In this document: positions 1 to 64,000 of the stretch, one piece after another | How positions within the stretch are numbered: the first letter of the stretch is position 1 | Layout of the letters: each line of letters begins with the position of its first letter | Virus record (IMG/VR): IMGVR_UViG_3300045971_000528 | Span: 42,082 to 106,081 of that record | DNA length: 64,000 nt | From: a virus | Direction: 5' to 3' (one strand) | Notes under the pieces: model-generated | What the model was told of the DNA's origin: nothing | Database searches by the model: none | Seen by the model: only the letters and a program-made list of their open reading frames with translations | Made by a program: the position numbers and the translations under genes

Positions 1-97
1 CCACTTGGCGCAGGCCTGCAGTGATGTTGTCCTCACCACCAGCCGAGTACTCGAGGAGCAGGTGCTCCTTGAACGATGGCAAGTTAGCTTCCCGCAT
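1..97 (-). CDS. Partial CDS running off the left edge, possible internal head protein
   Basis: Only the first 32 codons are inside the window. The ATG at position 97 lies inside the last codons of the upstream gene (14-nt overlap), and the frame stays open to the edge. The start reads MREANLPSFKEHLLLEYS. A short basic start followed by F-K-E-x-L-x-x-E resembles the capsid-targeting peptides of T4 internal head proteins (MKTYQEFIAE). That resemblance is an inference from one short stretch. Function otherwise unknown. Confidence 0.6.
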   Translation of the reverse strand, partial: MREANLPSFKEHLLLEYSAGGEDNITAGLRQV

Positions 98-821
98 TGA
101 TCAGCTCGGCCTTCAGGGCGCGGTAGGCGGTGTCGACTTCACCAAGCTGAGTAACGAAGTCGCCATTGAGGGATGCAGCAGAGGTGCTGAAGTTGTCATC
201 AGTCACCTGCATCCAGTTTTCCCAGCGTGGTGAGTGAACGATCTTCTCGATCTCGCCAATTTGAACACCAACCTTGAGCAGCTCTTCAGTGAAGTCGCCG
301 CTGTCGTCGTAGTCCTTGGCTTCAGTCAGACGACCTTCAGCAACCTTGCCACGAACGGTGACAGTGCGACCGTTCTCGTCCTGAATGGTGTGGCTGTCGC
401 CAGAGGAACGGATGATCTTCTTGGCACGAGTGACTGTGGTCTTGCCGCCAACAGTGCTCACGATGTTCTTGCCTTCATCGCCTTGATCAGCGGCGCCAGC
501 CATCGCTTCATCTACGTCGCGATGTGCTTCACCTGCTTCATCGGCCATCAAGTCGACTTCAATGTGCGTCATGTGCTTTTCAACGAGACGCTTGAAATCT
601 TCGAAGGCATTCGCTAGTACATGAGAACTCATGGGACCTGCGAAATGTTCGATTGAGCCACCAACCCCAAGGGCGTCTTCGAGATCAGCTAGACTGTCAT
701 TGACGTAGTCAAGGACGGCATGAAACTGGTGTGATGAGACGCCTTCCTGAATGGCTGGAGCTTGCTCCTGCACTTGAGCCGGGCGGAGGGAAGAGAGTTC
801 TTGCAGACGTGAAAGGGACAT
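84..821 (-). CDS. Hypothetical phage protein, 245 aa
   Basis: A mostly hydrophilic protein without signal peptide or membrane segment. The N-terminus (MSLSRLQELSSL) matches in style that of the next gene upstream (MSFTTLSGLLSLHE), and both have long helical, acidic bodies, so the two may be distant paralogues or share a targeting signal. The start is supported by GGAG seven bases upstream of ATG and a late octamer at 846-853. No catalytic motif was recognised; a structural or internal head role is possible but unproven. Confidence 0.8.
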   Translation of the reverse strand: MSLSRLQELSSLRPAQVQEQAPAIQEGVSSHQFHAVLDYVNDSLADLEDALGVGGSIEHFAGPMSSHVLANAFEDFKRLVEKHMTHIEVDLMADEAGEAHRDVDEAMAGAADQGDEGKNIVSTVGGKTTVTRAKKIIRSSGDSHTIQDENGRTVTVRGKVAEGRLTEAKDYDDSGDFTEELLKVGVQIGEIEKIVHSPRWENWMQVTDDNFSTSAASLNGDFVTQLGEVDTAYRALKAELINAGS

Positions 822-845
822 GAGAGTCTCCGGATGTTCGTAGCT

Positions 846-853
846 TATTTATC
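846..853 (-). promoter_or_regulatory. T4-type late promoter octamer GATAAATA
   Basis: Reads GATAAATA on the minus strand, 24 nt before the ATG at 821. It matches the T4 late -10 consensus TATAAATA in seven of eight bases. Confidence 0.65.
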
Positions 854-866
854 GTTCCGGACAGCA

Positions 867-888
867 GAATGGGCCCGAAGGCCCATTC
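867..888 (-). terminator. Hairpin terminator with TTCGG loop
   Basis: An 8-bp stem (GAATGGGC with GCCCATTC) closes a CTTCGG-type loop between two minus-strand genes. There is no strong T-run after it. The same CTTCGG loop occurs in the hairpins near 20.0, 43.4, 58.7 and 60.6 kb. Confidence 0.6.
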
Positions 889-891
889 ATT

Positions 892-927
892 TTGCGCGCG
901 CTATCTTGAAGCTAATGCTATAAATCG
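892..927 (-). repeat. 36-bp element, copy 1
   Basis: Read on the minus strand it contains TTATAGCATTAG and GATAGCGCGCGCA. A second copy differing at only a few bases lies at 40462-40497. Both sit just downstream of a minus-strand stop codon. Confidence 0.6.
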
Positions 928-936
928 GCGGCGGAG

Positions 937-1401
937 TTATGGTGTTGGTTCTTCTTCAGGCGGAAGATCGGTAGGAGCTCCATCCAGGTCTTCGTCTGGC
1001 GGTGTTTCGTCTTCTGGTGCAGGTTCAGCCGGCTCATCGAAGGCGCCTGTGTCCTGCTGCATGCCGGTTCCCCAAGCCTGATGCAGGTCGTCGACCGCAT
1101 TAAACAGCGTCTCGATAGCAGAGTGCACTGCATCAAGAGCACCCATATCTCCGCCAGCCTTGACACCAATGTGGTGCAGCTTGTGTGCCTGACCTGTAGC
1201 ACCTGGTGCATGCTTGAAGATGGACTCGATTTCCTCGAGCTTGTTGCGGGCCTGGTCGATCTTGTCGTAGAAGCGAACGATCTCCGCACGCGACAAAACG
1301 GGGTGCGGCTTTGGGCCCATCCCGTATTCGTCTTGATCTTCAGTGATCGGAGTGGCTGATTCGTGCAGGCTCAGCAGACCCGAGAGGGTTGTGAAGGACA
1401 T
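937..1401 (-). CDS. Hypothetical phage protein, 154 aa, acidic C-terminus
   Basis: The middle of the protein is predicted helical (ARNKLEEIESIFKHA), and the last 35 residues are rich in Pro, Glu and Asp (repeated PPEEE/PEDE). GGAG lies seven bases before ATG and a late octamer at 1425-1432. It resembles the following gene in its start (MSFTTLSGLLSLHE). No known domain was recognised. Confidence 0.75.
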   Translation of the reverse strand: MSFTTLSGLLSLHESATPITEDQDEYGMGPKPHPVLSRAEIVRFYDKIDQARNKLEEIESIFKHAPGATGQAHKLHHIGVKAGGDMGALDAVHSAIETLFNAVDDLHQAWGTGMQQDTGAFDEPAEPAPEDETPPDEDLDGAPTDLPPEEEPTP

Positions 1402-1424
1402 AGGAACTCCATGTTGGATGCTCC

Positions 1425-1432
1425 TATTTATG
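1425..1432 (-). promoter_or_regulatory. T4-type late promoter octamer CATAAATA
   Basis: CATAAATA on the minus strand, 23 nt before the ATG at 1401, with GGAG in between. Confidence 0.65.
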
Positions 1433-2096
1433 CCCGGTTCCGCTCATATTGCAGCTCGTCCAGCCATGCCATGAACTCCCGATAGACCTCGATTGCTGGC
1501 TTCGGCGGCTCGAAATCCTGCAGTTCGACGATCCCGATGTTCAGCAACCGCGTCCAGTTGGTGCCACGACTCGGCATCAGGTGGTAGGCCTCGATCGTGA
1601 GGGCGTACATGTCGGCCCACTTGATGATGTCACGGGTTGTGGAATCCGGTTCTGACAGGCCGAGGGATTGCCAGATGGTTTCCATCATGCGCTGCTCGAT
1701 AGCACCGTATGCCTCCTTCATTCCCGGTAGCTGCTTCAGCGGGGTGGGTAGGTCGAGCAAGTAGGCCTCGCTGCCATCATGCACATGCGAATGAAGAAGG
1801 ACGGTACCGGTGATGTAGTGCGCAACCTCACCGTGGAAGTGGGTTTCGTTGTAGAAGCTCTGCCGAAGACCTGTCTCTTTGGGATCCTTCAAGCGCTGAA
1901 CGATCTTGGCGACTGCTGTGGAGTGTTGTCCTACCGTGTAGGGCAGGGTGGTCATGGTGTGACCTGCATACCGAGGCATGCGACTGAGTGCCCACCCCAT
2001 GTCACGATGGTCGATCTGCTCCACCTTCGGATCGAGGAGGTCGATATAGAGACCACTCACGGTCTCGATGCAGTTGGTTCCAACTGGTGTGTTCAT
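1428..2096 (-). CDS. HD-domain phosphohydrolase, YfbR-like 5'-nucleotidase type
   Basis: The 222-aa protein carries the pattern of phage and bacterial HD hydrolases: R-Y-A-G-H-T, then VGQHSTAVAKIV, then LLHSHVHDGSEAYLLDLPTP with the His-Asp metal pair, and a late Asp in IKWADMYAL. Family members of this type dephosphorylate deoxynucleoside monophosphates, which would fit nucleotide supply during infection; the substrate here is inferred. The start overlaps the stop of the upstream acetyltransferase gene by ATGA, so the two are translationally coupled. Confidence 0.85.
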   Translation of the reverse strand: MNTPVGTNCIETVSGLYIDLLDPKVEQIDHRDMGWALSRMPRYAGHTMTTLPYTVGQHSTAVAKIVQRLKDPKETGLRQSFYNETHFHGEVAHYITGTVLLHSHVHDGSEAYLLDLPTPLKQLPGMKEAYGAIEQRMMETIWQSLGLSEPDSTTRDIIKWADMYALTIEAYHLMPSRGTNWTRLLNIGIVELQDFEPPKPAIEVYREFMAWLDELQYERNRA

Positions 2097-2632
2097 GCCG
2101 TTCTCTTGGTTGTGGCGACTAGACGAATGTCTCCCTTGCCGCCGTAAAGCCGATGCCGGCTGTAGAGCTCCCCATCATCCCAGTAGACAGGACAGCGAAT
2201 GCTCAGGTTCTTGAAATCATGGGCCCAAATAGTGAAGAAGTCTCTTCGAACGAAACTCTCCCACAGGGCTTTCGAGTGCTTCGTGTGGGTCTTGCCTGAT
2301 GCGACCAACATGCCATCATCATTGATGACCGCGCGGTAGAGATCCTTGGCCAATCCCTGCCCACGAAATGCAGGGAAGATCCAGAGCTGCTCGACTTCCC
2401 ATGCAGTCCAGCCGGGTCGCTGCTTGAGCATGAGCCAAGCCATCGGCCTTGGGCCTTTGGATGTCTCTCGGAAGATGGCGTAGTAGACTCGAAACCCAAG
2501 CCCGCAGCAAGGTAGCTGCACCACTCCACGTTTCCCAACAAACCGATTGGGTCCTTGCTGGTGGCGACGCGTGATGATCTTGTAGGTCCATTCCCAGTAT
2601 GGACGCGTGATGCTCTGCTCGAGAATCTGCAC
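2093..2632 (-). CDS. GNAT-family N-acetyltransferase
   Basis: 179 aa starting at GTG (position 2632) after a GGTGAG ribosome site. The acetyl-CoA-binding motif A is visible: W-E-V-E-Q-L-W-I-F-P-A-F followed by RGQGLAKDLYRAV, then a typical C-terminal stretch (KHSKALWESFVRRDFF). The substrate cannot be deduced. It sits between a small zinc-ribbon gene and the HD hydrolase gene in a run of overlapping genes. A second, unrelated GNAT gene lies at 9501-9962. Confidence 0.85.
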   Translation of the reverse strand: MQILEQSITRPYWEWTYKIITRRHQQGPNRFVGKRGVVQLPCCGLGFRVYYAIFRETSKGPRPMAWLMLKQRPGWTAWEVEQLWIFPAFRGQGLAKDLYRAVINDDGMLVASGKTHTKHSKALWESFVRRDFFTIWAHDFKNLSIRCPVYWDDGELYSRHRLYGGKGDIRLVATTKRTA

Positions 2633-2636
2633 TAGC

Positions 2637-2846
2637 TCACCACTTGTTGATGGGGCAGGAAGCTTCGAGCAGCTTCGTCTTCAGATCGAGGAAGCAACCG
2701 CAGAGGTCGCATTGGTGTGTCATTTTGCGATAGTGCGGACATGCTTGGCAGACCTTGACACGTTCGCCCGCCAGTTCACCATCAGCCATGGGTGGCAGCT
2801 CGCCCTTCATAAGCTTGCGTGCGATGTCTTTGAGGGTCAAACTCAT
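2637..2846 (-). CDS. Small zinc-ribbon protein, 69 aa
   Basis: Cysteines are arranged as C-x2-C (residues 33 and 36, CQACPHY), C-x2-C-x-C (CDLCGC, about 47-52) and a last Cys near the end, the pattern of a compact metal-binding knuckle. The start overlaps the stop of the upstream gene by ATGA. Function unknown; small proteins of this type are common in T4-like phages. Confidence 0.75.
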   Translation of the reverse strand: MSLTLKDIARKLMKGELPPMADGELAGERVKVCQACPHYRKMTHQCDLCGCFLDLKTKLLEASCPINKW

Positions 2847-3256
2847 GAGCGCCTCTTGTTGCTGGAGAGGAGAGCTTGGAGCTCGTCCTCAGACACGTAC
2901 ACATCGTTGCCTTTGTTGTAGGCAGGCGCCACATTGAACTTCCGCTCGCGTGCAGCCAGTTCGCGAGCCAGCATCTCAGGATCCTCGGCGTACTGGAGCT
3001 CAGGTCGAGCCACAGTTTTGGTGCCACCGTGGCGGATGTACTTCGCTGCATGGTGTGGATGCAGACCTTCGCACCTGTCTGTGAGCATGCGGGGCGGGTT
3101 GCTCTTCGGCTTGATGGCCGTGATTGACGTCTGCCGAATGCCGCTCGACATGGTGCTCACAGACTGTAGCCATGCATTGTATTCGGCTTCAAGCTTCTGC
3201 CATCCCGGCTTGCGCTTCTGCTTGCCTGGTCGAGTGTGTATACGAAGTAGTCCCAT
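2843..3256 (-). CDS. Hypothetical basic protein, 137 aa, probably leaderless
   Basis: The N-terminus is strongly basic (HTRPGKQKRKPGWQK) and the C-terminus forms a possible E-D-E-L helix. No family was recognised. A -10 hexamer TACAAT ends exactly 6 nt before the ATG at 3256, so transcription should start at or next to the A of ATG; there is no room for a ribosome site. It heads a run of overlapping genes down to 1428. Confidence 0.75.
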   Translation of the reverse strand: MGLLRIHTRPGKQKRKPGWQKLEAEYNAWLQSVSTMSSGIRQTSITAIKPKSNPPRMLTDRCEGLHPHHAAKYIRHGGTKTVARPELQYAEDPEMLARELAARERKFNVAPAYNKGNDVYVSEDELQALLSSNKRRS

Positions 3257-3262
3257 GATGCC

Positions 3263-3268
3263 ATTGTA
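3263..3268 (-). promoter_or_regulatory. -10 hexamer TACAAT, 6 nt before ATG
   Basis: TACAAT on the minus strand, 6 nt from the ATG at 3256. Seventeen bases upstream is GTCGCT, the same -35-position hexamer found in front of the gene at 7915-8727. Confidence 0.55.
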
Positions 3269-3293
3269 TCACGACAATGGGTCGGAGCGACCT

Positions 3294-3998
3294 CTACTTG
3301 CGACGTTTGTAGAGGATGAGCGCCAACCCAGCGACCAGCAGCGACAGCGTTGATGGTTCAGGAATGCTGGGTACGACAACTGGAATGTAGATGGGCGGCG
3401 ATGGCTGCCACACAGGCCATCTGTTTGGATAGTCAGGCTCTTGCGGCACGATGCTGTTGGTCTGTGGCAAGGGGGCTGGCGGCACCATTGGAGTATCGGG
3501 CGGGGTCGTAGCACCGCCACCTGGTATTTTGTCGCCAGTTCCTGGTGGAACCCCGGCACCACCACCACCACCACCACCCTTTGATTCTGGTTTCGGTTCA
3601 GGCTTTGGCGCCACGCGCGTGATTTGGCTGAGGTTTCCGCAGATAGTGGGGACAATTACACAATACCCGTCGCTGCAATAGACCATACCACGTTCGAGAG
3701 CATCCGGCTTCCACTTGTCGCGAGTAACGGTAGCGCACATCTGGTTTCGTCCAAAGTGCATCCCACGCAGATCAGTGTACTCGTGCTTGCCCTTGATTTC
3801 AGTCTTCGTAATGTCAACGACTTCATCGAACTTGCGCTTTGCAATCCGCTGTTGCAGCCGATCGCGAGTCTCTTGTGGGATGTCGGTGTAGTGCTGCACT
3901 GCAGACGGCACATCACCCTGAAACCGGTTCGCCCCTGGATTGTCCCAAGAGCATGACGGGGTTGAGATGATAGCGGCGAGAGCGAGGGCACTGAGCAT
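3294..3998 (-). CDS. Predicted lipoprotein with C-terminal PEP-CTERM sorting signal
   Basis: 234 aa. The N-terminus is a short signal sequence ending in a lipobox (STPSC, Cys 16). The C-terminus ends IPEPSTLSLLVAGLALILY followed by KRRK: a P-E-P motif, a hydrophobic helix and a basic tail, which is the PEP-CTERM tag recognised by exosortases of biofilm-forming Gram-negative bacteria. Between them is a proline- and glycine-rich region with a run of seven glycines. A phage protein with both a lipobox and an exosortase tag is unusual and implies display on the host surface. A late octamer lies only 4 nt before ATG, suggesting a leaderless late mRNA. Confidence 0.85.
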   Translation of the reverse strand: MLSALALAAIISTPSCSWDNPGANRFQGDVPSAVQHYTDIPQETRDRLQQRIAKRKFDEVVDITKTEIKGKHEYTDLRGMHFGRNQMCATVTRDKWKPDALERGMVYCSDGYCVIVPTICGNLSQITRVAPKPEPKPESKGGGGGGGAGVPPGTGDKIPGGGATTPPDTPMVPPAPLPQTNSIVPQEPDYPNRWPVWQPSPPIYIPVVVPSIPEPSTLSLLVAGLALILYKRRK

Positions 3999-4002
3999 GC
4001 CC

Positions 4003-4010
4003 TATTTATG
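4003..4010 (-). promoter_or_regulatory. T4-type late promoter octamer CATAAATA, 4 nt before ATG
   Basis: CATAAATA ends 4 nt before the ATG at 3998. In T4 the start point lies about six bases downstream of the octamer, so the mRNA would begin at the start codon. Confidence 0.65.
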
Positions 4011-4012
4011 GC

Positions 4013-4318
4013 TCAGCGCATGTCGTGCCCAGGCTGATTCACGTGTACCGTGTAGTTGTTTTCCGACAACCACGTTCCATCGACCTCTTCAGCATCGATG
4101 CAAGGCACCACAGACTTCCCCGTTTTGTTCTTGAGGATCCTATGGTCGGTCAGATCGTAGATCCAACTTGCCTCAAATGTCAGCCGCTGTGGAAGCGCGG
4201 CACCATTATCGAACCTCGGCCGAGGAAGGATGACATCGTACTCGATCCCGCCAAGACGCCGACCCACTACGTGATAGTAGTGGGTCTTTACACGCACCCT
4301 GACGAGTTCGCGGGTCAC
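4013..4318 (-). CDS. Hypothetical protein, 101 aa
   Basis: A soluble beta-rich protein (VRVRVKTHYYHVVGRRLGG...) of unknown function. The start overlaps the stop of the upstream gene by ATGA, so it is co-translated with it. Confidence 0.7.
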   Translation of the reverse strand: MTRELVRVRVKTHYYHVVGRRLGGIEYDVILPRPRFDNGAALPQRLTFEASWIYDLTDHRILKNKTGKSVVPCIDAEEVDGTWLSENNYTVHVNQPGHDMR

Positions 4319-4584
4319 GCCTCGACTTGTTCAGGCTGAGCAGCCTTGCCGGCACCACGGAGAATGCGCTTGCCGGCGGTCTTCTCGGCCTTGCCGCCAG
4401 ACGACTCGTGCTCCGCCTTAATCATCTCGGCGATGCGCTTCAGCACTTCGGGATTGTCCCGATAGCCCCACTTCTTGCCATGGGACGGCGTGGTGCGAGC
4501 CGGACCCTTCTCACCGTTCTTGTGCATCAAAGTAATGCTGCGAGCCTTGGCGAGGTTCCGGGCGTTCTTGCTGTTGCGGGACAT
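4315..4584 (-). CDS. Hypothetical basic protein, 89 aa
   Basis: Rich in Lys, Arg and Gly (SRNSKNARNLAKARS at the start, GKRILRGAGK near the end) with one central helix (PEVLKRIAEMIKAEHE). This composition fits nucleic-acid binding, but no family is recognised. It is the first gene after the CCA-adding enzyme gene. Confidence 0.7.
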   Translation of the reverse strand: MSRNSKNARNLAKARSITLMHKNGEKGPARTTPSHGKKWGYRDNPEVLKRIAEMIKAEHESSGGKAEKTAGKRILRGAGKAAQPEQVEA

Positions 4585-4628
4585 GTGGTCTCCAGTTGAA
4601 TAGATCTATTGTAAGTCGAGAGCCGGGT

Positions 4629-5735
4629 TTAGCAGGCTCTTTCGTCAGGTTGCAGCATCGAGATCAGAGCACCGATGCGGGCTTGTTCGATGCCCTCACC
4701 GATTTCCTTGCCGCTCATGCCATCGGCCACGAACACGGGTGCCAGTTGAGAAGCCAGCGGTTGCGCGAGGCTGAAGCCACCCACCATTTCGCGGGCAGTG
4801 AATGTCTGCGCTGTGCCCAACTTCGCCGCGCCGTAGCTGATCAGCGTGAACAGCTCCAGGCGCTTTTCATTCTGCCAGCCGATGCGCCGCAGCAATGCAC
4901 TCAAATCGCGGGCGGTATGATTGGCTGTGCGGTTCTGGCTGATGAACTGCGCAAATGCCCAACCTTCGCTACCGCCGACCTGCATCGAGAACGCTTGATC
5001 ACTTTGCGCGATGGCTGTGAACGCCAGCACACGTTCGTCCTTGTTGAAGTTCTGGCGAACCCAACCAGCAACATCGGCGAGTCGCAAGGTGTTCATGCCG
5101 CGGAAGAAGCTGACGTGCTGGGTAACCTTCAGCTCATGCAGCATCTTGAAGAAGCGCATGCAGCCCTTGACCGTGCACGTCTTCAGCACCTTGACAATCT
5201 CGGCAGCGAAGCGCTCCCACGGCAGCTCATTCAGCTCGCCGCGTGCGACCATTTCCTGCGCGAATAACAGCGTGACGTCAGCGACCGTGAAATCCTCGAA
5301 GCGACCGTAGAAGCGAGCCAAACGAACGACGCGCAATGGGTCTTCCTTGAAGGCACTCGACACATGGCGTAGGATGCGCTTGTTGATGTCGTTGATGCCG
5401 TCGAACGGGTCGATGAACTCGCTGGTCTCTTCGTCCATGGCGATCGCATTGATCGTCAAGTCACGACGGCCCAGGTCGTCGGCCAGCGTGACATCTTCGT
5501 CGTAGTGCACCGCGAAACCGTGGTAGCCGGCCCCCGTCTTGCGCTCCGTGCGAGCGAGAGCGTATTCTTCACCCGTCGTGGGATGCAGGAAGACAGGGAA
5601 ATCGGCACCGACTTGTTCGTAGCCCATGGCCAGCATCTCTTGCGGGGATGCACCAACGACTACATAGTCACGGTCCTGGATGGAGTTGCCCATCAACAGG
5701 TCACGAACTGCGCCACCAACGAGGTATTGTTTCAT
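4629..5735 (-). CDS. cca: CCA-adding tRNA nucleotidyltransferase
   Basis: 368 aa, close to bacterial class II enzymes. The start LVGGAVRDLLMG, the metal-binding pair in DRDYVVVG (Asp21, Asp23), the RRDLTINAIAMD block (90-101) and DPLRVVRLARF are all in order. The enzyme adds or repairs the 3' CCA of tRNAs. Several tRNAs in this window lack an encoded CCA, so a phage copy makes sense next to the tRNA region and the RNase P RNA gene. It has its own promoter (TGTACA, 16 nt, TAGAAT), whose -10 ends 6 nt before ATG, predicting a leaderless mRNA. Confidence 0.95.
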   Translation of the reverse strand: MKQYLVGGAVRDLLMGNSIQDRDYVVVGASPQEMLAMGYEQVGADFPVFLHPTTGEEYALARTERKTGAGYHGFAVHYDEDVTLADDLGRRDLTINAIAMDEETSEFIDPFDGINDINKRILRHVSSAFKEDPLRVVRLARFYGRFEDFTVADVTLLFAQEMVARGELNELPWERFAAEIVKVLKTCTVKGCMRFFKMLHELKVTQHVSFFRGMNTLRLADVAGWVRQNFNKDERVLAFTAIAQSDQAFSMQVGGSEGWAFAQFISQNRTANHTARDLSALLRRIGWQNEKRLELFTLISYGAAKLGTAQTFTAREMVGGFSLAQPLASQLAPVFVADGMSGKEIGEGIEQARIGALISMLQPDERAC

Positions 5736-5741
5736 GGTGCT

Positions 5742-5769
5742 ATTCTATCACAGCGGGTAGGAATGTACA
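5742..5769 (-). promoter_or_regulatory. Sigma70-like promoter of cca
   Basis: TGTACA (5764-5769), a 16-nt spacer and TAGAAT (5742-5747). The -10 ends 6 nt before the ATG of cca. Confidence 0.7.
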
Positions 5770-5780
5770 CTACGAAAGTG

Positions 5781-5954
5781 TTACCGCGGCCGATGGATCT
5801 GTTCGTGGGTTTCGATTTTGTGGCACTTACGGCAGATGTGCCGCTCAGACCAGAAGCGGTAACCAGACCGCAGGTCTTGATCCTCGACGGTGTCAAGGTA
5901 CCGCCACTGGTGATTGCACCAGAGCATGCTTTTGATCCAAGCTAGGATGTTCAT
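5781..5954 (-). CDS. Small zinc-ribbon-like protein, 57 aa
   Basis: The frame starts ATG at 5954, overlapping the upstream stop by ATGA, and ends with TAA at 5781. The protein has C-N-H near the start (WCNHQW) and a C-R-K-C-H pair (ICRKCHKI), a plausible single metal knuckle. It fills an otherwise empty gap between two genes, with coding-like composition throughout. Function unknown. Confidence 0.65.
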   Translation of the reverse strand: MNILAWIKSMLWCNHQWRYLDTVEDQDLRSGYRFWSERHICRKCHKIETHEQIHRPR

Positions 5955-6352
5955 GCCCAGTCCAGCAACATGCCCACGTCTAGTTCGAGAACGATGGCAT
6001 GTCGATCTTGAAGGGTGATGTCAGCCCAGTCCAAACAGGCGGGGTCGATCGCGCCGTCCTTCATGAGCATGTTCAGCGAGATGCGGAGGTTGGTGTCGGT
6101 GATGGCATGACCGTGAATCTCGGAGTCGTAGCCTTCCAGCCGAAGCTGCGCGACTGCATGAATGTCGCTTGGGCTGTCGTCATCATCAGCCTGCATGGAC
6201 ACACCGACCCCGGTGATCTTGCAGTAGCGGGGGAATTCAGACTTGCCGTGCTTGCCGTTGCCATCTTCACCAAACATGAAGATGGTCTTGCCGAGCATGG
6301 CACGTTCAAGCAGGATCCTGCAGTCCTGGCGAAGTTCTTCAAGAATTGTCAT
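5951..6352 (-). CDS. Hypothetical protein, 133 aa
   Basis: A soluble protein that begins MTILEELRQDCRILLERAM and has an acidic run (ADDDDSPSD) in the middle. No family was recognised. The start lies inside the end of the 53-aa gene upstream and the stop overlaps the next start by ATGA, so it is part of a small operon transcribed from the promoter at 6509-6537. Confidence 0.7.
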   Translation of the reverse strand: MTILEELRQDCRILLERAMLGKTIFMFGEDGNGKHGKSEFPRYCKITGVGVSMQADDDDSPSDIHAVAQLRLEGYDSEIHGHAITDTNLRISLNMLMKDGAIDPACLDWADITLQDRHAIVLELDVGMLLDWA

Positions 6353-6500
6353 TGAGTTGGCGCTGCAGATCGCGCTTCAGGTTCTGGCGGTTGAAGTCCT
6401 TCGGCCCACGCATACGACCGCCCTTAGCAGCAAGCAACACATCGTTGAGCTGCTTGGCGCGGGGTTTGGGGATATGAATGGTGAAGGTGGTCTTTTGCAT
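6339..6500 (-). CDS. Small basic protein, 53 aa
   Basis: Starts MQKTTFTIHIPKPRAK and ends with a basic stretch (RQNLKRDLQRQLND). The -10 hexamer TATAAT lies 8 nt before ATG, leaving almost no leader. The stop overlaps the start of the following gene by 14 nt. Unknown function; the composition would suit nucleic-acid binding. Confidence 0.65.
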   Translation of the reverse strand: MQKTTFTIHIPKPRAKQLNDVLLAAKGGRMRGPKDFNRQNLKRDLQRQLNDNS

Positions 6501-6508
6501 GATGAATC

Positions 6509-6537
6509 ATTATACATCGGGTACGTGCACATGTACA
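6509..6537 (-). promoter_or_regulatory. Sigma70-like promoter TGTACA-17-TATAAT
   Basis: TGTACA (6532-6537), 17-nt spacer, TATAAT (6509-6514), upstream of the 53-aa gene starting at 6500. Confidence 0.75.
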
Positions 6538-6540
6538 CCG

Positions 6541-6753
6541 TCAAGATGTAACCTCAACTGTTAGATCCCACATAGCGTTTTCGATGTCGAGATCGGCCGC
6601 CAGGATCTTACAGCCCGGAGATTGCTGCTGCGCTTGCGCCACCATCCACTGCCGTTCGTCAGGCAGAACACCAAGCGCCGTACCCATGATGGCATGGTCG
6701 GCGATGATGTCCTCTTGCTCAGGACTACATGGAACTCGAATGGTCGTCATCAC
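6541..6753 (-). CDS. Hypothetical protein, 70 aa
   Basis: Short soluble protein (MMTTIRVPCSPEQEDIIADH...). Its start overlaps the stop of the phosphatase gene by ATGA, so it is probably coupled to it. No motif was recognised. Confidence 0.65.
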   Translation of the reverse strand: MMTTIRVPCSPEQEDIIADHAIMGTALGVLPDERQWMVAQAQQQSPGCKILAADLDIENAMWDLTVEVTS

Positions 6754-7703
6754 TCTATCTCGTCAAATGAGGTGGCGCCCTCAGCCCTCTTGGCTGGTGG
6801 GGTATCGATGACAAGAGGTTCAACCTCCCAGAATTGCGTTTCGGTGGCTTGATAGAACTTCCATGTGCCAAGCTCAACGCACGTCATGCGCTCCCAACCA
6901 GTAGCATCCGTGTCGTACGAGCCGTAGGCGCATGTGTCGATGTTCGTCTGCCCGATGATGGTGAGTGGGCGCTGCACGATCGTGTGACCACTGATGATGT
7001 GACTCAACTTGTCGTTGAACATCTTCGGCTTGTTGCCATTGAGGTAGACCGTACGTTTGATCTTCTCGACGTTGGACAGGTTGGCCTTGTAGAAGTTATA
7101 GAAGAGGAAGCGGCCCCACACAATGTGGTCGCCGTCTCGGGTCTGTACATTGTTCAGCGCAAGCACCTTGGCTGGGTCAGCAAGGATCTCATCAGTCACC
7201 TCATGTCCAGGTGGGAACTCGGCGTGGATCACGTGGAACTTCTTGCCATCAGGTCGTTCGATGGTGATGAGGAGCGGAAGCTCCTCAACAAGCGGGAACA
7301 ATTCAAACAAGGCCTTGCTGTCTGCTTCAATGACCGGACGCTTCGATTCGTCTGTGATGAAGCTAGTGCGGTGCTGCCAATCCTTGTAGGCCTGAATGCC
7401 CCATGCCCCGCCATTCTGAACCCAGAACTGGCCCATGTACCCGCCATTGAATGCCTCGAGCATCATCTGCTCGTGGTTGGCAAGCACACAGTGGAACCAC
7501 GACTCGTTCAACAGCTGAAGACAGCGAAGACTGTCAGGCCCGCGATCTACCAGATCGGCAACGCTGACGAGACGATCCTTGGTAGGATCAAACCTAACGC
7601 CAGCCAGCAGATTCACCAAGACCGATAAGGATCCGTGAATGTCCCCAACCACGAAGTCTCTGCCTTCATGGTTGGGTGGTAGGGTCTTGATTGGATTTCG
7701 CAT
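6750..7703 (-). CDS. PPP-type metallophosphoesterase (Ser/Thr phosphatase or Ap4A hydrolase family)
   Basis: 317 aa with the PPP signature in order: GDIHG (20-24), ADLVDRGPDS (49-58, with Ala in place of the usual Gly before D), ANHEQMM (75-81, usually GNHE) and a late GHTIVQRP. This matches phage lambda-type phosphatases and ApaH-like enzymes, which bind two metal ions. Substrate could be phosphoprotein or dinucleoside polyphosphate; the sequence does not decide. Confidence 0.9.
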   Translation of the reverse strand: MRNPIKTLPPNHEGRDFVVGDIHGSLSVLVNLLAGVRFDPTKDRLVSVADLVDRGPDSLRCLQLLNESWFHCVLANHEQMMLEAFNGGYMGQFWVQNGGAWGIQAYKDWQHRTSFITDESKRPVIEADSKALFELFPLVEELPLLITIERPDGKKFHVIHAEFPPGHEVTDEILADPAKVLALNNVQTRDGDHIVWGRFLFYNFYKANLSNVEKIKRTVYLNGNKPKMFNDKLSHIISGHTIVQRPLTIIGQTNIDTCAYGSYDTDATGWERMTCVELGTWKFYQATETQFWEVEPLVIDTPPAKRAEGATSFDEIE

Positions 7704-7732
7704 TCGATACTGCCAAAGGTGAGGAGTTGTAT

Positions 7733-7918
7733 TTACACCCTCAACCCCTCGACAATATCGTGCAGTTGGTCAGGATGGTCGATGAGGTATTGTTTGATCG
7801 CGTAGAGGACACACTGGTCCAGCCCGCCGATTTGACCGTTGCAGCGGTCATTGGCGTTCTGGACAACAGTGAGAACCTCCTCGCCCGTGATTGGGTATTC
7901 GAGGAGGTTACGCATCAT
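7733..7918 (-). CDS. Hypothetical protein, 61 aa
   Basis: A small, probably helical protein (EEVLTVVQNANDRC...). It overlaps the stop of the upstream membrane-protein gene by ATGA. No family was recognised. Confidence 0.65.
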   Translation of the reverse strand: MMRNLLEYPITGEEVLTVVQNANDRCNGQIGGLDQCVLYAIKQYLIDHPDQLHDIVEGLRV

Positions 7919-8727
7919 GCCAGCTTGAAGACGTCGCGGAAGGCGACCTTGACGATGCGGCCCGACAGATTGACCATCACGTCGGCAACGACACGGAAGA
8001 ACTCGGTCAGCAGGTCACCGAAGATGAGGCTGAGAGCGTAGGCCGGCCACAGGAACGTCCAAGCACCCACGTGTTCGGTCAGTTCACCGCGGTTGATCTT
8101 CGGCTCCACGCTCAGCTTGTCTGCACCGAGAACCGTGCCGATGATGCGGTCTTCTTGACATTGAGCGCGGAAGCAAGAATTGGTGATGAAGGACTTGATG
8201 GCATCGACTGCAGTCTGGAAGGCACCCCATTCGGCACCCCGTTCACGAGCTTCGCGGATCAGATCGGCGTGGGAGATGTCAACCCGGCCTTCATTGTCCT
8301 TGAAGCGAACGGATTCGGTCGTCTTCAGCCAGTCAGACCATAGACCAGCCAAATGGCGAGCAGAGCGGCGGATGGTGAGACCGAACTCGAGACACGAGTA
8401 GACCAAGCCAAGGCCGAGGTAGGCAGCCAGCGGCGCCCAGAACGACCAGTTGCGAACGACTTCCCACAGCACGACGCGGTCTTGCGCCTTCGTGATCACC
8501 GTAGCAGCATCCTTGCCGGTACCCATCACGGCATCAACGTGCGCAGGACCAATGAAGGTGAACTCCGGCCAGTAGTACCAAGCCAGTGCCACAAGGCCGA
8601 CACCGATAAGGTACCACTTTGGTTCCTCATTGGTCGTACGTCGGTCGAATGCCGTGGCAACGATGAGCGCCAGGAAAAACGCGCTGATGAGCGCCAGTTC
8701 GAGAAGGCCAAGACCCAGGAAAATCAT
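7915..8727 (-). CDS. Predicted membrane protein, 270 aa
   Basis: At least three hydrophobic segments are visible: residues about 3-27 (GLGLLELALISAFFLALIVA), about 40-57 (WYLIGVGLVALAWYYWP) and about 93-112 (WAPLAAYLGLGLVYSC), followed by a soluble region and an amphipathic C-terminus. The topology suggests an inner-membrane protein with a large cytoplasmic part. No family was recognised. A 9-bp dyad around a -10-like TAGAAT lies upstream. Confidence 0.75.
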   Translation of the reverse strand: MIFLGLGLLELALISAFFLALIVATAFDRRTTNEEPKWYLIGVGLVALAWYYWPEFTFIGPAHVDAVMGTGKDAATVITKAQDRVVLWEVVRNWSFWAPLAAYLGLGLVYSCLEFGLTIRRSARHLAGLWSDWLKTTESVRFKDNEGRVDISHADLIREARERGAEWGAFQTAVDAIKSFITNSCFRAQCQEDRIIGTVLGADKLSVEPKINRGELTEHVGAWTFLWPAYALSLIFGDLLTEFFRVVADVMVNLSGRIVKVAFRDVFKLA

Positions 8728-8742
8728 GGAGTTGCTCCAGTT

Positions 8743-8770
8743 GTTGAGAGTTTATTCTAACACTCTCAAC
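8743..8770 (-). promoter_or_regulatory. Perfect 9-bp inverted repeat around a -10-like hexamer
   Basis: GTTGAGAGT and ACTCTCAAC flank a 10-nt centre that includes TAGAAT (8754-8759). GTCGCT lies 17 nt further upstream. This could be an operator over a promoter, or a terminator hairpin for the upstream gene. Confidence 0.5.
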
Positions 8771-8788
8771 TGTTGGAGCGACCTGGTA

Positions 8789-9067
8789 TCAGGTCCGGTA
8801 GTGCATCCTCGACAAGCGGAAGATGCGTGCCGCCAGGCGTTGGTTCGCCATCATCTGCACAGTCCAGGCCGTCTGCTTGAACTTCTCGTAGTCCTCACGA
8901 CTGAAGCCGAGGGTGCAGAAGTTGCCGTAGTCGTCGACTGCGTTCAGGCGGACCTGTGCAGTCGGCAGTTCGATCTCGCAGCAGGGGCAGGGACCGGGAT
9001 TTGGCTCACGTGGTTGGTCCGTCAGCCAATACTTGTTGGTGTGTTCCCAATCAAAGATGCGAATCAT
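8789..9067 (-). CDS. Small protein with CPCC metal-binding motif, 92 aa
   Basis: The start is placed at the ATG at 9067, which overlaps the upstream stop by ATGA. The motif C-P-C-C-E-I-E-L follows NPGP, and a single further Cys lies in GNFCTLGF. The rest is helical (EDYEKFKQTAWTVQMM). Possibly a metal-binding protein; function unknown. Confidence 0.65.
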   Translation of the reverse strand: MIRIFDWEHTNKYWLTDQPREPNPGPCPCCEIELPTAQVRLNAVDDYGNFCTLGFSREDYEKFKQTAWTVQMMANQRLAARIFRLSRMHYRT

Positions 9068-9504
9068 GCCAACCCCTTGTCGAAAAGACAACCACCGTGC
9101 AAGCAGGCAACGCCCGCCGCTTCATTGTGTAGCGCCTCAACCCGCATGCATCCCTTCTTGCAGGGGTGCACCTTCGGCTTGCGATCTTCGCGCTTGCGCA
9201 GGAGAACCACATCACTGACCTTGTAGCAGAGGATGGCAAGCTGGTCGTAGTAGTCCATCGTCATGTCGATGATGGCGCTGATCTGATCGTTCGTGGCCAT
9301 GATGCGCACTGGGATCATGCGCTCGATGAAGAGCTCACCGTCCGGTGCCACCCACTGTCCCTTGGCGGGGGTGAGGATGGTGAGGCCGCCAGAAATCATG
9401 CGAACCTTGGCATCCCAAACCCGGTGGTAGCGGGTCGTATAGGGCTTACCGCCGATGCGACGAACTGTCGGCACCAGAATTTCCCACATGTATGGTGTGT
9501 TCAT
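9064..9504 (-). CDS. Hypothetical protein with C-terminal Cys cluster, 146 aa
   Basis: The C-terminal quarter contains four cysteines in H-P-C-K-K-G-C and A-C-L-H-G-G-C-L-F patterns, a possible metal site. The N-terminal part is beta-rich (MWEILVPTVRRIGGK...). The gene is coupled by ATGA overlaps on both sides. Unknown function. Confidence 0.7.
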   Translation of the reverse strand: MNTPYMWEILVPTVRRIGGKPYTTRYHRVWDAKVRMISGGLTILTPAKGQWVAPDGELFIERMIPVRIMATNDQISAIIDMTMDYYDQLAILCYKVSDVVLLRKREDRKPKVHPCKKGCMRVEALHNEAAGVACLHGGCLFDKGLA

Positions 9505-9962
9505 CTCAGTTTGAGTTCCGCGTATGCTTCATCTTCGTTGATGTCGAGGTCCATGGAGAAGCTTCTGGCCAAAGCCTGCATCTTCTTGTTGGTCCGCAGG
9601 CAGGACACGAAGATCAACTCCGTGCCATCTGCTCGGCAGTCAGCGATGATCTGCGCCATGAGCATCTTGCCCAGCCCCTGTGTACGGTGCGCTTCATCTA
9701 CGGTGAATGCGGCCTCAACACTCTTGCGGCCACTAACGTTGATGTGGCATGCAACAGCCATGGCTGCAAGCTGGCCTTCATGGAAGATGCCATAGGCGGT
9801 GTCTGTCTCGAAATTGAGGATGGTGTCGATGTAGTTCTCGACGCCCCAGTCGCTGAGGGTAGTGCAGAACCGCATGTGACGGTCTTCTGGGCTCAGGCGA
9901 AGGTAGTGTTTTGTGATAGCCGGACGGTCTTCTACCGTCAGCATTTTGAGTGTGTGCGTCAT
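9501..9962 (-). CDS. GNAT-family N-acetyltransferase
   Basis: 153 aa. The GNAT core is recognisable: VEAAFTVDEAHRTQGLGKML is motif A with the R-T-Q-G-L-G pyrophosphate loop, preceded by a beta strand (GQLAAMAVACHINV) and followed by a motif B-like helix (NKKMQALARSFSM). The start MTHTLKMLTVEDRPAI is typical. Substrate unknown. It lies directly downstream of tRNA-Arg(CCU). Confidence 0.85.
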   Translation of the reverse strand: MTHTLKMLTVEDRPAITKHYLRLSPEDRHMRFCTTLSDWGVENYIDTILNFETDTAYGIFHEGQLAAMAVACHINVSGRKSVEAAFTVDEAHRTQGLGKMLMAQIIADCRADGTELIFVSCLRTNKKMQALARSFSMDLDINEDEAYAELKLR

Positions 9963-9978
9963 GATGTGTGATGTGTAG

Positions 9979-10053
9979 TGGTCTCTCTGGCAGGAATCGG
10001 ACCTGCGTCTCAGGCTTAGGAGGCCCGCGTATTCTCCACTATACGACAGAGAG
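9979..10053 (-). tRNA. tRNA-Arg(CCU)
   Basis: Perfect 7-bp acceptor stem, encoded CCA, anticodon CCU for AGG. The T-loop is TCCGATT instead of the usual TTCRANT, and the anticodon stem includes one U-G pair. Confidence 0.85.
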
Positions 10054-10063
10054 TGTGTCCTAT

Positions 10064-10318
10064 TTACTCACCCACGAGAATCAGATTGAGACAGCCGTCA
10101 TCGTCGGCAACTACCAGGCTGCCGAACTTCCACGTTCTGCCACCAGACCATTCGCCAGTGCGGTCAGTCAGATCGAGCTTCAATCGCTGTTCCGAGCCCA
10201 GTTCGCGTAGCTCCTTGACGGTGCCCTTGGATGGCATGAAGGCGGTCACAAGTAGATCGCCTTTGTGCGCGATCGTGGTGATGCGACTCGCGTGAAGCAT
10301 GATGCGTATGAAGTCCAT
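10064..10318 (-). CDS. Hypothetical protein, 84 aa, probably leaderless
   Basis: A small beta-rich protein (GSLVVADDDGCLNLILVGE at the end) with no recognised family. The -10 hexamer TACAAT ends exactly 6 nt before the ATG at 10318. The stop is 11 nt from the 5' end of tRNA-Arg(CCU). Confidence 0.65.
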   Translation of the reverse strand: MDFIRIMLHASRITTIAHKGDLLVTAFMPSKGTVKELRELGSEQRLKLDLTDRTGEWSGGRTWKFGSLVVADDDGCLNLILVGE

Positions 10319-10324
10319 GGTTGT

Positions 10325-10330
10325 ATTGTA
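10325..10330 (-). promoter_or_regulatory. -10 hexamer TACAAT, 6 nt before ATG
   Basis: TACAAT on the minus strand, 6 nt before the ATG at 10318; the -35 region is weak (CATTCT). Confidence 0.55.
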
Positions 10331-10352
10331 TCACAACCATGGACCAAGAATG

Positions 10353-11111
10353 TTACCGCTTGCGCTTCTTCCTGACCGCGGTTACCTTCACAGGTACGTA
10401 GAAGCCAGTGTCGCCCAACATCCGCCGAAGCTCGATCAAGTCTGACCATCGCTCCTTCGTATTGGCTGCACCGAGGATGACGACGGTAACCACCGCCTTG
10501 TTGATCTCGGTGATGACGACCAAGCAGCCGCCAGAAGAGTTGATGAAGCCAGTTTTGGAGAGGTAGAATGACCAACCTTCCTTCGTCAGGAGCGGATTGG
10601 TGCTGTTGCGCTTGCCAACTTCGGTGACTGTACGTGTCGAGATCTCAGCAACATCTGTCTGGTAGAGCTCCTTCGCCAGCAAAGCAAGCTGCCTCGCCGA
10701 GGAGGTGTTCTGCGGGCTCAGACCGGATGGCTCAACGATGGTGGCGTACGACGATTGATTCTCGGGAACTGTTCGGCCAAGAGCAACAGCGGCAACATTG
10801 TCAGAGGAGACGAGAGCAAGCTCCTCGAGCTGCTTGCGAGTGTACATTTGGCCGGGTTTCAGAGCCGAATGCTTGCCACCAGCGGCATCACGGAAGTCGA
10901 ACTTCGAGATGCGAATGAGCTCCAGCGGATCCAGTGGGAGTGAGTTGTTGACAACCACCAGCTTGGAGATAGATGCAATGGGCCGGATGTCGTCAGCGTT
11001 CTTCTCGAGAAGCACGTTACCATCCATGTCCTGCACAAGATACGTCGACGCTGTCAGAGCGAAAGCATGGCCTGTCCAGCAAAGGACAAGTGCAAGCAGA
11101 AACCGGGTCAT
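10353..11111 (-). CDS. Exported S11-family D,D-peptidase (PBP7/DacA-like)
   Basis: 252 aa with a signal peptide (MTRFLLALVLCWTGHAFA) and the three serine-peptidase motifs of penicillin-binding proteins: S-x-x-K as SISK (47-50), S-x-N as SSDN in LVSSDNVAAV, and KTG in YLSKTGF. Family members cut peptidoglycan cross-links or terminal D-Ala in the periplasm. It is shorter than housekeeping DacA and lacks the C-terminal anchor, like PBP7. In a phage it could remodel the wall during infection or aid lysis. The stop and start overlap with the next genes by ATGA. Confidence 0.9.
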   Translation of the reverse strand: MTRFLLALVLCWTGHAFALTASTYLVQDMDGNVLLEKNADDIRPIASISKLVVVNNSLPLDPLELIRISKFDFRDAAGGKHSALKPGQMYTRKQLEELALVSSDNVAAVALGRTVPENQSSYATIVEPSGLSPQNTSSARQLALLAKELYQTDVAEISTRTVTEVGKRNSTNPLLTKEGWSFYLSKTGFINSSGGCLVVITEINKAVVTVVILGAANTKERWSDLIELRRMLGDTGFYVPVKVTAVRKKRKR

Positions 11112-11338
11112 CTCTTGTCCAGGTTCCAGAAGGCAGTGTCGACGAGCGCCTGCTGTTCCTTCTCGTTGTACTCACCGTTGCCGCGACGGTGGCTGTAGGA
11201 CCACGTGCCGATCTTGTTGAGCAGCGCAACGACCGCTTGGTGATTCATCGTCACTTCACGATGGAACTGGAGGTCATGAAGAAGCTGCTCGTAGACAGCG
11301 ATCTTCTCTTTCTGGGTGGGGTGTTTTGGTGCAGTCAT
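11108..11338 (-). CDS. Hypothetical protein, 76 aa
   Basis: Helical small protein (EKIAVYEQLLHDLQFHREVTMNH). Small phage proteins of this appearance are common, but I cannot name the family. Overlaps both neighbours by ATGA. Confidence 0.7.
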   Translation of the reverse strand: MTAPKHPTQKEKIAVYEQLLHDLQFHREVTMNHQAVVALLNKIGTWSYSHRRGNGEYNEKEQQALVDTAFWNLDKR

Positions 11339-11949
11339 ACGATGATGCAGTTGCTTTCCTCGCAGCCCAGGATCTTAGAGCAAGCGAAGTAGTCGTGGCC
11401 GCTGAAGCCATAGTGTGGGTCGGTGAGATAGTGCACGCACTGACTCGAATCAAAGTCAGCACCGTCGTCAATGGCCACGTGACAGTCAATTTCCGGATGG
11501 TCACGCAGGAAAGCTTGAACCTCTAGCCCACGCTTTTCCCACAGTCGTGGTGTGACGCCAACCAGCTCGACCTCAAAGCCGAGCAGCTTCAGGTAGAGAC
11601 CCAGACATTCGAGGTGTTCAGGCGACCCGTACTCGATGTCGCATCGTCCTTCGAGAGCTGGAGACATTTTGCTGAAGTAGACACGGTGCGAAGAGGACAG
11701 CACAACCTTGGCACCTGACCGCTTTGCCAGCCGGTTGAGCAGCGACACTGAGGTTGGGCAGAATGTCTGGAAGGACTGGATGACACCGTAACCGAACTCG
11801 CCGCCCGGGCACTTGCTCAGGAGCTGCATGGTCCAGTCAGCGATCTCTGTCTCGGTGCCGTTGCTGGCTTCCCAATAGGTGCCGGTGCGGGCAAGACAGG
11901 ATGCGATGGAGTTTGCGACTCCATCGATGTCGAGGAAGATCGCCTTCAT
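11335..11949 (-). CDS. HAD-superfamily phosphatase-like protein, 204 aa
   Basis: The N-terminal catalytic loop MKAIFLDIDGVANS contains the D-x-D pair (Asp7, Asp9). A second motif, VVLSSSHR, gives the conserved Ser. CHVAIDDGADF is the acidic motif IV. The overall length and pattern match small HAD phosphatases found in many phages. The substrate (nucleotide, sugar phosphate or RNA end) cannot be decided. Confidence 0.8.
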   Translation of the reverse strand: MKAIFLDIDGVANSIASCLARTGTYWEASNGTETEIADWTMQLLSKCPGGEFGYGVIQSFQTFCPTSVSLLNRLAKRSGAKVVLSSSHRVYFSKMSPALEGRCDIEYGSPEHLECLGLYLKLLGFEVELVGVTPRLWEKRGLEVQAFLRDHPEIDCHVAIDDGADFDSSQCVHYLTDPHYGFSGHDYFACSKILGCEESNCIIV

Positions 11950-12194
11950 ACCCGTTCTGCAGAGCGCCGTTCGTCAGCCGAGGTGTTGGTAAGCGTCAGC
12001 TTGCCGGAGTCTTCGTCGATGCAGAAGGTGATGACGTCGCCGACAACGTAGTCATGCTCGACCACCCATTCTGGGCTGAACGTCAACAGGAGTTCTCCGC
12101 TCGGCAGCTCATGACACTGGATGGCATCACCGCTGGGGTCGTGTTGGGGATCTTCTGGGAACTGCTCGTTGCTCAGTGTCTGGTCAAATTGCAT
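11946..12194 (-). CDS. Hypothetical protein, 82 aa
   Basis: Start taken at ATG 12194, preceded by AGAAGGA at good spacing and by a -10 hexamer TACAAT at 12220-12225. The protein is acidic, with a beta-rich centre (VVGDVITFCIDEDSGKLTLT). Its stop overlaps the HAD gene start by ATGA. Function unknown. Confidence 0.7.
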   Translation of the reverse strand: MQFDQTLSNEQFPEDPQHDPSGDAIQCHELPSGELLLTFSPEWVVEHDYVVGDVITFCIDEDSGKLTLTNTSADERRSAERV

Positions 12195-12265
12195 TGTGCA
12201 TCCTTCTGGTGATTGTTCTATTGTAGCACATCCCGGGCACCACTGGTCTGGCAGATGCAGGTTGA

Positions 12266-12610
12266 TCATTCGAGCCGCCCCATCTCTCGGTCATGATCCT
12301 CTTGATCGACGTCTGCGAGCTCAAGCGATCCGTCCTTCTGTGGGCGCAGTTCGAGCTGGTCAATGTGCATGGGGATGTGGTAGCCCTTGGAGTGGAACTC
12401 GTTGCCATCAGCACCCTTGATGTCGATCCACATGGTCTCTGCATCTCGCTCACCTGAGCTGAGCTTGTTGGGCTCGATGTAGGTCCTGATGACAGTGCAG
12501 AGCTCACGACCATAGTCGTAGAAGATGACGCGCTTGTCCTTGCTGAGCGCTCTGCTCAGGAGTTTGTAGACCAGAGGAACGTCCTCGTCGGCGATTTCGT
12601 ATAGCTTCAT
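12266..12610 (-). CDS. Array-1 paralogue (MKLYEI type), 114 aa
   Basis: The true start is the ATG at 12610 (MKLYEIADEDVPLVYKLL), which overlaps the upstream stop by ATGA. It shows the array-1 pattern: M-K/R-L-x-E-I, then an acidic D/E-x-P-L, a helix of about 12 residues ending in L-L-x-K-G/D-x-x-V, and a beta-rich body of about 90 residues. This is the last member of a tandem run of about 15 genes. Function unknown. Confidence 0.75.
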   Translation of the reverse strand: MKLYEIADEDVPLVYKLLSRALSKDKRVIFYDYGRELCTVIRTYIEPNKLSSGERDAETMWIDIKGADGNEFHSKGYHIPMHIDQLELRPQKDGSLELADVDQEDHDREMGRLE

Positions 12611-12948
12611 GTGATCCCCAATTCGCGCAGCCGACCCCACTTGGGCTTCAGCGTCCAAATGTCACCATCCTTCTCAATCCCGATCAGATGGTCCATGTCT
12701 TCGGTGTCCATTAGAATGAGCGTTTGCTCTCTGAACCCCGTGCCAGGATACCATTTGCCGCGATCGCGGAATGCTTCGGTGTACACCATCTTGTAGCGCT
12801 TGCCATCATGGAAGAATTTGGTGGCGATGCACATTGTGTTGTCGCGGTCTGTAATGCGCAACGCTGTCTGGTCAACGGTCGTTTGGAAGTGCTTCAGTGC
12901 CAGCTTCAGTATGAGGGACCCGATGTCCTCAATTTCATGCAACATCAT
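12607..12948 (-). CDS. Array-1 paralogue, 113 aa
   Basis: Starts MMLHEIEDIGSLILKLALKHF. It keeps the N-terminal motif and following helix but has lost the K-G-E segment typical of the family. The body contains TALRITDRDN and ILMDTEDMDHLIGI. Overlaps both neighbours. Function unknown. Confidence 0.7.
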   Translation of the reverse strand: MMLHEIEDIGSLILKLALKHFQTTVDQTALRITDRDNTMCIATKFFHDGKRYKMVYTEAFRDRGKWYPGTGFREQTLILMDTEDMDHLIGIEKDGDIWTLKPKWGRLRELGIT

Positions 12949-13267
12949 TTGGCATCTCCCATTCGCCCTTCAGCAACCAGCACCAGCCACCGCTCATTTG
13001 GTCGTAGTGCTTCTTCAGTTGGAACGTCTCTAGCCAAGCAGCGTGCGTGAAGTACGTGGTCATTGTTGAGCTACCACCGAAGTCGGACTTGTAGAAGAAC
13101 GTGTAGTCGTTGCTGTCACTGTCGTATTCCGCCTTGAACATCCAACCAAGGACTAGAAATTGATCGTCTTGCTTCACGCTCAGCTTTACTCGCTCGCCCT
13201 TGGCCAGCAGCTTTTGGACGACGGTGAAGATCAGCGGAGTGTCGTCAGAGATTTCATCGAGTCTCAT
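12935..13267 (-). CDS. Array-1 paralogue, 110 aa
   Basis: A textbook member: MRLDEISDDTPLIFTVVQKL followed by LAKGERVKLSVKQDD. The C-terminal part ends in an aromatic-rich segment (HYDQMSGGWCWLLKGEWEM). ATGA overlap with the gene upstream. Function unknown. Confidence 0.75.
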   Translation of the reverse strand: MRLDEISDDTPLIFTVVQKLLAKGERVKLSVKQDDQFLVLGWMFKAEYDSDSNDYTFFYKSDFGGSSTMTTYFTHAAWLETFQLKKHYDQMSGGWCWLLKGEWEMPNDVA

Positions 13268-13620
13268 AGGTCATGACCCCCGAGATCCGTATTGTTGCCA
13301 GATGCTGGAACATAGAGGGCTGGCACCAGAGGGCCCCACTTGTTTGGATAGTGTTTCTGCCGAATGTCTGCGCGCTGCAAGCGACCGGCTGGCTGTGAAT
13401 ACTGTTTCGAGACATTGGTGTACACGTTGAAGGTGTACACCTCGAAAGGCTTGTCAGGCGTTGGCGCAAATGAATCCACCTCGAAGCTGGTGATGCGACC
13501 CAGTGTAGACTCAGTGCCATCATCTTGGACTATGACCATCAGCACTGGTTCTTCCTTCTTCAGGAGACTGCGCAGCATCTTCACCACGAACGGTTCGGCG
13601 TTGAGTTCGTCGAGTCTCAT
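13264..13620 (-). CDS. Array-1 paralogue, 118 aa
   Basis: Starts MRLDELNAEPFVVKMLRSLL then KKEEPVLMVIVQDDG. The body is beta-rich (SFEVYTFNVYTN-like pattern). Overlaps both neighbours by ATGA. Function unknown. Confidence 0.75.
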   Translation of the reverse strand: MRLDELNAEPFVVKMLRSLLKKEEPVLMVIVQDDGTESTLGRITSFEVDSFAPTPDKPFEVYTFNVYTNVSKQYSQPAGRLQRADIRQKHYPNKWGPLVPALYVPASGNNTDLGGHDL

Positions 13621-13937
13621 ATCAGCCCGCTCTTCTTGAAGGTCCAGTAGAAAGCAGGGCCGTCATCATCCTTGCCCAACTCGATGGTCGATTCATCTGC
13701 TTCTGGGCCAGTGCGCCATGACGTGCCTATTTCACCAGACACTGCAGCCTTCGGCCAAACGATGCCGTACATCGTGCTGCCTGCAGCACGACCGGAAGTG
13801 GTGATGTCAACCACCCGGCGCGGGCGACCAGAAGCACCGATGAAGTAGACGCGATCGCCCTTCTCCAGCTTGCGCTTGATGATGGTCACAGCCAAAGGAT
13901 CCTCGTCGGTGACGTCATTGATCTCATCAAGGCGCAT
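13617..13937 (-). CDS. Array-1 paralogue, 106 aa
   Basis: Start chosen at ATG 13937 because MRLDEINDVTDEDPLAVTII then KRKLEKGDRVYFIG aligns with the other members; a longer open frame upstream lies inside the next gene. Function unknown. Confidence 0.75.
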   Translation of the reverse strand: MRLDEINDVTDEDPLAVTIIKRKLEKGDRVYFIGASGRPRRVVDITTSGRAAGSTMYGIVWPKAAVSGEIGTSWRTGPEADESTIELGKDDDGPAFYWTFKKSGLI

Positions 13938-14262
13938 TGACGACCTCCCACTCTTTGTCGCCGACCTTCTTGATGTCCAACAGACTGTCCAAATCTGGAT
14001 CATGATCCCTTATGCTCAACATCCAGATCTGCGGATTGCGGCTCGTAGACAGATTATACATCAGTGCGTAGCGATCTTCATCCTTTCCTACGTGCGTCAA
14101 CTGACCATGTGCGGGAAAGACAGTCAAAGTGCCAGTGTTGGTAGGGAACCGCTTCTTCTCGATGTTGAGCGTGACTATCTCGCCCTTGTCAATGAGGCGC
14201 TTCATCAGCCCAAGGATCAGCGGATCCTGATGATCTTCTTCGAACAGTTCGGTGACCTTCAT
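13927..14262 (-). CDS. Array-1 paralogue, 111 aa
   Basis: MKVTELFEEDHQDPLILGLM then KRLIDKGEIVTLNIEKKRF. Ends with KKVGDKEWEVVNAP, matching the family's C-terminal pattern of a Lys-rich turn followed by W-x-h. Function unknown. Confidence 0.75.
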   Translation of the reverse strand: MKVTELFEEDHQDPLILGLMKRLIDKGEIVTLNIEKKRFPTNTGTLTVFPAHGQLTHVGKDEDRYALMYNLSTSRNPQIWMLSIRDHDPDLDSLLDIKKVGDKEWEVVNAP

Positions 14263-14546
14263 CGCATCTCCCAGGAGACGATCTTGCCGTCTTTTCTCTC
14301 GAGTGGATGGAGCATCATGCCTTCTAGCTGTTCAGGTGTCAAGTAGTCAACACCAAAGGTTGGCTCACTGCCGGCCGTGTCTACGATCTCATAGGACAAT
14401 TGATACTGAAACTTCTTGGGAGCGTAGATCAGCGACAGCACCTCACCATAGCCTTGGTAAAAGACAGGCTCGCCCCGATCCTTGAGCTTGTGAACAAGCT
14501 TGTAGATGAGCGGCACATCTGCCTCGTGAATTTCAGTGAGCTTCAA
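14259..14546 (-). CDS. Array-1 paralogue, 95 aa
   Basis: MKLTEIHEADVPLIYKLVHK then LKDRGEPVFYQGYGE; ends with ERKDGKIVSWEMR. Among the most compact members, so it may approximate the minimal domain. Coupled to neighbours by ATGA overlaps. Confidence 0.75.
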   Translation of the reverse strand: MKLTEIHEADVPLIYKLVHKLKDRGEPVFYQGYGEVLSLIYAPKKFQYQLSYEIVDTAGSEPTFGVDYLTPEQLEGMMLHPLERKDGKIVSWEMR

Positions 14547-14875
14547 TTTTCAATCACCCAGACTTCGTCTTTTGCGTAGTGCTTCAGTTTCAGTTCATCA
14601 TCAACAGTCTCAGCCGGTTCGGCCCAACTGTGGGTCGTCATGCCACCGGGAGAGGTGTAGTAGATGAAGAGATTGCCAACCTCGTACTCGACGCGGTCGA
14701 CTGCGCCATCCTCGTAGTGCCCCTTCTTGCCATTTCGCGTGATGACTTTGTATCCGTTCTCTTCGTCATCCTCCATCCAAAGATGGATGTACAGAGTCGC
14801 CTCATCCTTCAACAGCTTATTTAGGACAGTCAGAAGCAGCGGACGGTGCAGATCCAGTTCTTCAAGCAGCATCAA
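14543..14875 (-). CDS. Array-1 paralogue, 110 aa
   Basis: MMLLEELDLHRPLLLTVLNK then LLKDEATLYIHLWMEDDE; ends KHYAKDEVWVIEN. The L-L-x-K segment is kept but the following Gly is lost. Function unknown. Confidence 0.75.
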   Translation of the reverse strand: MMLLEELDLHRPLLLTVLNKLLKDEATLYIHLWMEDDEENGYKVITRNGKKGHYEDGAVDRVEYEVGNLFIYYTSPGGMTTHSWAEPAETVDDELKLKHYAKDEVWVIEN

Positions 14876-16101
14876 CGTTTCTCCCGACGCTGCTTTTCCA
14901 GATCTGCCAGGAATTCAGGGGTGTATGTGAAGCACCAGACATCACCCTTCTTCACGAGAGTGAAGCAGTAGTCCATGGCTTTGTAGCTGAACTTCTGGAC
15001 AGGCACCCACCCCTGAGTGGTAGATTGGTACGCGATATTCAGGCCGTCAGACTTTTCCTCAATGCGAGTGATGTCACCGATGAAGCCATGGAAGCCCATG
15101 TCAATCAAGATCTGGTGTCCCTTGTTGTAGAGCTGAAGCAGAAGCGTAGCGACCAGCGGGATCTTCCCATCATCTACCTCTTCTTCCAGCTCCTCTGCTT
15201 GATCAGGATCATAGCGCACCATCCAATGACCCTCATGCTTGTCAAGTGTCATGTGGTTCTCGAGATGTTCCCGATCATAGGTGATGCTTTGCCGATTGTT
15301 GCCATGCGGGCGCATTACCTTAAAGATGTAGCTGCCATCCCACTGATAGAGATCTTCTAGCCATGCTGGTTCACCCATGTCTTCAGTGTCATAGAAGAAC
15401 ATGGCGTCCTCCTTGACCTTTCGCTGCGCCAACAGCTTCCTCACTTGGGTGAAGATGAGTGGATCCTTCTCCAGCTCTTCCCTCACTTTGCGACTACTTT
15501 CGCTGCCAGCATCCTCGATGCGATAGATCTCCCACCCATTGTGGTCACCACGCAGATCCCACAGGTGCATCAAACTGTCGGGAATGGTAAGGCCGTAGTA
15601 CCTACCCGTCTTGAGTTGTTCGAACTCAAAGGCGGTGCGCGCATCCTTGGTACCTTCAGCATGTCGTAAGATCTTCTTCAGCTCGAAGGTCCTCACGCGC
15701 TTGTGTTCCATGCGCTCGTCGTCATCGATAGATTGGTAGAGGACCTGCTCGCCCTTCTTCATTCGTTGTCTTAGAATGGTCGTGAGGATCGGTTCGCGAT
15801 CATCGTCAATGTCTTCAGTGATGTCACGGTCTTCTTGCATCTCCCACTCAAGGTCACCGTTATTGTCACGCTTCATGATCGTCCAGCGATCGGCATTCAG
15901 CTCATTGATGCGTCTAGAAGTAACACCGATACCGGGACACTTGAATTTCAACTGCCAATGGTGGGCATTGAACAACGGATCGTCATGCTGCTCGGTAATT
16001 TTCTCGAGATAGTAGTGCAGCTTTCCCTGGCCAATGTAGACAGTGTTTCCAGTATCGTGCAGCTTCTGTACGACCTTGATGATCAGCGGCATGTCATCCA
16101 T
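14872..16101 (-). CDS. Array-1 multidomain paralogue, four tandem copies, 409 aa
   Basis: Four repeats are visible by their helix motifs: MDDMPLIIKVVQKLHDTGNT (residue 1), DDDREPILTTILRQRMKKGE (about 98), LEKDPLIFTQVRKLLAQRKV (about 212) and DGKIPLVATLLLQLYNKGHQ (about 310). Each is followed by a beta-rich stretch and a W-containing end. It looks like a fusion of four neighbouring single-domain genes and shows that the domain spreads by tandem duplication. The first copy lacks the usual M-K-L-x-E start. Confidence 0.8.
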   Translation of the reverse strand: MDDMPLIIKVVQKLHDTGNTVYIGQGKLHYYLEKITEQHDDPLFNAHHWQLKFKCPGIGVTSRRINELNADRWTIMKRDNNGDLEWEMQEDRDITEDIDDDREPILTTILRQRMKKGEQVLYQSIDDDERMEHKRVRTFELKKILRHAEGTKDARTAFEFEQLKTGRYYGLTIPDSLMHLWDLRGDHNGWEIYRIEDAGSESSRKVREELEKDPLIFTQVRKLLAQRKVKEDAMFFYDTEDMGEPAWLEDLYQWDGSYIFKVMRPHGNNRQSITYDREHLENHMTLDKHEGHWMVRYDPDQAEELEEEVDDGKIPLVATLLLQLYNKGHQILIDMGFHGFIGDITRIEEKSDGLNIAYQSTTQGWVPVQKFSYKAMDYCFTLVKKGDVWCFTYTPEFLADLEKQRREKR

Positions 16102-16423
16102 TGCGTACTCTCTTTAGTTCCCAATCATCTGGTGCATCTTCTGTCTTGAGACCGATTCGCGTCTTTTCCAGTGTCCATCTTGTTTCAGCTTCATCTGGGG
16201 TCATACTCACCCCGATGCCACCATGTACATCAATGCTGTAAGCTGGGCCATGATACTCGTCACTGTCCATTGTGCGTGGATGATCAACAACTACCTTGCC
16301 AATCTTGCGCACTTCGAGCAATGCAAAAGACCCCCTCAACCAGATGCGGTCACCCTTAGCCATCAGCTTCCGCATGGTGCTGATGAGCAATGGTTCACGT
16401 TCGGTGATTTCACTGAGGATCAT
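16094..16423 (-). CDS. Array-1 paralogue, 109 aa
   Basis: MILSEITEREPLLISTMRKL then MAKGDRIWLRGSFAL; ends DDWELKRVRNG. Overlaps the multidomain gene by 8 nt. Function unknown. Confidence 0.75.
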   Translation of the reverse strand: MILSEITEREPLLISTMRKLMAKGDRIWLRGSFALLEVRKIGKVVVDHPRTMDSDEYHGPAYSIDVHGGIGVSMTPDEAETRWTLEKTRIGLKTEDAPDDWELKRVRNG

Positions 16424-16811
16424 TGGTCAGGATCCATGAAGGTGATGGGCTTGCAGGCACAAGGGTAAAGGTGGTGTCAAATTCATCAGCCCAAATAGCT
16501 GCAATTTGATTGCCATTGCCAGGACCACGGGAGTTCGGATCTACGTCGATCTCGTACTCGATCTCGATGAACAATCGGTTCGGATTCTTCACGCTTGGGT
16601 TGCTATCGCCACCACAACGTCGCGCATCGTGCGCCTCGAAGATGCGACCATTGTCGACGCGATACTTATCATGGGTGCCTTCCATTCCCAGATCATTCGA
16701 GGCATCTAGGGTGCAGTCAAGCCACACACGCTCACCCTTCGCAAGCTTGCGGCGAATGATGTTGATGAGGATCGGAGTGTCGGTCGGATCGGTGATCTCG
16801 GTCAGCTTCAT
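16410..16811 (-). CDS. Array-1 paralogue, 133 aa
   Basis: MKLTEITDPTDTPILINIIR then RKLAKGERVWLDCTLDAS. Slightly longer than its neighbours because of a loop with C-G-G-D-S-N-P. Function unknown. Confidence 0.75.
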   Translation of the reverse strand: MKLTEITDPTDTPILINIIRRKLAKGERVWLDCTLDASNDLGMEGTHDKYRVDNGRIFEAHDARRCGGDSNPSVKNPNRLFIEIEYEIDVDPNSRGPGNGNQIAAIWADEFDTTFTLVPASPSPSWILTNDPQ

Positions 16812-17458
16812 TGCTTCTCCAACACGTAGTCTTTGCCATTGTTGATGGGAGACAGGGTGTAGTCGTCAGGATCGATGTACATCTGTTGCATGAAGCTGCT
16901 CGCTGGCACGGGTCGCTTGTCCATGAAGTCGATCTGCACCCCGCCATGCTCATCGTGTTCCATCTTGGAGACCTCGAAGGAGCAAGCACCGTGGTTGTTG
17001 TGGCGACGAATGAAGATCGTGCCGCCCTTGGCATAGATCTTCTTGGCAAGGATAAGCATCAGCGGCATCCCGTCAACTTCCTCCTTGACGACAGATTCGC
17101 TATTGACGAACTCCCAAGTGCTTCGACCCATGTGCTTGAACTGCTTCAGCATGTAGCAGTCCTCGAAGGTATCAGCATTGATCATCAAGTTGGTTTCGCC
17201 CTTGTACTGGGTATCGTCAGGTAGATCCTGTTTCACGTAGGTCAATTCGATCACATTCTCAGTGCCAATCAACCCCTGTATGAGACTGCTCGGGTTTGGT
17301 TTGGTTTCAAGTCGCAGGATCGGACCTTCATGATGGACCTTCATCGCGCGCAGAGGCATGTCAATGGACAGCCATACCTCTTCGCCTTTTGCTAGCCGCT
17401 GCTTCACCAACTTGGCAAGCAGCGGCAGATCTTCTTCGTGGAGTTCAAAGAGCTTCAT
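16808..17458 (-). CDS. Array-1 paralogue with two domain copies, 216 aa
   Basis: Copy one begins MKLFELHEEDLPLLAKLVKQ then RLAKGEEVWLSIDMP; copy two begins near residue 125 with VDGMPLMLILAKKIYAKGGT. Both keep the helix and the hydrophobic strand after K-G. ATGA overlaps on both sides. Function unknown. Confidence 0.8.
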   Translation of the reverse strand: MKLFELHEEDLPLLAKLVKQRLAKGEEVWLSIDMPLRAMKVHHEGPILRLETKPNPSSLIQGLIGTENVIELTYVKQDLPDDTQYKGETNLMINADTFEDCYMLKQFKHMGRSTWEFVNSESVVKEEVDGMPLMLILAKKIYAKGGTIFIRRHNNHGACSFEVSKMEHDEHGGVQIDFMDKRPVPASSFMQQMYIDPDDYTLSPINNGKDYVLEKQ

Positions 17459-18144
17459 GCGCCCGCCGACATGTTACCGGTCACTGCAAGTGCCGGCTTG
17501 CCATCGATCCTAGTGAACTCGCCACAACGCTCGAGGTCATCATCAACGTAGCCAAAGGCCTGTGGTATTCTGCCGCCTGGCGCGATCACCATGAATTCAA
17601 TCTCTTTGCCAGAGGCTTTACCTTCAGTCTTGCGCTGAAAGCTGGTGATCCTGCCCTGCCACTCAAGCTTGTCCTGGTCATCGATGCGCCAGAAAAGATT
17701 GACTTCTTCCCCCTTGTCGAGGAGCTTCTGCAGGACCTTCTCGAGTAGAGAGACATCAACCTCTTCATCAACCTGCTTCACGCGGTTCGTCAGAATCCAG
17801 TGGCCGTCCTCGTCCTTCTTGAAGTCATAGCGATCATCAAAGCTATCAGCACGGACCCATTCTTCCTTGCCGCCAGGGCGGGTCATGTGCTTCCACTTGA
17901 TGAAGAGACGGGGAATATCAAAGGCCTTCTCTGGCGCAGCCAGCGCACCACCCTTACCGATACCACCGACCTTGAGCGGGGCGCCCATCCGAATGCCAAC
18001 GATGTCACCGAAGACGCGATTGGATCCGTTCGATAGCTTGGCCCAGATCTTGACCTCGTCAGTTTTCATGCGCCGCAAGATGATCCGCGCCAACAGGGGC
18101 AGATCATCGTCGAAGTCGGATTCGAGGAGGTGTGATACGAGCAT
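17455..18144 (-). CDS. Array-1 paralogue with two domain copies, 229 aa
   Basis: Copy one: MLVSHLLESDFDDDLPLLAR then IILRRMKTDEVKIWAKL. Copy two near residue 125: VDVSLLEKVLQKLLDKGEEV. The start codon lies 4 nt after a late-type octamer variant (CGTAAATA, 18149-18156), itself in the loop of a CATCCCC/GGGGATG hairpin. This is the head of the 12.3-18.1 kb operon. Confidence 0.8.
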   Translation of the reverse strand: MLVSHLLESDFDDDLPLLARIILRRMKTDEVKIWAKLSNGSNRVFGDIVGIRMGAPLKVGGIGKGGALAAPEKAFDIPRLFIKWKHMTRPGGKEEWVRADSFDDRYDFKKDEDGHWILTNRVKQVDEEVDVSLLEKVLQKLLDKGEEVNLFWRIDDQDKLEWQGRITSFQRKTEGKASGKEIEFMVIAPGGRIPQAFGYVDDDLERCGEFTRIDGKPALAVTGNMSAGA

Positions 18145-18148
18145 CCCC

Positions 18149-18156
18149 TATTTACG
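18149..18156 (-). promoter_or_regulatory. Late-type octamer variant CGTAAATA inside a hairpin, 4 nt before ATG
   Basis: The octamer variant sits between CATCCCC and GGGGATG, which can form a stem. Spacing to the ATG at 18144 is 4 nt, as for other predicted leaderless late genes. Confidence 0.5.
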
Positions 18157-18170
18157 GGGATGCGAGGCTG

Positions 18171-18482
18171 TCAGTCAGCAAGCTTGAAGATGCGGCCGGA
18201 CCAGTAGGTGGCTTGACGGGTGCGGATGTAGCGGCCCATTTCCTTGCCTTCCGTGTAGTAGTCACACGGCTTTCCATCCTTCACCCAGCCACGCACTTCT
18301 TCGGTGAGGCGGACGACCTGGGCAGCTTTGCGGCCCTCGCCACGGACACCGAGGAAGATGCCCTCGTAGGTGCCGATGAAGGAGCTGCGACCACCGGCCA
18401 CAGCCACGATGCGATCGCCAGGTTGGATGGTCTGGCCAAACTTGTTGAGGAAGGACTTCGGTTCGTAGGTGATTTTCTTCAT
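18171..18482 (-). CDS. Hypothetical protein, 103 aa, beta-barrel-like
   Basis: Starts MKKITYEPKSFLNKFGQTIQPGDRI (given here only in outline: a basic start, then F-G-x-x-I-x-x-G-D-x-I-V). The G-D-x-I-V-x-V segment and G-T-Y-E-G-I-F-L-G fit a small SH3-like beta barrel. A similar F-G-K-x-I-x-V-G-D-P-V-V core occurs in the gene at 19406, so the two are probably distant paralogues. It is not an array-1 member although it lies inside that block. Confidence 0.7.
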   Translation of the reverse strand: MKKITYEPKSFLNKFGQTIQPGDRIVAVAGGRSSFIGTYEGIFLGVRGEGRKAAQVVRLTEEVRGWVKDGKPCDYYTEGKEMGRYIRTRQATYWSGRIFKLAD

Positions 18483-18784
18483 GTGCTCTCCGTTTCGGTG
18501 ACGGTCAAGCTACCACAGTGCAGCTCCCACGTCTTAGTTTCTGGATCTTGAATGAGACGCGCCTGCTGCTCGATCTTGTCGATGTCGATCATGCAAGACA
18601 ACCCGCGCCACTCCTGGGTCTGGCGTGCAGCCATATGGTATCTGATAGCCACGCAGTCATTCACAATGTCGATGCGATTGATCACTCGCGGCTTCGGCTT
18701 CAGGTGGTGGTTGATGTAGTCGACTCGGGTGCCCTTCTTGAGAAGGATGTTCACCATCGAGACGAGGATGGGAACCTCGGTCAT
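18479..18784 (-). CDS. Array-1 paralogue, 101 aa
   Basis: MTEVPILVSMVNILLKKGTR then VDYINHHLKPKPRVINRIDI. Lacks the M-K-L-x-E prefix but keeps the P-I/L helix and K-K-G. ATGA overlaps at both ends. Confidence 0.7.
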   Translation of the reverse strand: MTEVPILVSMVNILLKKGTRVDYINHHLKPKPRVINRIDIVNDCVAIRYHMAARQTQEWRGLSCMIDIDKIEQQARLIQDPETKTWELHCGSLTVTETEST

Positions 18785-19116
18785 ATCGGGCCGAGACCGT
18801 ACGACTCAGTCTTCTTCGCGTGGTTGATCTTCAGTTCCCAGATGGTGGGTGCAGTCTGCTTGATGAAGGCGCAGTGCTCGAGTTCTTCGTGTGTGAACAC
18901 TGAAACGTCATGCACGTCGAAGTTGAACTCGTACGTGATGCGGTAGCGAAATTGGATCGGTTGGGCCGCCGGCCATTCGACTGCATCAATTGCCACCAAG
19001 ATTCCACTGCGTCTACCGCCGGCATGTTCGAGATCCACCCGGACGGTTTCGCCTTTGCGAAGTAGACCCTGCAAGATCCCGAAGATCAGCGGATGGGGTG
19101 TACTGAGGGTAGACAT
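18781..19116 (-). CDS. Array-1 paralogue, 111 aa
   Basis: MSTLSTPHPLIFGILQGLLR then KGETVRVDLEHAGG; ends PTIWELKINHAKK. Prefix lost, domain kept. Function unknown. Confidence 0.7.
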   Translation of the reverse strand: MSTLSTPHPLIFGILQGLLRKGETVRVDLEHAGGRRSGILVAIDAVEWPAAQPIQFRYRITYEFNFDVHDVSVFTHEELEHCAFIKQTAPTIWELKINHAKKTESYGLGPI

Positions 19117-19373
19117 GTGAAGTCTCCTATGCGAAGGGTCTTTACCCCGTTGATCTCTACTAGGTCTGCATTTTCCTCCAGGAACTCGACGCTAAACATC
19201 TCATTGCGTCGCTCGGGGGTCTCGTACATGAACTGCACCATCCCGCCCAACCCACCAGGAATGATGGAGACCAAGTCGCCCTTGCCGTTCTTGTCGAACT
19301 TCGACTCGAACACTATCCACTTGCCTTCGTTCAGCAACTTGATAGCGCAGTGGATGGCGAGCGGGAGTTTCAT
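19086..19373 (-). CDS. Array-1 paralogue, 95 aa, probably leaderless
   Basis: MKLPLAIHCAIKLLNEGKWI then VFESKFDKNGKG. It is the first gene of its transcript: a TATAAT hexamer ends exactly 6 nt before ATG, predicting a leaderless mRNA. Overlaps the next gene by 31 nt. Confidence 0.7.
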   Translation of the reverse strand: MKLPLAIHCAIKLLNEGKWIVFESKFDKNGKGDLVSIIPGGLGGMVQFMYETPERRNEMFSVEFLEENADLVEINGVKTLRIGDFTCLPSVHPIR

Positions 19374-19379
19374 GATTGG

Positions 19380-19385
19380 ATTATA
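19380..19385 (-). promoter_or_regulatory. -10 hexamer TATAAT, 6 nt before ATG
   Basis: Consensus TATAAT on the minus strand, 6 nt before the ATG at 19373. No good -35 at standard spacing. Confidence 0.55.
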
Positions 19386-19405
19386 TCACGTCCACCGGAA
19401 ACGTG

Positions 19406-19759
19406 TTAGATTGTGTGGCCGATCAGATCCTTGACCGTGATGCTGGCATGGCAGAGCGACTGCTCGTAGTGTAGCTTGGTGCGCTTGCCACTGAGCCGCT
19501 CGACGATGTAGTAGGTCTGCTCGCGCTGCAGGGTGTATGGCGTCTCGGGATCTTTCCGATACCACGTCTCGACCCTCATGATGCCCTTGAAGGTGCCTTC
19601 ATCGACAGACGTGGCTCGACCGCACTGGGCGAACGTGACAACTGGATCGCCGACGTTGATCTGTTTGCCGAAGCGACTGTTGACGGACTCCTCGAGGGGT
19701 TCCTTCTGCGAGCCGAACGCGCGCTCGTCGTAGTGGTGACGGTATCCATAGCGGCTCAT
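19406..19759 (-). CDS. Hypothetical protein, 117 aa
   Basis: Start taken at ATG 19759 (MSRYGYRHHYDERAFG), overlapping the upstream stop by ATGA. The core FGKQINVGDPVVTFAQCGRA and EGTFKGIM resemble the protein at 18171-18482, suggesting a shared small beta-barrel fold. Function unknown. Confidence 0.7.
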   Translation of the reverse strand: MSRYGYRHHYDERAFGSQKEPLEESVNSRFGKQINVGDPVVTFAQCGRATSVDEGTFKGIMRVETWYRKDPETPYTLQREQTYYIVERLSGKRTKLHYEQSLCHASITVKDLIGHTI

Positions 19760-20013
19760 GTCGGTTCTCCGATCGTGAGGGTGACAGGTACGGCCTCGTA
19801 GCGGGGCCATGGTGTGAAGCTACCGCGCCCAGCACTGGTGACCTGGCGGTTGAAGTCATCTTGTCGATCGGCATCCTTGTTCTTCTTGCCGACAACCGAG
19901 AAGGCGCTGCCCTTGGTGTAGAGCTTCGGGGTGGCATACTTGCCGTAGCCAGACTCGTATTCCTGGGTGCCTATCTGGCGGATGAAGTAGAACTGTTGCG
20001 TCGCAGCGCTCAT
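19756..20013 (-). CDS. Hypothetical protein, 85 aa
   Basis: Starts MSAATQQFYFIRQIGTQEYE. It has alternating aromatic residues and a basic middle (VVGKKNKDADRQDDFNRQ). It is the first gene after the VWA gene and its terminator hairpin. Unknown function. Confidence 0.7.
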   Translation of the reverse strand: MSAATQQFYFIRQIGTQEYESGYGKYATPKLYTKGSAFSVVGKKNKDADRQDDFNRQVTSAGRGSFTPWPRYEAVPVTLTIGEPT

Positions 20014-20033
20014 GAGGTTCTCCTGTGAGAGGA

Positions 20034-20051
20034 GAGGGGCCGAAGCCCCTC
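20034..20051 (-). terminator. Hairpin terminator with TTCGG loop
   Basis: GAGGGGC and GCCCCTC form a 7-bp stem with a CTTCGG-type loop just after the stop of the VWA gene. Confidence 0.65.
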
Positions 20052-20055
20052 GTGA

Positions 20056-21105
20056 TCAGGCGCTCTTGCCTTCCTTGAAGTGCTTGCCGACGGACGGCCA
20101 GTACAACAGGTTGGTGCCGGCGACGACCTTGCGGTTCGTGCTGGTGGACTGGATGAACACGTCCCATTCGCCGAGGTTGTCAGGCGACAGCTTGGCGTCG
20201 ACGCTGGGCAGACCCACCATCTGGCGAGCAGCCGGGCCGGCGAAGACTTCGCCCGTCTTCTGGTTGCGGACGGCGATCAGCTTGTAGCCCTGCACCTTCA
20301 GTTCGCTCTTGGTGAGCTGGTAGAAGGCGGCGCCCTTCAGCATCTTCGTGCCCAGGCGGGCTTCGACGAAGTCACGGATCTGCTGTTCGTGTTCGGCAGG
20401 GCCGACAGGCAGGAGCTGCACTTCGGCGCCGACGTTGACCAGCGCGGCCTTGACGTCTTCGATGTTGACCTCGGCCATGTTGGCGTAGAAGCGCTTCGTC
20501 GACTTCATGCCCTTCGAGCGACCAGTCATGTAGTCGGTGAAGGCGGCAGTGGCTTGCGCTTGCGCGACTTCGACACCACGCTGGGTCTGCTCCCAGGCCA
20601 GGATGTTGCCTTCGTGGACGCCCAGGCGGATGAGATTCTTGACCTCGGTGGCCGGCACGCGGAAGGTGAAGGTCCAGCGGTCAGATGCGATCAGCTCTTC
20701 CATCTTGGCGATGGCGCGGCCGGAACTCCAGCGACGGCTGTGTTCGTCGCGACCGTCGGTCGTCAGCGAAACCAGGAAGGCGGCATCGGGCTCGTTGGCG
20801 CCGGGTTGGCTCAGCAGGTTGTCGATGGCGTCGCCGACTGCATCCCACAGGGGCGTGCCGCCATTGGTGGAGTAGGACGAAACGGGGGTGAGGGCTTGAA
20901 CGGGCTGGCCGTCTACCACGACGCGTACGTCGGTGGTGTGACCGTAGCCGAGCTCCAGGACTGAGACGATCGTCTCTTGACCGGAGGCAGCCGTTGCGGC
21001 TGCGATGGAAGCAATGAGACCGTTGTAGTCGTTCATTGCTGGGCGAGCGATCCGGGTCATGGAGCCGGAGTGGTCGCGGATGAGGGCCATGAAACTCTTG
21101 GACAT
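20056..21105 (-). CDS. VWA-domain protein, 349 aa
   Basis: The start is set at ATG 21105 (MSKSFMALIRDHSGSM), preceded by GAAGGA at good spacing. D-H-S-G-S (11-15) is the MIDAS metal site of von Willebrand factor A domains; GGTPLWDAV and TTDGRDEHS supply the other metal-site motifs. The domain spans about residues 5-190. The C-terminal 150 residues (from KRFYANMAEVNIEDVKAALV) are a separate region with a possible helical segment followed by beta strands. VWA proteins usually assemble complexes with a partner; none is identifiable next door. A perfect TATAAATA lies upstream. Confidence 0.85.
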   Translation of the reverse strand: MSKSFMALIRDHSGSMTRIARPAMNDYNGLIASIAAATAASGQETIVSVLELGYGHTTDVRVVVDGQPVQALTPVSSYSTNGGTPLWDAVGDAIDNLLSQPGANEPDAAFLVSLTTDGRDEHSRRWSSGRAIAKMEELIASDRWTFTFRVPATEVKNLIRLGVHEGNILAWEQTQRGVEVAQAQATAAFTDYMTGRSKGMKSTKRFYANMAEVNIEDVKAALVNVGAEVQLLPVGPAEHEQQIRDFVEARLGTKMLKGAAFYQLTKSELKVQGYKLIAVRNQKTGEVFAGPAARQMVGLPSVDAKLSPDNLGEWDVFIQSTSTNRKVVAGTNLLYWPSVGKHFKEGKSA

Positions 21106-21172
21106 GTTTGCAAATTCCTTCAAAGACAAAGTTGATGTTGGGAACAAAGTTTGCCGTCTTCCGACGGCGTTC

Positions 21173-21180
21173 TATTTATA
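21173..21180 (-). promoter_or_regulatory. Perfect T4-type late octamer TATAAATA
   Basis: TATAAATA on the minus strand, 67 nt upstream of the VWA start. The leader contains a CCGTC/GACGG hairpin and GAAGGA before ATG. Confidence 0.75.
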
Positions 21181-21241
21181 CCAATCCACTCTGGTATTGT
21201 ATCACACCATCAACCTGACGTGTCAGGCTGATTGTAACGTG

Positions 21242-22030
21242 TTACTTGATGGAGCAGACCTTGGCAGCTTGGGCCATGGTAGGCCACATAGGACCTGTCA
21301 GCTTGGCACCCTTTGGCAGCGGAATGATGATCCCCGTCTGCTTCTGCACCTCAGCAATGCTAGACCTGAAGGTTTGTGGCGTGGCCTTGGAGGCTGCATG
21401 CGGGTAGATGAAGACCAATACCTCGAGGGTCTTCTGATCAACCAGCACCTTGTAGAAGGCTGTGGGAACTACCACCGCATTCTTACCAATCGTGGTAGCA
21501 CCCTTCAGGTCGTAGATGGGACCGACGTAGACAAGGATGTCATCGCCACGGCCAGCTGCCCATGCACGTGAGCGGACCTCAAGAGACTTCCATGCGGCAC
21601 GATTCAGGCCTGGGAGTTGGGGTGCCGCGTTCGACAGGACGTTGCTCTCGAGGGAGAGTTGGTCTGTGGACCGCATGTCAGCGCTGTTGGCCATGTGGCC
21701 AATGTCGTAGCCTGACTTGGCGTAGTCCTTGGTCTCAGCGCGCTTCCCAGCCGGGACAGACGGCTCGGGCTTGAAGCCAGCAGCGCGATCATCGCATCCA
21801 GTGGCTGAAGCAGGAGTCAGGGTGTAGGCGACCCATGCCGGGATCTTGGCCTTGTTGTCATGCGCAAGCGCGTAACCTTCACGACAGATAGGCGTGATGT
21901 CAGACTTGGAGACTTTGGGCTGACCGTAGGGGAGGTGAGCCTTGCAAGCATCCATTGGCATGGATGGCCGAATGCCGGCAGCTGAGGCGGTCAGTGAAAC
22001 GGCAAGAAGCAGGAGGGGCAGCAAGCGCAT
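21242..22030 (-). CDS. Exported DNA/RNA non-specific endonuclease (NUC/EndA-like)
   Basis: 262 aa with a signal peptide (MRLLPLLLLAVSLTASAAG). The catalytic region reads GYDIGHMANSADM, matching the family's D-R-G-H motif except that Arg is replaced by Ile. The metal-binding Asn region is present (SNAAPQLPGLNRAAWKSLE), and a Lys/Thr-rich C-terminal part follows. Family members are secreted or periplasmic nucleases with one His and one bound Mg. In a phage such an enzyme might degrade competing DNA entering the periplasm or scavenge nucleotides; that is inference. Confidence 0.9.
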   Translation of the reverse strand: MRLLPLLLLAVSLTASAAGIRPSMPMDACKAHLPYGQPKVSKSDITPICREGYALAHDNKAKIPAWVAYTLTPASATGCDDRAAGFKPEPSVPAGKRAETKDYAKSGYDIGHMANSADMRSTDQLSLESNVLSNAAPQLPGLNRAAWKSLEVRSRAWAAGRGDDILVYVGPIYDLKGATTIGKNAVVVPTAFYKVLVDQKTLEVLVFIYPHAASKATPQTFRSSIAEVQKQTGIIIPLPKGAKLTGPMWPTMAQAAKVCSIK

Positions 22031-22123
22031 GAGGATCCTTGTGGTGTGGGATATTTACAGGCGCTGGGCTCAGTACAATTCAAGATTGCCAGGATACGTG
22101 CGTGAACAAAAGATAGAAATCGG

Positions 22124-22196
22124 GGATGACATGGGAATCGAACCCTCTCCTCCGTCCGTCAGGACGGTGTGCAGCCTCTACACCACAGTCGCTATG
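22124..22196 (-). tRNA. Degenerate tRNA-like gene, closest to tRNA-Val(GAC)
   Basis: A T-arm with TTCGATT loop, a D-arm and an anticodon hairpin (CCGTC/GACGG) are present, but the anticodon loop has only six bases, the T-stem has two bad pairs, and the expected 5' acceptor strand cannot be found. Probably a decaying or unusually processed tRNA. Confidence 0.45.
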
Positions 22197-22473
22197 ATGG
22201 CAGCGATAACCAATTTCAAGTCGGTTCACGACTTTCTAAATCAACTGGAGTGGAGACTGCTCTTGCTGCAGGCTTGGCCGTCTCGCTAAAGCGCCCTGAC
22301 CTTACGGTCATTATGCGTCTTCCAACGACCGATCGCTGCTCGCGAGCTTAGAAGGGTACAGATGAAGGTGCCAGTTGATTGAGAAAAGCGTGTGAAGACA
22401 GCAAAGGGTTTTTGGAACGGAGGTCGGATGGATGATAACCGTCCCAGATCGGCTGTCTACAAGATCTATTCTA
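22197..22473. other. Gap without recognisable gene
   Basis: About 280 bases between the degenerate tRNA and the next gene. No coding frame or tRNA was seen. Two -10-like TAGAAT/TAxAAT patterns near 22470 may belong to the downstream transcript. Confidence 0.5.
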
Positions 22474-22716
22474 TCACTCTTCCGAGCGATTTGCTGCGGC
22501 AATCAGGTCAGCCGCAAAAGAAGGGTCGCGCTTGCTGATGCTGTTGGCATAGGCGATGACGTCTTGCGCAGTCTCAGCCTTGTCGAGCGGCTTCACTTCA
22601 CGGAACTGCTCCGAGATGAAGTCAATGCCACCATCGATTGCATCGATGATCTTGGTGAAGGCGTTAGCCGCCCAGACGGCGCCACGCGGTGCCTTGAACA
22701 TTTCTTCGTGTTCCAT
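22474..22716 (-). CDS. Hypothetical protein, 80 aa
   Basis: A helical protein starting MEHEEMFKAPRGAVWAANAF, ending ADLIAAANRSEE. It follows the 78-aa gene by two bases and is probably co-translated. Unknown function. Confidence 0.7.
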   Translation of the reverse strand: MEHEEMFKAPRGAVWAANAFTKIIDAIDGGIDFISEQFREVKPLDKAETAQDVIAYANSISKRDPSFAADLIAAANRSEE

Positions 22717-22718
22717 GA

Positions 22719-22955
22719 TCAGTCCTTCTTCAGAATGAAGGCGTACATCTCGACTGCCTTTGCAGTGAGTTCGTCGATGCCATACATCTTTGGCACGAGC
22801 TTTGACATCTCGTCGACAGTGGCCTTGTTGGCGTTGATCAGGGCTTGCATCATCGTCGTTGCGAAGTCGCAGTTACGGTGAAATTGGGCATCCAGTTGTT
22901 CTTTCGCCATCTGAAGAATTTCGAGGCGAATTTCGTACGGGGTCTTTGAAGACAT
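22719..22955 (-). CDS. Hypothetical protein, 78 aa
   Basis: Starts MSSKTPYEIRLEILQMAKEQ, a pattern I recognise in style from T4-like phages (T/S-P-Y-E-I-R followed by an amphipathic helix), but cannot name. Entirely helical by eye. Confidence 0.75.
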   Translation of the reverse strand: MSSKTPYEIRLEILQMAKEQLDAQFHRNCDFATTMMQALINANKATVDEMSKLVPKMYGIDELTAKAVEMYAFILKKD

Positions 22956-23011
22956 TGCGTTTCCTTGCTGTGTCCGCGATTATACTGGCTCGCGGTGTGC
23001 CAGTGCAGGGT

Positions 23012-23737
23012 TCAATGAACCCTTGTCTTGTGCTCGTCGATCAGCGTGACCAACCAGTCCGGTGGATTGGTAGTGTCATCGACCATGCCTGCTGGCAGGG
23101 TGATCTGATAGACCTCAGAGTTCTCACCCTGAACTCGTGCACGAAGCTTCATCATGGCGACCATCTGGTGGTGCTCTGATGAGAAGCGATCGATCTTCAC
23201 GAGGCGCTCAATCTCGAGCATCTTTCGGTAGTTGCCGTCCTTGGTCTCCTTGAACCCCGGACGACCGATGAAGACGAACAGTTCGTTCTCCTCATCTTGC
23301 TTCTCTTGGTCTGGAGTGCGGTTGATCTTCCAGCCGGCTAGCTTGAGTTTGACACCGAGCTTAGCATCAAGGTGCTTTGCAAGTTCGTTCAAATCGATCT
23401 TGTCCTGTAGCTTGCGGATGGCAGGTGCATCCATCTTGGTCATTGCGACAACGATGCTAGTGAGGAGCTGATTCAGAACTTGCCCGTACTCGTAGCGTGT
23501 GGAGTGATCTACGCTTTTGTTGTTTTGCACGTCGATCAGCGGCTTGATGTACGTCAGCAGAACCTCGGGAGAATCGACCGAGTGCTTGTCATACGCCTTG
23601 TTCAGAATGCTAGCGAGCATCTCCTCATCTTCACCCATGGTGCGAAGCACGCGAAGGGTGATGGCAAACTGGTTCCCGTGCCAGATCTTGGTCAAGGGAC
23701 TGAAGTCAGAGGATTCGAGGAGTTGAGCTACACGCAT
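23012..23737 (-). CDS. Hypothetical protein with MRVAQLLE start, 241 aa
   Basis: The start is placed at ATG 23737, because the upstream extension of the frame runs through tRNA-Ser. The late octamer CATAAATA ends 4 nt before this ATG. The N-terminus MRVAQLLESSDFSPL resembles the M-K/R-L-x-E starts of the two paralogue arrays, but the body (helical, acidic, ending in a beta-rich VYQITLPAGMVDD segment) is unique here. Function unknown. Confidence 0.75.
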   Translation of the reverse strand: MRVAQLLESSDFSPLTKIWHGNQFAITLRVLRTMGEDEEMLASILNKAYDKHSVDSPEVLLTYIKPLIDVQNNKSVDHSTRYEYGQVLNQLLTSIVVAMTKMDAPAIRKLQDKIDLNELAKHLDAKLGVKLKLAGWKINRTPDQEKQDEENELFVFIGRPGFKETKDGNYRKMLEIERLVKIDRFSSEHHQMVAMMKLRARVQGENSEVYQITLPAGMVDDTTNPPDWLVTLIDEHKTRVH

Positions 23738-23741
23738 GCGA

Positions 23742-23749
23742 TATTTATG
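23742..23749 (-). promoter_or_regulatory. T4-type late octamer CATAAATA, 4 nt before ATG
   Basis: It overlaps the encoded CCA of tRNA-Ser(GGA): the tRNA 3' end and the promoter of the next gene share bases. Confidence 0.6.
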
Positions 23750-23839
23750 GAGGAGACGGCGGGATTCGAACCCGCGGATCCTGTGAGGGACCTCAACCTT
23801 TCCAGGGTTGTGCAATCAGCCGGGCTCTGCCACGTCTCC
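23748..23839 (-). tRNA. tRNA-Ser(GGA)
   Basis: Class II tRNA with perfect acceptor and T stems, a long variable arm, and anticodon GGA for TCC/TCT. The discriminator is U rather than G; CCA is encoded. Confidence 0.9.
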
Positions 23840-23899
23840 AGATTGCTGGGATCGCTTTCACGATCCCGTAACTCTTCGTACACTTGGTACGTGAGCTAT

Positions 23900-24133
23900 T
23901 TACTTGGCGGCGGAAGCTGCCTTTGCCGGTACACGTGGGACCACGGTACTTGGGTGAACGTTCTTCAGATGCAGTGCCTTGGCAGCACTGCGTTCACGCT
24001 GATACTTCTTGACAGCAGCCTTGTTCTTGGCTGCTTGGGAAGCTGCAGTAGTTGGTGCTGAAGCTGCAGGTGCTGCCGCTTGAGCGACGAGTGAAGTGGC
24101 CAAAAGGGAGGCCAGCAAAAATGACTTGATCAT
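23900..24133 (-). CDS. Small exported basic protein, 77 aa
   Basis: Signal peptide MIKSFLLASLLATSLVAQAA followed by an Ala-, Lys- and Thr-rich tail (KNKAAVKKYQRERSAAKALH). Low-complexity exported proteins like this occur in Proteobacteria; no function can be assigned. Located between tRNA-Ser and the RNase P RNA gene. Confidence 0.7.
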   Translation of the reverse strand: MIKSFLLASLLATSLVAQAAAPAASAPTTAASQAAKNKAAVKKYQRERSAAKALHLKNVHPSTVVPRVPAKAASAAK

Positions 24134-24142
24134 GGAAGATTC

Positions 24143-24331
24143 CTATTGTTTGGTTGGCAGAGGTGTCTCGCCGCCACCGGCGCGAGTATTTCTACGTTCA
24201 ACGGCAACCTGCACATCGGTCTTGCGGCGATTTCCGACCGCGGCGGTGCGTGGAAATCCGTTGAAGGTTCGGTAAGATGTAAAGCTGACACCACAGAGAA
24301 GCGCGAGAATCGTCAAATCTGCTGGTTTCAT
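24143..24331 (-). CDS. Small protein with hydrophobic N-terminus, 62 aa
   Basis: MKPADLTILALLCGVSFTSY could be a signal or single membrane segment; the rest is basic (GNRRKTDVQVAVERRNTRAG). Follows the RNase P RNA gene. Weak support beyond an open frame. Confidence 0.5.
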   Translation of the reverse strand: MKPADLTILALLCGVSFTSYRTFNGFPRTAAVGNRRKTDVQVAVERRNTRAGGGETPLPTKQ

Positions 24332-24412
24332 CTGTTATCTCCATCCATATGCGTATACCTGCCGGTGATATGGTATTTAGCAGGTTCTGCGCATGAAGCA
24401 CCGTTTGTATTC

Positions 24413-24764
24413 AAAGTCCTATAGCCGGGGTTCTGTCTAGACCTGTCATTCATCTACGGCTTTCACCGTCCTCGTGGGGTTTCAATCCCAGTCATAGGTG
24501 CAACAACCCGTTCCCTCGGCGAGCAGCGTCAGCGAGAACTGTTTGTCTTGCTCCAGAATCGTTGTGGTGCAAACGGGGCTAGCCGTGTTTCCTTACTGCA
24601 AGTCCGTCATTCACGAGAGTAAACACAGAACATCTCATGACACTTTGGCGAAACAAACAGCCTCGCGCTTTGAAGCGAGTCCCCTCCCACAGAGCGATCA
24701 TCCTTGCTCTTCGGAGCCCCGAACTTCCTCTAGACGGTTAGGTTTGTACCACACGGACTGGTTT
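24413..24764 (-). ncRNA. rnpB: RNase P RNA (M1-like catalytic RNA)
   Basis: On the minus strand the 5' part contains GAGGAAGTTCGGGGCTCC (24713-24730), the counterpart of bacterial GAGGAAAGTCCGGGCTCC. The middle contains GGAGCAAGACAAA (24542-24554), matching the conserved GGAGCAAGGCCAAA. The 3' end has TAGATGAATGAC then CAGAACCCCGGCTATA (24420-24455), matching TAGATGAATGAC...CAGAACCCGGCTTAT of E. coli. These elements come in the right order over about 345 nt. AGTCC and GGACT at the two ends can form P1. RNase P trims tRNA 5' ends, and tmRNA is a substrate. Exact ends are approximate. Confidence 0.88.
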
Positions 24765-25001
24765 CATCGACTTGATAGTCTCCACCAGAGGCTCAGCACA
24801 ATTATCGTTGTCACCTAATTCGTCCAGCGACAGGTCGGACTTTGAATTCTTGTCCAATGGATCAAGTGAATGTCGAAGCATCCGATCACGAATGACCTTG
24901 ATCTTCGAACTCCCCTTGTCGCAGTACCAGCAGCTACAATAGATCTTGTGCTTCTGCCGGTTCATCTTGATTCCGCGATCACGGTTCTTTCGATCACTCA
25001 T
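24738..25001 (-). CDS. Small protein with C-x-C-x2-C cluster, 87 aa
   Basis: The basic N-terminus (SDRKNRDRGIKMNRQKHK) precedes YCSCWYCDKGSSKIK, a possible metal site. The acidic C-terminal half runs into the predicted 5' end of the RNase P RNA, so the last codons and the RNA gene overlap by about 27 nt. Probably real but not certain. Confidence 0.55.
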   Translation of the reverse strand: MSDRKNRDRGIKMNRQKHKIYCSCWYCDKGSSKIKVIRDRMLRHSLDPLDKNSKSDLSLDELGDNDNCAEPLVETIKSMKPVRVVQT

Positions 25002-25011
25002 TGAAGTATCC

Positions 25012-25105
25012 TGGCGGTGATGGTGGGATTCGAACCCACGGGCCGTCTTGCGACGACCTCTTCCTTAGCAGGGAAGCCCGATAAGCCTGGCTCTGGCACA
25101 TCACC
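25012..25105 (-). tRNA. tRNA-Ser(GCU)
   Basis: Class II tRNA with perfect acceptor (GGTGATG/CATCACC), long variable arm, G73 and encoded CCA. Anticodon GCU for AGC/AGT. Confidence 0.93.
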
Positions 25106-25110
25106 TTTGT

Positions 25111-25335
25111 TTACTGTCGCGATAGGTGCGACTTGATCGCTGCGCGCATCTTCGGCAGAGAGTCTGCCAAAATGGGCTTGTCATTCAGCCGAATGTAGTA
25201 GTGCCCAGGCTCTCCTGGGACATTCCTGAATCGAATCGTGCCAATGACCTTGTCACCACAACGAGCCTCATAAGTTCCTTCCTCTCGGTCGAGAACTTTG
25301 AGCACGATCTTGTCGGTGATTTCGAGTAGTATCAT
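25111..25335 (-). CDS. Small protein with MILLEI start, 74 aa
   Basis: Starts MILLEITDKIVLKVLDREEG, sharing the array N-terminal motif, then a beta-rich segment (IGTIRFRNVPGEPGHYYIRL). A late octamer ends 5 nt before ATG, again leaving almost no leader. Function unknown. Confidence 0.7.
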   Translation of the reverse strand: MILLEITDKIVLKVLDREEGTYEARCGDKVIGTIRFRNVPGEPGHYYIRLNDKPILADSLPKMRAAIKSHLSRQ

Positions 25336-25340
25336 GCAGC

Positions 25341-25348
25341 TATTTATG
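25341..25348 (-). promoter_or_regulatory. T4-type late octamer CATAAATA, 5 nt before ATG
   Basis: Lies between the 3' end of tRNA-Leu(CAA) and the ATG at 25335. Confidence 0.6.
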
Positions 25349-25433
25349 TGGTCCCCTCGGCGAGACTCGAACTCGCACGCCTTTCAGCACCGGATTTTGA
25401 ATCCAGCGCGTCTACCAATTCCGCCACGAGGGG
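25349..25433 (-). tRNA. tRNA-Leu(CAA)
   Basis: Class II tRNA, perfect acceptor stem, anticodon CAA for TTG, A73 and encoded CCA. Confidence 0.92.
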
Positions 25434-25637
25434 TTAGTTCTTGCAGGTGGGTGTCATGCCTTGAGCATCCACCCACTTCGTTAGGTTGCCGGCACGATCC
25501 TTGATCCACTTCTCACCGCTGATGCAGACGACTGAAGCGTTCGCATCGCGCTTGACCTTTGCTGTGGACATTGCGATGATCAACACCGAGATGGGCACGA
25601 TAGCTGCGATCACGGCGATTAGAAGGGTCTTGTTCAT
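25434..25637 (-). CDS. Small single-pass membrane protein, 67 aa
   Basis: MNKTLLIAVIAAIVPISVLI is a membrane or signal segment; the short outside part has two cysteines (VVCISGEKW, TPTCKN) that could form a disulfide. The stop codon directly abuts the 5' end of tRNA-Leu(CAA). Confidence 0.65.
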   Translation of the reverse strand: MNKTLLIAVIAAIVPISVLIIAMSTAKVKRDANASVVCISGEKWIKDRAGNLTKWVDAQGMTPTCKN

Positions 25638-25649
25638 ACCTTGCCTTGT

Positions 25650-25741
25650 TGGAGGAGATGGTGGGATTCGAACCCACGGCCAGGTTTCCCCAGCTCCGCA
25701 TTTCGAGTGCGGTGCAATAAGCCAGACTCTACCACATCTCC
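25650..25741 (-). tRNA. tRNA-Ser(CGA)
   Basis: Class II tRNA, perfect acceptor and anticodon stems, anticodon CGA for TCG. Discriminator U; CCA encoded. Confidence 0.9.
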
Positions 25742-26169
25742 ATTGTTTCTCTGAGCCCTTGACGAATGTCCATCACGAGCTTTCCTAGTTTGTTCTCTCC
25801 GATCCCGTTGCAGACTCCCCAGTAGATGTCTCCCCAGGTGTTCGTCTCTTCGAGATACATGTCGCCCGTGTTGAGCAACCAGATCTGTTCTTTGCCGTCC
25901 GCGTACTTTTGGAAGTTCACGTCAGCCATAACGTCATCACGAATTCCTTCGTACCAACCCGGTCGAATGACGACCTCTTGACCAAGGCGGCGTGCATCAC
26001 GTGGCTTCTCAGCGGCTTGGATGACTCGACGATGGTCGAGGTTCAGGGTCTTCGCTGCTTGATACGCGTGTTCAGTCGTGCGGTAGATCTCACCGTCATA
26101 CACCACCTTCTTGAAGTGGAAGTTGGAGAGGAACCGAAATGGACCGAAGAAACCGCGGATTGCTTGCAT
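25729..26169 (-). CDS. NADAR-domain protein (YbiA/RibX-like), 146 aa
   Basis: The start is set at MQAIRGFFGPFRFLSNF (26169); the longer frame would run into tRNA-Asn. Family hallmarks: F-x-x-x-F-R-F-L-S-N-F, TTEHAYQAAKTL, DARRLGQEVVIRPGW and WGVCNGIGENKLGKLVM. NADAR proteins act on ADP-ribose or riboflavin-pathway N-glycosidic bonds; some remove ADP-ribose from guanine in DNA, countering ADP-ribosylating toxins. A phage copy could protect DNA or take part in NAD+ metabolism together with the 46-52 kb salvage genes. The 3' end overlaps tRNA-Ser(CGA) by 13 nt. Confidence 0.9.
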   Translation of the reverse strand: MQAIRGFFGPFRFLSNFHFKKVVYDGEIYRTTEHAYQAAKTLNLDHRRVIQAAEKPRDARRLGQEVVIRPGWYEGIRDDVMADVNFQKYADGKEQIWLLNTGDMYLEETNTWGDIYWGVCNGIGENKLGKLVMDIRQGLRETMEMW

Positions 26170-26172
26170 AAT

Positions 26173-26248
26173 TGGCTCCACCTCCTGGGCTCGAACCAGG
26201 GACCCACTGATTAACAGTCAGTTGCTCTACCAGCTGAGCTAAGGCGGA
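26173..26248 (-). tRNA. tRNA-Asn(GUU)
   Basis: Cloverleaf with one wobble in the acceptor stem, anticodon GUU, G73 and encoded CCA. Confidence 0.92.
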
Positions 26249-26261
26249 ATGGAATATTGGG

Positions 26262-26331
26262 GTGGTTGGTATTGTAGCTGCAGATTCGAACTGCTTGAAA
26301 CCATTCTACACTAAGAGTCAGTCAGTGGCCA
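26262..26331 (-). tRNA. tRNA remnant: acceptor and T-arm only
   Basis: A good T-arm (GCAG-TTCGAAT-CTGC) is enclosed by TGTAG/CTACA and followed by ATACCA, but no D-arm or anticodon arm fits. It looks like a deletion product reduced to a minihelix. Confidence 0.35.
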
Positions 26332-26392
26332 CCAACTTTCTCTGATCGGCCGATCACCTGCCCCTCTTGCGAAGGGACCCACCCGTTTTCTG

Positions 26393-26479
26393 TGGTGCGC
26401 GGGGCGGGACTCGAACCCGCATGCCGGTTAAGGCGTCAGGACCTAAACCTGGTGCGTCTACCAATTTCGCCACCCGCGC
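26393..26479 (-). tRNA. tRNA-Leu(UAG)
   Basis: Class II tRNA, perfect acceptor stem, anticodon UAG followed by G37, A73 and encoded CCA. Confidence 0.92.
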
Positions 26480-26627
26480 AGAAACCTTGATCTGAACACC
26501 GACAAAAGGCGATGTCGGAGATTGCCCACCTTTACCAAAGGGCATGGACGAATCGAACGTCCTCGGTTCTATTTCCACAATTGAAGGTAACCAACAATCA
26601 AGCGGTCGGTCTTCAGATCAAGATTCA

Positions 26628-26702
26628 TGGTGCCCCAGGTAGGAATCGAACTCACGACCTACCGCTTACAAGGCGGTTGCTCTACCACTGAGCTACTAGG
26701 GC
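26628..26702 (-). tRNA. tRNA-Thr(UGU)
   Basis: Anticodon UGU for ACA, encoded CCA; one mismatch in the T-stem and one wobble in the acceptor. Confidence 0.88.
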
Positions 26703-26712
26703 ATTCAAACTT

Positions 26713-26788
26713 TGGAGTGGCGAGCCAGAATCGAACTGAGCTTCTGAAGGGTTGCAGCCTTCCGGATGGACCAATCTCCCACCGCCAC
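26713..26788 (-). tRNA. tRNA-Cys(GCA)
   Basis: Anticodon GCA, U73 (the Cys identity base) and encoded CCA. T-stem has one mismatch. Confidence 0.9.
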
Positions 26789-26804
26789 ATTATCTGTTAT
26801 TGTA

Positions 26805-27092
26805 TCACACTGTCAGGACTTCGTGTCCTTCAACAGTCAGGTTGTCCTCTTCTTCTGGAAGCGGATCCTTTGGAATCTTCTTGAGCCAGTCCTGAGGAAC
26901 ATGAACTGTCTCGCCAATACCACCGTACTCGGAGATGAGATCACTGCCTTGGCTCTTCACAAGCCAGATGGTGCCATGTTCAGGGTGCCCGATGTAGTCG
27001 ATCTGAACGCACTCGACGATCTTGCCGGTGGAGTGTCCGTCCAAGCTCTTGATGACCACAGCGAGATCACCTGGTTCTAGTGAGTTCGACAT
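26805..27092 (-). CDS. Hypothetical protein, 95 aa
   Basis: Starts MSNSLEPGDLAVVIKSLDGH; the G-D-L-A-V-V and G-K-I-V-E-C-V strands suggest a small beta barrel. Acidic C-terminus (PLPEEEDN). It overlaps the stop of the next gene upstream by TGATG. Confidence 0.7.
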   Translation of the reverse strand: MSNSLEPGDLAVVIKSLDGHSTGKIVECVQIDYIGHPEHGTIWLVKSQGSDLISEYGGIGETVHVPQDWLKKIPKDPLPEEEDNLTVEGHEVLTV

Positions 27093-27304
27093 CAGACGCC
27101 TGTGCGAAGTTCAGTGATGTGAATCTGTTGGCCGGTGAGCTTCTCGCCGATCACTGTGGTGTCGAGAGCAACCTTGTTGATGAGGTGCGTACCTTCACCG
27201 AGCACACTGACGTCTGCACCAAGTTCGCGCAGCGCGCGTGCGATCGCAACCAAGATGTAGCCCTTACGGGAATGATCTGGACCGCTGACTTGAATCTGAA
27301 CCAT
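27092..27304 (-). CDS. Small protein with degenerate P-loop-like start, 70 aa
   Basis: MVQIQVSGPDHSRKGYILVA followed by IARALRELGADVSVLGEG resembles the first strand, P-loop and helix of small phage P-loop NTPases, but the G-K-S/T signature is replaced by R-K-G, so ATP binding is doubtful. The rest of a NTPase fold is missing. Function unknown. Confidence 0.65.
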   Translation of the reverse strand: MVQIQVSGPDHSRKGYILVAIARALRELGADVSVLGEGTHLINKVALDTTVIGEKLTGQQIHITELRTGV

Positions 27305-27322
27305 CGCTGTCTCCTTGTGGTT

Positions 27323-27414
27323 TGGTAGGACCGCTCGGATTCGAACCGAGATCGTGCGCTAATCTGGCGCTCATGGCTTATAAGGCCACCGCTCTACCGT
27401 TGAGCTACAGTCCC
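27323..27414 (-). tRNA. tRNA-Ile(UAU) with enlarged variable region
   Basis: D-arm, anticodon arm (GTGGC-CTTATAA-GCCAT), T-arm and acceptor with CCA are good. The variable region is 22 nt instead of 5 and contains a GCGC-CAGATTA-GCGC hairpin, which is not expected in an isoleucine tRNA. Confidence 0.8.
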
Positions 27415-27459
27415 TTGGACTGTAGGTATTCGTGAAAAATCCATGTCAAAACTCCTTGA

Positions 27460-27533
27460 GGGTTGCGGGACCCTGAATCGAACAGTACTTCCGGGTTATG
27501 AGCCCAGTGTGCGGCCTCCACACTCGTCCCGCG
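27460..27533 (-). tRNA. Initiator tRNA-fMet(CAU)
   Basis: It has the marks of a bacterial initiator: an unpaired C1-A72, A73, and GGG/CCC in the lower anticodon stem (GGGCTCATAACCC is identical to E. coli tRNA-fMet). The acceptor is otherwise perfectly paired. The T-stem has one mismatch, and the 3' end reads CCC rather than CCA in the DNA. Confidence 0.88.
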
Positions 27534-27543
27534 ATTGATCTTT

Positions 27544-27629
27544 TGGTGCGCCGGGTGGGCCTCGAACCCACAATCCCGGAGGAAGCGGGGCTTAAACCCG
27601 CTGCGTATACCCACTTTCGCCACCGGCGC
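27544..27629 (-). tRNA. tRNA-Leu(UAA)
   Basis: Class II tRNA, perfect acceptor, anticodon UAA with G37, A73 and encoded CCA. Confidence 0.92.
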
Positions 27630-27634
27630 CTTGT

Positions 27635-28033
27635 TCAGGTCTTTGGTAAGCGGACTGTCTTGATGTGAGCTGCTGCAGCCATATCGAATGAAACGATGTG
27701 ATCGTGCAGAATCTCTTCGAGACTCAGAATTGTTTTCTCATTCGACTTCGCCGGCGAAGTCGCAAGCATGTGCATCGCTTGGGCAAGCTCCTTATGGCGA
27801 GCTCGGTGAAGATCAAGACCTGGGCAACCCATGCGCTCCATCAGCGTCTCTTCAACGATGAAGTGCCGGCAGAGCTCACCACAAAAATCAGCGAGCTCGA
27901 TCTGAATGAGATTTTGCGGCACACAAGCAGTAATCATCGCTGCTATGTTCGTAGCCATGATGAGTAGGCTGAAGTGATCAGCGTCCATTTCGAGTACGCC
28001 TGTGGCATACTTGCTTGTCACTTCGGTCATCAT
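27635..28033 (-). CDS. Hemerythrin-like metal-binding protein, 132 aa
   Basis: Ligand motifs are in order: MDADHFSLL (His20), HFIVEETLM (His and Glu), LHRARHKEL (two His) and HDHIVSFD (His and Asp). This matches bacteriohemerythrins, four-helix bundles that bind O2 or NO through a di-iron centre. The length is normal. In a phage it might buffer oxygen or NO or interact with motility regulators; no evidence decides. Confidence 0.88.
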   Translation of the reverse strand: MMTEVTSKYATGVLEMDADHFSLLIMATNIAAMITACVPQNLIQIELADFCGELCRHFIVEETLMERMGCPGLDLHRARHKELAQAMHMLATSPAKSNEKTILSLEEILHDHIVSFDMAAAAHIKTVRLPKT

Positions 28034-28063
28034 GGATTTACGCGAACGTCTCCGGTTTTATTT

Positions 28064-28138
28064 TGGTGCCCATGGAGAGAATCGGACTCTCGACCTCCCC
28101 CTTACCAAGGGGGTGCTCTGCCACTGAGCCACATGGGC
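28064..28138 (-). tRNA. tRNA-Thr(GGU)
   Basis: Perfect acceptor and anticodon stems, anticodon GGU for ACC/ACT, encoded CCA. T-loop TCCGATT as in tRNA-Arg(CCU). Confidence 0.9.
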
Positions 28139-28148
28139 GTTTTTCTAT

Positions 28149-28436
28149 TTAGGCATCCGGGGGTCTATTCAACCTATTTCTGCCGATGTGGTAGCCATCG
28201 CAGTGAATGCACTTGTAGTTGGAGAAGTAGCAGCTGTTCTTCTTGGTCATGGCTGCAGCAGACTTCTCAGCGGTGGCCTTGGTGTTGTACATCACCTTCG
28301 GCTTACCCGATCCCTGAGCAACGTGTGAATTGATGTGGAACAGCCCCCACGCATTGCGAGTGATGAAGAAGTTCCGAAAGAACCGAAGTGGCGGCCCTTG
28401 ATCCAAGAGAGCCAACCAGAGGTTTCTCAGCTTCAT
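28149..28436 (-). CDS. Small zinc-finger-like protein, 95 aa
   Basis: Start taken at MKLRNLWLALLDQ (28436), since the longer frame lies in tRNA-Ala. The C-terminal NYKCIHCDGYHIGRNRL has C-x2-C and a His, the C-x2-C-x-x-Y/W-H pattern of small phage zinc proteins. Basic overall. Confidence 0.7.
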   Translation of the reverse strand: MKLRNLWLALLDQGPPLRFFRNFFITRNAWGLFHINSHVAQGSGKPKVMYNTKATAEKSAAAMTKKNSCYFSNYKCIHCDGYHIGRNRLNRPPDA

Positions 28437-28454
28437 GATTGTTCCTTGATGTAG

Positions 28455-28529
28455 TGGTGGAGACCGCGAGAATCGAACTCGTCTAGACATCCTCGCTGCC
28501 AGCGAGAACCGCAACCCATTGCTGCCCCC
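28455..28529 (-). tRNA. tRNA-Ala(GGC)
   Basis: Anticodon GGC, A73, encoded CCA, and the G3-U70 alanine identity pair. The D-arm is short and the innermost acceptor pair (A7-G66) is mismatched. Confidence 0.85.
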
Positions 28530-28670
28530 AAAATTCTGTGAGGAGCTTTGACTCCTCTCGCTAGCCCCTTCCCTAAGGCTTCTCCTCGAGACCGGCCGGG
28601 ACGTCGAGGGTCTTATCGCTTCTCAGTTTAGCTAGACGCCTTTCGGCGGCACCCTTGCGGGATTCTTGTG

Positions 28671-29273
28671 TTAGCGCAATGAAAGGACGCCATCCTTGAA
28701 GTGGAAACCATCAGCCATATTGGCTGGTTTACGCACGAGTTCTCGAAACGTGCGCTGCTCGCCAGAAACCGCAGCGATTCTTTGCTGTCCTGACGGATGG
28801 GTTCCAGATGCACCAGTGACGCTAAGCAGCTTCGTGAGGCCGGGTAGGATATTCAAACCAGCGTCTCGAGCTATTGCGACGCCAAGAAGATCGGCATCGT
28901 ACTCGCGGTTCCAGGTTTCTTGCTCATTCTTTGGTAGCACAGAGAGATCAAGTTGATGTGAGTGGCCCAATGCGCAGTGAGCAAGCTCGTGAGCAACCGC
29001 AGCAGTGAAGGCTTCACCATCCATACCCTTGAGGAAGGTTGATGACACCTGGAGGCGGCAACCATCGGTGTACACAACAAACGGAAATCGCGGTGCTGAC
29101 GAATCTTCCTTGATGGTGAGAGTTGCCGCGGGTACTCTTGGTGCGTAGTGCGCAAGATGCTCTACTACGGTGCGGGCTTCTTCTTGAGGCATCGCCTGTA
29201 TGCACGGCACAGTGAAGGCAGACAAGAGGATGAGCAGCAATCGAGCTGCTCGGGGCTTGATTTGTCGGTCCAT
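28671..29273 (-). CDS. M48-type zinc metallopeptidase, exported, 200 aa
   Basis: The start is set at MDRQIKPRAARLLLILL (29273) because a TATAAT hexamer ends 6 nt upstream. The first 27 residues form a signal peptide. HELAHCALGH (95-104) is the H-E-x-x-H zinc site and EYDAD (124-128) carries the third ligand, as in M48 peptidases. No further membrane segments are visible, so it is probably periplasmic. Related small M48 proteins occur as BepA-like chaperone-proteases of the outer membrane. Confidence 0.85.
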   Translation of the reverse strand: MDRQIKPRAARLLLILLSAFTVPCIQAMPQEEARTVVEHLAHYAPRVPAATLTIKEDSSAPRFPFVVYTDGCRLQVSSTFLKGMDGEAFTAAVAHELAHCALGHSHQLDLSVLPKNEQETWNREYDADLLGVAIARDAGLNILPGLTKLLSVTGASGTHPSGQQRIAAVSGEQRTFRELVRKPANMADGFHFKDGVLSLR

Positions 29274-29279
29274 AGATGC

Positions 29280-29307
29280 ATTATACACCAATGGGGGTCC
29301 GCGTACA
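29280..29307 (-). promoter_or_regulatory. Sigma70-like promoter TGTACG-16-TATAAT, leaderless
   Basis: The -10 (29280-29285) ends 6 nt before the ATG at 29273. Confidence 0.65.
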
Positions 29308-29439
29308 GGTTACAGTGTAACAACTGCCTGCATGTTCTCGGCTGCACTTTCCTACCTTGCTCCTGGATTCGTTGAAGCGATCTACGTTCGGGCGGCCTAC
29401 GAAAGTGTATCAGCACGCCTCAAGGCATTTACAACCTAG

Positions 29440-29475
29440 AGAGACGGAATACGGTAGCGAACCATTTTCCGTCTC
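29440..29475 (-). terminator. Long hairpin with AGAGACGGAA/TTCCGTCTCT stem
   Basis: A perfect 10-bp stem with a 15-nt loop immediately downstream of tRNA-Pro(CGG); may end or process the upstream tRNA transcript. Confidence 0.5.
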
Positions 29476-29485
29476 TCATTCTGTT

Positions 29486-29560
29486 TGGTCAGGGACCTGG
29501 GAGTTGAACCCAGACTACTCGGCTCCGGACCGAATCGGCTGCCACACGCCTCCGTCCCTG
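29486..29560 (-). tRNA. tRNA-Pro(CGG) with C33
   Basis: C1-G72 and A73 (proline identity), perfect acceptor and T stems, encoded CCA, anticodon CGG. The universally conserved U33 is C. Confidence 0.75.
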
Positions 29561-29751
29561 TTGTGAGGGGGCTCAAGCCACTGGCCAGTGACTAACGACG
29601 GTATCCTGACAGTTAGAGCCGCGGCCCCACTTGCACATCCCGTTCTCGCTAACTTGAACCACTTTGTTCGGCCCTATCGTAGGCGCATCTTACGATGCCG
29701 AAGTAGCCGATGCTGCGCAAGCATCGATCTTCCTACGCCTAAGGACTTGAT

Positions 29752-29839
29752 TGGTGCGGGTGAGAGGACTCGAACCTCCACGGTCGCAATGACCAACGCC
29801 TTCTGAAGACGCCGCGGCTACCAATTTCGCCACACCCGC
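29752..29839 (-). tRNA. tRNA-Leu(CAG)
   Basis: Class II tRNA, perfect acceptor, anticodon CAG, A73 and encoded CCA. Confidence 0.9.
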
Positions 29840-29970
29840 AATATTCGTGGCCCTTTATTCGGCTTCCGCCTTATTCTCAAACCGGCTTGAACGGATCCTT
29901 AACCCACCCCGGTACCATTGGGTGGAGGAGCGACGGTACTGCATACGCCAACGCTGCAGTTACGACAACT

Positions 29971-30060
29971 TGGTGCCCTGAGTCGGACTCGAACCGACAT
30001 CCACTAGTTTCGTGGCCGACCTTCTCAGGGTCGTGTGTTTACCAATTTCACCACCAGGGC
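29971..30060 (-). tRNA. tRNA-Leu(GAG)
   Basis: Class II tRNA, anticodon GAG in a perfect stem (CGACC/GGTCG), A73 and encoded CCA. Confidence 0.9.
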
Positions 30061-30067
30061 AGAATAC

Positions 30068-30142
30068 ATTGACAGCAAAGGAGCGAGACGGAGATTCCCT
30101 TTCGGGAAGACTGGTGCGTCTGCCAATTTCGCCACCACCGAC
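30068..30142 (-). tRNA. Degenerate tRNA-Leu-like remnant
   Basis: The 5' part (GGTGGCGAAATTGGCAGACG) matches the leucine D-arm of its neighbours, but the anticodon stem is broken and no T-arm forms. Confidence 0.4.
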
Positions 30143-30145
30143 AAC

Positions 30146-30225
30146 GTTCATCGGCGGGAAGGACTCGAACCTTCATGCCCTGTTACGGGCGCCTGTTTGA
30201 GATAACCATACTCTATCGGCTGTCA
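30146..30225 (-). tRNA. Degenerate tRNA-like sequence
   Basis: A perfect T-arm (GAAGG-TTCGAGT-CCTTC), a GCCC/GGGC hairpin and a D-arm-like GAG/CTC are present, but acceptor strands do not pair and no acceptable anticodon loop was found. Confidence 0.35.
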
Positions 30226-30311
30226 AATCTTGGTGGTTGACTCCACCTGCTGCTTGGCCTCTGCCGTAGATCAACGGTGACGGTTGCAGCGCCTTGCTAT
30301 TGTCTTGGTGT

Positions 30312-30392
30312 TCATTGGCTGGGAATCGAACCCGTACGGACGGCATCAGTCCGCGTCTACCAACCCAGATCGCCTTAGGGACTGGCCAATGA
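30312..30392 (-). tRNA. Atypical tRNA-like gene with enlarged D region
   Basis: Perfect 7-bp acceptor stem and a strong anticodon-type hairpin (CGGAC/GTCCG), but G33, an extra 15-20 nt before the D-arm, and no encoded CCA. The amino acid cannot be assigned. Confidence 0.4.
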
Positions 30393-30400
30393 ACGAATTG

Positions 30401-30480
30401 TGGTAGCGGGGGCGGGATTTGAACCACGCGATCTCTAGCTTATGAGGCTAGCGGGAACGGCCAGGCTTCCCTACCCCGCG
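30401..30480 (-). tRNA. tRNA with CAU anticodon, initiator-like acceptor
   Basis: C1 opposite U72 and the D-loop AGCCTGG resemble an initiator tRNA, but the anticodon stem (CTAGC/GCTAG) lacks GGG/CCC. One base is bulged in the T-stem. CCA is encoded. It could be elongator Met or a tRNA-Ile needing lysidine. Confidence 0.65.
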
Positions 30481-30485
30481 TCAGA

Positions 30486-30740
30486 TTACTTGAAGTTGAA
30501 ATGGTCCAGCAGATCTGCTGGAATCGTGTCAAAGTGAAACTCAACAACTTCCAGGCCGGTACGAAGATCACGCGTCGAATCATGGATCGACTGGCGTGGG
30601 CCACGTGGCTGAGAGAGGTTGGTCGGTGGGCGCAGATCATCTCCATGGAGAGTCGTATTCACCCAATCGCGAACACCAGCATCACGGCTGGCAGATGAAC
30701 TACCGGTCATTTTCCTGGTCCTTTCACTGTTGAAATTCAT
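30486..30740 (-). CDS. Hypothetical protein, 84 aa
   Basis: Hydrophilic, Arg- and Asp-rich (SASRDAGVRDWVNTTLHGDD). A downstream ATG with an AGGA site (MTGSSSAS) is an alternative start. Located between tRNAs; coding status is only moderately supported. Confidence 0.5.
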   Translation of the reverse strand: MNFNSERTRKMTGSSSASRDAGVRDWVNTTLHGDDLRPPTNLSQPRGPRQSIHDSTRDLRTGLEVVEFHFDTIPADLLDHFNFK

Positions 30741-30794
30741 GGGGCATGCTGAGCAAAATCCCCGAGGTCCTGCTTCCGCGGCCTCATATTGTTT

Positions 30795-30880
30795 TGGAGC
30801 GGGTGATGAGAATCGAACTCACATGCGACTTGCGTCTGCCGGCTTGGAAGGCCGGTGCCCTGCCAATGGACCACACCCGC
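30795..30880 (-). tRNA. tRNA-Gly(UCC) with extended variable region
   Basis: Perfect acceptor and anticodon stems, U73, encoded CCA, anticodon UCC. The variable region is about 16 nt and can form a GAC-GCAA-GTC hairpin. Confidence 0.87.
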
Positions 30881-30889
30881 GTTAGTGTT

Positions 30890-30963
30890 TGGAGCGGAAG
30901 ACCGGAATCGAACCGGCGACTAAACGATGGCAACGTCTCGAGATACCACTTCACCACATCCGC
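30890..30963 (-). tRNA. tRNA-Gly(GCC)
   Basis: Anticodon GCC, U73, encoded CCA; one mismatch in the acceptor stem. Confidence 0.85.
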
Positions 30964-31219
30964 ATACGGGGGAATTCCACACCCCTCTCGATGTCAAGGC
31001 TTGCTGTCAGTACGGTTTCCCGTTCTTACCATGACCAGATCCACGAGTGAGACCATGTTCTTCTTGACGTCACGGCTTTCTGTCAAGGTCGCTTCCTTCA
31101 TCCCTCTGCATTTTGAGGGCCGTCCGTACGACTTGCGGTCGTAGAAGCTAACGTGGGGTGAGGGAAGGAGTGCGTGCCTTCATTACTCCACGACCTCCCC
31201 TGGTCGTGGCCTCCGAATT

Positions 31220-31327
31220 TGGAGCGGGATAAGAGACTCGAACTCTCGACCTGAACCTTGTTCTAGACACGTCATTTCTTCGATGCCTAGAGGCAAGGTT
31301 CCGCTCTACCAACTGAGCTAATCCCGC
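31220..31327 (-). tRNA. tRNA-Gly(GCC) interrupted in the anticodon loop
   Basis: Both halves are close to E. coli tRNA-Gly(GCC): GCGGGATTAGCTCAGTTGG at the 5' end and AAGGTTC...TCCCGCTCCA at the 3' end, with perfect acceptor and anticodon stems. A 32-nt segment (31260-31291) separates position 36 from 37. Removing it restores the normal loop TTGCCAA. The insert folds into a 9-bp hairpin. Confidence 0.85.
31260..31291 (-). other. 32-nt hairpin insert between tRNA-Gly positions 36 and 37
   Basis: TCTAGGCAT pairs with GTGTCTAGA (9 bp with G-U pairs) around a 12-nt loop. It is far shorter than a group I intron; whether it is spliced, excised or inactivating is unknown. The border is ambiguous by one C. 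Confidence 0.75.
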
Positions 31328-31647
31328 ATGGCGCTGACTAGGCTGTCACAGCGCTGTGATGCATTCACCGGCTGGGCATGGGTAACCCATTCTCCTGCAC
31401 CTTCCAGCTGAGGACAGCAGCTGAAAACTGTTCGTGCGTGGTGGCACTTTCGAACGTACCGGCCACATTGCACTAGGGACCGACTGAACTTCAGTCGGGG
31501 ATCCACCACCTTGTTCAGAAGGGAACAAGGAACCTTGATCATTGAACTCAACGACTGCACATCCTGAGAAGGAATTTAACGACTTTGTCAGCAGTCTCGC
31601 GTTATAAAGTGGGGTGTCTCGGTTACTAACCCACACGTTCAAAAGGG
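31328..31647. other. Gene-free stretch with several hairpins
   Basis: No coding frame with good support. Self-complementary segments follow one another: TCACAGCGCTGTGA, ATGGGTAACCCAT, a CAGCTG pair, CGACTGAACTTCAGTCG and a CCTTGTTC/GAACAAGG stem. Could be spacer RNA or an unrecognised structured RNA within the tRNA transcript. Confidence 0.4.
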
Positions 31648-31720
31648 TTCAACAGGTAGGAATCGAACCTACATCTCCCAGCTCCACGCCAGGGCTCTGA
31701 CCAATATGAGCTACCGTCGA
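31648..31720 (-). tRNA. Atypical tRNA, UGG anticodon by position, G33
   Basis: T-arm perfect, acceptor paired with two G-U pairs (U1-A72), anticodon-type stem CCTGG/CTGGG. Position 33 is G, and the 3' end reads CCC rather than CCA. Identity uncertain; a canonical tRNA-Pro(UGG) lies 160 nt away. Confidence 0.4.
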
Positions 31721-31726
31721 AAGGGG

Positions 31727-31798
31727 TTGTCTTAGCCAGGATTTCGAAACCTGGACCTCCCGGGTACACCGGGCGTGCTCCCATTACACTACAGACAA
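31727..31798 (-). tRNA. Atypical tRNA-like gene, possible GUA anticodon
   Basis: Acceptor TTGTCT/AGACAA, D-arm and a CCCG/CGGG anticodon stem are visible. The T-loop has nine bases and two extra bases separate T-stem and acceptor. No CCA. Bacterial Tyr tRNAs have a long variable arm, absent here, so identity is uncertain. Confidence 0.35.
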
Positions 31799-31802
31799 AG
31801 GG

Positions 31803-31880
31803 GTTTGCTTCACGTAGAGTTCGAACTACGTCCTTCCGGTAGAAATCCGGGTGTGCTTGACCTTACACCATCAGCAAAAC
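31803..31880 (-). tRNA. Atypical tRNA-like gene, possible UUC anticodon (Glu)
   Basis: Anticodon-type hairpin CCGG-ATTTCTA-CCGG and a strong D-stem (GGTG/CACC) are present. The T-loop has eight bases, the acceptor has a bulge, and there is no CCA. Confidence 0.35.
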
Positions 31881-31881
31881 T

Positions 31882-31958
31882 TGGTCGGAGTACAAGGATT
31901 CGAACCTTGGACCCCCTGGTCCCAAACCAGGTGCGCTACCAGACTGCGCTACACTCCG
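31882..31958 (-). tRNA. tRNA-Pro(UGG)
   Basis: Canonical: C1-G72, A73, encoded CCA, perfect anticodon stem, anticodon UGG with G37. Confidence 0.93.
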
Positions 31959-32009
31959 ATGAAACTATTGCAAGCAAAAAGCGATGAAGGAGTTGCTCCC
32001 CGACTGGAG

Positions 32010-32090
32010 CTTGGAATCCCTTTCGAGACTCCATGGAGTCGAACCATGCATCTGTAAGATAACCTTCAACAAGCGGCTTGCGAATTCTAT
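32010..32090 (-). tRNA. tRNA remnant, T-arm plus possible UAC loop
   Basis: A perfect T-arm (CATGG-TTCGACT-CCATG) is preceded by CTTACAG, a valine-type anticodon loop, but stems and acceptor are mostly lost. Confidence 0.3.
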
Positions 32091-32095
32091 TTATC
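32088..32095 (-). promoter_or_regulatory. Late-type octamer GATAAATA within the tRNA region
   Basis: GATAAATA on the minus strand upstream of the remnant at 32010; may be fortuitous. Confidence 0.4.
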
Positions 32096-32108
32096 ATAGA
32101 GCCCTTTG

Positions 32109-32183
32109 TCTGGGCGGCAGGATTCGAACCTGCGATCTATCGGGTCCAGACCGAGGATGTTGGCCAGGCTACACTACGCCCAG
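32109..32183 (-). tRNA. Atypical tRNA-Pro-like (UGG, C33), no CCA
   Basis: C1-G72 acceptor and good T-arm; anticodon UGG by position with C33, as in tRNA-Pro(CGG). The acceptor helix continues outside the tRNA: CCTTTGT and ACAAAGG extend it to 14 bp, so normal end processing is questionable. Confidence 0.5.
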
Positions 32184-32273
32184 ACAAAGGACTCTATGAC
32201 TTCAATTCAAGAGAACAAAAGGCGTTGAGGGCTGTTTCATAGCCTGATAACCCTCAACAACGGTTCTCGTATT

Positions 32274-32360
32274 TGGTGCGGGTAAGAGGACTCGAACCTC
32301 CACTCCCTTGCGGGAACAAGCACCTCAAGCTTGCGCGTCTACCAATTCCGCCATACCCGC
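32274..32360 (-). tRNA. tRNA-Leu(GAG), second copy
   Basis: Class II tRNA, perfect acceptor, anticodon GAG with G37, A73 and encoded CCA. Differs clearly from the copy at 29971. Confidence 0.9.
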
Positions 32361-32433
32361 ATGAATCTCTCGAGGACGGTTGCAGCGTCCTCTTCCCTAA
32401 CCGGCTATTTGCAACGACCGGATCGGAGTACCT

Positions 32434-32509
32434 TGGTGGAGGATATCGGTCTCGAACCGATCACCTCAAGCTTGCAAAGCTAGCGCTCTCCCAGATGAGC
32501 TAATCCCCC
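32434..32509 (-). tRNA. tRNA-Ala(UGC)
   Basis: G3-U70 pair, A73, encoded CCA and anticodon UGC; one mismatch in the anticodon stem. Confidence 0.9.
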
Positions 32510-32527
32510 AAAAATCTATCTTCAAAC

Positions 32528-32617
32528 TGGCGGGGTCGGTGAGATTCGAACTCACGGGCCGATTTCTCGACCGTCGGTTTTCAAGACCGGTGCGTTAGAC
32601 CGCTCCGCCACGACCCC
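32528..32617 (-). tRNA. tRNA-Ser(UGA)
   Basis: Class II tRNA, perfect acceptor, G73, encoded CCA, anticodon UGA. Confidence 0.93.
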
Positions 32618-32624
32618 ATTGTCT

Positions 32625-32701
32625 TGCGTCCCGTACAGGATTTGAACCTATGTTGCCGCCCCGAAAAGAGGCAGAGTCCTGAGCCACTAGACGAACGGGA
32701 C
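32625..32701 (-). tRNA. tRNA-Glu(UUC) with nine-base anticodon loop
   Basis: The body follows E. coli tRNA-Glu closely (GTCCCGTTCGTCTAG start, G73). The stem CTGCC/GGCGG encloses nine bases containing UUC instead of seven. The 3' end is not CCA. Confidence 0.7.
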
Positions 32702-32709
32702 AAACAAAT

Positions 32710-32785
32710 TGGTGGAGGCCGGGAGAATCGAACTCCTCTAGTCACAGTGCTTGCAAGGCACCGCCGGATCCCAATCACTGCCCCC
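32710..32785 (-). tRNA. tRNA-Ala(UGC), second copy
   Basis: G3-U70, A73, encoded CCA, anticodon UGC. It resembles tRNA-Ala(GGC) at 28455 in its short D-arm and A7-G66 mismatch, suggesting a shared origin. Confidence 0.85.
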
Positions 32786-32789
32786 AATT

Positions 32790-32873
32790 TGGTGTAGTCG
32801 GTTGGATTCGAACCAACGCGTCGTTAGAGACTGTTTTACAGACAGCCGGTTTCAGCCACTCACCCACGACTAC
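32790..32873 (-). tRNA. tRNA-Tyr(GUA)
   Basis: Class II tRNA with perfect acceptor, anticodon GUA, A73 and encoded CCA. Confidence 0.92.
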
Positions 32874-32962
32874 ATAATTGTTCCCCTAGTCAGGGGGTGA
32901 ACCTCAACTCATCACCGTTCCGCGGTACAAACGCGATCCTCCGAGTTGAAACTCATACATCT

Positions 32963-33048
32963 TGGTGGGTAGCCTAGGAGTCGAACCTAGTGTGCCGTAA
33001 GGCGGCGGGGTTACAGCCCGCTGCAGTCGCCAGTGCTGCTCGCTACCC
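32963..33048 (-). tRNA. tRNA-Tyr(GUA), second copy
   Basis: Class II tRNA with perfect acceptor and anticodon stems, anticodon GUA and encoded CCA; different in sequence from the first copy. Confidence 0.88.
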
Positions 33049-33128
33049 ATGAATTTTCCATTTGGGAATCACACTTACCTTGGCTATCCCTTGCGGGCCC
33101 TCCGAAATGAGGGAGTATGATTACCAAA

Positions 33129-33203
33129 TGGTCGGAACTGTAGGGATCGAACCTACGACCTTCGCCTTGTAAGGGCACCGCTCTACCGCTGAGCTAAGCT
33201 CCG
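33129..33203 (-). tRNA. tRNA-Val(UAC)
   Basis: First tRNA of the long transcript. Anticodon UAC, A73, encoded CCA; C1-G72 and one mismatch in the anticodon stem. Confidence 0.9.
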
Positions 33204-33404
33204 ATGTGGACTGTTGTTAGATGCCATCGGTGCAACAGCACGTCAAGTTCATCTTCTGCCAACAGTCCGTTCTTACGTTGTGCGTGATTACCCACAGACG
33301 ACTCCTCAGTGCTTGCGCACTTACGGTACACGTTTCTGCCTTCGACCTACACGGGCCGGTTATTTCAGGGCGGTCACAAACAGCGTAAGCTGTTGGCAAT
33401 CTTG

Positions 33405-33420
33405 AATTGTTAAAGAGCAC
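33405..33420 (-). promoter_or_regulatory. rrn-type boxA antitermination site
   Basis: Minus strand reads GTGCTCTTTAACAATT. E. coli rRNA operons carry TGCTCTTTAACAATT as boxA, bound by NusB-NusE. It lies 64 nt downstream of a -10 element and 200 nt before the first tRNA, the position expected for an antiterminator of the long tRNA transcript. Confidence 0.8.
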
Positions 33421-33483
33421 CTACTGCAACCAGTAGGAGGCAGAGACTGAATCCTTGTCTCAGTATCTGCAGTTGTTGAAGCT

Positions 33484-33513
33484 ATTATACAACAGAGCTT
33501 CAACCTTGTACAA
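33484..33513 (-). promoter_or_regulatory. Sigma70 promoter P2 of the tRNA operon
   Basis: TTGTAC (33508-33513), 18-nt spacer, TATAAT (33484-33489). One of the best promoter matches in the window. Confidence 0.8.
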
Positions 33514-33603
33514 CATTCTTTTGAAGAGATTTGGCGGTTGACTCGACCGTCTTGGGCCTGTAGGATCCGCGTTTTACGAGACAAACATCTTCAGAAGAAT
33601 GCT

Positions 33604-33631
33604 ATCATATCACACTGGCTAAACTTGTACA
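33604..33631 (-). promoter_or_regulatory. Sigma70-like promoter P1 of the tRNA operon
   Basis: TGTACA (33626-33631), 16-nt spacer, TATGAT (33604-33609), 115 nt upstream of P2. Tandem promoters followed by boxA mimic an rRNA operon. Confidence 0.65.
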
Positions 33632-33667
33632 CACAAACTTTGTTTCAAACTGTAACCTGGAAAGCAA

Positions 33668-33702
33668 CCAAGGGCAGAAGCCTTTCGGTTTCTGCCCTTG
33701 GG
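33668..33702 (-). terminator. Strong hairpin between the 33.9-37 kb genes and the tRNA promoters
   Basis: CCAAGGGCAGAA and TTCTGCCCTTGG form a perfect 12-bp stem. It separates the upstream gene block from the tRNA operon. The T-run after it is weak. Confidence 0.75.
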
Positions 33703-33887
33703 TTGGTAGGTGTTGTCCTACTTTATCCTTGGGCAGCCTCCGCTGGATAGGCTGGCGCGCATACTGCACTACCTGACCCGGTGGTCAGAAGAAGCGAGGA
33801 TGAAGGCAAGCCTAGAGAATTCACGGAAGATACTTCCTTAGTCGATGTTGTAATTCTATATATGCGGCGGGCGGGAAATGCACAAAT
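33703..33887. other. Intergenic stretch without recognisable gene
   Basis: Between the hairpin and the stop of the gene at 33888. Nothing convincing was seen. Confidence 0.5.
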
Positions 33888-34283
33888 TCAGGTTCGAACG
33901 TATGGCGCATGTGCCACACACCGATGCACGATCTCGATCATCACCAACGGATTGCTGATGTCGATGTCCGTGTAGTCGCTGGACTGCCGTGGTGGCTGAC
34001 CGGGACCGGTGGTTTCTTGGAAGAAGTAGTAGCGCACGCGGTTGTGCTCCTTCTGGGTCCAATGTTTCTCAGGAGTGACGATGCGGAACTTGCCTTCGGC
34101 GTTGTTGCCCTTGATGAAGTCGCCGTGTGAGTCGCCGCTGCTGAACGTCCAGCCCTCCTTCATCAGAAGTGCACCAAATTCCTGTAGCTTTGGCTTCTTC
34201 TTGGGAGAGGCAGGGCACCGTGTCTCGAGGTAGTCCGAGAAGTCGAGGACCTGCTTGCCCAGGGAAATTTCAAAGAGCTTCAT
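33888..34283 (-). CDS. Array-2 paralogue, 131 aa
   Basis: Starts MKLFEISLGKQVLDFSDYLE. The array-2 pattern is: M-K-L-x-E-I, then V-x-x-F-x-D-Y-L-E, a helix ending F-G-x-L-L-x-K-E-G-W, then F-x-K-G-x-N. Last gene of its run, just before the terminator hairpin. Function unknown. Confidence 0.75.
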   Translation of the reverse strand: MKLFEISLGKQVLDFSDYLETRCPASPKKKPKLQEFGALLMKEGWTFSSGDSHGDFIKGNNAEGKFRIVTPEKHWTQKEHNRVRYYFFQETTGPGQPPRQSSDYTDIDISNPLVMIEIVHRCVAHAPYVRT

Positions 34284-34609
34284 CGTGGTTGATCCAGCTG
34301 TGCAAACACATCATCAATGTTGAGGCCGCGCAGATCACGGAGATCAGCAACGTTCGCTGTGTAGATGCCTGAGAACTTGGCTGCGTATCCGGCCTTCATC
34401 CAATCGTCTCTCAGGTAGATGACATGCTTACCCTTGGTGAAGCAGTTGGTTTTGGACAGTTTGCCGGGGAGCCACTTCCAACCATCCTTGAAGAGCCGGT
34501 GCCCGAACTCGATGAAGAGCCGCTTGTCATCGTCATCGCAAGGACCGTCATCAAGCCAGTCCATGAAGGACATCACGTTGGCGCCAACAGAGACTTCAGC
34601 GAGTAGCAT
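34280..34609 (-). CDS. Array-2 paralogue, 109 aa
   Basis: Start taken at MLLAEVSVGANVMSFMDWLD (34609) to fit the family. FGHRLFKDGWKWLPG and FTKGKHVIYLRDD match the shared core. Overlaps the upstream gene by 14 nt. Confidence 0.7.
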   Translation of the reverse strand: MLLAEVSVGANVMSFMDWLDDGPCDDDDKRLFIEFGHRLFKDGWKWLPGKLSKTNCFTKGKHVIYLRDDWMKAGYAAKFSGIYTANVADLRDLRGLNIDDVFAQLDQPR

Positions 34610-35306
34610 ACGGTAGCTCCCCGCTAAAGATCCTGTCAATCTCTTTCATGCCGAACTTGTCAACTGACTTGAGCGCCCAGTGCTTATGGACTCGGCCGTC
34701 CTCTGTCCAGAAGGTTATGCCGCGGCTGTACTTGTGGCCAGTCATGGAGATGCGGTTCTCGCCCTTCTTGAAATGTGGTTCCTCATCGGGTTCATCAGGC
34801 ATCACTTGCACCCACTCATATCCATTCTTGAAGAGCAGATTTGCTACTCGCTGGTACTTGCGAGTGTCAGCAACTTCCTTGCGCATCCTCGAGTCGAGGT
34901 ATTCTGTGAATGCAAGTACGTCTGAGCCGAGCCCCTCTCTGATTGGTGCCGCATCATTGTGCTTGTTGAGGGTGTCGATGATGTCATGATCACGGAAGTA
35001 ACCGAGCGTGTAGGCGCCACCATTGCCAGCGTATGGCCTCATGATCACGCGGTATTGGGGCGGGTTGCCGTGGTAGGACCAGTTGATGATATTCTCACCA
35101 TCATGGAAGCTGCCACGCGGGTAGCCCATTGAGTCCTTGATCCATGACCACTGGAAGTTTGCCTTCAGCAGGCGTGCAGCGATCTTGCTTGCGATTTCGG
35201 GATAGTCTTCGGGCGTAGTGAGAGCAAGCGAAGCAATGTTGTCCTCGATGAAGTCGGCGACTTCCAGCGTTTGGCCACCAAGTGAGTAGATCTCGTGCAG
35301 CTTCAT
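34596..35306 (-). CDS. Array-2 paralogue with two copies, 236 aa
   Basis: Copy one: MKLHEIYSLGGQTLEVADFI ... ARLLKANFQWSWI ... SFHDGENIINW. Copy two from about residue 123: LGSDVLAFTEYLDSRM ... NLLFKNGYEWVQV ... HFKKGENRISM. The duplication proves a repeating domain of about 110 residues with an invariant F-x-x-G-E-N-x-I strand. Function unknown. Confidence 0.8.
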   Translation of the reverse strand: MKLHEIYSLGGQTLEVADFIEDNIASLALTTPEDYPEIASKIAARLLKANFQWSWIKDSMGYPRGSFHDGENIINWSYHGNPPQYRVIMRPYAGNGGAYTLGYFRDHDIIDTLNKHNDAAPIREGLGSDVLAFTEYLDSRMRKEVADTRKYQRVANLLFKNGYEWVQVMPDEPDEEPHFKKGENRISMTGHKYSRGITFWTEDGRVHKHWALKSVDKFGMKEIDRIFSGELPYATR

Positions 35307-35659
35307 GCCTTGTCCTGCACTTCCTGGAGGTTGTCAGCGAAGTTGGCCAGCATGTCACCTACGTCATACATGTCAGTGGCAAACTCTGGCGGCATTGGTG
35401 ATGGCTGTGGGCGGCGGTAGATGACCTTGACGTTGTGCATGTTCTTGGGCTTCCAGTTGGGCTGTGGCATCATGACGATGTACCAGTCCCTGAAGAAACA
35501 GCCTTCGTAACCCTGCCACTGACCGAACCTCCAGCCCTTCTGGAACAGCTCGTTGGCCAGCTTGTCATAGAGCGGGCGCACCTTCACCCCAATCTTCTTG
35601 TCCTCCATGTAGTCCATGTAGGCCATCACGTGAGCACCAGAAATTTCGTCGAGCCTCAT
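35303..35659 (-). CDS. Array-2 paralogue, 118 aa
   Basis: MRLDEISGAHVMAYMDYMED, then LANELFQKGWRFGQWQGYEG and CFFRDWYIVMMPQ. Clear member of the family. ATGA overlaps on both sides. Confidence 0.75.
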   Translation of the reverse strand: MRLDEISGAHVMAYMDYMEDKKIGVKVRPLYDKLANELFQKGWRFGQWQGYEGCFFRDWYIVMMPQPNWKPKNMHNVKVIYRRPQPSPMPPEFATDMYDVGDMLANFADNLQEVQDKA

Positions 35660-36105
35660 TCGTCATCCTCTTGATCGAAGTAGGCTGGATCGGAGTTGTA
35701 CGTCTTGTAGCACCAGATGTTATCGCCATGGGCATAGCCGTGGTCGAGTGAAACGCCATGATCCTCCATGGCCTTGATGGCAGCTGCACGGCAGGATTTC
35801 TCGCTGATCGAGTATGCGTACACGTGGAACTCAGGGGCTTCCTTCATCTCGTGGAAGCCGGCATCGGTGACGGCCATCAACAGCGGGATGTTCGTGAGGG
35901 TGGTGATGGGCACGAGGTAGCCACCGAGCAGCTTGTCGACTACTTTGGAACCTTGGGCGGAGTTTGCAGCATCCTGTGCAGCTTCATGGGATGGGAAGAC
36001 CCAAACATTCTGGATGTTCTTCTGCCAGATAGATCCACGTGGCACAGCAATGAAGCCCTGCATATCGAGAGGATCACGCCAACCCAGAATCTCGAAGACC
36101 TTCAT
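35656..36105 (-). CDS. MKVFEI-type protein, 149 aa
   Basis: Shares the start motif (MKVFEILGWRDPLDMQGFIA) but the body differs from array-2 (VFPSHEAAQDAANSA, FHVYAYSISEKSCRAAAIKA). Probably uses the same N-terminal signal on an unrelated domain. Confidence 0.7.
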   Translation of the reverse strand: MKVFEILGWRDPLDMQGFIAVPRGSIWQKNIQNVWVFPSHEAAQDAANSAQGSKVVDKLLGGYLVPITTLTNIPLLMAVTDAGFHEMKEAPEFHVYAYSISEKSCRAAAIKAMEDHGVSLDHGYAHGDNIWCYKTYNSDPAYFDQEDDE

Positions 36106-36509
36106 CGAGCGAATGCCTTCGTTAGGTAATCGCTTAGCTGGCTAGCTGCGTGAAGATCCTTGTTGAGCTTATCCCAATCAATGTTGGCAGCTTGCTTGAC
36201 GGTCGTCTTGTCGATCAGCGCATTGATGCCATCATGGAGATCATAGACAATGTTCTCGACATCAGTGAGGAAGATGAACTCGAAGCCTGAGGCATGGCGA
36301 TTCAGGAGCATCGCGATGTTGAAGAACGGCATAGCAAACTCGATCTCGTCATCTTCAATGGTGATGTCGGCACCGGCCTTGATGAGCTTCATGCAGAGTG
36401 TCTGATGATCAGCGATGACCTGGGGATCGACGCCTTGATCATGCAGTTGCTGAAGAGCTTCGCCCACATCTGCTGCGGCACCGCCGCCTGAGACTTCGTC
36501 GAGTTTCAT
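36102..36509 (-). CDS. MKLDEV-type protein, 135 aa
   Basis: MKLDEVSGGGAAADVGEALQ, then a predominantly helical body (ADHQTLCMKLIKAGADITIE). Only the start motif is shared with its neighbours. Function unknown. Confidence 0.7.
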   Translation of the reverse strand: MKLDEVSGGGAAADVGEALQQLHDQGVDPQVIADHQTLCMKLIKAGADITIEDDEIEFAMPFFNIAMLLNRHASGFEFIFLTDVENIVYDLHDGINALIDKTTVKQAANIDWDKLNKDLHAASQLSDYLTKAFAR

Positions 36510-37144
36510 AGGTTCGTCAGATCGATGATGTCGAGTCGCTTGAAGACGGCTGACTTGTGGATGCCCTTGAAGAAGCCGCCAGGCATGACAAGCTCTTCTT
36601 CAGCTGACTGACCAGCAGTGTGGTAGAGCAGGCCGAAGAACATCTCGTCCCTGAACTTGTTCCACACCTGCGAGAAGGCGTGCTCGTGTCCAGGATTTTC
36701 GTCGTCGAACTCTTGTCCGGTTGCTTGTTTGAATTCACGGTCCCACACCCCATTGAAAGCTTCTTCACCGATCCAGGCATCATAGCCCATGTAGAGGCCA
36801 TTGTCTTCAGGACGGTAGCCCACGAACACGAGAGACTTGTCATCGACGGGTGATGAGAAGCTGAAGGCGTGATGTGGCTTGCGGGAGCCCTTCACCTTAG
36901 ACAGATCCATCTCGATTTCGACTTCAATGCCGTCAGAGCGCTTCAGCAGACGCATCACTCGGTTTTGGGCATTGTCGATGGCAGGACCATCCTCACCATC
37001 ACCAAAGACCAACTGGCCCTTGTAGGTGAGTGCGTTCTTCTTGGCACGCATGGCCTTGACGTAGGTGTTCTTGTAGAACCTGACGAGGTCACCTAGTTCG
37101 ACTAGGTTAGCTGCGTCTTCCGAGAGCAGTTCATTGATCTTCAT
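36506..37144 (-). CDS. MKINEL-type protein, 212 aa
   Basis: MKINELLSEDAANLVELGDL starts the run. G-D-L-V-R-F-Y-K-N suggests a small beta barrel near the N-terminus; the rest contains an aromatic-rich region (LVFVGYRPEDNGLYMGYDAW). A late octamer variant (CGTAAATA, 37169-37176) lies upstream. Function unknown. Confidence 0.75.
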   Translation of the reverse strand: MKINELLSEDAANLVELGDLVRFYKNTYVKAMRAKKNALTYKGQLVFGDGEDGPAIDNAQNRVMRLLKRSDGIEVEIEMDLSKVKGSRKPHHAFSFSSPVDDKSLVFVGYRPEDNGLYMGYDAWIGEEAFNGVWDREFKQATGQEFDDENPGHEHAFSQVWNKFRDEMFFGLLYHTAGQSAEEELVMPGGFFKGIHKSAVFKRLDIIDLTNL

Positions 37145-37187
37145 AGCTGATCCGTAGCATGGATCAGCTATTTACGGACAACCAGTG

Positions 37188-37418
37188 TCAGCCGAAGATC
37201 TTGGTGATGACTGCTTCAGGCACCTGCCAGAGCAGGGTGTCCTGTTCCGTAGTGAGCGACTCAGAGATGGAGATGCCACGGACGATGTCGGTGACAATCT
37301 CGAGAGCCTCTTCTTTGAGGAGATGCGTAGAGACCGATTGATCTTCCAGCCGAAGCTGGAGATTCCGTGATAGATCTGGCGGCAGGCGTCGAAAGATCTC
37401 TACGATGTCCATGTTCAA
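37188..37418 (-). CDS. Hypothetical protein, 76 aa
   Basis: Helical (EIFRRLPPDLSRNLQLRLED). ATGA overlap with the gene upstream. No family recognised. Confidence 0.7.
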   Translation of the reverse strand: MNMDIVEIFRRLPPDLSRNLQLRLEDQSVSTHLLKEEALEIVTDIVRGISISESLTTEQDTLLWQVPEAVITKIFG

Positions 37419-37720
37419 CCCCGAAGTAGCTGATTGGAAGGTGTGGCGAGGATCAAACCGGTGGTCTGTTGAATGTAGCTGTCGGAAACCTCACCGAGGA
37501 TCTTGACAGGGCGCGCCACGAGCGCGTGATCGAGCAGCTCGACTTCTTCTTCGTCGTGCAGAAGCGACCACTTCGAGAAGCCAAGGGTTGGCTGGCCATC
37601 GGCGCCGCGCATCATGTGGATGACGAGCGGGTTCTTGACCTTGTAACCAGTGCCAGTGGCAGCAACCAGGTTGGCAATGAGTTCCTGACCAGTCGTCAGC
37701 ATGAATGAGCGAATGTCCAT
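37415..37720 (-). CDS. Lsm-like small protein, 101 aa
   Basis: MDIRSFMLTTGQELIANLVA ... GYKVKNPLVIHMM ... resembles a family of phage proteins with an Sm/Hfq-like fold (L-x-T-G-x-E-x-I-A, then V-x-N-P-L). Such proteins may bind RNA. The assignment is by pattern only. Confidence 0.65.
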   Translation of the reverse strand: MDIRSFMLTTGQELIANLVAATGTGYKVKNPLVIHMMRGADGQPTLGFSKWSLLHDEEEVELLDHALVARPVKILGEVSDSYIQQTTGLILATPSNQLLRG

Positions 37721-37747
37721 TGAAATATCCCGGGAGTTTGAAAGTAT

Positions 37748-38158
37748 TTACAGAGCTTCAGGCAGCTGATACATCCGCTGCATGTTGTTCGTGATGAACG
37801 AACGCCAGCCGTCACGGTCCGTCGAGTAGACGTGAAGCAGGTGGGGTTGTTCTGGGCGGCCTGCACCGGCGAACACCGTCGGATCAGACGATGGCAGCAG
37901 CTTCGGATCGAGCGTGCACTCCATGATCGCGTTGGTGCCATCAGCCTTGGTGAACTCGATGACCCACTTGCCGACTTGCAGGTAGCTGCGGATCTGCTCG
38001 CGCTTCTCGAGCTGAGATTCGGTCATGACTGTCGCTGGCTTGGGGATCTTGGGAATCGTTTTGCGGTACGGTGCATTTGGGCCACCGATCTTGGTGTCGG
38101 CAATGGGCACCCCGTTCTGCATGGAGTTGAGGACGGCGATGGTGGATGGCTTGGTCAT
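37748..38158 (-). CDS. DUF2693-like small protein, 136 aa
   Basis: The core VGKWVIEFTKADGTNAIMEC followed by TLDPKLLPS matches the V-x-F-T-K-x-D-G-T-x-R-x-M-x-C-T-L pattern of a phage family (DUF2693) with a probable SH3-like fold. ATGA overlap with the gene upstream. Role unknown. Confidence 0.75.
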   Translation of the reverse strand: MTKPSTIAVLNSMQNGVPIADTKIGGPNAPYRKTIPKIPKPATVMTESQLEKREQIRSYLQVGKWVIEFTKADGTNAIMECTLDPKLLPSSDPTVFAGAGRPEQPHLLHVYSTDRDGWRSFITNNMQRMYQLPEAL

Positions 38159-38451
38159 TCAGAGTCTCCTCGGGCTTGGGCAGCAGCTTCTTCTGCTTCA
38201 CGATCACAGTCCATAACGCACTTGTCGGCGATATGGTTGGCAAGGGAAATCAAGATCGAACGAACACTCTCACGGCTCATGCACTCGTTCATGCACGTGA
38301 TCTCATGGGTATCTCGATTCACATCGAAGGAGAGTTGGCCGAAGCCACAGCCCTTCCAGGCCCAGTTGAAGTAGGCCTGGCCTTGGAAGATCGTACCGAT
38401 CTCAGGTGGGTTCGCGGCCATCATAGCCCGCCGTTCATCAGGTGTCATCAT
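38155..38451 (-). CDS. Hypothetical protein, 98 aa
   Basis: Start taken at MMTPDERRAMMAANPPEIGT (38451), overlapping the HAD gene stop. Contains three central cysteines (ITCMNECMSR, KCVMDCDR). Function unknown. Confidence 0.65.
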   Translation of the reverse strand: MMTPDERRAMMAANPPEIGTIFQGQAYFNWAWKGCGFGQLSFDVNRDTHEITCMNECMSRESVRSILISLANHIADKCVMDCDREAEEAAAQARGDSE

Positions 38452-38984
38452 AGTTCGTCGATGTTGAGAATGCAGCCCTTGACTTGGAGGTCTGGCCACA
38501 TGAAGGTTTCATTGAACACGGCGTCATCGAGGAGCATCACCTCGCCGACAATACCATGCTCGCGTGTCTTGGAGAACATGTTGCGCATACAGAGACGGAA
38601 GGCTTCGTGTTTGCCCCAAAAGTTGCTCATCTCCTGGAAGTCGACGAGGCTGCGTTGAAGCCCCATCACCTTGCAGCAAACCGGGAGAATGTCTTCGTCG
38701 ACGGTGGGCACTAGACTGAATTGCATGCCGAGCGCCGCCTCCAGCATTGGGCGAACGGCTTGATTAAACTGCTCGCGTTGCGCGACGTTCCAGATGGCGA
38801 AAGAGAAGATGTGCAGGAAGTCTGGCTGAAACTTCGCCATGACCGCCTTGACCTTGTCAATGTTGATGAGCTCCGTCTTCCACCAACCCTCGATCACGGG
38901 CGTGATCACGGTGTCTTCGAGGTCTATAAATAGATGGGAACGAACTTCAGGAGCCCGAGTTGAGTGATCAAATGATGCATCCAT
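38448..38984 (-). CDS. HAD-like protein, 178 aa
   Basis: The catalytic-loop pattern HLFIDLEDTVITPV gives D-x-E-D-T near residue 20; the second Asp of the usual D-x-D is Glu, so activity is uncertain. VMLLDDAVFNETF near the C-terminus is motif IV-like. The 5' end overlaps the start of the plus-strand GIY-YIG gene by 25 nt, so the true start may have been altered by that insertion. Confidence 0.7.
   Translation of the reverse strand: MDASFDHSTRAPEVRSHLFIDLEDTVITPVIEGWWKTELINIDKVKAVMAKFQPDFLHIFSFAIWNVAQREQFNQAVRPMLEAALGMQFSLVPTVDEDILPVCCKVMGLQRSLVDFQEMSNFWGKHEAFRLCMRNMFSKTREHGIVGEVMLLDDAVFNETFMWPDLQVKGCILNIDEL
38925..38932 (+). promoter_or_regulatory. Perfect T4-type late octamer TATAAATA on the plus strand
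   Basis: TATAAATA 28 nt upstream of the GIY-YIG gene, with CAGGAG between. It is the only late octamer on this strand that I found in front of a gene. Confidence 0.7.
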
Positions 38985-39670
38985 ATTGTGTCTACATTAC
39001 CTTCTATCATGGTGACCTTCTACCTCCATTTTACATCGGATCGTCGTCAACGTGTAAAGTGGAAGCAGGTTACAATGGCACCGTTTCATCTAAAACGTGG
39101 AAGCGCGTGTGGGAAGATGAACAGCGACTTCACAAAGATCTATTCTACACGATGATCGTGTCAGTGCATCCTACCCGTAATGATGCACTCGAAGCCGAAT
39201 TCGCAGCACAAAAACAGTTCGATGCGGTCAACTCAGATCTATTCATCAACAAGGGGTATGCTCACAAGAAGTTTTGGGGCGAGAACTTCAAACCTGGACA
39301 CCGACACACAGAAGAAACGAAAGCGAAGATGCGAAATCGAGTAGTGACGGAGGAGACACGAAGAAGAATGTCAGAGGCCGGGAAACTAAAAGCGCCAATG
39401 TCAGAGGAGACACGAGCCAAAATGCTTGCACGTGATCCCGCAACCCGTCTTCATTCTACCGAAACAAAAGCAAAGATCAGCAGATCAAACAGAAAACCAA
39501 AGACGGCCGAGGCCGTCAAAAATTCAGTTGCCGCTCGTTTGGCAGTCATGACCCCGGAGTTCAGAGAGAAGTTAGCAGCCAATCGTGGCAAGCATTGGTA
39601 TAACAACGGCACCAAAAGCTTCTTGATGCTTGACACTGAAGCCGATGGTCTGCAGCGTGGTCGCCTTTAG
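38960..39670 (+). CDS. GIY-YIG homing endonuclease-like protein with NUMOD3 repeats
   Basis: 236 aa starting at TTG 38960 after GGAG, or at ATG 38972. The GIY-YIG module starts YCVYITFY ... FYIGSSSTCK (residues about 8-35), with R and E further on (WEDEQRLHKDL, LEAEFAAQKQFD). The middle has three NUMOD3-type repeats (HTEETKAKMRNR, VTEETRRRMSEAG, SEETRAKMLARD). The end, KHWYNNGTKSFLM...GRL, is shared with the HNH gene near the tmRNA. A-rich sequence and plus-strand orientation mark it as a late insertion between minus-strand genes. Confidence 0.88.
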   Translation: MSDQMMHPYCVYITFYHGDLLPPFYIGSSSTCKVEAGYNGTVSSKTWKRVWEDEQRLHKDLFYTMIVSVHPTRNDALEAEFAAQKQFDAVNSDLFINKGYAHKKFWGENFKPGHRHTEETKAKMRNRVVTEETRRRMSEAGKLKAPMSEETRAKMLARDPATRLHSTETKAKISRSNRKPKTAEAVKNSVAARLAVMTPEFREKLAANRGKHWYNNGTKSFLMLDTEADGLQRGRL

Positions 39671-40008
39671 ATCTTCAGGTGCTGCGTCAATCCGTCCAGC
39701 TGCTTCATCTGGGCTTTGGTTGCTTTCTGATCCGTCGGGAGTAGACATTTTTGTGCGAGGGCCTGTGTCATCATTCGGATACCGTTCTCGGACATCTTCG
39801 ATGCCACGATCACTTTGCGCTGGGCGGGCGTCACGTCTTCTTGCGTGAAGAAAACGTACTGGGCCCCGCTGCCCCGTTTGGGGTCAGGGTAGAAGGCCTC
39901 AGTGAAAAGACCCGTCGCCATCGGCGTCAAAGTTGCGCGGTACCAAAGTCGTGTTGAGTTCTGCGGTGTCATGCGGAGCCAGGAAGTGAAGGGGCTCCAT
40001 ACCACCAT
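39667..40008 (-). CDS. Hypothetical protein, 113 aa, probably leaderless
   Basis: Starts MVVWSPFTSWLRMTPQNSTR and has a Lys/Gln-rich helical C-terminus. The promoter TGTACA-17-TACAAT ends exactly 6 nt before ATG. The stop overlaps the end of the convergent GIY-YIG gene by 4 nt. Confidence 0.7.
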   Translation of the reverse strand: MVVWSPFTSWLRMTPQNSTRLWYRATLTPMATGLFTEAFYPDPKRGSGAQYVFFTQEDVTPAQRKVIVASKMSENGIRMMTQALAQKCLLPTDQKATKAQMKQLDGLTQHLKI

Positions 40009-40014
40009 AAGAAC

Positions 40015-40043
40015 ATTGTATCACGGTACCGCGCCTTTGTACA
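40015..40043 (-). promoter_or_regulatory. Sigma70-like promoter TGTACA-17-TACAAT, leaderless
   Basis: -35 at 40038-40043, -10 at 40015-40020, 6 nt before the ATG at 40008. Confidence 0.75.
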
Positions 40044-40051
40044 CAGTCTAG

Positions 40052-40381
40052 TCAGGTTGAAGCTGCTTCTCGTGCCAGCTCCATCTGAATGCCCGCTTCC
40101 TGACGGCTGAGGTGCCGCTCGGTGATCAGCTCAGTTGCTTCAGTGATGAGGCTCTTGTGCTCCTCGCGGAGGTTCTCCATCTTGGCATGCGCGCCATGGT
40201 AGTCAGCGCGGCGTTGCGAGATCCACTTGTAGTCAAACGCGCCATGCTTCGAGAACTCGCGCTGGGCGTTCTTGAAATCGACCTTCACCTTGCGGATGCC
40301 GGCGATCGTGTCGAAATACTGGAGGCGCCATGTAGCAACGTAGGCGAGGTAGGTTTTACGGGAGTTGAATTCGAATTTCAT
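40052..40381 (-). CDS. Hypothetical coiled-coil protein, 109 aa
   Basis: Long amphipathic helices (KMENLREEHKSLITEATELI) with basic N-terminus MKFEFNSRKTYLAYVATWRL. The start MKFEF is echoed by MKFTII in the next gene upstream. No family recognised. Confidence 0.7.
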   Translation of the reverse strand: MKFEFNSRKTYLAYVATWRLQYFDTIAGIRKVKVDFKNAQREFSKHGAFDYKWISQRRADYHGAHAKMENLREEHKSLITEATELITERHLSRQEAGIQMELAREAAST

Positions 40382-40461
40382 GATATGGTATCCTTAAGGT
40401 TGGGTGAATGAGTTGTTGGGCAAATTCGGTCACCTTAGGGAGGACCCCGGGCTTGGGTAAA

Positions 40462-40497
40462 TGCGCGCGCTATCTAGCAACTAATGCTATAAGTCGC
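40462..40497 (-). repeat. 36-bp element, copy 2
   Basis: Second copy of the element at 892-927, again just downstream of a gene's stop codon on the minus strand. Confidence 0.6.
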
Positions 40498-40514
40498 ACG
40501 CTGAGTGGTGGTGT

Positions 40515-40976
40515 TCATAGTCCAAGTTCCTTCTTCAGTTTGGTGTACTGCTCGAGCTGGCTTTTGCGGAGCCGCTCGTCAGCCAAGGCCCTCGCCTTGA
40601 GTGCATTGGCGTGTGCTTCGGCTTCGCGGGCTTCACGGAGCTTCTTCTCACGTGCTGCCCGCTCTTCGAAGATCTGCGCCACGAGGGCATCGAACTTCAC
40701 AAGCTCTTCACGTTCCTCGTCAGACCACTTGTCGTCCTCGGCGCTGTAGTCCGAGTGCTGGAGGTTCTGGAAGTTGTCGTCACCGTGACGCTTCCCGTTG
40801 ATCAGGAGAAGCGTGTCAGCAGACGACCACTGGCAGTTTGCCCAAGCACGAGCTGCTTCGTCGAGTTCATCGAACTGTTCGATCTCGCAAGAGCCCTCCG
40901 AGAGGATTCGATCTGGGTCGCCGCAGCAGCCGCGCTCGATCTCGGTGCCTTCGAACTTGATGATGGTGAACTTCAT
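40515..40976 (-). CDS. Hypothetical protein with C-terminal coiled coil, 153 aa
   Basis: An N-terminal beta-rich part with C-C-G-D (IERGCCGDPDRIL), then an acidic linker and a long charged helix (AAREKKLREAREAEAHANAL). Coupled to the upstream gene by ATGA. Confidence 0.7.
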   Translation of the reverse strand: MKFTIIKFEGTEIERGCCGDPDRILSEGSCEIEQFDELDEAARAWANCQWSSADTLLLINGKRHGDDNFQNLQHSDYSAEDDKWSDEEREELVKFDALVAQIFEERAAREKKLREAREAEAHANALKARALADERLRKSQLEQYTKLKKELGL

Positions 40977-41365
40977 GATTGTGCCCCAGTGATACGGTGG
41001 TATTCAGCGATGATCGCGGCCTTCCGAGCTTCTTCAGCGCGGGCAGCTTCTTGACGTTCGGCTTCTTCCTTGTCGGCAACGAACTGCTTCGCAGCAGCGA
41101 TCGGGTCTTCGGCGTTCATCACGCTCAGCGGGATCCGATGTTCGCCGTCCATAGCGCAGCATCGAACTTCGTACGCTGTCTCGATCACGAACTCGTCGCC
41201 GTCCTCGTACGTGCGAGTGATTCGGTCGTGCCCGATCTGGCCTTCACCGAGGGCTTCGAGAATCTTGTCGAGCTCGATAGCGAACTCGTACGATGCCTGC
41301 GCCTTGCGGGCCTTGGCATGGCTGATCTCAGATTCGAGATCGCTGAGTGTGTCGCGGAGGCTCAT
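40973..41365 (-). CDS. Hypothetical protein, 130 aa
   Basis: MSLRDTLSDLESEISHAKAR starts a helical region; a beta segment (GDEFVIETAYEVRCCAM) and a charged C-terminal helix follow. One of three neighbouring coiled-coil genes, possibly partners. Confidence 0.7.
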   Translation of the reverse strand: MSLRDTLSDLESEISHAKARKAQASYEFAIELDKILEALGEGQIGHDRITRTYEDGDEFVIETAYEVRCCAMDGEHRIPLSVMNAEDPIAAAKQFVADKEEAERQEAARAEEARKAAIIAEYHRITGAQS

Positions 41366-41820
41366 GATTGTCCTCCCATGGCGGCGAGCTTCTTGTTCAG
41401 CTCTGCCTGTTGGCGGAGCAGCGCAGCACGGGTCTGTTCGAGTTCCTTCTGTGCCGCCTGGATCTTGCGGGCCTCGATCGTCTTCAGATGACGCTTGAAG
41501 AAGTCGAACTGCTTCTGCTTGAAGAGATCGTGCTGGCCGTCGAGCACCAGCGGGTCGAGTTGAAAGCTGCCGCTGATCTCGTCTTGACCACCCCAGTGAC
41601 CGCGTTCCCAGCAGTTGATCGAACCACCTTCACCCACCTCCATCCAATCCGTGTACTGGAGATAGCGATAGTTCGAGTCCATGCTGTGTGAAAAGCCGGC
41701 AGTGACCGAAGCTTCTCGCATGAGTTGGAGTTGAGTCTCGGCGAAGCCGTGAAGCTTGCCCTCGAGTTCGCTGACTTGGTTCATGAGGTCAGCATGTTGT
41801 TGCAAAAGTGCGTGGCTCAT
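41362..41820 (-). CDS. Hypothetical coiled-coil protein, 152 aa
   Basis: Start taken at MSHALLQQHADLMNQVSELE (41820), overlapping the upstream stop by ATGA. Helices at both ends, a W-rich middle (YTDWMEVGEGGSINCWERGH). Function unknown. Confidence 0.7.
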   Translation of the reverse strand: MSHALLQQHADLMNQVSELEGKLHGFAETQLQLMREASVTAGFSHSMDSNYRYLQYTDWMEVGEGGSINCWERGHWGGQDEISGSFQLDPLVLDGQHDLFKQKQFDFFKRHLKTIEARKIQAAQKELEQTRAALLRQQAELNKKLAAMGGQS

Positions 41821-42146
41821 TTGATGCTCCAAAGTGGGAGATGTGAAAGGAAGAACTTTTGATCGGCAGTGATCATGCACGAGATCGCAGTGAGACCCCA
41901 GTGTTGGTAGGGTTCATGGAACTCGGCAGTCTTGATGCCCTGTTCGTGCAGCGAATGACGCAGCAACTCGAGTGACTTGGTGTCACGAGCAGACAGGTGG
42001 ATCAAAGACGGGTGATGGTCGTGAGGGCGACCGAACTGGAACGCGTATTCGAGAGCGGCGTGGCCGGCCTGAATAGCCTGGTGCGCGAGTGGGAGATCGC
42101 GGCGGGAGATCGTGTAGAGATAGGACTTGCGGGAAACCTACATCAT
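41817..42146 (-). CDS. Pth2-type peptidyl-tRNA hydrolase with in-frame amber at codon 3
   Basis: Starting from ATGATG at 42146 (after a GAGG site) the third codon is TAG; reading on in the same frame gives SYLYTISRRDLPLAHQ, then AIQAGHAALEYAFQFG, LIHLSARDTKSLELL and FHEPYQHWGLTAISCMI. These are the hallmarks of Pth2 proteins (R-D-L-x-x-x-x-x-Q-A-x-Q-A-G-H-A, then E-P, then L-T-A-I). The enzyme frees tRNA from peptidyl-tRNA. No standard start codon lies between the TAG and the conserved region, so the gene is either a nonsense mutant, read through, or started at a non-standard codon. Confidence 0.75.
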
Positions 42147-42232
42147 GATAGCCTCGTAGTGTGGTGACTTCGTTTACAGCGTGGTGAAGTCGATACCGGT
42201 TCAATGCTGCGGGACTCTTTGTTGACTGTTCT

Positions 42233-42261
42233 ATTCTACCATAGTCAACGCCGAATGTACA
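42233..42261 (-). promoter_or_regulatory. Sigma70-like promoter TGTACA-17-TAGAAT
   Basis: -35 at 42256-42261, -10 at 42233-42238, upstream of the Pth2 gene. Confidence 0.75.
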
Positions 42262-42262
42262 A

Positions 42263-42547
42263 CTATTTATGCGAATCCTTCAGGTCGACACCCAGCATTT
42301 TGGCAGCAACCTCGTCGAAAGACATCTCGAGGTCATGGTAGACGATGGTGCTACCATCTTTGCGTGCCTTTTCCGTGAAGAGGTTCATGACCATGTTCGA
42401 CCGATGCTCGCGGCTCGGGTTCACGAGAGGACCCCAGAGCATCATGTCGCCGATCTTGGTGCCTTCAGCAGGCGGCCAGGTGGGCGTGATGCAGACGATG
42501 TCGTGTTCCTTGGCCACAGCCAGCATCTTGTCGAACAGGTTCTTCAT
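42263..42547 (-). CDS. Hypothetical protein, 94 aa
   Basis: MKNLFDKMLAVAKEHDIVCI then TPTWPPAEG suggests a strand-turn of an alpha/beta fold; the C-terminus ends in VDLKDSHK. Overlaps the upstream gene by ATGA. No family recognised. Confidence 0.7.
   Translation of the reverse strand: MKNLFDKMLAVAKEHDIVCITPTWPPAEGTKIGDMMLWGPLVNPSREHRSNMVMNLFTEKARKDGSTIVYHDLEMSFDEVAAKMLGVDLKDSHK
42264..42271 (-). promoter_or_regulatory. T4-type late octamer CATAAATA
   Basis: Directly upstream of the sigma70-like promoter of the Pth2 gene, so this unit may have both early/middle and late control. Confidence 0.6.
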
Positions 42548-43032
42548 GATCCGGTGCTCAACATGAGGGTGTCAGCCCGGCCCGGCTTCGGCTGGAAATC
42601 CTCGACGAAGATGTGGTGGGTGTCACCACTCGCGTCGATCGCACCGTCAGCAGCGATGTAGAGGTCCTTCCAGGTGGGGCCTTCCACGTCTGCCGTCACA
42701 TGCACGGAGCTGGTGTGGTACTGGAGCTTTGTGATCTTGCCGAACGGATGGTCAGCGAGCAGGTCTTCGACTTCATGCAGACTCCAGATCGCCTTGAGGT
42801 TGTGCTCGATCGCGACCTTGCCGGCACTGTCGATGCTCTTCTCGGCCATTGCATCGTCCTGCTCGTACGCGTTCTTCAGCCCCTTATTCAGGAGGTCGAT
42901 CGCCTTCTGGAGACGGGCGGCCATCTTCGGATGCACGACGCCTTCCATCGACTGCAGAATGCCGTGCAGCTCGCACTTGGCATTGTGGACATCAGCGAAC
43001 TCAGAAGGAGTCAGAGTGGGAGAGATGTTCAT
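42544..43032 (-). CDS. Hypothetical protein, 162 aa
   Basis: Helical N-terminal two thirds (NAKCELHGILQSMEGVVHPK) and a beta-rich end (SSVHVTADVEGPTWKDLYIA). First gene after tRNA-Arg(UCU). Function unknown. Confidence 0.7.
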   Translation of the reverse strand: MNISPTLTPSEFADVHNAKCELHGILQSMEGVVHPKMAARLQKAIDLLNKGLKNAYEQDDAMAEKSIDSAGKVAIEHNLKAIWSLHEVEDLLADHPFGKITKLQYHTSSVHVTADVEGPTWKDLYIAADGAIDASGDTHHIFVEDFQPKPGRADTLMLSTGS

Positions 43033-43045
43033 GCCTGTCCTTGAT

Positions 43046-43120
43046 TGGTGCGCCCGGCGGGAATCGAACCCGCGCCAAAGGATTTAGAATCCCCTACTCT
43101 AACCGCTGAGCTACGAGCGC
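43046..43120 (-). tRNA. tRNA-Arg(UCU)
   Basis: Acceptor stem with one wobble, perfect T-stem, anticodon UCU for AGA, encoded CCA. The anticodon stem has one mismatch. Has its own promoter at 43140. Confidence 0.88.
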
Positions 43121-43139
43121 GTATTTGGTGCATGTAGCC

Positions 43140-43168
43140 ATTATACCATAAGCGCCGAATCCGGACAA
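43140..43168 (-). promoter_or_regulatory. Sigma70 promoter TTGTCC-17-TATAAT of tRNA-Arg(UCU)
   Basis: -35 at 43163-43168, -10 at 43140-43145, about 20 nt before the tRNA 5' end. Confidence 0.75.
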
Positions 43169-43182
43169 CAAGAAGTGTAACG

Positions 43183-43374
43183 TCAGAAGCTGATCTTCCC
43201 GGTGGCCCACATGACAGCAAGAGTCGGCACCAGAATGTGCTCGAAGATCTCGTACAGCGTCATGAACGTGAGAAGCACTGCAAAGAGCGGGTTGGTCTCA
43301 GCCTTCGTGGCGAGCCAACGGAAGAAGCGAGCGTGTGTAGCAGCAATCTGCTGGGCAATTTTGACGATGAACAT
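43183..43374 (-). CDS. Small membrane protein, 63 aa
   Basis: Start at ATG 43374 after a strong GGAGG site. The hydrophobic segment FAVLLTFMTLYEIFEHILV suggests one membrane pass with a basic cytoplasmic N-terminus (HARFFRWLATKAE). Lies just downstream of the tmRNA gene. Confidence 0.65.
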   Translation of the reverse strand: MFIVKIAQQIAATHARFFRWLATKAETNPLFAVLLTFMTLYEIFEHILVPTLAVMWATGKISF

Positions 43375-43430
43375 AAGAACCTCCAATGAGAATGATTCTT
43401 ATTTACAGAGAACATCTAGCGGAAACAACA

Positions 43431-43448
43431 ACGGACCCGAAGGTCCGT
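43431..43448 (-). terminator. Hairpin terminator of the tmRNA gene
   Basis: ACGGACC and GGTCCGT form a 7-bp stem around a TTCG-type loop, followed on the minus strand by TGTTGTTT. Confidence 0.75.
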
Positions 43449-43735
43449 GTCGGATGACTCAGCGAACTGAGTCACCTACCGTTTGATGACAAGGACCGGG
43501 TGTCCTCGCAAAGCTTACGCCGCTAGGCGCAGTCCTTCGAAGTTAGCATCGTTTGCAGATACTTGGTTTTGCTTGATTTACGGTCATCGCCTACCGAGCG
43601 CAAGAAAAGTTACTAGTCTGTCGGTCGATTACCAGATCACCCCCATCAGAAGAACACCCGCAGATGCGCTTATGGTGGAGGTGGGGGGATTTGAACCCCC
43701 GTGTCGCCAGCATTTCTCAGTCCTCGTTTACGCTG
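43449..43735 (-). ncRNA. ssrA: Circularly permuted two-piece tmRNA
   Basis: On the minus strand the acceptor piece comes first: GGGGG-TTCAAAT-CCCCC T-arm, then CACCTCCACCA (CCA at 43673-43675). After 28 nt the 5' piece starts with GGGGGTG (43644), which pairs with CACCTCC including a G3-U70 pair, the alanine identity. GATCTGGTAATCGACC follows, matching the tmRNA D-like region. The resume codon GCA at 43554-43556 opens the tag ANDANFEGLRLAA, ending TAA at 43515. This gene order is the permuted form known from alphaproteobacteria, some betaproteobacteria and cyanobacteria. tmRNA rescues stalled ribosomes and tags products for proteolysis. Outer ends are approximate. Confidence 0.92.
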
Positions 43736-44356
43736 TTATTGGAAGCCTGGGTTCAGGCGTCCCAATTTCAAATTCTTCGTCCTCTCGTCAGTGATGGCAA
43801 GCAGAAAATTGGTAGTTGAATCATTATACCACCTTTTCCCGTACGTGCCATTCTTTTTGCACTTTTTGTTTTCGATCCATTCGCTTGACAAAATCCATCC
43901 AACAGGTTGATCACCACGAACAAACCTCCTTCGGTCGCCATCAGCATCTCGATAGATGCTCGTACCAAATGCAGAATTTGTATCGCCTTGCTGGTGGTTG
44001 ATCGATGCGTATGTGTTCTTCCGTTTAGCAACCGCTTCTGGTGTGGAAGCCTGGGCCGTGGCATATTCTTGGTTCTTCGTATTTAGTTTCCAATTAGCAG
44101 ATGTCGGCTTTTTCCAGGGTTGATTTGCAGCGACTGCCTTATGACCACCTAGTCTTTGCAGCTCATGCACTAATTCTGACTTCGAGATAATTCCTGCCAA
44201 ACCTTTCCAAGCCAACTTGTCCTCTACTCTACCGTGCGTTTCATAGAGCAGCCGGTGTGCTTCGGCGTGTTCAGCAACGGTGAGCAGTTCTATGTTGTCT
44301 GGAGAATCTGTTCCACCAGCATGTGTGGGAATTTTGTGATGACGATGTTTCAACAT
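43736..44356 (-). CDS. HNH homing endonuclease-like protein adjacent to ssrA
   Basis: 206 aa. MLKHRHHKIPTHAGGTDSPD then NIELLTVAEHAEAHRLLYE is an HNH-type core with H-H-K-I-P, N and H ligands. The C-terminus KRWYNDSTTNFLL...GRLNPGF shares W-Y-N-x-x-T-x-x-F-L...G-R-L with the GIY-YIG protein. The stop codon lies exactly where the tmRNA acceptor piece begins, so it was probably inserted at or next to ssrA. The sequence is AT-richer than its neighbours. A perfect TATAAATA ends 4 nt before ATG. Confidence 0.85.
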   Translation of the reverse strand: MLKHRHHKIPTHAGGTDSPDNIELLTVAEHAEAHRLLYETHGRVEDKLAWKGLAGIISKSELVHELQRLGGHKAVAANQPWKKPTSANWKLNTKNQEYATAQASTPEAVAKRKNTYASINHQQGDTNSAFGTSIYRDADGDRRRFVRGDQPVGWILSSEWIENKKCKKNGTYGKRWYNDSTTNFLLAITDERTKNLKLGRLNPGFQ

Positions 44357-44360
44357 CGTC

Positions 44361-44368
44361 TATTTATA
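44361..44368 (-). promoter_or_regulatory. Perfect T4-type late octamer TATAAATA, 4 nt before ATG
   Basis: TATAAATA then GACG then the ATG of the HNH gene at 44356. Confidence 0.7.
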
Positions 44369-44386
44369 CGGAATCGAACCTATGTC

Positions 44387-44584
44387 CTATGGTGTCAGGA
44401 TGTTGCCGATATCCTCGAGCTGTTTGCGGATGTTATCGAACATGTCTTCAACGGCCTTCTGTTCATCGGGCGTCATCGGTTCGACGTGCCCATCGATGAT
44501 GATGATTCCGTATTCGACCTCAGTCTTGTACGAAACACCTGGTGATGTCAGTGGCTTCTTCCCGCGCTTCGATATGATTTTCAA
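44387..44584 (-). CDS. Hypothetical protein, 65 aa
   Basis: MKIISKRGKKPLTSPGVSYK then a strand (YGIIIIDGHVEPM) and a helix (QKAVEDMFDNIRKQLEDIGN). A late octamer lies 22 nt upstream. Unknown function. Confidence 0.7.
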   Translation of the reverse strand: MKIISKRGKKPLTSPGVSYKTEVEYGIIIIDGHVEPMTPDEQKAVEDMFDNIRKQLEDIGNILTP

Positions 44585-44606
44585 GGACAGCTCCCGTATG
44601 CTGCCT

Positions 44607-44614
44607 TATTTATC
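44607..44614 (-). promoter_or_regulatory. Late octamer GATAAATA
   Basis: GATAAATA, 22 nt before the ATG at 44584, with GGGAG between. Confidence 0.6.
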
Positions 44615-44929
44615 TCACCAACGGTCGCGGAGGTCCGCAAAGCTGGTATCGGGAACAAACTTGTACCGCTTGATGTGCTCGGCGCAGATGGCCTTCAATG
44701 CCTTCTGCATGTCCGCTGGCCAGCCCTCACGATCGAACTGGTCAGTGTAGATCCACCGCATGAGATTGTTCTGCAGAAGCTGGGTGCCCCACTCTCCCAC
44801 GATCTGCTTGTAGATCCGCGGGTACATGGCTTTCACCACGAGCAGCGGATTGAGATCAGTGTGGGGCATGTCGAGGCCGGACGGTTCAGTGTCCTCAAAA
44901 CCCGGCAGCTGCGGAAAATCCATGCTCAT
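44615..44929 (-). CDS. Hypothetical protein, 104 aa
   Basis: Start at ATG 44929 (MSMDFPQLPGFEDTEPSGLD). The body has a helical WGTQLLQNNLMRWIYTDQFD region. Directly follows the zinc-finger gene. Function unknown. Confidence 0.65.
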   Translation of the reverse strand: MSMDFPQLPGFEDTEPSGLDMPHTDLNPLLVVKAMYPRIYKQIVGEWGTQLLQNNLMRWIYTDQFDREGWPADMQKALKAICAEHIKRYKFVPDTSFADLRDRW

Positions 44930-44930
44930 G

Positions 44931-45410
44931 TCATCCTCGCTTGTCCCTCTTCGCCTGCTGGGCTGCGTGCTTCTCACAGTAGGTCTTGAGCCAGTTCTTG
45001 CCGCCGCACTCGCCGGGTGCACCACACGCTTCACACGTGTGGGATGCCTTTATCTCGGCAGTTCGAATGTAGTTGCCGATGGCGCTGTAGAACGCCTCCT
45101 CGTCTGGCGCTTTGCCTGCCTTCGACTGCGTGTAGAAGCGCAAGCCACCAAACTTCTCCTTGATCTGTTGCGCTTGGCATGAAGATCCTGGGCACAGCTC
45201 CAACAAGCCTGTGATGCCGATGAACGCTTCTTCCAGGATCGGCCACCAACCTGGCCCGACCAGCGTGCCGAGATCTCGGCCCTTGAAGATCAACGGATAC
45301 TTGGCTTTGATCAGTTTCCACTCGGCTTCGATGATGTCCCAATGCCCATGGTCGTCGAGTACATCGCGGCTGACGGCAGCCTCGTAGGCGGTGATGGCGG
45401 CTTGGCTCAT
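44931..45410 (-). CDS. Phage protein with C-terminal zinc finger, 159 aa
   Basis: QIKEKFGGLRFYTQSK and the C-terminal CEACGAPGECGG ... TYCEKHAAQ form a pattern seen in many phage and prophage proteins: I-K-E-K-F-G-G-L-R-F-Y followed by C-x2-C-G-x-x-G and C-x2-H. It probably binds one zinc ion. Role unknown. Confidence 0.8.
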   Translation of the reverse strand: MSQAAITAYEAAVSRDVLDDHGHWDIIEAEWKLIKAKYPLIFKGRDLGTLVGPGWWPILEEAFIGITGLLELCPGSSCQAQQIKEKFGGLRFYTQSKAGKAPDEEAFYSAIGNYIRTAEIKASHTCEACGAPGECGGKNWLKTYCEKHAAQQAKRDKRG

Positions 45411-45670
45411 AGGTGAAATGCCTTTTGAAGTAGAAGCACGACTGCGTCGCGCATGGTTTGTTTGAAGAGGGTGGTGCTGAAGTCGGCGGTCTTGAGTGTC
45501 TCGACCATACCGCGGATCTCGTCTTGCCGGTACTTCAATCGAGCGGTCTCCATCAGCTCCATCATGCCTTCACCACTCTGTGCCCACTCTTCCTTGACGC
45601 GCAAGATGTAGTCACGGCTGGATTCGCCGAACTGGACTTCGGGAAGTCGACTGAGTAGACGAATGTTCAT
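45407..45670 (-). CDS. Hypothetical protein, 87 aa
   Basis: Start at MNIRLLSRLPEVQFGESSRD (45670), overlapping the upstream stop by ATGA. Mostly helical. Function unknown. Confidence 0.65.
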   Translation of the reverse strand: MNIRLLSRLPEVQFGESSRDYILRVKEEWAQSGEGMMELMETARLKYRQDEIRGMVETLKTADFSTTLFKQTMRDAVVLLLQKAFHL

Positions 45671-46020
45671 TGCTTGTCCGTCCACTGGTTGTAGAGCTTC
45701 CAGCCCAGCACCACCTTCAAGCGCTGGTCGATGCTGGTCGTTGAGCGGCCAAGTTGCCACGCGCAGTGGGCAAGGTCGACGTCCATGAGGTGACCACCAT
45801 TCCCGCCAGCCCGCTGCGTAGCAATGTGCTTGAGCACATCATCTTCGGCCGGACTCCAGCGTGCGCCGAGGCGCGGACGATCGGTCCACGGCGGCATGGC
45901 TGGGTTCAGACCAAGCTGCGGGAACAACCAGGTCTCGGCCTTCTTTAGCGCACGTTGGCGCTGGATCTGCGCATAGACATGCGCTGTGGGATTGAATTGG
46001 GGGCGATAGCGGTAGGTCAT
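45667..46020 (-). CDS. SANT/Myb-like helix-turn-helix protein, 117 aa
   Basis: GARWSPAEDDVLKHIA ... DLAHCAWQLGRSTTSIDQRL fits a Myb/SANT-type three-helix DNA-binding unit (R-W-S-x-x-E-D, then A-x-x-L-G-R-S-x-x-S-I). The N-terminal part is basic. It could be a small regulator. Directly downstream of the NadR-like gene with ATGA overlap. Confidence 0.65.
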   Translation of the reverse strand: MTYRYRPQFNPTAHVYAQIQRQRALKKAETWLFPQLGLNPAMPPWTDRPRLGARWSPAEDDVLKHIATQRAGGNGGHLMDVDLAHCAWQLGRSTTSIDQRLKVVLGWKLYNQWTDKQ

Positions 46021-47033
46021 GTCAGGTAGTCCACGATTTGCTTGACGCGTTGTTCGACTGTGCCACCCACGTAGAGCGGGTGAAGACCACGATGTTTGAG
46101 CATTGTACCATACCAGAGCCAGGCACGGTCACGGAACTCAGGACTCTCCCGCGTTCCGTCCTGCTCGAATGGGATCTCGTTGCCGCACATGATGTAGTGG
46201 CTGTACGGCCGTTCGGAGAGTTCGCGAAGGCGCGGCGAAACGTGGCTGTTGAAGAGCTCCTTGCTGTACCACATCGTGGTCAGTGGAGTCGTGTCGCACA
46301 CCAAGAACCCCTTCGCTTGACGTGCGATCTTCCGTTCCTCGTCAACCTGCACTTCCGCGATCTTCAGCATGTCGTTGTAGCAAAGTTGGTCCGTCCCTCC
46401 GATTCGCTCGGTTAGTGTACGTCCATATTCGGGCACCCAGGCTGTGCCCAGGGCGTCAGCAAGCGCCTTGGCCAGTGTCGTTTTGCCACTGGATTCACCA
46501 CCCAGGATGGCGATTCGGGGCACCAAGCTGGCCTGCACGAATTGGCTGACGTTTGGAATCTGGCCTGGAATACCGCGCCGTGCTTCGGTGCCGCTGATGG
46601 GGAATACCTTGCGTTCCAAATCTACGCAGATGTGATCCACCTGGTGCGACACGAAGAACCGGTCTTGGTAGTAGTCCATCGCGAACTTCGCAAACCCGTC
46701 GCCGTATTCCTCGCTCGTGAAGATGGCGTTGACTACCGCATCACAGCTGTCGATGCAGAAATTCAGGCAGAACTGGCGATGGTAGTCAGCGTCCTCGTGA
46801 TCGAACGGAATGTAGTTCGGCTCGAGCACGTAGATCTCGACATGCTTCAGGTGGCCAAAGGAGGTGTTCAGCCAGAAGCGCCGCTCATCAGCGTGGCAAC
46901 CAGGATGTACGAGGTCGGTGTAGCTGAGCACGATAAGCCGCTCGCATTGGCCAGCCGCCGTGCTGATGAGGTACTCGTGACCAACCGTGAGTGGGCAGAA
47001 CTTGCCGACGACGAGACCGGTTCCGTACATCAT
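46017..47033 (-). CDS. nadR: NadR-like bifunctional NMN adenylyltransferase / ribosylnicotinamide kinase
   Basis: 338 aa. Residues about 5-165 form a nucleotidyltransferase: VVGKFCPLTVGHEYLI (G-x-F-x-P-x-x-x-G-H) and ISGTEARRGI (I-S-G-T-x-x-R). Residues about 172-335 form a P-loop kinase: ILGGESSGKTTLAKAL, then VPEYGRTL and VCDTTPLTTMWYSK. NadR proteins phosphorylate nicotinamide riboside to NMN and adenylate NMN to NAD+. The bacterial repressor HTH domain is missing, so the protein is enzymatic only. ATGA coupling with pnuC upstream supports riboside import and use. Confidence 0.93.
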   Translation of the reverse strand: MMYGTGLVVGKFCPLTVGHEYLISTAAGQCERLIVLSYTDLVHPGCHADERRFWLNTSFGHLKHVEIYVLEPNYIPFDHEDADYHRQFCLNFCIDSCDAVVNAIFTSEEYGDGFAKFAMDYYQDRFFVSHQVDHICVDLERKVFPISGTEARRGIPGQIPNVSQFVQASLVPRIAILGGESSGKTTLAKALADALGTAWVPEYGRTLTERIGGTDQLCYNDMLKIAEVQVDEERKIARQAKGFLVCDTTPLTTMWYSKELFNSHVSPRLRELSERPYSHYIMCGNEIPFEQDGTRESPEFRDRAWLWYGTMLKHRGLHPLYVGGTVEQRVKQIVDYLT

Positions 47034-47746
47034 TCCACCTTCATGTTCTGAACGCGCTCGTTCACGATCTTGTTGATCCAGGCTTCGTTCGCCTCAGAGA
47101 GCGGCACCGTCTTCCCATCTTCCTGATCATCGAACAGATCGAGCCAGTGGCGCCATGCAACGATCGCGTTCACCCAGCAGACAGCGTAGAGAGCGGCCGA
47201 CAGGTACAGCTCACGATAGAAGTAGAGCGGCACAGACAGCGTGTTGACGAGCAACCACACTGGCCAGTTCTCGATCTTGCGGCGCATCAGGAGCAGCTGA
47301 CCGACGATGCTGAATGTGAGCACTAAGCTGTCGATACCGGGTGACCATGCATCAGTGAACGTGTTGAGCAAGTAGCTGTAGCCGGCGGCGACGAGGATGG
47401 CAATTCCAGCCATGATCGCAAGGGTCTTCGGTTCAGTCTTCGTGATCGGCAGTTCACCATTGCCATTGCGCTGGTCATCGCCGACAGTCAGGAGACCGCC
47501 AGTGTTCTCGATTGACATTCTGGACTTCTTGACCCATGCCACCCAGCCGATGATGCCGGTAGCGACGAAGAAGATCTGCAACGTGGCGTCAGCGTAGAGC
47601 TTGGCGTCGAAGAACACCTTGCCGTAGAGGACGCAAGCGAGGATGCCGATCCACCACGTGTGGATGTTGTTGCGACCGGCGAGGATGATGCAGGCAGCAG
47701 TCGTGATGACTGCTGCCCATTCGTAGTAGGTGGTACCGAGGAACAT
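47030..47746 (-). CDS. pnuC: PnuC-family nicotinamide riboside transporter
   Basis: Start at MFLGTTYYEWAAV (47746); the longer frame lies inside the upstream gene. 238 aa with about seven membrane segments. Family signature near the C-terminus: KIENWPVWLLVNTLSVPLYF with the ENW and a trailing Y-F-Y-R-E-L. PnuC lets nicotinamide riboside cross the inner membrane by facilitated diffusion, and NadR-type kinases trap it as NMN. An unusual hydrophilic loop (SIENTGGLLTVGDDQRNGNG) is inserted in the middle. Confidence 0.92.
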   Translation of the reverse strand: MFLGTTYYEWAAVITTAACIILAGRNNIHTWWIGILACVLYGKVFFDAKLYADATLQIFFVATGIIGWVAWVKKSRMSIENTGGLLTVGDDQRNGNGELPITKTEPKTLAIMAGIAILVAAGYSYLLNTFTDAWSPGIDSLVLTFSIVGQLLLMRRKIENWPVWLLVNTLSVPLYFYRELYLSAALYAVCWVNAIVAWRHWLDLFDDQEDGKTVPLSEANEAWINKIVNERVQNMKVE

Positions 47747-47756
47747 GGTGCGTCTT

Positions 47757-48107
47757 TCAGATGATTTCAGGATTGAAGTACTTGACGGTGACGTCGTGTA
47801 GACCGGCGTGGTACACTTCGCCCTTGACGCCGACCGAGGTTTCCCAGCCGTCGAACTGAAGAACCCAGACTTCGTCTGAGCGCTCAATCATCACGCGACA
47901 GTGCTGACCCCATTCTTCCCACGTCGCGGCAGTGCTCGGCATGAAGCGAAGCAACTGGTAGTCCTGCACCATCGGCGCCCAAAACGTGATGTCTGGAAAC
48001 CGCATTTGCAGCGCAGCGAATGCACGAAGGAACGACTCGTTCAGGGCGCCATCAGTGACGGTGCCCTTGGTCGGGATCGCGATGAAAACCAGTTTCCGCT
48101 TGCTCAT
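47757..48107 (-). CDS. Nucleoside 2-deoxyribosyltransferase-like (DUF1937 type), 116 aa
   Basis: MSKRKLVFIAIPTKG starts a Rossmann-like strand; SDEVWVLQFDGWETSVGVKG followed by EVYHAGLHDVTVKYFNP matches the C-terminal half of small deoxyribosyltransferase-fold proteins (D-G-W-x-x-S-x-G-V-x-x-E). Family members cleave or transfer N-glycosidic bonds of nucleosides. In this NAD+ block it may act on a nicotinamide- or deoxynucleoside substrate; that is inference. Confidence 0.7.
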   Translation of the reverse strand: MSKRKLVFIAIPTKGTVTDGALNESFLRAFAALQMRFPDITFWAPMVQDYQLLRFMPSTAATWEEWGQHCRVMIERSDEVWVLQFDGWETSVGVKGEVYHAGLHDVTVKYFNPEII

Positions 48108-48108
48108 G

Positions 48109-48360
48109 TCAGACCTCGACGTGTTTGACGATCGTGTGAATCTTTTGCTTCAAGAGCCGCTCTTTGTGCGTCTGTCTGATGCAGTACTTGAGCGTGTCTT
48201 CGGCCTCTTCCAACGTATCGCCAGGACCCACGAACGAATTCGTGCCGATGTAATGGAAGCCGACGTCTTGCCAGAAGAAACCGTAGACCTTCATCTGCGT
48301 TCTGAACACGGTGGTTCCGTCGCCGTGGTCAGTTCGTCGGATGCGAAATTCGTGGCTCAT
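48109..48360 (-). CDS. Hypothetical protein, 83 aa
   Basis: MSHEFRIRRTDHGDGTTVFR then beta strands and a helix (GDTLEEAEDTLKYCIRQTHK), an alpha/beta pattern. ATGA overlap with the next gene upstream. Unknown. Confidence 0.7.
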   Translation of the reverse strand: MSHEFRIRRTDHGDGTTVFRTQMKVYGFFWQDVGFHYIGTNSFVGPGDTLEEAEDTLKYCIRQTHKERLLKQKIHTIVKHVEV

Positions 48361-48500
48361 GGGTTTCTCGGTTGGCGCGATTCGAACGGGGTGCCTTTGT
48401 CCCAGATGATGTCATCGTCCTGGGGCTTTCGCTCGGGCTGAGCGGGTGGGGACTCGAAGGGCGTACCCTTGTCCCACACCCTCTTGTCGTCCTGTTCCAC
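48357..48500 (-). CDS. Small protein with a tandem WDKGTPFES repeat, 47 aa
   Basis: GTG start at 48500, 3 nt from the stop of the upstream gene; ATGA overlap downstream. The nine-residue motif WDKGTPFES occurs twice, separated by a Pro/Asp-rich linker. A repeat of this kind argues for a real peptide. Confidence 0.55.
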   Translation of the reverse strand: MEQDDKRVWDKGTPFESPPAQPERKPQDDDIIWDKGTPFESRQPRNP

Positions 48501-48502
48501 GA

Positions 48503-49084
48503 TCAGAACGAGTAGAACAGCATCGTGACGACGCCTTGCTGGGTCGTGCCGTACTGCCAGATGCGCGAGTACCCGACACGAGCCGTGACCTTCTCGGTCA
48601 GCGTGACGTCCACGCCGAACTGTACCCTGTTCTGGCTCGCGATGCCGTACTTGTTCAGGCCCTTCATGTGCGAAACGCTGACATAGCCATTGGCCGCCTT
48701 GCACAGCGGGAAGCCAGCTTCGACGGAACCGAGGGCGTAGTGGCCGGTGGCCGCGGTACCATCAGGCTGCTCGATGTTGCGCATGTCGCCGAGGGCCAGA
48801 CGTGGAAGCAGCGTGACCTTGCCGAGGGTGATCACCGGCGTGGTGTAGCCGACCTCGAAGCCGTTCAGATTGTCGACGTAGCCAGGGCCGGAAGCACGAA
48901 CGCCTTGGGCGTAGCCGTCGATCGTGCCATACTTGCCACCGTACGAGAGGCCGGTGGCCCAATACGTGGAGCGATCACTCGTGCCGTTGTACCGGTGGTA
49001 ATCGACTTCGGCGATGGCCGTGACTTGGGCGAAAGAGGAAGTGGCCAAAACGGCCAAAGCCAGAGCTGAGAAGATCTTCTTCAT
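48503..49084 (-). CDS. Outer-membrane beta-barrel protein, 193 aa
   Basis: Signal peptide MKKIFSALALAVLATSSFAQ, then alternating hydrophobic/polar strands (VTAIAEVDYHRYN, FGVDVTLTEKVTARVGYSRI) and a terminal strand ending VVTMLFYSF with C-terminal Phe, the BAM recognition signature. About eight strands fit the length, as in OmpA/OmpW-size barrels. A phage-encoded porin could change surface receptors or let small solutes in. It has its own promoter. Confidence 0.8.
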   Translation of the reverse strand: MKKIFSALALAVLATSSFAQVTAIAEVDYHRYNGTSDRSTYWATGLSYGGKYGTIDGYAQGVRASGPGYVDNLNGFEVGYTTPVITLGKVTLLPRLALGDMRNIEQPDGTAATGHYALGSVEAGFPLCKAANGYVSVSHMKGLNKYGIASQNRVQFGVDVTLTEKVTARVGYSRIWQYGTTQQGVVTMLFYSF

Positions 49085-49107
49085 GGTGTACCTTGTTGAG
49101 ATGAATG

Positions 49108-49136
49108 ATTGTATACCAGGGTGTCCGAAATGTACA
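49108..49136 (-). promoter_or_regulatory. Sigma70-like promoter TGTACA-17-TACAAT overlapping a hairpin
   Basis: -35 at 49131-49136, -10 at 49108-49113. CAGGGTGT and ACACCCTG form an 8-bp dyad covering the -35 and spacer. Confidence 0.75.
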
Positions 49137-49147
49137 CCCTGAACTTG

Positions 49148-49459
49148 TTACCGACGTGAGAACTTGAAGTTCGCTTCGTACGTCTCGCAGTACGCAGGTT
49201 TGTCGTACTCGACCTTCCAGCCAGCCTTCTCGTAGAACGGTTCGAAGTCGAGCCAACCACTCGAGTAGATCAGGCTCTTGTGCAAGCCTGGGCTTGCGGC
49301 ACAGATCCGATCACAGATGTCCTTCTGAAGGAGCGTGACATACCCGCTCTTCGTCATCTTCTCGGCGAGCATGTTGTTCACCGTCTCGATGACGACATCG
49401 GGGATGTTCGTGATCTTCAGATCGAGGGCGCCTTGTGGGCTGATAGGTTCAACGGCCAT
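49148..49459 (-). CDS. Conserved-looking jumbo-phage protein, 103 aa
   Basis: Contains SGWLDFEPFYEKAGWKVEYD then KPAYCETYEANFKF, a pattern I have seen in proteins of large T4-like phages, encoded next to NAD+ genes here. The fold is unknown. Ends with the aromatic F-K-F-S-R-R. Confidence 0.75.
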   Translation of the reverse strand: MAVEPISPQGALDLKITNIPDVVIETVNNMLAEKMTKSGYVTLLQKDICDRICAASPGLHKSLIYSSGWLDFEPFYEKAGWKVEYDKPAYCETYEANFKFSRR

Positions 49460-49469
49460 GATGGTCTCC

Positions 49470-50993
49470 TTAGACAGCCGCAGATTCGCGGACCTGGTCG
49501 ATGTTCACCTTGTTGTACAGGCGGCCAGTGTGCAGCACGAGGCGATGCACGTCTTCCCAACCTTCCGGCACTTTGGCGTTGTCCAGGCGGAACGGCTTTG
49601 TTTCGCGGGTCTTCAGGCTGCGGATGGTGGTCATCACGCCTTCTTTGGACTTCTTGCCTGGATCGGTGATCGGGTCCTTGGCAATGCCTTCCCACTTCTC
49701 CATCATGGCACCACCGTGGGCTCCGACGACCAGCTTCTCGACCAGAATGGCAGAGCCTTTTTGCGCCCACTTCAGCGTATCGCGGTTCACCTTCTGAAGC
49801 AGCGCACCGCCGGAGCCGAACACGACCGACGAAGCGACGAAGCCCATGGCCAGGATGTTGCCGATCAGCGTGAGCATGTTCAGGCGGTCCACGCCGTCAC
49901 CTTGGATGATGCCGACGTTGTTGATGACCTTGTAGCCCTTCTCGTTCACGGTGAAACCGAACGACTCGGCTTGCAGGCGGACCAGCCAAGGCACGATCTC
50001 CATCATGTCGCCACTGTCAGGGCGGAACACGACCTTCGCCTTCGACTCGATGATGTCCTCGCGGAAGCCGCCTTCGGCACGAGGGGCGCACAGGCGCTGA
50101 GCACAGCGCTTCGTGTCCTTGCCGTCGATCACGATCGACAGGATCGAACCTTCCACTGCGTTCGCGAGCATCGCCTTGATGTACTCGCCTTCACCTTCCA
50201 CGTCCAGACCGAACGAGCACTCGACGCTGTGCTCGGTGGCGAACACCGAGAACGCCGACATCGGGCTGTCGTAGTAGAAGTTCATGGCCAGCACACCTTC
50301 GACGGTGTCCGAGCCCATGTAGTTCACCAAGTGCGCAGCACCGCCGACTTCGGCTTGTTCACCGCAGGAGACACCGCGACCGCCGAAGTCGTGCAGCGAG
50401 AACGGCAGGAGTTCCATTGGAGCACCGCTGATCTCGTAGAACCGCTTCATCTCGATCTTGCTGTCACGGTCCAGGGACGCGATCGTCGACGGGTACCAGA
50501 CACCACGGAGGATCACGGTCTCGAACCCGCTGGACATCCAGAACAGGTCTTCGTCGAGCACAGTCACCGAGTACACGGGATCGCCACCGGACAGAACGGT
50601 GCCGTCCGGAGCAGCGCGAACGATCAGCGGAGGGAACCCGCCGTACACGTTCACGACCTTCTCCCACGAAGCGCGGTCGAACAGCGGCCGGCCGAAGTGG
50701 GCGATCGCGAACTGCTCAGCAGCGTCGATGTGGGCCATCGTGATCGGCTTCGAGAAGAACTTCGCGAACAGCATCTGAATGCCGAACACGGTGATCTTGA
50801 TGGCGCTCGGCACACGGGCTTCGCCGTAGCTGGTCATGCCCTTCACGCGCTTCAGCTTCTTGAGCTGCTTGAACATGAAGGGGTGGGTGAACTTGTACGA
50901 GTCGGTACGGCAGATCAGGGAGATCTGGAGTTCATCGAGGGCCGTCCATTGAATGTCGGACGGTTGCGGGGTGAAGATGTTCATCAGAGACAT
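49470..50993 (-). CDS. nadV: Nicotinamide phosphoribosyltransferase (NAMPT)
   Basis: 507 aa, close to vertebrate and bacterial NAMPT in length. Recognised: RTDSYKFTHPFMF near the N-terminus, SLHDFGGRGVSCGEQAEVGG, YMGSDTVEGVLAMNFY, FATEHSVECSFG and VVFRPDSGDMMEIVPWL. The enzyme joins nicotinamide and PRPP to give NMN, the rate-limiting salvage step. NadM/NatV next door turns NMN into NAD+. Phage KVP40 carries the same pair. AGGAG before ATG supports the start. Confidence 0.95.
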   Translation of the reverse strand: MSLMNIFTPQPSDIQWTALDELQISLICRTDSYKFTHPFMFKQLKKLKRVKGMTSYGEARVPSAIKITVFGIQMLFAKFFSKPITMAHIDAAEQFAIAHFGRPLFDRASWEKVVNVYGGFPPLIVRAAPDGTVLSGGDPVYSVTVLDEDLFWMSSGFETVILRGVWYPSTIASLDRDSKIEMKRFYEISGAPMELLPFSLHDFGGRGVSCGEQAEVGGAAHLVNYMGSDTVEGVLAMNFYYDSPMSAFSVFATEHSVECSFGLDVEGEGEYIKAMLANAVEGSILSIVIDGKDTKRCAQRLCAPRAEGGFREDIIESKAKVVFRPDSGDMMEIVPWLVRLQAESFGFTVNEKGYKVINNVGIIQGDGVDRLNMLTLIGNILAMGFVASSVVFGSGGALLQKVNRDTLKWAQKGSAILVEKLVVGAHGGAMMEKWEGIAKDPITDPGKKSKEGVMTTIRSLKTRETKPFRLDNAKVPEGWEDVHRLVLHTGRLYNKVNIDQVRESAAV

Positions 50994-51041
50994 TGCAAGC
51001 TCCTTGCAGTTAAAGCCGAACTCGGTGTTCGGCGGTTGGAA

Positions 51042-52235
51042 TTACTGGTCGATCTGGGCTTCTGCCCAACCGATGATGCGGTCGTGATCCTCGAAGATGA
51101 GATGCGTGTTGGAAGAGACCCACTCGAGACGCTTCCACTCGGCGGCGAATGTCTCGACTGTTTCCTTGCCGTTGGATTCGTAGGCAGGGACGAGTTGTCC
51201 TGACACCTTCGGCAGTGGCTTCGTGTCGTCGAGGCGCATCAGGTACGCTACCGTGATGATGCGCCCGCGCTCCGAGCGGTTGGGGTCGTCGAAGATCTCC
51301 TTGCCGCGGATGGCGCCGTCGAGCATCTTCTTGGTGATCTCTTCAGCGTTCTTGCCCGTCGTCAGGCGAATGCCGGTTTCTTCCAGCGCTTCGCGAACAG
51401 CGGCAGCACGAATGCGCTCATGCTGGTTCACGTAGCCGCCAGGCAGGGCCCAGAGACCGTAGCCCGGCTGGTTGGCCCGCTGGATCATGAGCACGTGACC
51501 CGACTGGATGATGACGGCGTCGGCGGTGTTGAAGGTGACGGGGTGCGGGGAGCCGGCCCACTTCTCCTTGCCTTCCTTGATGAAGGCATTCTGCACCCGC
51601 AGGGCGCCGAGTTCCTCAGGCTGCTTGCGAATGAAGGAGGTGATGAAACCTACCGTGGTTTTGGGCAGCTTCTGTTGCAAGACCGCAAGGTCGGCATCGC
51701 TGAACTGCACACCATTTGTAGTGATCAGAATGTCGCTTTCATAGAGCACACGACGAACACTGGTGGCGCTGAGGTCGGCGTCGGTGCCAGGCTTGTGCTG
51801 CAGCGCAGGGACGAGATCCTTGTTCCAGTGAGGGAAGGCCTCGAGGTACCAGGTGGTGTCATCACGGTCAGAGCCGGTGATGGTCACGTCGGTGAGGATC
51901 TCGTTGCGTGCGAGACAGAACTTGTTCATCGCGTTGTGCACGGTGGCTTGCACTGACTTGATCCACATGTTGTTGGATGCGAAGTCGCGCATGGGCAGCA
52001 CAACGAGATTGCCGATGGTGTCGGTTTGGAGAGACCAGTCGGTCTTCCATGTTTCGATCATGTCTTTCCGTTCCGCGTACGTGAACGGGTTCTTGGGCAT
52101 GCGAGGCTGAAAAGCCGAGCCCACGAGAACGATGACGAGCTTGTATTTCTTGAGTGCCTGTTCCAGCACGTAGGCATGGCCTAGGTGGAAAGGGTTGAAG
52201 CGTCCGATGTAGACGCCGACGTCCGTGTTTGCCAT
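51042..52235 (-). CDS. natV: Bifunctional NMN adenylyltransferase / Nudix hydrolase (NatV, NadM-Nudix)
   Basis: 397 aa. The adenylyltransferase domain starts VYIGRFNPFHLGHAYVL (G-R-F-x-P-x-H-x-G-H) and includes LSATSVRRVLYE (S-A-T-x-x-R). The C-terminal domain has the Nudix box GGYVNQHERIRAAAVREALE followed by ETGI. The architecture matches bacterial NadM and phage KVP40 NatV, which make NAD+ from NMN and hydrolyse ADP-ribose. It follows a late octamer variant AATAAATA. Confidence 0.95.
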   Translation of the reverse strand: MANTDVGVYIGRFNPFHLGHAYVLEQALKKYKLVIVLVGSAFQPRMPKNPFTYAERKDMIETWKTDWSLQTDTIGNLVVLPMRDFASNNMWIKSVQATVHNAMNKFCLARNEILTDVTITGSDRDDTTWYLEAFPHWNKDLVPALQHKPGTDADLSATSVRRVLYESDILITTNGVQFSDADLAVLQQKLPKTTVGFITSFIRKQPEELGALRVQNAFIKEGKEKWAGSPHPVTFNTADAVIIQSGHVLMIQRANQPGYGLWALPGGYVNQHERIRAAAVREALEETGIRLTTGKNAEEITKKMLDGAIRGKEIFDDPNRSERGRIITVAYLMRLDDTKPLPKVSGQLVPAYESNGKETVETFAAEWKRLEWVSSNTHLIFEDHDRIIGWAEAQIDQ

Positions 52236-52290
52236 GTCGAGCTCCTCGATTAGCGGGTTGTGCAGTGTCGGATCGTTTCCGTCTGCTTGG

Positions 52291-52298
52291 TATTTATT
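52291..52298 (-). promoter_or_regulatory. Late-type octamer AATAAATA
   Basis: AATAAATA on the minus strand, 55 nt before the NatV start. Next to it lies CACCAGTgcgcaACTGGTG, a 7-bp dyad. Confidence 0.5.
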
Positions 52299-52342
52299 GC
52301 ATTCTACACCAGTTGCGCACTGGTGTATGGCGTTCGTTCAGG

Positions 52343-52759
52343 TCATTGGTAGACCATGAAGTAGTTCGCCTCGAGGTGCTGTGGCAGGATGCCGCAGGCC
52401 TTGCCTTCGGACTGTTCCTTGCACTGGAGGTATGCACCCTTGACCGCTTCGCCGACCGTCGGGCTCAGGCTCATGCCGATGGCGCCGCCATCTTCCGAGT
52501 GGCTGATGGCAAACCATCCAGCCCGGTCTACGTTCATCACGAGCTTGCATGGTCCCGGGAATTCCTTGGCGTTCTTCGCCTGGAATTCCTTGCAGTTCTT
52601 GAGCGCGCTCTGGGCCGCCTGGGCCGCATCGTCAGCACGCACGGTGAAGAAATACCGGATGTCATTCTTGTTCACCAGGGCGGTGAGGGCAATGCCAGTA
52701 CCGGCAAAAGATGCGGAGGCGGCAAGCGCCAGCGAAACGGCAAGCAAAATCTTCTTCAT
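52343..52759 (-). CDS. Exported cysteine-containing protein, DUF4189-like, 138 aa
   Basis: Start at MKKILLAVSLALAASASFAG (52759), a clear signal peptide. AGWFAISHSEDGGAIGMSLS followed by ALKNCKEF/YLQCKEQ-type cysteine helices resembles DUF4189, secreted stress-related domains with W-A-I-S-x-x-G-x-x-G-x-S. Six cysteines could form disulfides in the periplasm. Confidence 0.7.
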   Translation of the reverse strand: MKKILLAVSLALAASASFAGTGIALTALVNKNDIRYFFTVRADDAAQAAQSALKNCKEFQAKNAKEFPGPCKLVMNVDRAGWFAISHSEDGGAIGMSLSPTVGEAVKGAYLQCKEQSEGKACGILPQHLEANYFMVYQ

Positions 52760-52817
52760 GACAAGCTCCTTGGGGATCGCCCCCACTGTGGTTGCCTCAG
52801 GGCCGCTGAGGCGCCGG

Positions 52818-53243
52818 TTATTCGTTGGTTGCGATTTTCAGTTCGATCGCCTTCTTGATCAGCTTCTCTAATGTCTGCTGATTTGGAAACGCGCGATACA
52901 CTGGCGTCTCTCTCGGTTGGACCAGAAATGTCAGGTACGTCTTGATCTTGTTGTCTTCAAACCGCACGATCAAGCGGCTGTATATCGAATCGTCGCAGGC
53001 ATCCTTGACAAGGCGCAGGTCGGCGTATCGCATCATCACCGCCCGATCAAACTGGATGTTGGCTATCCAGCATTCACCGGTAGATTGATCGGCATGCAGG
53101 CCGAGATTGAAGCAAGCGTCCTGCTTCTCTGGCACCACCAACTTCAATGTCGGCCAGCTATGCTCCGCCAACACCTCATCGATGTGGGCAGCTTGGGCTG
53201 TGGCGGTGATTGTGCAGAGAAGCAGAGCGGCGAGTGGCTTCAT
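52818..53243 (-). CDS. Exported protein, 141 aa
   Basis: MKPLAALLLCTITATAQAAH is a signal peptide (alternative start two codons upstream, 53249). The mature part has three cysteines and a mixed alpha/beta pattern (FEDNKIKTYLTFLV). No family recognised. Confidence 0.7.
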   Translation of the reverse strand: MKPLAALLLCTITATAQAAHIDEVLAEHSWPTLKLVVPEKQDACFNLGLHADQSTGECWIANIQFDRAVMMRYADLRLVKDACDDSIYSRLIVRFEDNKIKTYLTFLVQPRETPVYRAFPNQQTLEKLIKKAIELKIATNE

Positions 53244-53318
53244 GATCATTGTAGGTTGGTTGCTATGATGTCATTATACCATGTTTGCCGCTGAGAAGTA
53301 GTTACGAGGTGTAACGAC

Positions 53319-53510
53319 TCACCTGCCGGCCTGGGCCATCACTGCTGCGGAGAACTCCTCGATGAGCGAGGCGAGCGAGGCGTCGTCGAGATCAGCCAAG
53401 TAGATCTTCGGCAGACCCTGAATGCCGTCTTGTTTGCGGCCCGCAGGCATGTCCAAGTAGACAAATTCGGGCACTTCGAAAGGCTTGATGGGGAGGGAAA
53501 GGGTGGCCAT
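53319..53510 (-). CDS. Hypothetical protein, 63 aa
   Basis: MATLSLPIKPFEVPEFVYLD then an acidic helix (ADLDDASLASLIEEFSAAVM). Follows a 36-codon gene by 9 nt. Unknown. Confidence 0.6.
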   Translation of the reverse strand: MATLSLPIKPFEVPEFVYLDMPAGRKQDGIQGLPKIYLADLDDASLASLIEEFSAAVMAQAGR

Positions 53511-53519
53511 GTCAGGTCC

Positions 53520-53630
53520 TTAGAAAATGGGGTAGAAGAGATCGCGCATCTGTTGATCGATGCGCCGGCGCCAGCCGATGCGCGGGCCACCACAGAAGCG
53601 GCAGCGAGCGCGGTACATGGCACGGGTCAT
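53520..53630 (-). CDS. Tiny C-x2-C protein, 36 aa
   Basis: ATG at 53630 overlaps the upstream stop by ATGA; reads MTRAMYRARCRFCGGPRIG then a basic helix. One C-x2-C-G pair. Short, but the overlap and spacing support translation. Confidence 0.5.
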   Translation of the reverse strand: MTRAMYRARCRFCGGPRIGWRRRIDQQMRDLFYPIF

Positions 53631-54181
53631 GCTGTGGCCTTCTGCACTGGCACACGGCGAACAGTGGCGCCGCTCGAGGTCTTGATGATCTCGACGCCCG
53701 TGTCAGTCGGCTTCTTGACAGCGGTGCGCTTCACGCCGGCCACGCCCTTGGCGATGGCTTCGCGGGCCTTGACGACGACGTCAGACGTGGATTCGGCAGG
53801 CTTGTTGTTGCCGCGATTGGCCTTGGAACGGATGCCGCTCTTGTTGGTGAGACGGCCACCGACGATCCAGGACAGCTCCATCAGTTCCTTCTTGACCGAG
53901 CGGAAGTTGCTCGAGGCCTTGACGGACTGGGCTTCCAGCACCAATAGCTTCTCGTTGGGCTTGATGAAGTCGGGGTTGACGAAGTTGTAGAGGCGCGGGA
54001 CCTTGAACTCGACGGGCCCGAGTTGATCGGTGTCACTGACGACGATGGCAACGTCGAGCCACTGGGTGTGGTGGTCAGCAGGACGGTGGTCCTTCCAGAA
54101 GCCGTCCTTCATCTGCGGAATCAGCACGGCCGCGAGGAGGTGGGCCTGGACAGCGGAGGAGACGTAAAGGGTTTTGGACAT
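53627..54181 (-). CDS. Conserved-looking jumbo-phage protein, 184 aa
   Basis: MSKTLYVSSAVQAHLLAAVL then KDGFWKDHRPADHHTQWLDV recalls a family frequent in large T4-like phages. The C-terminal third is Lys/Arg-rich, so DNA binding is possible. The promoter at 54216 is good. Confidence 0.75.
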   Translation of the reverse strand: MSKTLYVSSAVQAHLLAAVLIPQMKDGFWKDHRPADHHTQWLDVAIVVSDTDQLGPVEFKVPRLYNFVNPDFIKPNEKLLVLEAQSVKASSNFRSVKKELMELSWIVGGRLTNKSGIRSKANRGNNKPAESTSDVVVKAREAIAKGVAGVKRTAVKKPTDTGVEIIKTSSGATVRRVPVQKATA

Positions 54182-54215
54182 GGTGGATAGAACTCCGTTA
54201 GGAAGAGGTTAAGAC

Positions 54216-54244
54216 ATTGTATCACGAATCAGCCAGGTTGTACA
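54216..54244 (-). promoter_or_regulatory. Sigma70-like promoter TGTACA-17-TACAAT
   Basis: -35 at 54239-54244, -10 at 54216-54221. The 15-nt dyad ACACTttcgtAGTGT lies immediately upstream, as at the cca promoter. Confidence 0.75.
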
Positions 54245-55072
54245 CTACGAAAGTGTAACCTGCGCCTTTTCGCTGGAGAGGTAGGCGTACAGCGGGTTGT
54301 CAGCAAAGTGCTTCAGATCGAACCGAGGCAGGCGACGCCATGACTTCTTGGGCCAGTAGACGAGCTTGTTCCACTTCAGCTCGATGGCCCAGATGACGCG
54401 GTTGGTGTGCACCTTGAAAGCGTCGAAGCCGCTGAGATCTGACAGCTTGAAGAGGCGTTCCTTCGAGATGTCATCTTCGTAGATGTTCGAGTAGTAGAGC
54501 AGTTTGCCGTCCTGCCGCACGAAGCCAGCAAGCGGGCCGTCCCAGTAGTTCGTAGACCAGCAGTGCGTGACTTCGTTCCACATGAACACGGGATAGAAGC
54601 GCTTGTCGAGATCAACGACCTCGGCTACCCAGGTCTCGTACATCAGCGGCGGAACCTGTGTGCGGATGTACTTGATGCTGGGGATGGAGAGCTTCTTGAG
54701 GAAGCGCTCCGGCAGATACCACATGGGATGGTAGTTGCCGGCATCGTCGCTCCAACCGTCCTTCATTGGATCGCAGACCTCGGTATCACCCGTCTCGTCG
54801 TCCTTGATGGTGAGAACACCGTCTTGGTCGATGGAGATGGTGACGAGCGGCACATAGTCGGTGGGCGTCAATACCTCGAACACCATGACAACGTTACCAT
54901 CGACATCGACAAATGTCCGCCACATGTCGCGCAGACGTGCATTCGAACCGTACCCGAACTCGCTCTCGCGAAGATCAGCGAGTGCGTCGATCTGCATCTC
55001 CGTCGCCATCTTCATCATCGCAACCTGGTACGTCAGCTTCCAGGCTTCAGCGAGGCGTTCGAGGTAGTTCAT
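54245..55072 (-). CDS. Hypothetical protein, 275 aa
   Basis: Helical start (MNYLERLAEAWKLTYQVAMM), then beta-rich sections with many Trp and Tyr (YHPMWYLPERFLKKL, KLVYWPKKSWRRLPRF). No family recognised. TAG is the stop codon. Overlaps the upstream stop by 1 nt. Confidence 0.7.
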   Translation of the reverse strand: MNYLERLAEAWKLTYQVAMMKMATEMQIDALADLRESEFGYGSNARLRDMWRTFVDVDGNVVMVFEVLTPTDYVPLVTISIDQDGVLTIKDDETGDTEVCDPMKDGWSDDAGNYHPMWYLPERFLKKLSIPSIKYIRTQVPPLMYETWVAEVVDLDKRFYPVFMWNEVTHCWSTNYWDGPLAGFVRQDGKLLYYSNIYEDDISKERLFKLSDLSGFDAFKVHTNRVIWAIELKWNKLVYWPKKSWRRLPRFDLKHFADNPLYAYLSSEKAQVTLS

Positions 55073-55428
55073 TACCAGCTCACCGTGGTGCTGTCACCTT
55101 CGCGCTGATCGGAGTAAGTCTTGACGGTGAAATTCACCGCCTCGAGTCGCTTCTTGATCAGTTCGCGGTGCTTGAACGGCATGTCAACGCATACGTTGCG
55201 TTCACCTGCATTGGCCGCGGCCCTCACAAGCTCGAGGATGGTTTGCGTTTCCTGCTGGGCAATCTGACCATGAATGTCGAGCGCCTTCTCGGTCAGCTTA
55301 CGTGCATCGTTTGCGGTGAATGGGGTGGATGGTGAGCGTGGCATTTGAGTGGCCTTTGGTAATGGACACAGGTTTCGATCAGGCGGTTCGTACGCTGGGT
55401 ACGGATCCCGTTGTGCGCAGCCGCTCAT
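55072..55428 (-). CDS. Hypothetical protein, 118 aa
   Basis: Start placed at 55428 (MSGCAQRDPYPAYEPPDRNL), overlapping the TAXI gene stop as TGATG after a GAGGAA site; MPRSPSTPF at 55344 is an alternative giving 90 aa. The conserved-looking part is a helix pair (ARKLTEKALDIHGQIAQQET). Function unknown. Confidence 0.65.
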   Translation of the reverse strand: MSGCAQRDPYPAYEPPDRNLCPLPKATQMPRSPSTPFTANDARKLTEKALDIHGQIAQQETQTILELVRAAANAGERNVCVDMPFKHRELIKKRLEAVNFTVKTYSDQREGDSTTVSW

Positions 55429-56351
55429 CACTTCCTCTTGGTTTCGCGCTTGATCGCGGCCAGAGCGGCCGGGTGCACGGGCCAGGTGAAGTTGTCGATC
55501 TCGAGCGGATCGACGTTCCGCCACTTCGGGTGACCGGTCGCGCCCATCTTCTCGACGTTCTTCGTGATGCACGAGACCAGATTGCCGATCTCGGCCTGGT
55601 ACTGTTGCTTGAACGCGTACGTCATCATGGCGAACTTCACCTTGTACGTCTGCGTCGTGCCTTGCTGCCACGGGTACACACCACTCGGCACCAGCGTCTT
55701 CGTGTAGTACTTGAAGCCGTCGAGGGCCGGGTGGCTGATCGGGATCAGGCGAATGCCGGTGGCCTTCGCGAGCAAGCCGATCGGAGCACCTTCGACGAAG
55801 AACCCAGCGTCGAGCTGCCCGTTCTGAATCGCCTTCAGGCCATCTTCCTTCTTGGAGACAGCGAACGCTTGCCACTGAATGCCGGTCTTGGCAGCGATCA
55901 CCTTCGTGGTCACCCACGTGCCAGTGCCTTCAGCGCTGACATACACCTTCTTGCCAGCCAGATCGGCGAGCGAACGGATCGGCGAGTTCGCCGGCACGAC
56001 CAGGTGCAGTTCTGCGCTGATCAGCGGGAACACCATCTGAATGCGCTTCATCATGTCCGGGTCGATGCCTTGCTGGTACACCGCGGCATCTTCCTGCGTG
56101 TACCCCATCTGCACGAGCTTGTCGGACGAGATGCGGGCGATGTTGTCCAGCGAACCCTCGCTGTCGACGACGCGAACACCCGGGCAGGTCTTCGCGATGT
56201 CCTCGATCATCAGGTGCGTCGTACTGCCCGGCTGGCCAGCGGCGATGCCGATTGTGGTCTGGGCCATCGACTCGGAAGGAGCACCGAGAACGAAGACCCC
56301 GGCGAAACTGACAGCAACGGCTGTCATGCGAAACTTCATGTGCGGCATCAT
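55428..56351 (-). CDS. TAXI-family periplasmic binding protein
   Basis: 307 aa with a signal peptide (VAVSFAGVFVLGAPSESMAQ). TTIGIAAGQPGSTTHLMIED is the typical ligand-loop start, followed by GYTQEDAAVYQ and LADLAGKKVYVSAEGTGTWV, as in TRAP-associated TAXI and NMT1-type receptors. The usual ligands are small acids or glutamate. No TRAP membrane protein is nearby; instead it lies beside an ABC ATPase and permease, so it may serve as a second receptor for that transporter. Confidence 0.85.
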   Translation of the reverse strand: MMPHMKFRMTAVAVSFAGVFVLGAPSESMAQTTIGIAAGQPGSTTHLMIEDIAKTCPGVRVVDSEGSLDNIARISSDKLVQMGYTQEDAAVYQQGIDPDMMKRIQMVFPLISAELHLVVPANSPIRSLADLAGKKVYVSAEGTGTWVTTKVIAAKTGIQWQAFAVSKKEDGLKAIQNGQLDAGFFVEGAPIGLLAKATGIRLIPISHPALDGFKYYTKTLVPSGVYPWQQGTTQTYKVKFAMMTYAFKQQYQAEIGNLVSCITKNVEKMGATGHPKWRNVDPLEIDNFTWPVHPAALAAIKRETKRK

Positions 56352-56358
56352 GTTCAGC

Positions 56359-56634
56359 TCACTTCAGAAGGTTGTTCAGACCGGCATCAGGCGCCGCTGG
56401 CTGAAGAACGGGTTGACCAGCTGGCTTCGCTGGTGCCTGCGCCACTGGGGCGGCTTGCTGGACAGGAGCAACGGGGGCTTGAGTCGATTCGGCAGGCACC
56501 GAAGTTGCTGGGGCTGCCACGACTTCAGGCGTCTTGGGCCGACTGTCGAGGAACTTGCTGGCGCCGAAGACCGCGAGACCGACGATTGCCAGAAGCGCGA
56601 GGATCTTGGGAAGAGGTTTGACGTTGGAAAGCAT
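56359..56634 (-). CDS. Single-pass membrane protein with Pro/Ala-rich tail, 91 aa
   Basis: MLSNVKPLPKILALLAIVGL is nearly the same start as in the OmpA-fused protein at 58766 (FLSNVKPLPRALILLVGVG). After the membrane segment comes a long Pro-, Ala- and Gln-rich periplasmic tail. The shared start suggests a common targeting or interaction signal within the cassette. Confidence 0.75.
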   Translation of the reverse strand: MLSNVKPLPKILALLAIVGLAVFGASKFLDSRPKTPEVVAAPATSVPAESTQAPVAPVQQAAPVAQAPAKPAGQPVLQPAAPDAGLNNLLK

Positions 56635-56664
56635 TGGCGTGGTGTCCTTTGGTTGCGATGATGT

Positions 56665-56693
56665 ATTGTAGTCTATGTGCGCAGGTTAGTACA
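56665..56693 (-). promoter_or_regulatory. Sigma70-like promoter TGTACT-17-TACAAT
   Basis: -35 at 56688-56693, -10 at 56665-56670. AACCTGNGCNNATAGACTA following the -35 is nearly identical at 60555-60583. Confidence 0.75.
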
Positions 56694-56707
56694 CCCACAA
56701 ACGCAGG

Positions 56708-57514
56708 TTAGAGGGTCTTGAAGAGTTCTTGCAGTTCCTGCACCATCGGCCAGAATGCAGAGTTGTGCATGATGTCGGGGTCCCAAGCAAGACCACGTTC
56801 GATCAAGTTGTAACGCTTGATCACCGTGGCACCAGGCTTGTCCTTCTCACGACCAAGAACCCAGATCTCGTCAGCCAATCGCACGGCACTTTCAAGATCA
56901 TGGGTGGTGAAGATGACGGTGTTGAGGCAGTCTGCAGTCGAGACCTTCAGGATCGTCTCGCACACACGAGCCTTCGCGATGATGTCGAGACCAGAGAACG
57001 GCTCGTCCATCAACAGGAAGTGCTCAGAGCAGAGCAACTGCTGGATGATGGCAACACGCTGCCGCTGCCCACCCGACAGTTCGACTGGGTACGCATCCTT
57101 CTTGTCGCTCAGCCCGAAGTGATGTAGGAACGCTTCAGCCTCGGCTTTCGTGTCACCTGCGCTCTTCCTGTGAGCCCCAGCCAACATGAGGTTGCTCCAC
57201 ACAGTCCGGTGGTTGAGCAGCGGATATGCTTGCTGGACGACACCCACGTCACCGGCTCGGACGGGCAGCTTCACTTCGTTGAGCAGCACCTGACCAGTCG
57301 TCGGCTGTTGGAGACCGGCGATGCAGCGGAACAACTGTGTCTTGCCGATGCCAGACGGGCCGAGCAGGGCAACGACTTGACCTTGCACCAGATCTGGGCG
57401 GATGATGTCGTCGACTTCGACGTTGATGTCACGCAAGATGACCTTGTCGCCATACGAGAGGTTGAGGCCGGCGATCGTGAGCAGGCGTTCTTGCTTGGTG
57501 TACGGGACGTTCAC
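56708..57514 (-). CDS. ABC transporter ATP-binding protein (NitT/TauT type)
   Basis: 268 aa from a GTG start. Walker A GPSGIGKT (52-59), Q-loop VVQQAYPLL, signature LSGGQRQRVAIIQQ, Walker B FLLMDEPFSGLD and a switch His (TTHDLESAVRLADEIW). All catalytic residues are intact, so it should hydrolyse ATP. It pairs with the permease at 57726 and the binding proteins on either side. Confidence 0.93.
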   Translation of the reverse strand: MNVPYTKQERLLTIAGLNLSYGDKVILRDINVEVDDIIRPDLVQGQVVALLGPSGIGKTQLFRCIAGLQQPTTGQVLLNEVKLPVRAGDVGVVQQAYPLLNHRTVWSNLMLAGAHRKSAGDTKAEAEAFLHHFGLSDKKDAYPVELSGGQRQRVAIIQQLLCSEHFLLMDEPFSGLDIIAKARVCETILKVSTADCLNTVIFTTHDLESAVRLADEIWVLGREKDKPGATVIKRYNLIERGLAWDPDIMHNSAFWPMVQELQELFKTL

Positions 57515-57729
57515 TTCGTCTCCTTCGGCGCTTGATCAAGCTCGTCGTAGAGAGCTGCAACGGCGACGTAGATGTTCTCGCCGTACTTTGCTCGACACTC
57601 ACGAACCTTCGTGAAACACTCTTCGCTGCCAATCGATTGTACGCCGAGAAGCCAAAGCAACTCATCAGCTGTTTCCCAGGCGGCGAGTGGGTAGCACTCT
57701 TCGAGGACGTCGATGATGTTCTCGTTCAC
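57511..57729 (-). CDS. Hypothetical protein, 72 aa
   Basis: Acidic helical protein (MNENIIDVLEECYPLAAWET) squeezed between the ATPase and permease genes with overlaps on both sides, hence co-expressed with the transporter. Possibly a regulatory subunit; no homologue recognised. Confidence 0.7.
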   Translation of the reverse strand: MNENIIDVLEECYPLAAWETADELLWLLGVQSIGSEECFTKVRECRAKYGENIYVAVAALYDELDQAPKETK

Positions 57730-58511
57730 TTGTCGCTCCGGTTCAGACGCGTCCAGGGGCAGAGAGCCAGCCGCAGGTACGTGAGACCCACATCCTGCAA
57801 GATGCCGTAGGAAAGGATGGTCAGTTGGATGGCGAACACTGCAGCCAAGTTGAAGTACTTGTTCTGGTTCAAGAGCAGCGAGCCGATGCCACCGTCAGAT
57901 CGAGTGATGCCTTCAACCATGGCCAGCATCGTCCAACCAACTGCGGCATTCTGACGGATGAGGTCGAGCATCTCGCCTGACTTGCCACGCACCATCAGCT
58001 CCCACGTGAGACCCCAACCAGACAGGCCGAGCGAGCGTGCGTAGTCAATCTCGGATTGCGGTGTGGCCTTCACTGCATCGATCATCGAGCGAGACAGGAA
58101 GACGGTCATGCCGAACGTAAGCAGCGACAGCTTGAGCGAGTGCTGCGAGTCCGTCCACAGCGTGAAGAGGTAGGTGAGACCGGCGAAGCCAAGGAACCGC
58201 AGTGCCGCGATCGTGGTAGTGATCGGCTTCGAGATATCGGTGGTGCTCAGCGCGGCAATGATCCAACCGAGAATGCCGGATAGCAAGATCGCTTCGGCAA
58301 TGATCTCGGCAGATGAGGCAAGTTCCCGCAGCAGACCTTGCTCGAGTGCCAGCTTGTTCCAAGCCTCGAGGATGGCGAGCGGTGAGGGAATGCCAGTTGT
58401 TAGCGGGGCGACGGTCCAGAGGCCAAGCAGAATGACGAGCTGACCGGCCGCAAGAAACTTGACGCTGAAGCGCCGCCCCATGGAAAACGGTGTAACGAGT
58501 GCAGTGATCAT
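57726..58511 (-). CDS. ABC transporter permease (NitT/TauT type)
   Basis: 261 aa with about six membrane segments. The coupling-helix region reads AVKATPQSEIDYARSLGLSG (E-x-x-x-A-R-x-L-G), followed by RGKSGEMLDLIRQNAAVGWT, as in taurine/nitrate permeases. It contacts the ATPase encoded two genes downstream. No ligand can be deduced. Confidence 0.9.
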   Translation of the reverse strand: MITALVTPFSMGRRFSVKFLAAGQLVILLGLWTVAPLTTGIPSPLAILEAWNKLALEQGLLRELASSAEIIAEAILLSGILGWIIAALSTTDISKPITTTIAALRFLGFAGLTYLFTLWTDSQHSLKLSLLTFGMTVFLSRSMIDAVKATPQSEIDYARSLGLSGWGLTWELMVRGKSGEMLDLIRQNAAVGWTMLAMVEGITRSDGGIGSLLLNQNKYFNLAAVFAIQLTILSYGILQDVGLTYLRLALCPWTRLNRSDK

Positions 58512-58693
58512 GACTTCTTGGTCTTGTAGAAACGGATGACTGTGACGCCATTCGCGCGCAACGAATCGTCAATGGCCTTGATCGCTGCCTCAGCCTGTTC
58601 GTACGAATGGAACTCGAGCAGTTGGCTGGTTACGCTGGGTGGGTATGAGCCGCTCCCGCCAACCCTGTACGCGACCATCACTTTGAAGTCCAT
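58508..58693 (-). CDS. Hypothetical protein, 61 aa
   Basis: Start at MDFKVMVAYRVGGSGSYPPS (58693). Strand-helix-strand pattern ending NGVTVIRFYKTKKS. Overlaps the permease start by ATGA. Confidence 0.65.
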   Translation of the reverse strand: MDFKVMVAYRVGGSGSYPPSVTSQLLEFHSYEQAEAAIKAIDDSLRANGVTVIRFYKTKKS

Positions 58694-58734
58694 GTTTCTT
58701 CCTTTGAGGAGGACCCGTAGGATCCTCTTGAAAG

Positions 58735-58754
58735 GAGAGGGCCGAAGCCCTCTC
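58735..58754 (-). terminator. Hairpin terminator with TTCGG loop
   Basis: GAGAGGG and CCCTCTC form a 7-bp stem right after the OmpA-fusion gene. Confidence 0.65.
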
Positions 58755-58765
58755 ACATGGCCTGC

Positions 58766-60499
58766 TTACTTGCGCAGCAGGATTTCGACGCGGCGGTTCT
58801 GGGCGTTGGTGCCGATGGGCATCGTGTCGCCGTAACCACGGGTCGTGACGCGCTCGGCCGGGAAGCTGGTCGGAGCATTCGTCATCAGGAACTTCTTCAC
58901 AGCTTCGGCACGGGCCTTGCTGAGCTCGAGGTTGCTGGTCGGGCTGCCGACGGTGTCGGTGTGGCCATTGATCTGCAGCGACAGCGAGGTCACAGCAGCT
59001 TGGTCCAGCACGTCATTCAGCGCAGCCATTGCCTTCGGTGTGAACGTTGCCTTGCCGGTCTCGAACTCGATGGACACGGACTTGGAAGCCACGGTCACGG
59101 TCGATGCGCCATTGAAGGTCGGCGTCACGGCCTTGCCGGCATCGCCAGTGGCGGTCAGCAGCTCTTGCATGTAGCTGGTGTCGATCACGTCTTCGTACTT
59201 CTGCAGGCCGCCAGGCATGATGTCGGGGAAGTACTGGACAGCGATCTTGCCATACACGGTGTAGACCTTCTTGAAGAGGTTGTCAGCGCCGTTCAGGCCG
59301 AAGAGGTAGGCGGAGTCGGCCAAGCTGTTGGTCGTGGAACCACCCAGGGCGATCGGCTTGCCATTCGGGCCGGCTTCGACGGTGCCACGGAAGAGTGAGG
59401 CCCAGTAGCTGGCGTCTTGCTCGCCGAAGATCTTGGCTTCTTCAGCAGCGGCCACCATCAGTGCGGCATTGTCGGTGCGGACCTTCTCGCCACCTTCGAA
59501 CGTGGCAGCCAAGAAGGCCTTCACGACGTCGCGGTGCTTGGACATCCACTCCTTGTTGCCGATGACCAGTGCGGACATCTGCCATGCGTAGTCCTTGGTC
59601 GAAGCCAGAACGCGGATCGACTTGCCACCGGCCTTGAACTGGTTGAACACGTTCGTGTCGCCCGGGGTCCAGGTCGCGGTGCCGGTCACGCACACCTTCT
59701 GCATCTTGCCAGTGCCGGCCACGGTGCGGTCTTCACAGGCGCCGCCTTGGAAGTTCTTCTGCATCGAGGCGATGAAGGCCTGGTCAGCTTCGACGAAGTC
59801 CTTGGCGTTCGTGAGGTTCAGCGCGTTGGGGTCGTAGATCTTCGTGTCGGCGTTCACGGGGATACCGTTGTCGGCGGCCCACTTCACGCAGATGTTGATG
59901 TCGCCGTCACCGAGCACGCCCTTGACGAGAGCACCACGGGGTTCCACACCATCGGCGATGATGCACTTGTCTTCGCCGCGGCTGTAACCGATACCAGCGA
60001 TGCCGGCAACGTGCGAGCCGAAGGGCTTGAGTGCGGCATTGGCGCCGATCGAGAAGGCCGGGTAGCCGTCACCCATGATCACGACGAAGTGCACGCCTTG
60101 AGCCGGATCCTTCGCGAAGGAGGCCAGATCGGCGGTCATCTTGCTGTAGTCGTCTTCACGCTTGATGTCGACAGTCAGGCCCTTGGCCTTGTAGAGACCG
60201 GCCGACTTGGCGTAGGCTGCACCAGCAACGGCGTTCCAGGCCAGGACCTTGACACGCAGCTCTTGCGGGGCAACGGCAGGCGCGTTGATGACGGCACCAT
60301 GGCTCATGGCGATCGCTTCGGCCGGTGTGGTCGGCAGATCGATCTTGTCCGGCACGGCGATGGCGACGGTCGGCTTCGGCGCAACATAGGCGCCCAGCTT
60401 GGTGTTGTCGATGGCCCACTTGGCTCCACCGATGATGGCTCCCACACCCACCAGAAGGATGAGTGCTCGCGGGAGCGGTTTGACGTTACTCAGAAACAT
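58766..60499 (-). CDS. Substrate-binding protein fused to an OmpA peptidoglycan-binding domain
   Basis: 577 aa. Residues 1-30 form a membrane anchor (LSNVKPLPRALILLVGVG). Residues about 80-420 look like a NitT/TauT-type binding domain (VLAWNAVAGAAYAKSAGLYK, DYSKMTADLASFAKDP, VVIMGDGYPAFSIGANAALK). Residues about 455-577 are an OmpA/MotB domain: SIEFETGKATFTPKAMAAL, LQINGHTDTVGSPTSNLELS, RVTTRGYGDTMP and NRRVEILLRK. The whole would be inner-membrane-anchored, bind a ligand in the periplasm and grip the wall. A receptor tied to peptidoglycan is atypical for transport and suggests sensing or envelope support. Confidence 0.9.
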   Translation of the reverse strand: MFLSNVKPLPRALILLVGVGAIIGGAKWAIDNTKLGAYVAPKPTVAIAVPDKIDLPTTPAEAIAMSHGAVINAPAVAPQELRVKVLAWNAVAGAAYAKSAGLYKAKGLTVDIKREDDYSKMTADLASFAKDPAQGVHFVVIMGDGYPAFSIGANAALKPFGSHVAGIAGIGYSRGEDKCIIADGVEPRGALVKGVLGDGDINICVKWAADNGIPVNADTKIYDPNALNLTNAKDFVEADQAFIASMQKNFQGGACEDRTVAGTGKMQKVCVTGTATWTPGDTNVFNQFKAGGKSIRVLASTKDYAWQMSALVIGNKEWMSKHRDVVKAFLAATFEGGEKVRTDNAALMVAAAEEAKIFGEQDASYWASLFRGTVEAGPNGKPIALGGSTTNSLADSAYLFGLNGADNLFKKVYTVYGKIAVQYFPDIMPGGLQKYEDVIDTSYMQELLTATGDAGKAVTPTFNGASTVTVASKSVSIEFETGKATFTPKAMAALNDVLDQAAVTSLSLQINGHTDTVGSPTSNLELSKARAEAVKKFLMTNAPTSFPAERVTTRGYGDTMPIGTNAQNRRVEILLRK

Positions 60500-60554
60500 G
60501 ATGTACCTTTCAGTTGCGGTTGATGATGGTCAGCTCGTTTTAGGCGAGTATGTC

Positions 60555-60583
60555 ATTCTAGTCTATCGGCTCAGGTTAGTACA
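60555..60583 (-). promoter_or_regulatory. Sigma70-like promoter TGTACT-17-TAGAAT
   Basis: -35 at 60578-60583, -10 at 60555-60560, upstream of the OmpA-fusion gene. Confidence 0.75.
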
Positions 60584-60628
60584 ATGATGATGCAGGTCAC
60601 ACGCAGGTTGCACTAACCGGAGACGACA

Positions 60629-60650
60629 GAGGGCGACCGAAGCCGCCCTC
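60629..60650 (-). terminator. Hairpin terminator
   Basis: GAGGGCG and CGCCCTC form a 7-bp stem with a TTCGG-type loop, after the membrane coiled-coil gene. Confidence 0.65.
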
Positions 60651-60665
60651 CTTGATGTGCGCTGC

Positions 60666-61721
60666 TTACTTCTTGTTCAGCAGTTGGGCGTAGTCGACTG
60701 CAGCCGGGGCACCGATGTTCACCATCATCGGTGCAACGCTCGACTGCTCGAGCAGCTGTGCCTTGCCGGCGGAGCCGAGCAGGATGCTGTCGGCCTTCTG
60801 CTCCCAAGCTTGCAGACGCTTGAGACCTTCGGCTTCGTACACGCCGTTCTGCAGATCCAGACCGTCGATGAAGGGCTTGGCTTCCTCGATGAAGCTCTCG
60901 ATCTCGCCGACCTTCATGGCCAGGTCGTTCACCTGAAATTCCATGGCTTGGTCGTAGAGCTGCTTCTCGAAGGAGCTGCCGCTCATGATGGCCTTGGCCG
61001 CCTTGATCACGCTGTAGCTGGCCATGATGCCGTCGCGACGGATCTCTTGGGCCTCGACCTCGTTGGTCGTGTCCTCGATGAGGGTGCCGGTCACTTCATA
61101 CAGCTTGTTGGCTGCACGGAGGTGGGCCTCGAGCATCGTCTTCAGTGGCAGCATCGTCTCGTTGGTCAGCTTCTCGAGGCGAACTGCTTGCTTGGCATTG
61201 ACACGCATTGCTGCTTCATTGCTGCGGTTCTTTGCCTCTTGAGCGATTGCGAATGCCTTGTCGGCGCGAGTGTTGATGGTCGCGATCTTGCCATCGAGCA
61301 CCTTGATCTGCCCCCTCAGCTTGTCGCGAGCTTCGCCGATTTCTTCACGACGACTGATCATGCGCTTCACAAACGTCTTCATGATGCCGATCGGATCGAT
61401 CTCGACGAACCAGCCCGTCAACTTGCGCATGACACCTTGGAAGATGTACGAGCACAGCATCTGAAACCGTGCGTTCGTGACGGTGTAGCCGATCACGAAC
61501 AGGAAGAGACCGAGGAACGTCAGCAGCACCGTGTTCGCAGCGATGCCGACCAACCCGCTGACGATGCCAGCCAAATTGGTGACGACGCCGAGAATCGGAC
61601 CGCTGAAGAACGCGAGAGCGCCGATACCGCCCGCAATCGCGAGCATGCCGGTCTTGCCTTCGGGACGAGCCCAGAAGGACTTGATGGTCTGGCCAGTGTT
61701 GCCCGGCAGATCGAGAGACAT
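60666..61721 (-). CDS. Membrane protein with long coiled coil, 351 aa
   Basis: Two adjacent hydrophobic segments (IGALAFFSGPILGVVTNLAG and VLLTFLGLFLFVIGYTV) lie in the first 90 residues. A long charged helical region follows (SRREEIGEARDKLRGQIKVL onward to about 300). The layout resembles membrane-anchored stress proteins that work with PspA or LemA, but no named family fits. Transcribed with the LemA-like and two coiled-coil genes upstream. Confidence 0.8.
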   Translation of the reverse strand: MSLDLPGNTGQTIKSFWARPEGKTGMLAIAGGIGALAFFSGPILGVVTNLAGIVSGLVGIAANTVLLTFLGLFLFVIGYTVTNARFQMLCSYIFQGVMRKLTGWFVEIDPIGIMKTFVKRMISRREEIGEARDKLRGQIKVLDGKIATINTRADKAFAIAQEAKNRSNEAAMRVNAKQAVRLEKLTNETMLPLKTMLEAHLRAANKLYEVTGTLIEDTTNEVEAQEIRRDGIMASYSVIKAAKAIMSGSSFEKQLYDQAMEFQVNDLAMKVGEIESFIEEAKPFIDGLDLQNGVYEAEGLKRLQAWEQKADSILLGSAGKAQLLEQSSVAPMMVNIGAPAAVDYAQLLNKK

Positions 61722-61741
61722 GATGATTCCCTTTCGTGATG

Positions 61742-62410
61742 TCAGCCGAGTGCCGACAGGATGGTGGACTTGTGACTCTGCAGTTCTTGCTTGACGACTT
61801 GCGCCGCCATCTTGAACTGTGCAGTTGCTTGTTCGATCTCGAGACGCTTTGTGGCTGCCTCGGCAGTTGCCTGAGCAACGTCCTGCTGGAACGTGCCGAT
61901 CTGTGCACTGAGCTCGGCGATGCGAGCTTGCAGCTGTTCGATCTGCTGCGTGTTGGAAGTGATCGCCGACGTTGCAGCGGCTGCACGACGCTCTTGACCA
62001 CCCACTTCTTCAGCGGCCTTCTTGTCGATGGCTTGCTTGAAGCGAGCTTCTTCGCCATCGACGTCGGCCAAGTGGATGTCCACGGCTTCAGCGACTTGAC
62101 GTGTGGTACGACCATCGCCGGCCGTAGCGAAAGCCGCCTTGAAGCGGGTCACCGGGTCGGGGATGATCGAGGCCAGCTTGTCAGCTGCAGTGAGCAGCTG
62201 TGTCAGCGCTGTGTTGCGGCTCAGCACTACCTTGCGGATGGCAGCCACAAACTCGGGGCTGACTTGCGGTGTAGCGTAGGCAGACCCTGCCAATGCCACA
62301 CTGCCACCGATCGGCTGCATCACCGGCGCGGGGGCCGCTGGCTTTGCGGCTTCATCGCCCTTGTTTGGGTCGATGAGGACTGCCTCTGCAATCTTGTCGT
62401 ACCATGCCAT
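61742..62410 (-). CDS. PspA-like coiled-coil protein A, 222 aa
   Basis: Long amphipathic helices (TQQIEQLQARIAELSAQIGT) and a short end HKSTILSALG. It aligns in plan with the next gene (acidic N-terminal third, VSxxxxLxxLLxAAxxLxxI..P.xRFKAAxxxxG, coiled coil, K-S/M-S/T-I-x-S-A). The two are paralogues. PspA-type or YjfI-type membrane-stress function is an inference. Confidence 0.8.
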   Translation of the reverse strand: MAWYDKIAEAVLIDPNKGDEAAKPAAPAPVMQPIGGSVALAGSAYATPQVSPEFVAAIRKVVLSRNTALTQLLTAADKLASIIPDPVTRFKAAFATAGDGRTTRQVAEAVDIHLADVDGEEARFKQAIDKKAAEEVGGQERRAAAATSAITSNTQQIEQLQARIAELSAQIGTFQQDVAQATAEAATKRLEIEQATAQFKMAAQVVKQELQSHKSTILSALG

Positions 62411-62419
62411 GATGATGTC

Positions 62420-63004
62420 CTACTTGTTAAAGGCGGAGATGATCGACATCTGCCTACGTTGAAAATCGGTGCGAACTTCTCGCGCTGCTTGCCTGACTCG
62501 TTCCTGCACTGCAAAGACCGCGGTCTGGTTCTCAGCAATTTCGCCACGGAGGTGAGTGATGTCATCGTTGCACTGGGCAACGGTGTCCTTCAACTCCTCG
62601 ATGACGCGTTCTGCTTCGATGATTGCCTGTTCGCGCTCTCTGATCTTGCGTTGCAGTTCCTCACGGTCTGCACGCAGATCCTGCGTAGCAGCTTTGGTAA
62701 GGATCCGCTCCTGTGCATCGATGTCGCCGATGTGCTCGACCACCGCCGCGTCCAGCTCCTGGAACGTGATGGTCTCGCCAAGGGCGGTGATCGCAGCTTG
62801 TAGCCGAAGCTTCGGATCTGCGAACAACCCCTTCATTCGTTGGGCTGCATCGTAGATACGGGACAGCATCGTGCTTCGAGTACCGCCCGCTTGGCGAATG
62901 ATCGCAGCGAAGTCCTGCACTGGAACAACCACATCCGTCAGGGTGGGCACCTCGAGAGGTGCCGCATCCGTAGGAGGGCCGAAGATGTTTGCTTCAGCAG
63001 TCAT
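62420..63004 (-). CDS. PspA-like coiled-coil protein B, 194 aa
   Basis: Paralogue of the neighbouring gene: TMLSRIYDAAQRMKGLFADP then KLRLQAAITALGETITFQEL and a coiled coil (LQRKIREREQAIIEAERVIE), ending RRQMSIISAFNK. Two tandem paralogues suggest a hetero-oligomer. Confidence 0.8.
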   Translation of the reverse strand: MTAEANIFGPPTDAAPLEVPTLTDVVVPVQDFAAIIRQAGGTRSTMLSRIYDAAQRMKGLFADPKLRLQAAITALGETITFQELDAAVVEHIGDIDAQERILTKAATQDLRADREELQRKIREREQAIIEAERVIEELKDTVAQCNDDITHLRGEIAENQTAVFAVQERVRQAAREVRTDFQRRQMSIISAFNK

Positions 63005-63008
63005 GTGC

Positions 63009-63611
63009 TCAGTTCGCAGGGCGCAGTTGGATGCCGGTGTCGCGCTTCGTCTCGAAGGTCTGGTGTGCCTTCTCGGTCGTCACGATGGTGCACATCTTCT
63101 CGATGTCCAGCTTCGGGTAGCCAGCGAACTTGAGCATGAAGCCCGACCACACGTTGCCGCGCAGCGTCTCGTAGTTCCGGCACTGGTCCAGCAACTGTGT
63201 CTGCGAGTTCTGGAACTGGTTGCGGAAGGCCTCGATCACTTGCTGGATCTTGGTGTACATCGACGGGTCCAGCGACACATTGGCTTCCTTCAGCCACTGC
63301 ACGGTGGCTTGGGAACCGTTGGCGCCGTAGCGGCCTTGAATGGCGGCGGTCACGATCTTCTGCAGATCGGCGGCATACATGCCCGGGACTTGGGCGATTT
63401 CCATCACCTTCTGGGTGCCGTTGGCGTAGACGTTCTCGTTGTCGGCGTACTTGGCCTTGATGGCTACTTCGAGCCGGTTGCCTTGGTTGGCGGCACTGAC
63501 GTACGTGCCGATTGCCATTGCTGCGACGACGCCGACAACCGAGAGACCGATGATGACTGGGACCAGAGAGCCCCCACGTTGAGGGAGGGACTTGTTGCCG
63601 ATGACTGCCAT
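63009..63611 (-). CDS. LemA-family membrane protein, 200 aa
   Basis: One N-terminal membrane segment (VPVIIGLSVVGVVAAMAIGT), then the LemA pattern: N-x-L-E-V-A-I-K-A, VMEIAQVPGMYAADLQKIVT, FRNQFQNSQTQLLDQCRNYE and SGFMLKFAGYPKLD. LemA proteins are helical-bundle inner-membrane proteins of unknown function in many bacteria, where they often sit beside TPM or stress genes. AAGGAG supports the start. Confidence 0.88.
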   Translation of the reverse strand: MAVIGNKSLPQRGGSLVPVIIGLSVVGVVAAMAIGTYVSAANQGNRLEVAIKAKYADNENVYANGTQKVMEIAQVPGMYAADLQKIVTAAIQGRYGANGSQATVQWLKEANVSLDPSMYTKIQQVIEAFRNQFQNSQTQLLDQCRNYETLRGNVWSGFMLKFAGYPKLDIEKMCTIVTTEKAHQTFETKRDTGIQLRPAN

Positions 63612-63637
63612 TTTGAGGCTCCTTGATGAGGTATGTG

Positions 63638-63666
63638 ATTGTAGATCATTTGGCTGAGGTTGAACA
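63638..63666 (-). promoter_or_regulatory. Sigma70-like promoter TGTTCA-17-TACAAT
   Basis: -35 at 63661-63666, -10 at 63638-63643, upstream of the LemA-like gene: start of the cassette transcript. Confidence 0.75.
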
Positions 63667-63671
63667 CCTAA

Positions 63672-64000
63672 CTACTCAGGTTCACCGAAATAGTTCTGCA
63701 ACGACTTGATGCCGTCAGCGAGGTTGTCCAGCAGCGCAACATCATGCCGCTGGCACATGACCTCGATGTTACCACGCCGCCAGAAGTCGGGCTCGGCCAC
63801 GACGATGATGTGGAATCCGGCGGCGCATGCGATGCCGAGTTCCATCAGCGAGATCGGCGAGAGCGTGTTGCCTTGGAAGTAGAAGAAGATCAGGTCGCTG
63901 ATGTTGACTTGGTCGAGTTCCCAGTTGACCTGCTCGACGAAGACGGGGTTGTCAAGCGATTGCTTCCAGCTCGAGTCCCAGGCGGAACGGCGAGGATTGA
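63672..64000 (-). CDS. Partial nucleoside 2-deoxyribosyltransferase-like protein
   Basis: The frame is open to the right edge and ends TAG at 63672. It reads NPRRSAWDSSWKQSLDNPVF then EQVNWELDQVNISDLIFFYF, NTLSPISLMELGIACAAGFH, and AEPDFWRRGNIEVMCQRHDV. This is the pattern of the Nuc_deoxyrib_tr2 family (W-D-S-S-W near the start, S-P-I-S-L-x-E-L-G in the middle, F-W-R-x-G-N later). It probably acts on nucleosides or nucleotides. The N-terminus lies outside the window. Confidence 0.85.
   Translation of the reverse strand, partial: NPRRSAWDSSWKQSLDNPVFVEQVNWELDQVNISDLIFFYFQGNTLSPISLMELGIACAAGFHIIVVAEPDFWRRGNIEVMCQRHDVALLDNLADGIKSLQNYFGEPE

What the first reader, a model, noticed from the sequence alone, without database searches (positions are those of the whole stretch)
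43431..43735. Phage-encoded, circularly permuted tmRNA with tag ANDANFEGLRLAA
Seen: CCA-ended T-arm half precedes a 5' half that starts GGGGGTG; the two form a 7-bp acceptor with a G3-U70 pair, and the tag frame starts at GCA and ends at TAA. Known: permuted two-piece tmRNA occurs in alphaproteobacteria, some betaproteobacteria and cyanobacteria. Inference: the phage may redirect proteolysis tagging or keep rescue going late in infection. The tag has the usual A-N-D start and A-A end but an unusual centre (F-E-G-L-R).
Basis: partly seen in the sequence, partly recalled or inferred. Interest (0 to 1): 0.85.

Follow-up and report, generated by a model that had tools for sequence, protein, structure and literature searches.

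The report
Permuted tmRNA gene in tRNA-rich phage
A large bacterial virus carries its own two-piece copy of tmRNA, the RNA that frees stuck ribosomes and tags their unfinished proteins; the gene is real and well formed, but other phages are already known to carry such genes.

Summary
Confirmed. Window 43785-43431 (minus strand) holds a circularly permuted tmRNA gene. Two Rfam models match (beta_tmRNA 90.5 bits; tmRNA_permuted 90 bits), the two halves form a 7-bp acceptor with G3-U70, and the tag reads ANDANFEGLRLAA then TAA. ARAGORN finds the gene but calls a wrong tag. A promoter-like site (TGGTATAATG) and an intrinsic terminator suggest a separate transcription unit. The record is a 106-kb phage fragment with 56 predicted tRNAs (all 20 amino acids), a CCA-adding enzyme and an RNA ligase. 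No SmpB was found, so the host's would be used. Large-phage relatives keep the gene with diverged tags (ANSDSFRLVA, ANDNDVLANEFALAA), as expected of a selected RNA. The coding half is of the betaproteobacterial type and the tag core NFE resembles one such bacterial tag, so the tag is not odd. Phage-borne permuted tmRNA is known (Melnitz, Mosig, DSS3_MAL1): this is a new member of a known kind. Less expected: a tRNA with anticodon CUA lies near the tmRNA here and in relatives, with the same -10 motif here. That could couple amber suppression to ribosome rescue, but no UAG recoding was seen, so it stays a hypothesis.

The parts
43823..43851 (-). promoter-like site: ATGGCA, 17 nt, TATAAT with TG before it (TGGTATAATG); lies inside the 3' end of the endonuclease ORF
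   Evidence: consensus scan; TGGTATAATG occurs only 3 times in the 106-kb record, all on the coding strand. A consensus match, not proof of use.
43645..43785 (-). acceptor half of the tmRNA (T-arm, CACCUCC acceptor strand, ACCA) followed by the 28-nt spacer that is removed in known two-piece tmRNAs
   Evidence: RF01850 and RF04321 alignments; fold; spacer length
43515..43644 (-). coding half: GGGGGUG acceptor strand, D-like loop, hairpin CGGU-AGGCGAUG-ACCG, tag frame
   Evidence: 76% over 88 nt to a bacterial beta-type tmRNA from the PK1 region through the tag
43515..43556 (-). tag reading frame ANDANFEGLRLAA and stop TAA
   Evidence: start at GCA by alignment to RF04321 and relatives
43452..43514 (-). 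3' part of the coding piece after the tag (region modelled by beta_tmRNA)
43431..43448 (-). intrinsic terminator, ACGGACC-UUCG-GGUCCGU then TGTTGTTT
   Evidence: same motif behind the relative's tmRNA
43046..43120 (-). tRNA with anticodon CUA (possible amber suppressor), own TGGTATAATG at 43139-43148
   Evidence: ARAGORN, RF00005 68.8 bits, promoter-like site
43736..44356 (-). HNH / homing-endonuclease-like ORF (206 aa) ending just upstream of the tmRNA core
   Evidence: phrog_655 homing endonuclease, E 7e-9; HNH below Pfam cut-off
4629..5735 (-). CCA-adding enzyme (tRNA nucleotidyltransferase)
   Evidence: phrog_2244 E 3e-90; PolyA_pol head domain
23748..33203 (-). tRNA array inside the window (27 ARAGORN tRNAs here, 56 in the whole 106-kb record)

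Best explanation
The locus is a phage gene for a two-piece tmRNA that most likely works. Proposed steps: (1) transcription from a sigma70-type promoter near 43823 to the UUCG terminator at 43431; (2) RNase P and host 3'-end nucleases remove the spacer, leaving an acceptor piece and a coding piece held by the acceptor stem and P2; (3) host AlaRS charges it through G3-U70, and host SmpB and EF-Tu bring it to ribosomes stuck at mRNA ends; (4) ANDANFEGLRLAA is added and UAA releases the ribosome; (5) host proteases degrade the tagged protein. The likely benefit is to keep rescue capacity up during infection while host RNA decays, as one part of a near-complete phage decoding kit (56 tRNAs, CCA-adding enzyme, RNA ligase). 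Shown here: anatomy, pairing and covariation, retention in relatives with diverged tags, context. Inferred: expression, processing, charging, tagging, use of host proteins, benefit.
For: Two Rfam models above cut-off; acceptor halves pair in the free fold; covariation; G3-U70 kept in G007 although three other acceptor pairs changed on both sides; relatives G001, G008 and G007 keep a permuted tmRNA on the same strand as and within 6 kb of the NAMPT gene, each with a full tag frame ending in TAA; promoter-like site and terminator; tRNA-rich context and CCA enzyme, RNA ligase; function of two-piece tmRNA established in Caulobacter (Keiler 2000, cited in PMC3985003).
Against: No expression data. 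No SmpB in the phage or relatives, so function depends on a host that has a compatible SmpB. The D-loop region (GGUAAUCGACC) departs from the usual GGUUUCGAC. The record is a fragment and the host is not identified.
Confidence: 0.78

Rival explanations
1. Amber-rescue pair: the neighbouring CUA tRNA suppresses UAG stops and sends ribosomes to mRNA ends; the phage tmRNA, whose tag stop UAA the tRNA cannot suppress, clears them. The two genes are kept together for that reason.
For: CUA tRNA 0.4 kb downstream here with the same TGGTATAATG; one about 1.15 kb downstream of the tmRNA in G001/G008; DSS3_MAL1 has both within about 5 kb; all tags in this phage clade end in TAA; suppressor tRNAs do create work for SsrA in E. 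coli (Ueda 2002, cited in PMC3985003).
Against: No in-frame UAG use: the standard code scores better in G000, G008 and G002. UAG is rare as a stop also in G005, which has no CUA tRNA. The two in-frame TAG junctions are not conserved in relatives. About 120 other viral permuted-tmRNA loci show no CUA tRNA nearby, and 30 of their tags end in TAG. Related Roseobacter phages have the tmRNA without a CUA tRNA in the stretch read. G002 has two CUA tRNAs and no permuted tmRNA. These phages have so many tRNAs that neighbours are expected.
Confidence: 0.1
2. Decoy or inhibitor: the phage RNA competes with host tmRNA for SmpB and ribosomes, as shown for the tag-less tmRNA-like RNA of phage DS6A.
For: A phage RNA of this general kind inhibits endogenous tmRNA (DS6A, in PMC11915505).
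Against: DS6A's RNA lacks a coding region; here the tag frame, its stop and the downstream region are intact and a tag frame is kept in relatives.
Confidence: 0.05
3. Captured host gene without function, for example carried in by the adjacent homing endonuclease or by past recombination, and decaying.
For: An endonuclease-like ORF ends 2 nt before the RF04321 match.
Against: Intact pairing with compensatory changes, intact tag, and retention in relatives in the same neighbourhood.
Confidence: 0.06

Closest known systems
Two-piece ssrA of Methylophilales phage Melnitz and Pelagibacter phage Mosig (PMC9004378)
   Same: Permuted tmRNA encoded by a phage; use of host trans-translation proteins presumed
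   Different: Alphaproteobacterial-type tmRNA there, with a glutamine riboswitch reported in Melnitz; here a beta-type coding half, no riboswitch found by Rfam, and a very large tRNA set
Permuted tmRNA of Roseobacter-type phages DSS3_MAL1, MD18, DSS3P8, V10, RpAliso, RcXuper
   Same: Permuted tmRNA in a tRNA array with a nucleotidyltransferase gene nearby; DSS3_MAL1 also has a CUA tRNA
   Different: Alpha-type tags such as ANTNAAPMEMAIAA; genomes about 147-150 kb; mostly unannotated
Betaproteobacterial permuted tmRNA (Rfam RF01850)
   Same: Full-length match; a bacterial example (L156, tag ANDDNFEVALAA) shares the hairpin CGGUAGGCGAYGACCGUAAAUC and the tag core NFE
   Different: Phage copy has a 28-nt spacer, a longer tag and a divergent D-loop
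Sinorhizobium jumbo phage AP-J-162 (PMC11242549)
   Same: Very tRNA-rich jumbo phage (66 tRNAs) with one tmRNA
   Different: Form of its tmRNA not stated in the passage read; alphaproteobacterial host

Membership tests
Permuted (two-piece) tmRNA | Covariance match to permuted tmRNA models | tested here: met
   RF01850 90.5 bits (cut-off 84), RF04321 90 bits (cut-off 47), both full length
Permuted (two-piece) tmRNA | Gene order: acceptor half with CCA before the 5' half with the tag frame | tested here: met
   Sequence and alignment
Permuted (two-piece) tmRNA | 7-bp acceptor with G3-U70 for alanine | tested here: met
Permuted (two-piece) tmRNA | Tag frame with resume codon, hydrophobic -AA end and stop | tested here: met
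   ANDANFEGLRLAA*, TAA
Permuted (two-piece) tmRNA | Cleavage of the precursor into two RNAs | not testable with these tools
   Needs RNA from infected cells
Permuted (two-piece) tmRNA | SmpB-dependent tagging of stalled nascent chains | not testable with these tools
   No SmpB in the phage; host not known
Beta-type permuted tmRNA | Matches the beta model better than the alpha and cyano models of the clan, and shares the beta coding half | tested here: met
   cmscan keeps RF01850 as the best of the clan for this locus; coding half matches bacterial beta-type L156 and none of the alpha examples
Phage using UAG-recoded code with suppressor tRNA (code 15) | UAG read as sense in genes | tested here: not met
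   Standard code scores better; UAG still ends 14 of 151 called genes
Phage using UAG-recoded code with suppressor tRNA (code 15) | tRNA with CUA anticodon | tested here: met
   43046-43120

The most novel reading that the evidence does not exclude
The CUA tRNA and the permuted tmRNA form a conserved phage unit in which amber suppression and ribosome rescue are coupled, under a shared promoter type and with the tmRNA tag stop kept as UAA.
Probability: 0.1. Interest if true: 0.75.

Novelty: new member of a known kind. Interest (0 to 1): 0.38.

Why it matters
It shows that beta-type permuted tmRNA occurs in a lineage of very large, tRNA-rich phages, with tags that change quickly while the fold and G3-U70 stay. 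If active, it is a natural system for asking why phages carry a ribosome-rescue RNA at all. The nearby CUA tRNA gives a specific, testable idea about suppression and rescue. It also shows that standard annotation can miss such genes or give them a false tag.

Tried and rejected
UAG recoding in this phage and two relatives: rejected. Amber read-through at the two in-frame TAG junctions of the window: downstream ORFs have their own starts and relatives do not keep the junctions. Rarity of UAG stops as a sign of suppression: not specific, G005 shows it too. Phage SmpB and peptidyl-tRNA hydrolase: none found. A general link of permuted tmRNA with CUA tRNA: not seen near about 120 viral loci, though flanks were short. 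Genome-contig scan with a short 5'-half pattern: matches were mostly chance. Tree of tmRNA cores: too weakly resolved to use, and my regular expression missed nearly all bacterial rows; replaced by direct similarity. ARAGORN's tag for the window gene (DDRKSSKTKYLQTMLTSKDCA) rejected against two covariance models. Host species: not determined; a betaproteobacterium is inferred from the coding half only.

Full report
Observation. On the minus strand, 43785-43431, the order is: T-arm and ACCA end, 28-nt spacer, GGGGGUG 5' half, tag frame, hairpin terminator. Rfam beta_tmRNA (90.5 bits, E 5.2e-26) and tmRNA_permuted (90 bits, E 5.5e-16) both match full length above their cut-offs. The acceptor halves pair in the unconstrained fold (z -4.2). 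The tag is ANDANFEGLRLAA with stop TAA. ARAGORN detects a permuted tmRNA but assigns a false tag, which a pipeline annotation would inherit.

Beyond chance. I aligned 34 diverse viral permuted tmRNAs. T-stem and acceptor pairs are all standard, with both-side changes at 6 of 12 pairs; no shuffle reached this and slid controls pair at most 70%. The acceptor is partly fixed by the search pattern used for most rows. The independent case is G007, reached through a neighbouring protein: its acceptor GGGCCCG/CGGGUCC keeps G3-U70 while three other pairs changed on both sides.

Whose genome. The window is part of a 106,081-base viral record. It encodes NAD-salvage enzymes, a virion structural protein, 56 ARAGORN tRNAs covering all 20 amino acids, a CCA-adding enzyme and, outside the window, an RNA ligase. 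By its NAMPT protein it is related to viral contigs of up to 343 kb. Of these, G001 and G008 carry a permuted tmRNA with tag ANSDSFRLVA and G007 one with tag ANDNDVLANEFALAA. The tmRNA lies on the same strand as NAMPT and within 6 kb of it in all of them, downstream in the window and G001, upstream in G007. G008 has 44 ARAGORN tRNAs and G002 has 52.

Type of tmRNA. The coding half matches a bacterial beta-type permuted tmRNA (L156, tag ANDDNFEVALAA) at 76% over 88 nt, while no alphaproteobacterial example in the set matched at the same threshold. Only 1 of 274 genomes drawn from the class of the Duganella reference had this form over the cut-off, against 174 of 190 for permuted tmRNA in the class of the Falsiruegeria reference. 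The host is therefore probably, not certainly, a betaproteobacterium with the permuted form. The tag core NFE and the -RLAA end both have parallels, so the tag is not unusual.

Expression signals. TGGTATAATG occurs three times in 106 kb, all on the coding strand: before the tmRNA, before the CUA tRNA, and at window 53273. The tmRNA copy lies in the 3' end of the endonuclease-like ORF 43736-44356. A UUCG hairpin with a T-rich tail ends the locus, as in G001.

Mechanism. The best-supported reading is an ordinary two-piece tmRNA that uses host SmpB, AlaRS, EF-Tu, RNase P and proteases and supports ribosome rescue during infection. No SmpB was found in the phage or in relatives. Expression, processing and tagging are inferred, from the homology and from what is established for two-piece tmRNA in Caulobacter (PMC3985003).

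The CUA tRNA. It sits 0.4 kb downstream of the tmRNA. G001/G008 have one about 1.15 kb downstream of theirs, with its own TATAAT but an odd T-loop; G002 has two but no permuted tmRNA. DSS3_MAL1 has both genes within about 5 kb. Suppressor tRNAs are known to create nonstop ribosomes handled by SsrA (Ueda 2002, cited in PMC3985003). Against a functional coupling: the standard code fits these genomes, UAG is rare as a stop also in a relative without a CUA tRNA, in-frame junctions are not conserved, and most other permuted-tmRNA loci lack a CUA tRNA nearby. In genomes with more than 40 tRNAs, proximity of one more tRNA is weak evidence. I keep the coupling as a hypothesis at about 0.1.

Known or new. 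Phage two-piece tmRNAs were described for Melnitz and relatives, and 53 of 133 tmRNA structures in phage genomes were predicted two-piece (PMC9004378). The tmRNA database lists 79 phage sequences of all forms (PMC11915505). A 66-tRNA jumbo phage with a tmRNA is published (PMC11242549). The finding is a new member of a known kind, in a phage lineage where I found no published description of it.

Noticed in passing
L088 579-877 and 6532-6902: One 8.5-kb viral contig carries two permuted tmRNA genes with different tags (ANDEVYDLAIAA and ANDDIYSLAA).
   Followed up: no
L292 1117-1794 (minus), in G002: A 225-aa protein with an RF-1 domain in a relative that has two CUA tRNAs and no permuted tmRNA; the usual GGQ stretch reads GGSGWVN, so it may not hydrolyse peptidyl-tRNA.
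   Followed up: partly
L286, L287, L288, L289, L290, L291: Permuted tmRNA genes found by ARAGORN but not annotated in phages MD18, DSS3P8, V10, RcXuper, RpAliso and CcrPW.
   Followed up: partly
L016 2864-2935: tRNA with anticodon CUA in G001 that has a non-canonical T-loop (GUAGGCA) and is missed by ARAGORN.
   Followed up: partly
L018 (G007 tmRNA): tmRNA with an unusual T-loop GGCAGAA as well as a rewritten acceptor stem.
   Followed up: no
window 31223-31327: A tRNA found by Rfam (54.7 bits, 105 nt) but not by ARAGORN; the extra length suggests a large variable arm or an insertion.
   Followed up: no
window 61742-63004: Two adjacent, similar-looking coiled-coil-rich ORFs in the same frame separated by a TAG and three codons; G008 has a homologue of only one of them.
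   Followed up: yes
window 11335-11949: HAD domain of the 'Swiss Army Knife RNA repair' type (Pfam PF18143, E 1e-14), which together with the RNA ligase outside the window may form an RNA-repair set.
   Followed up: no
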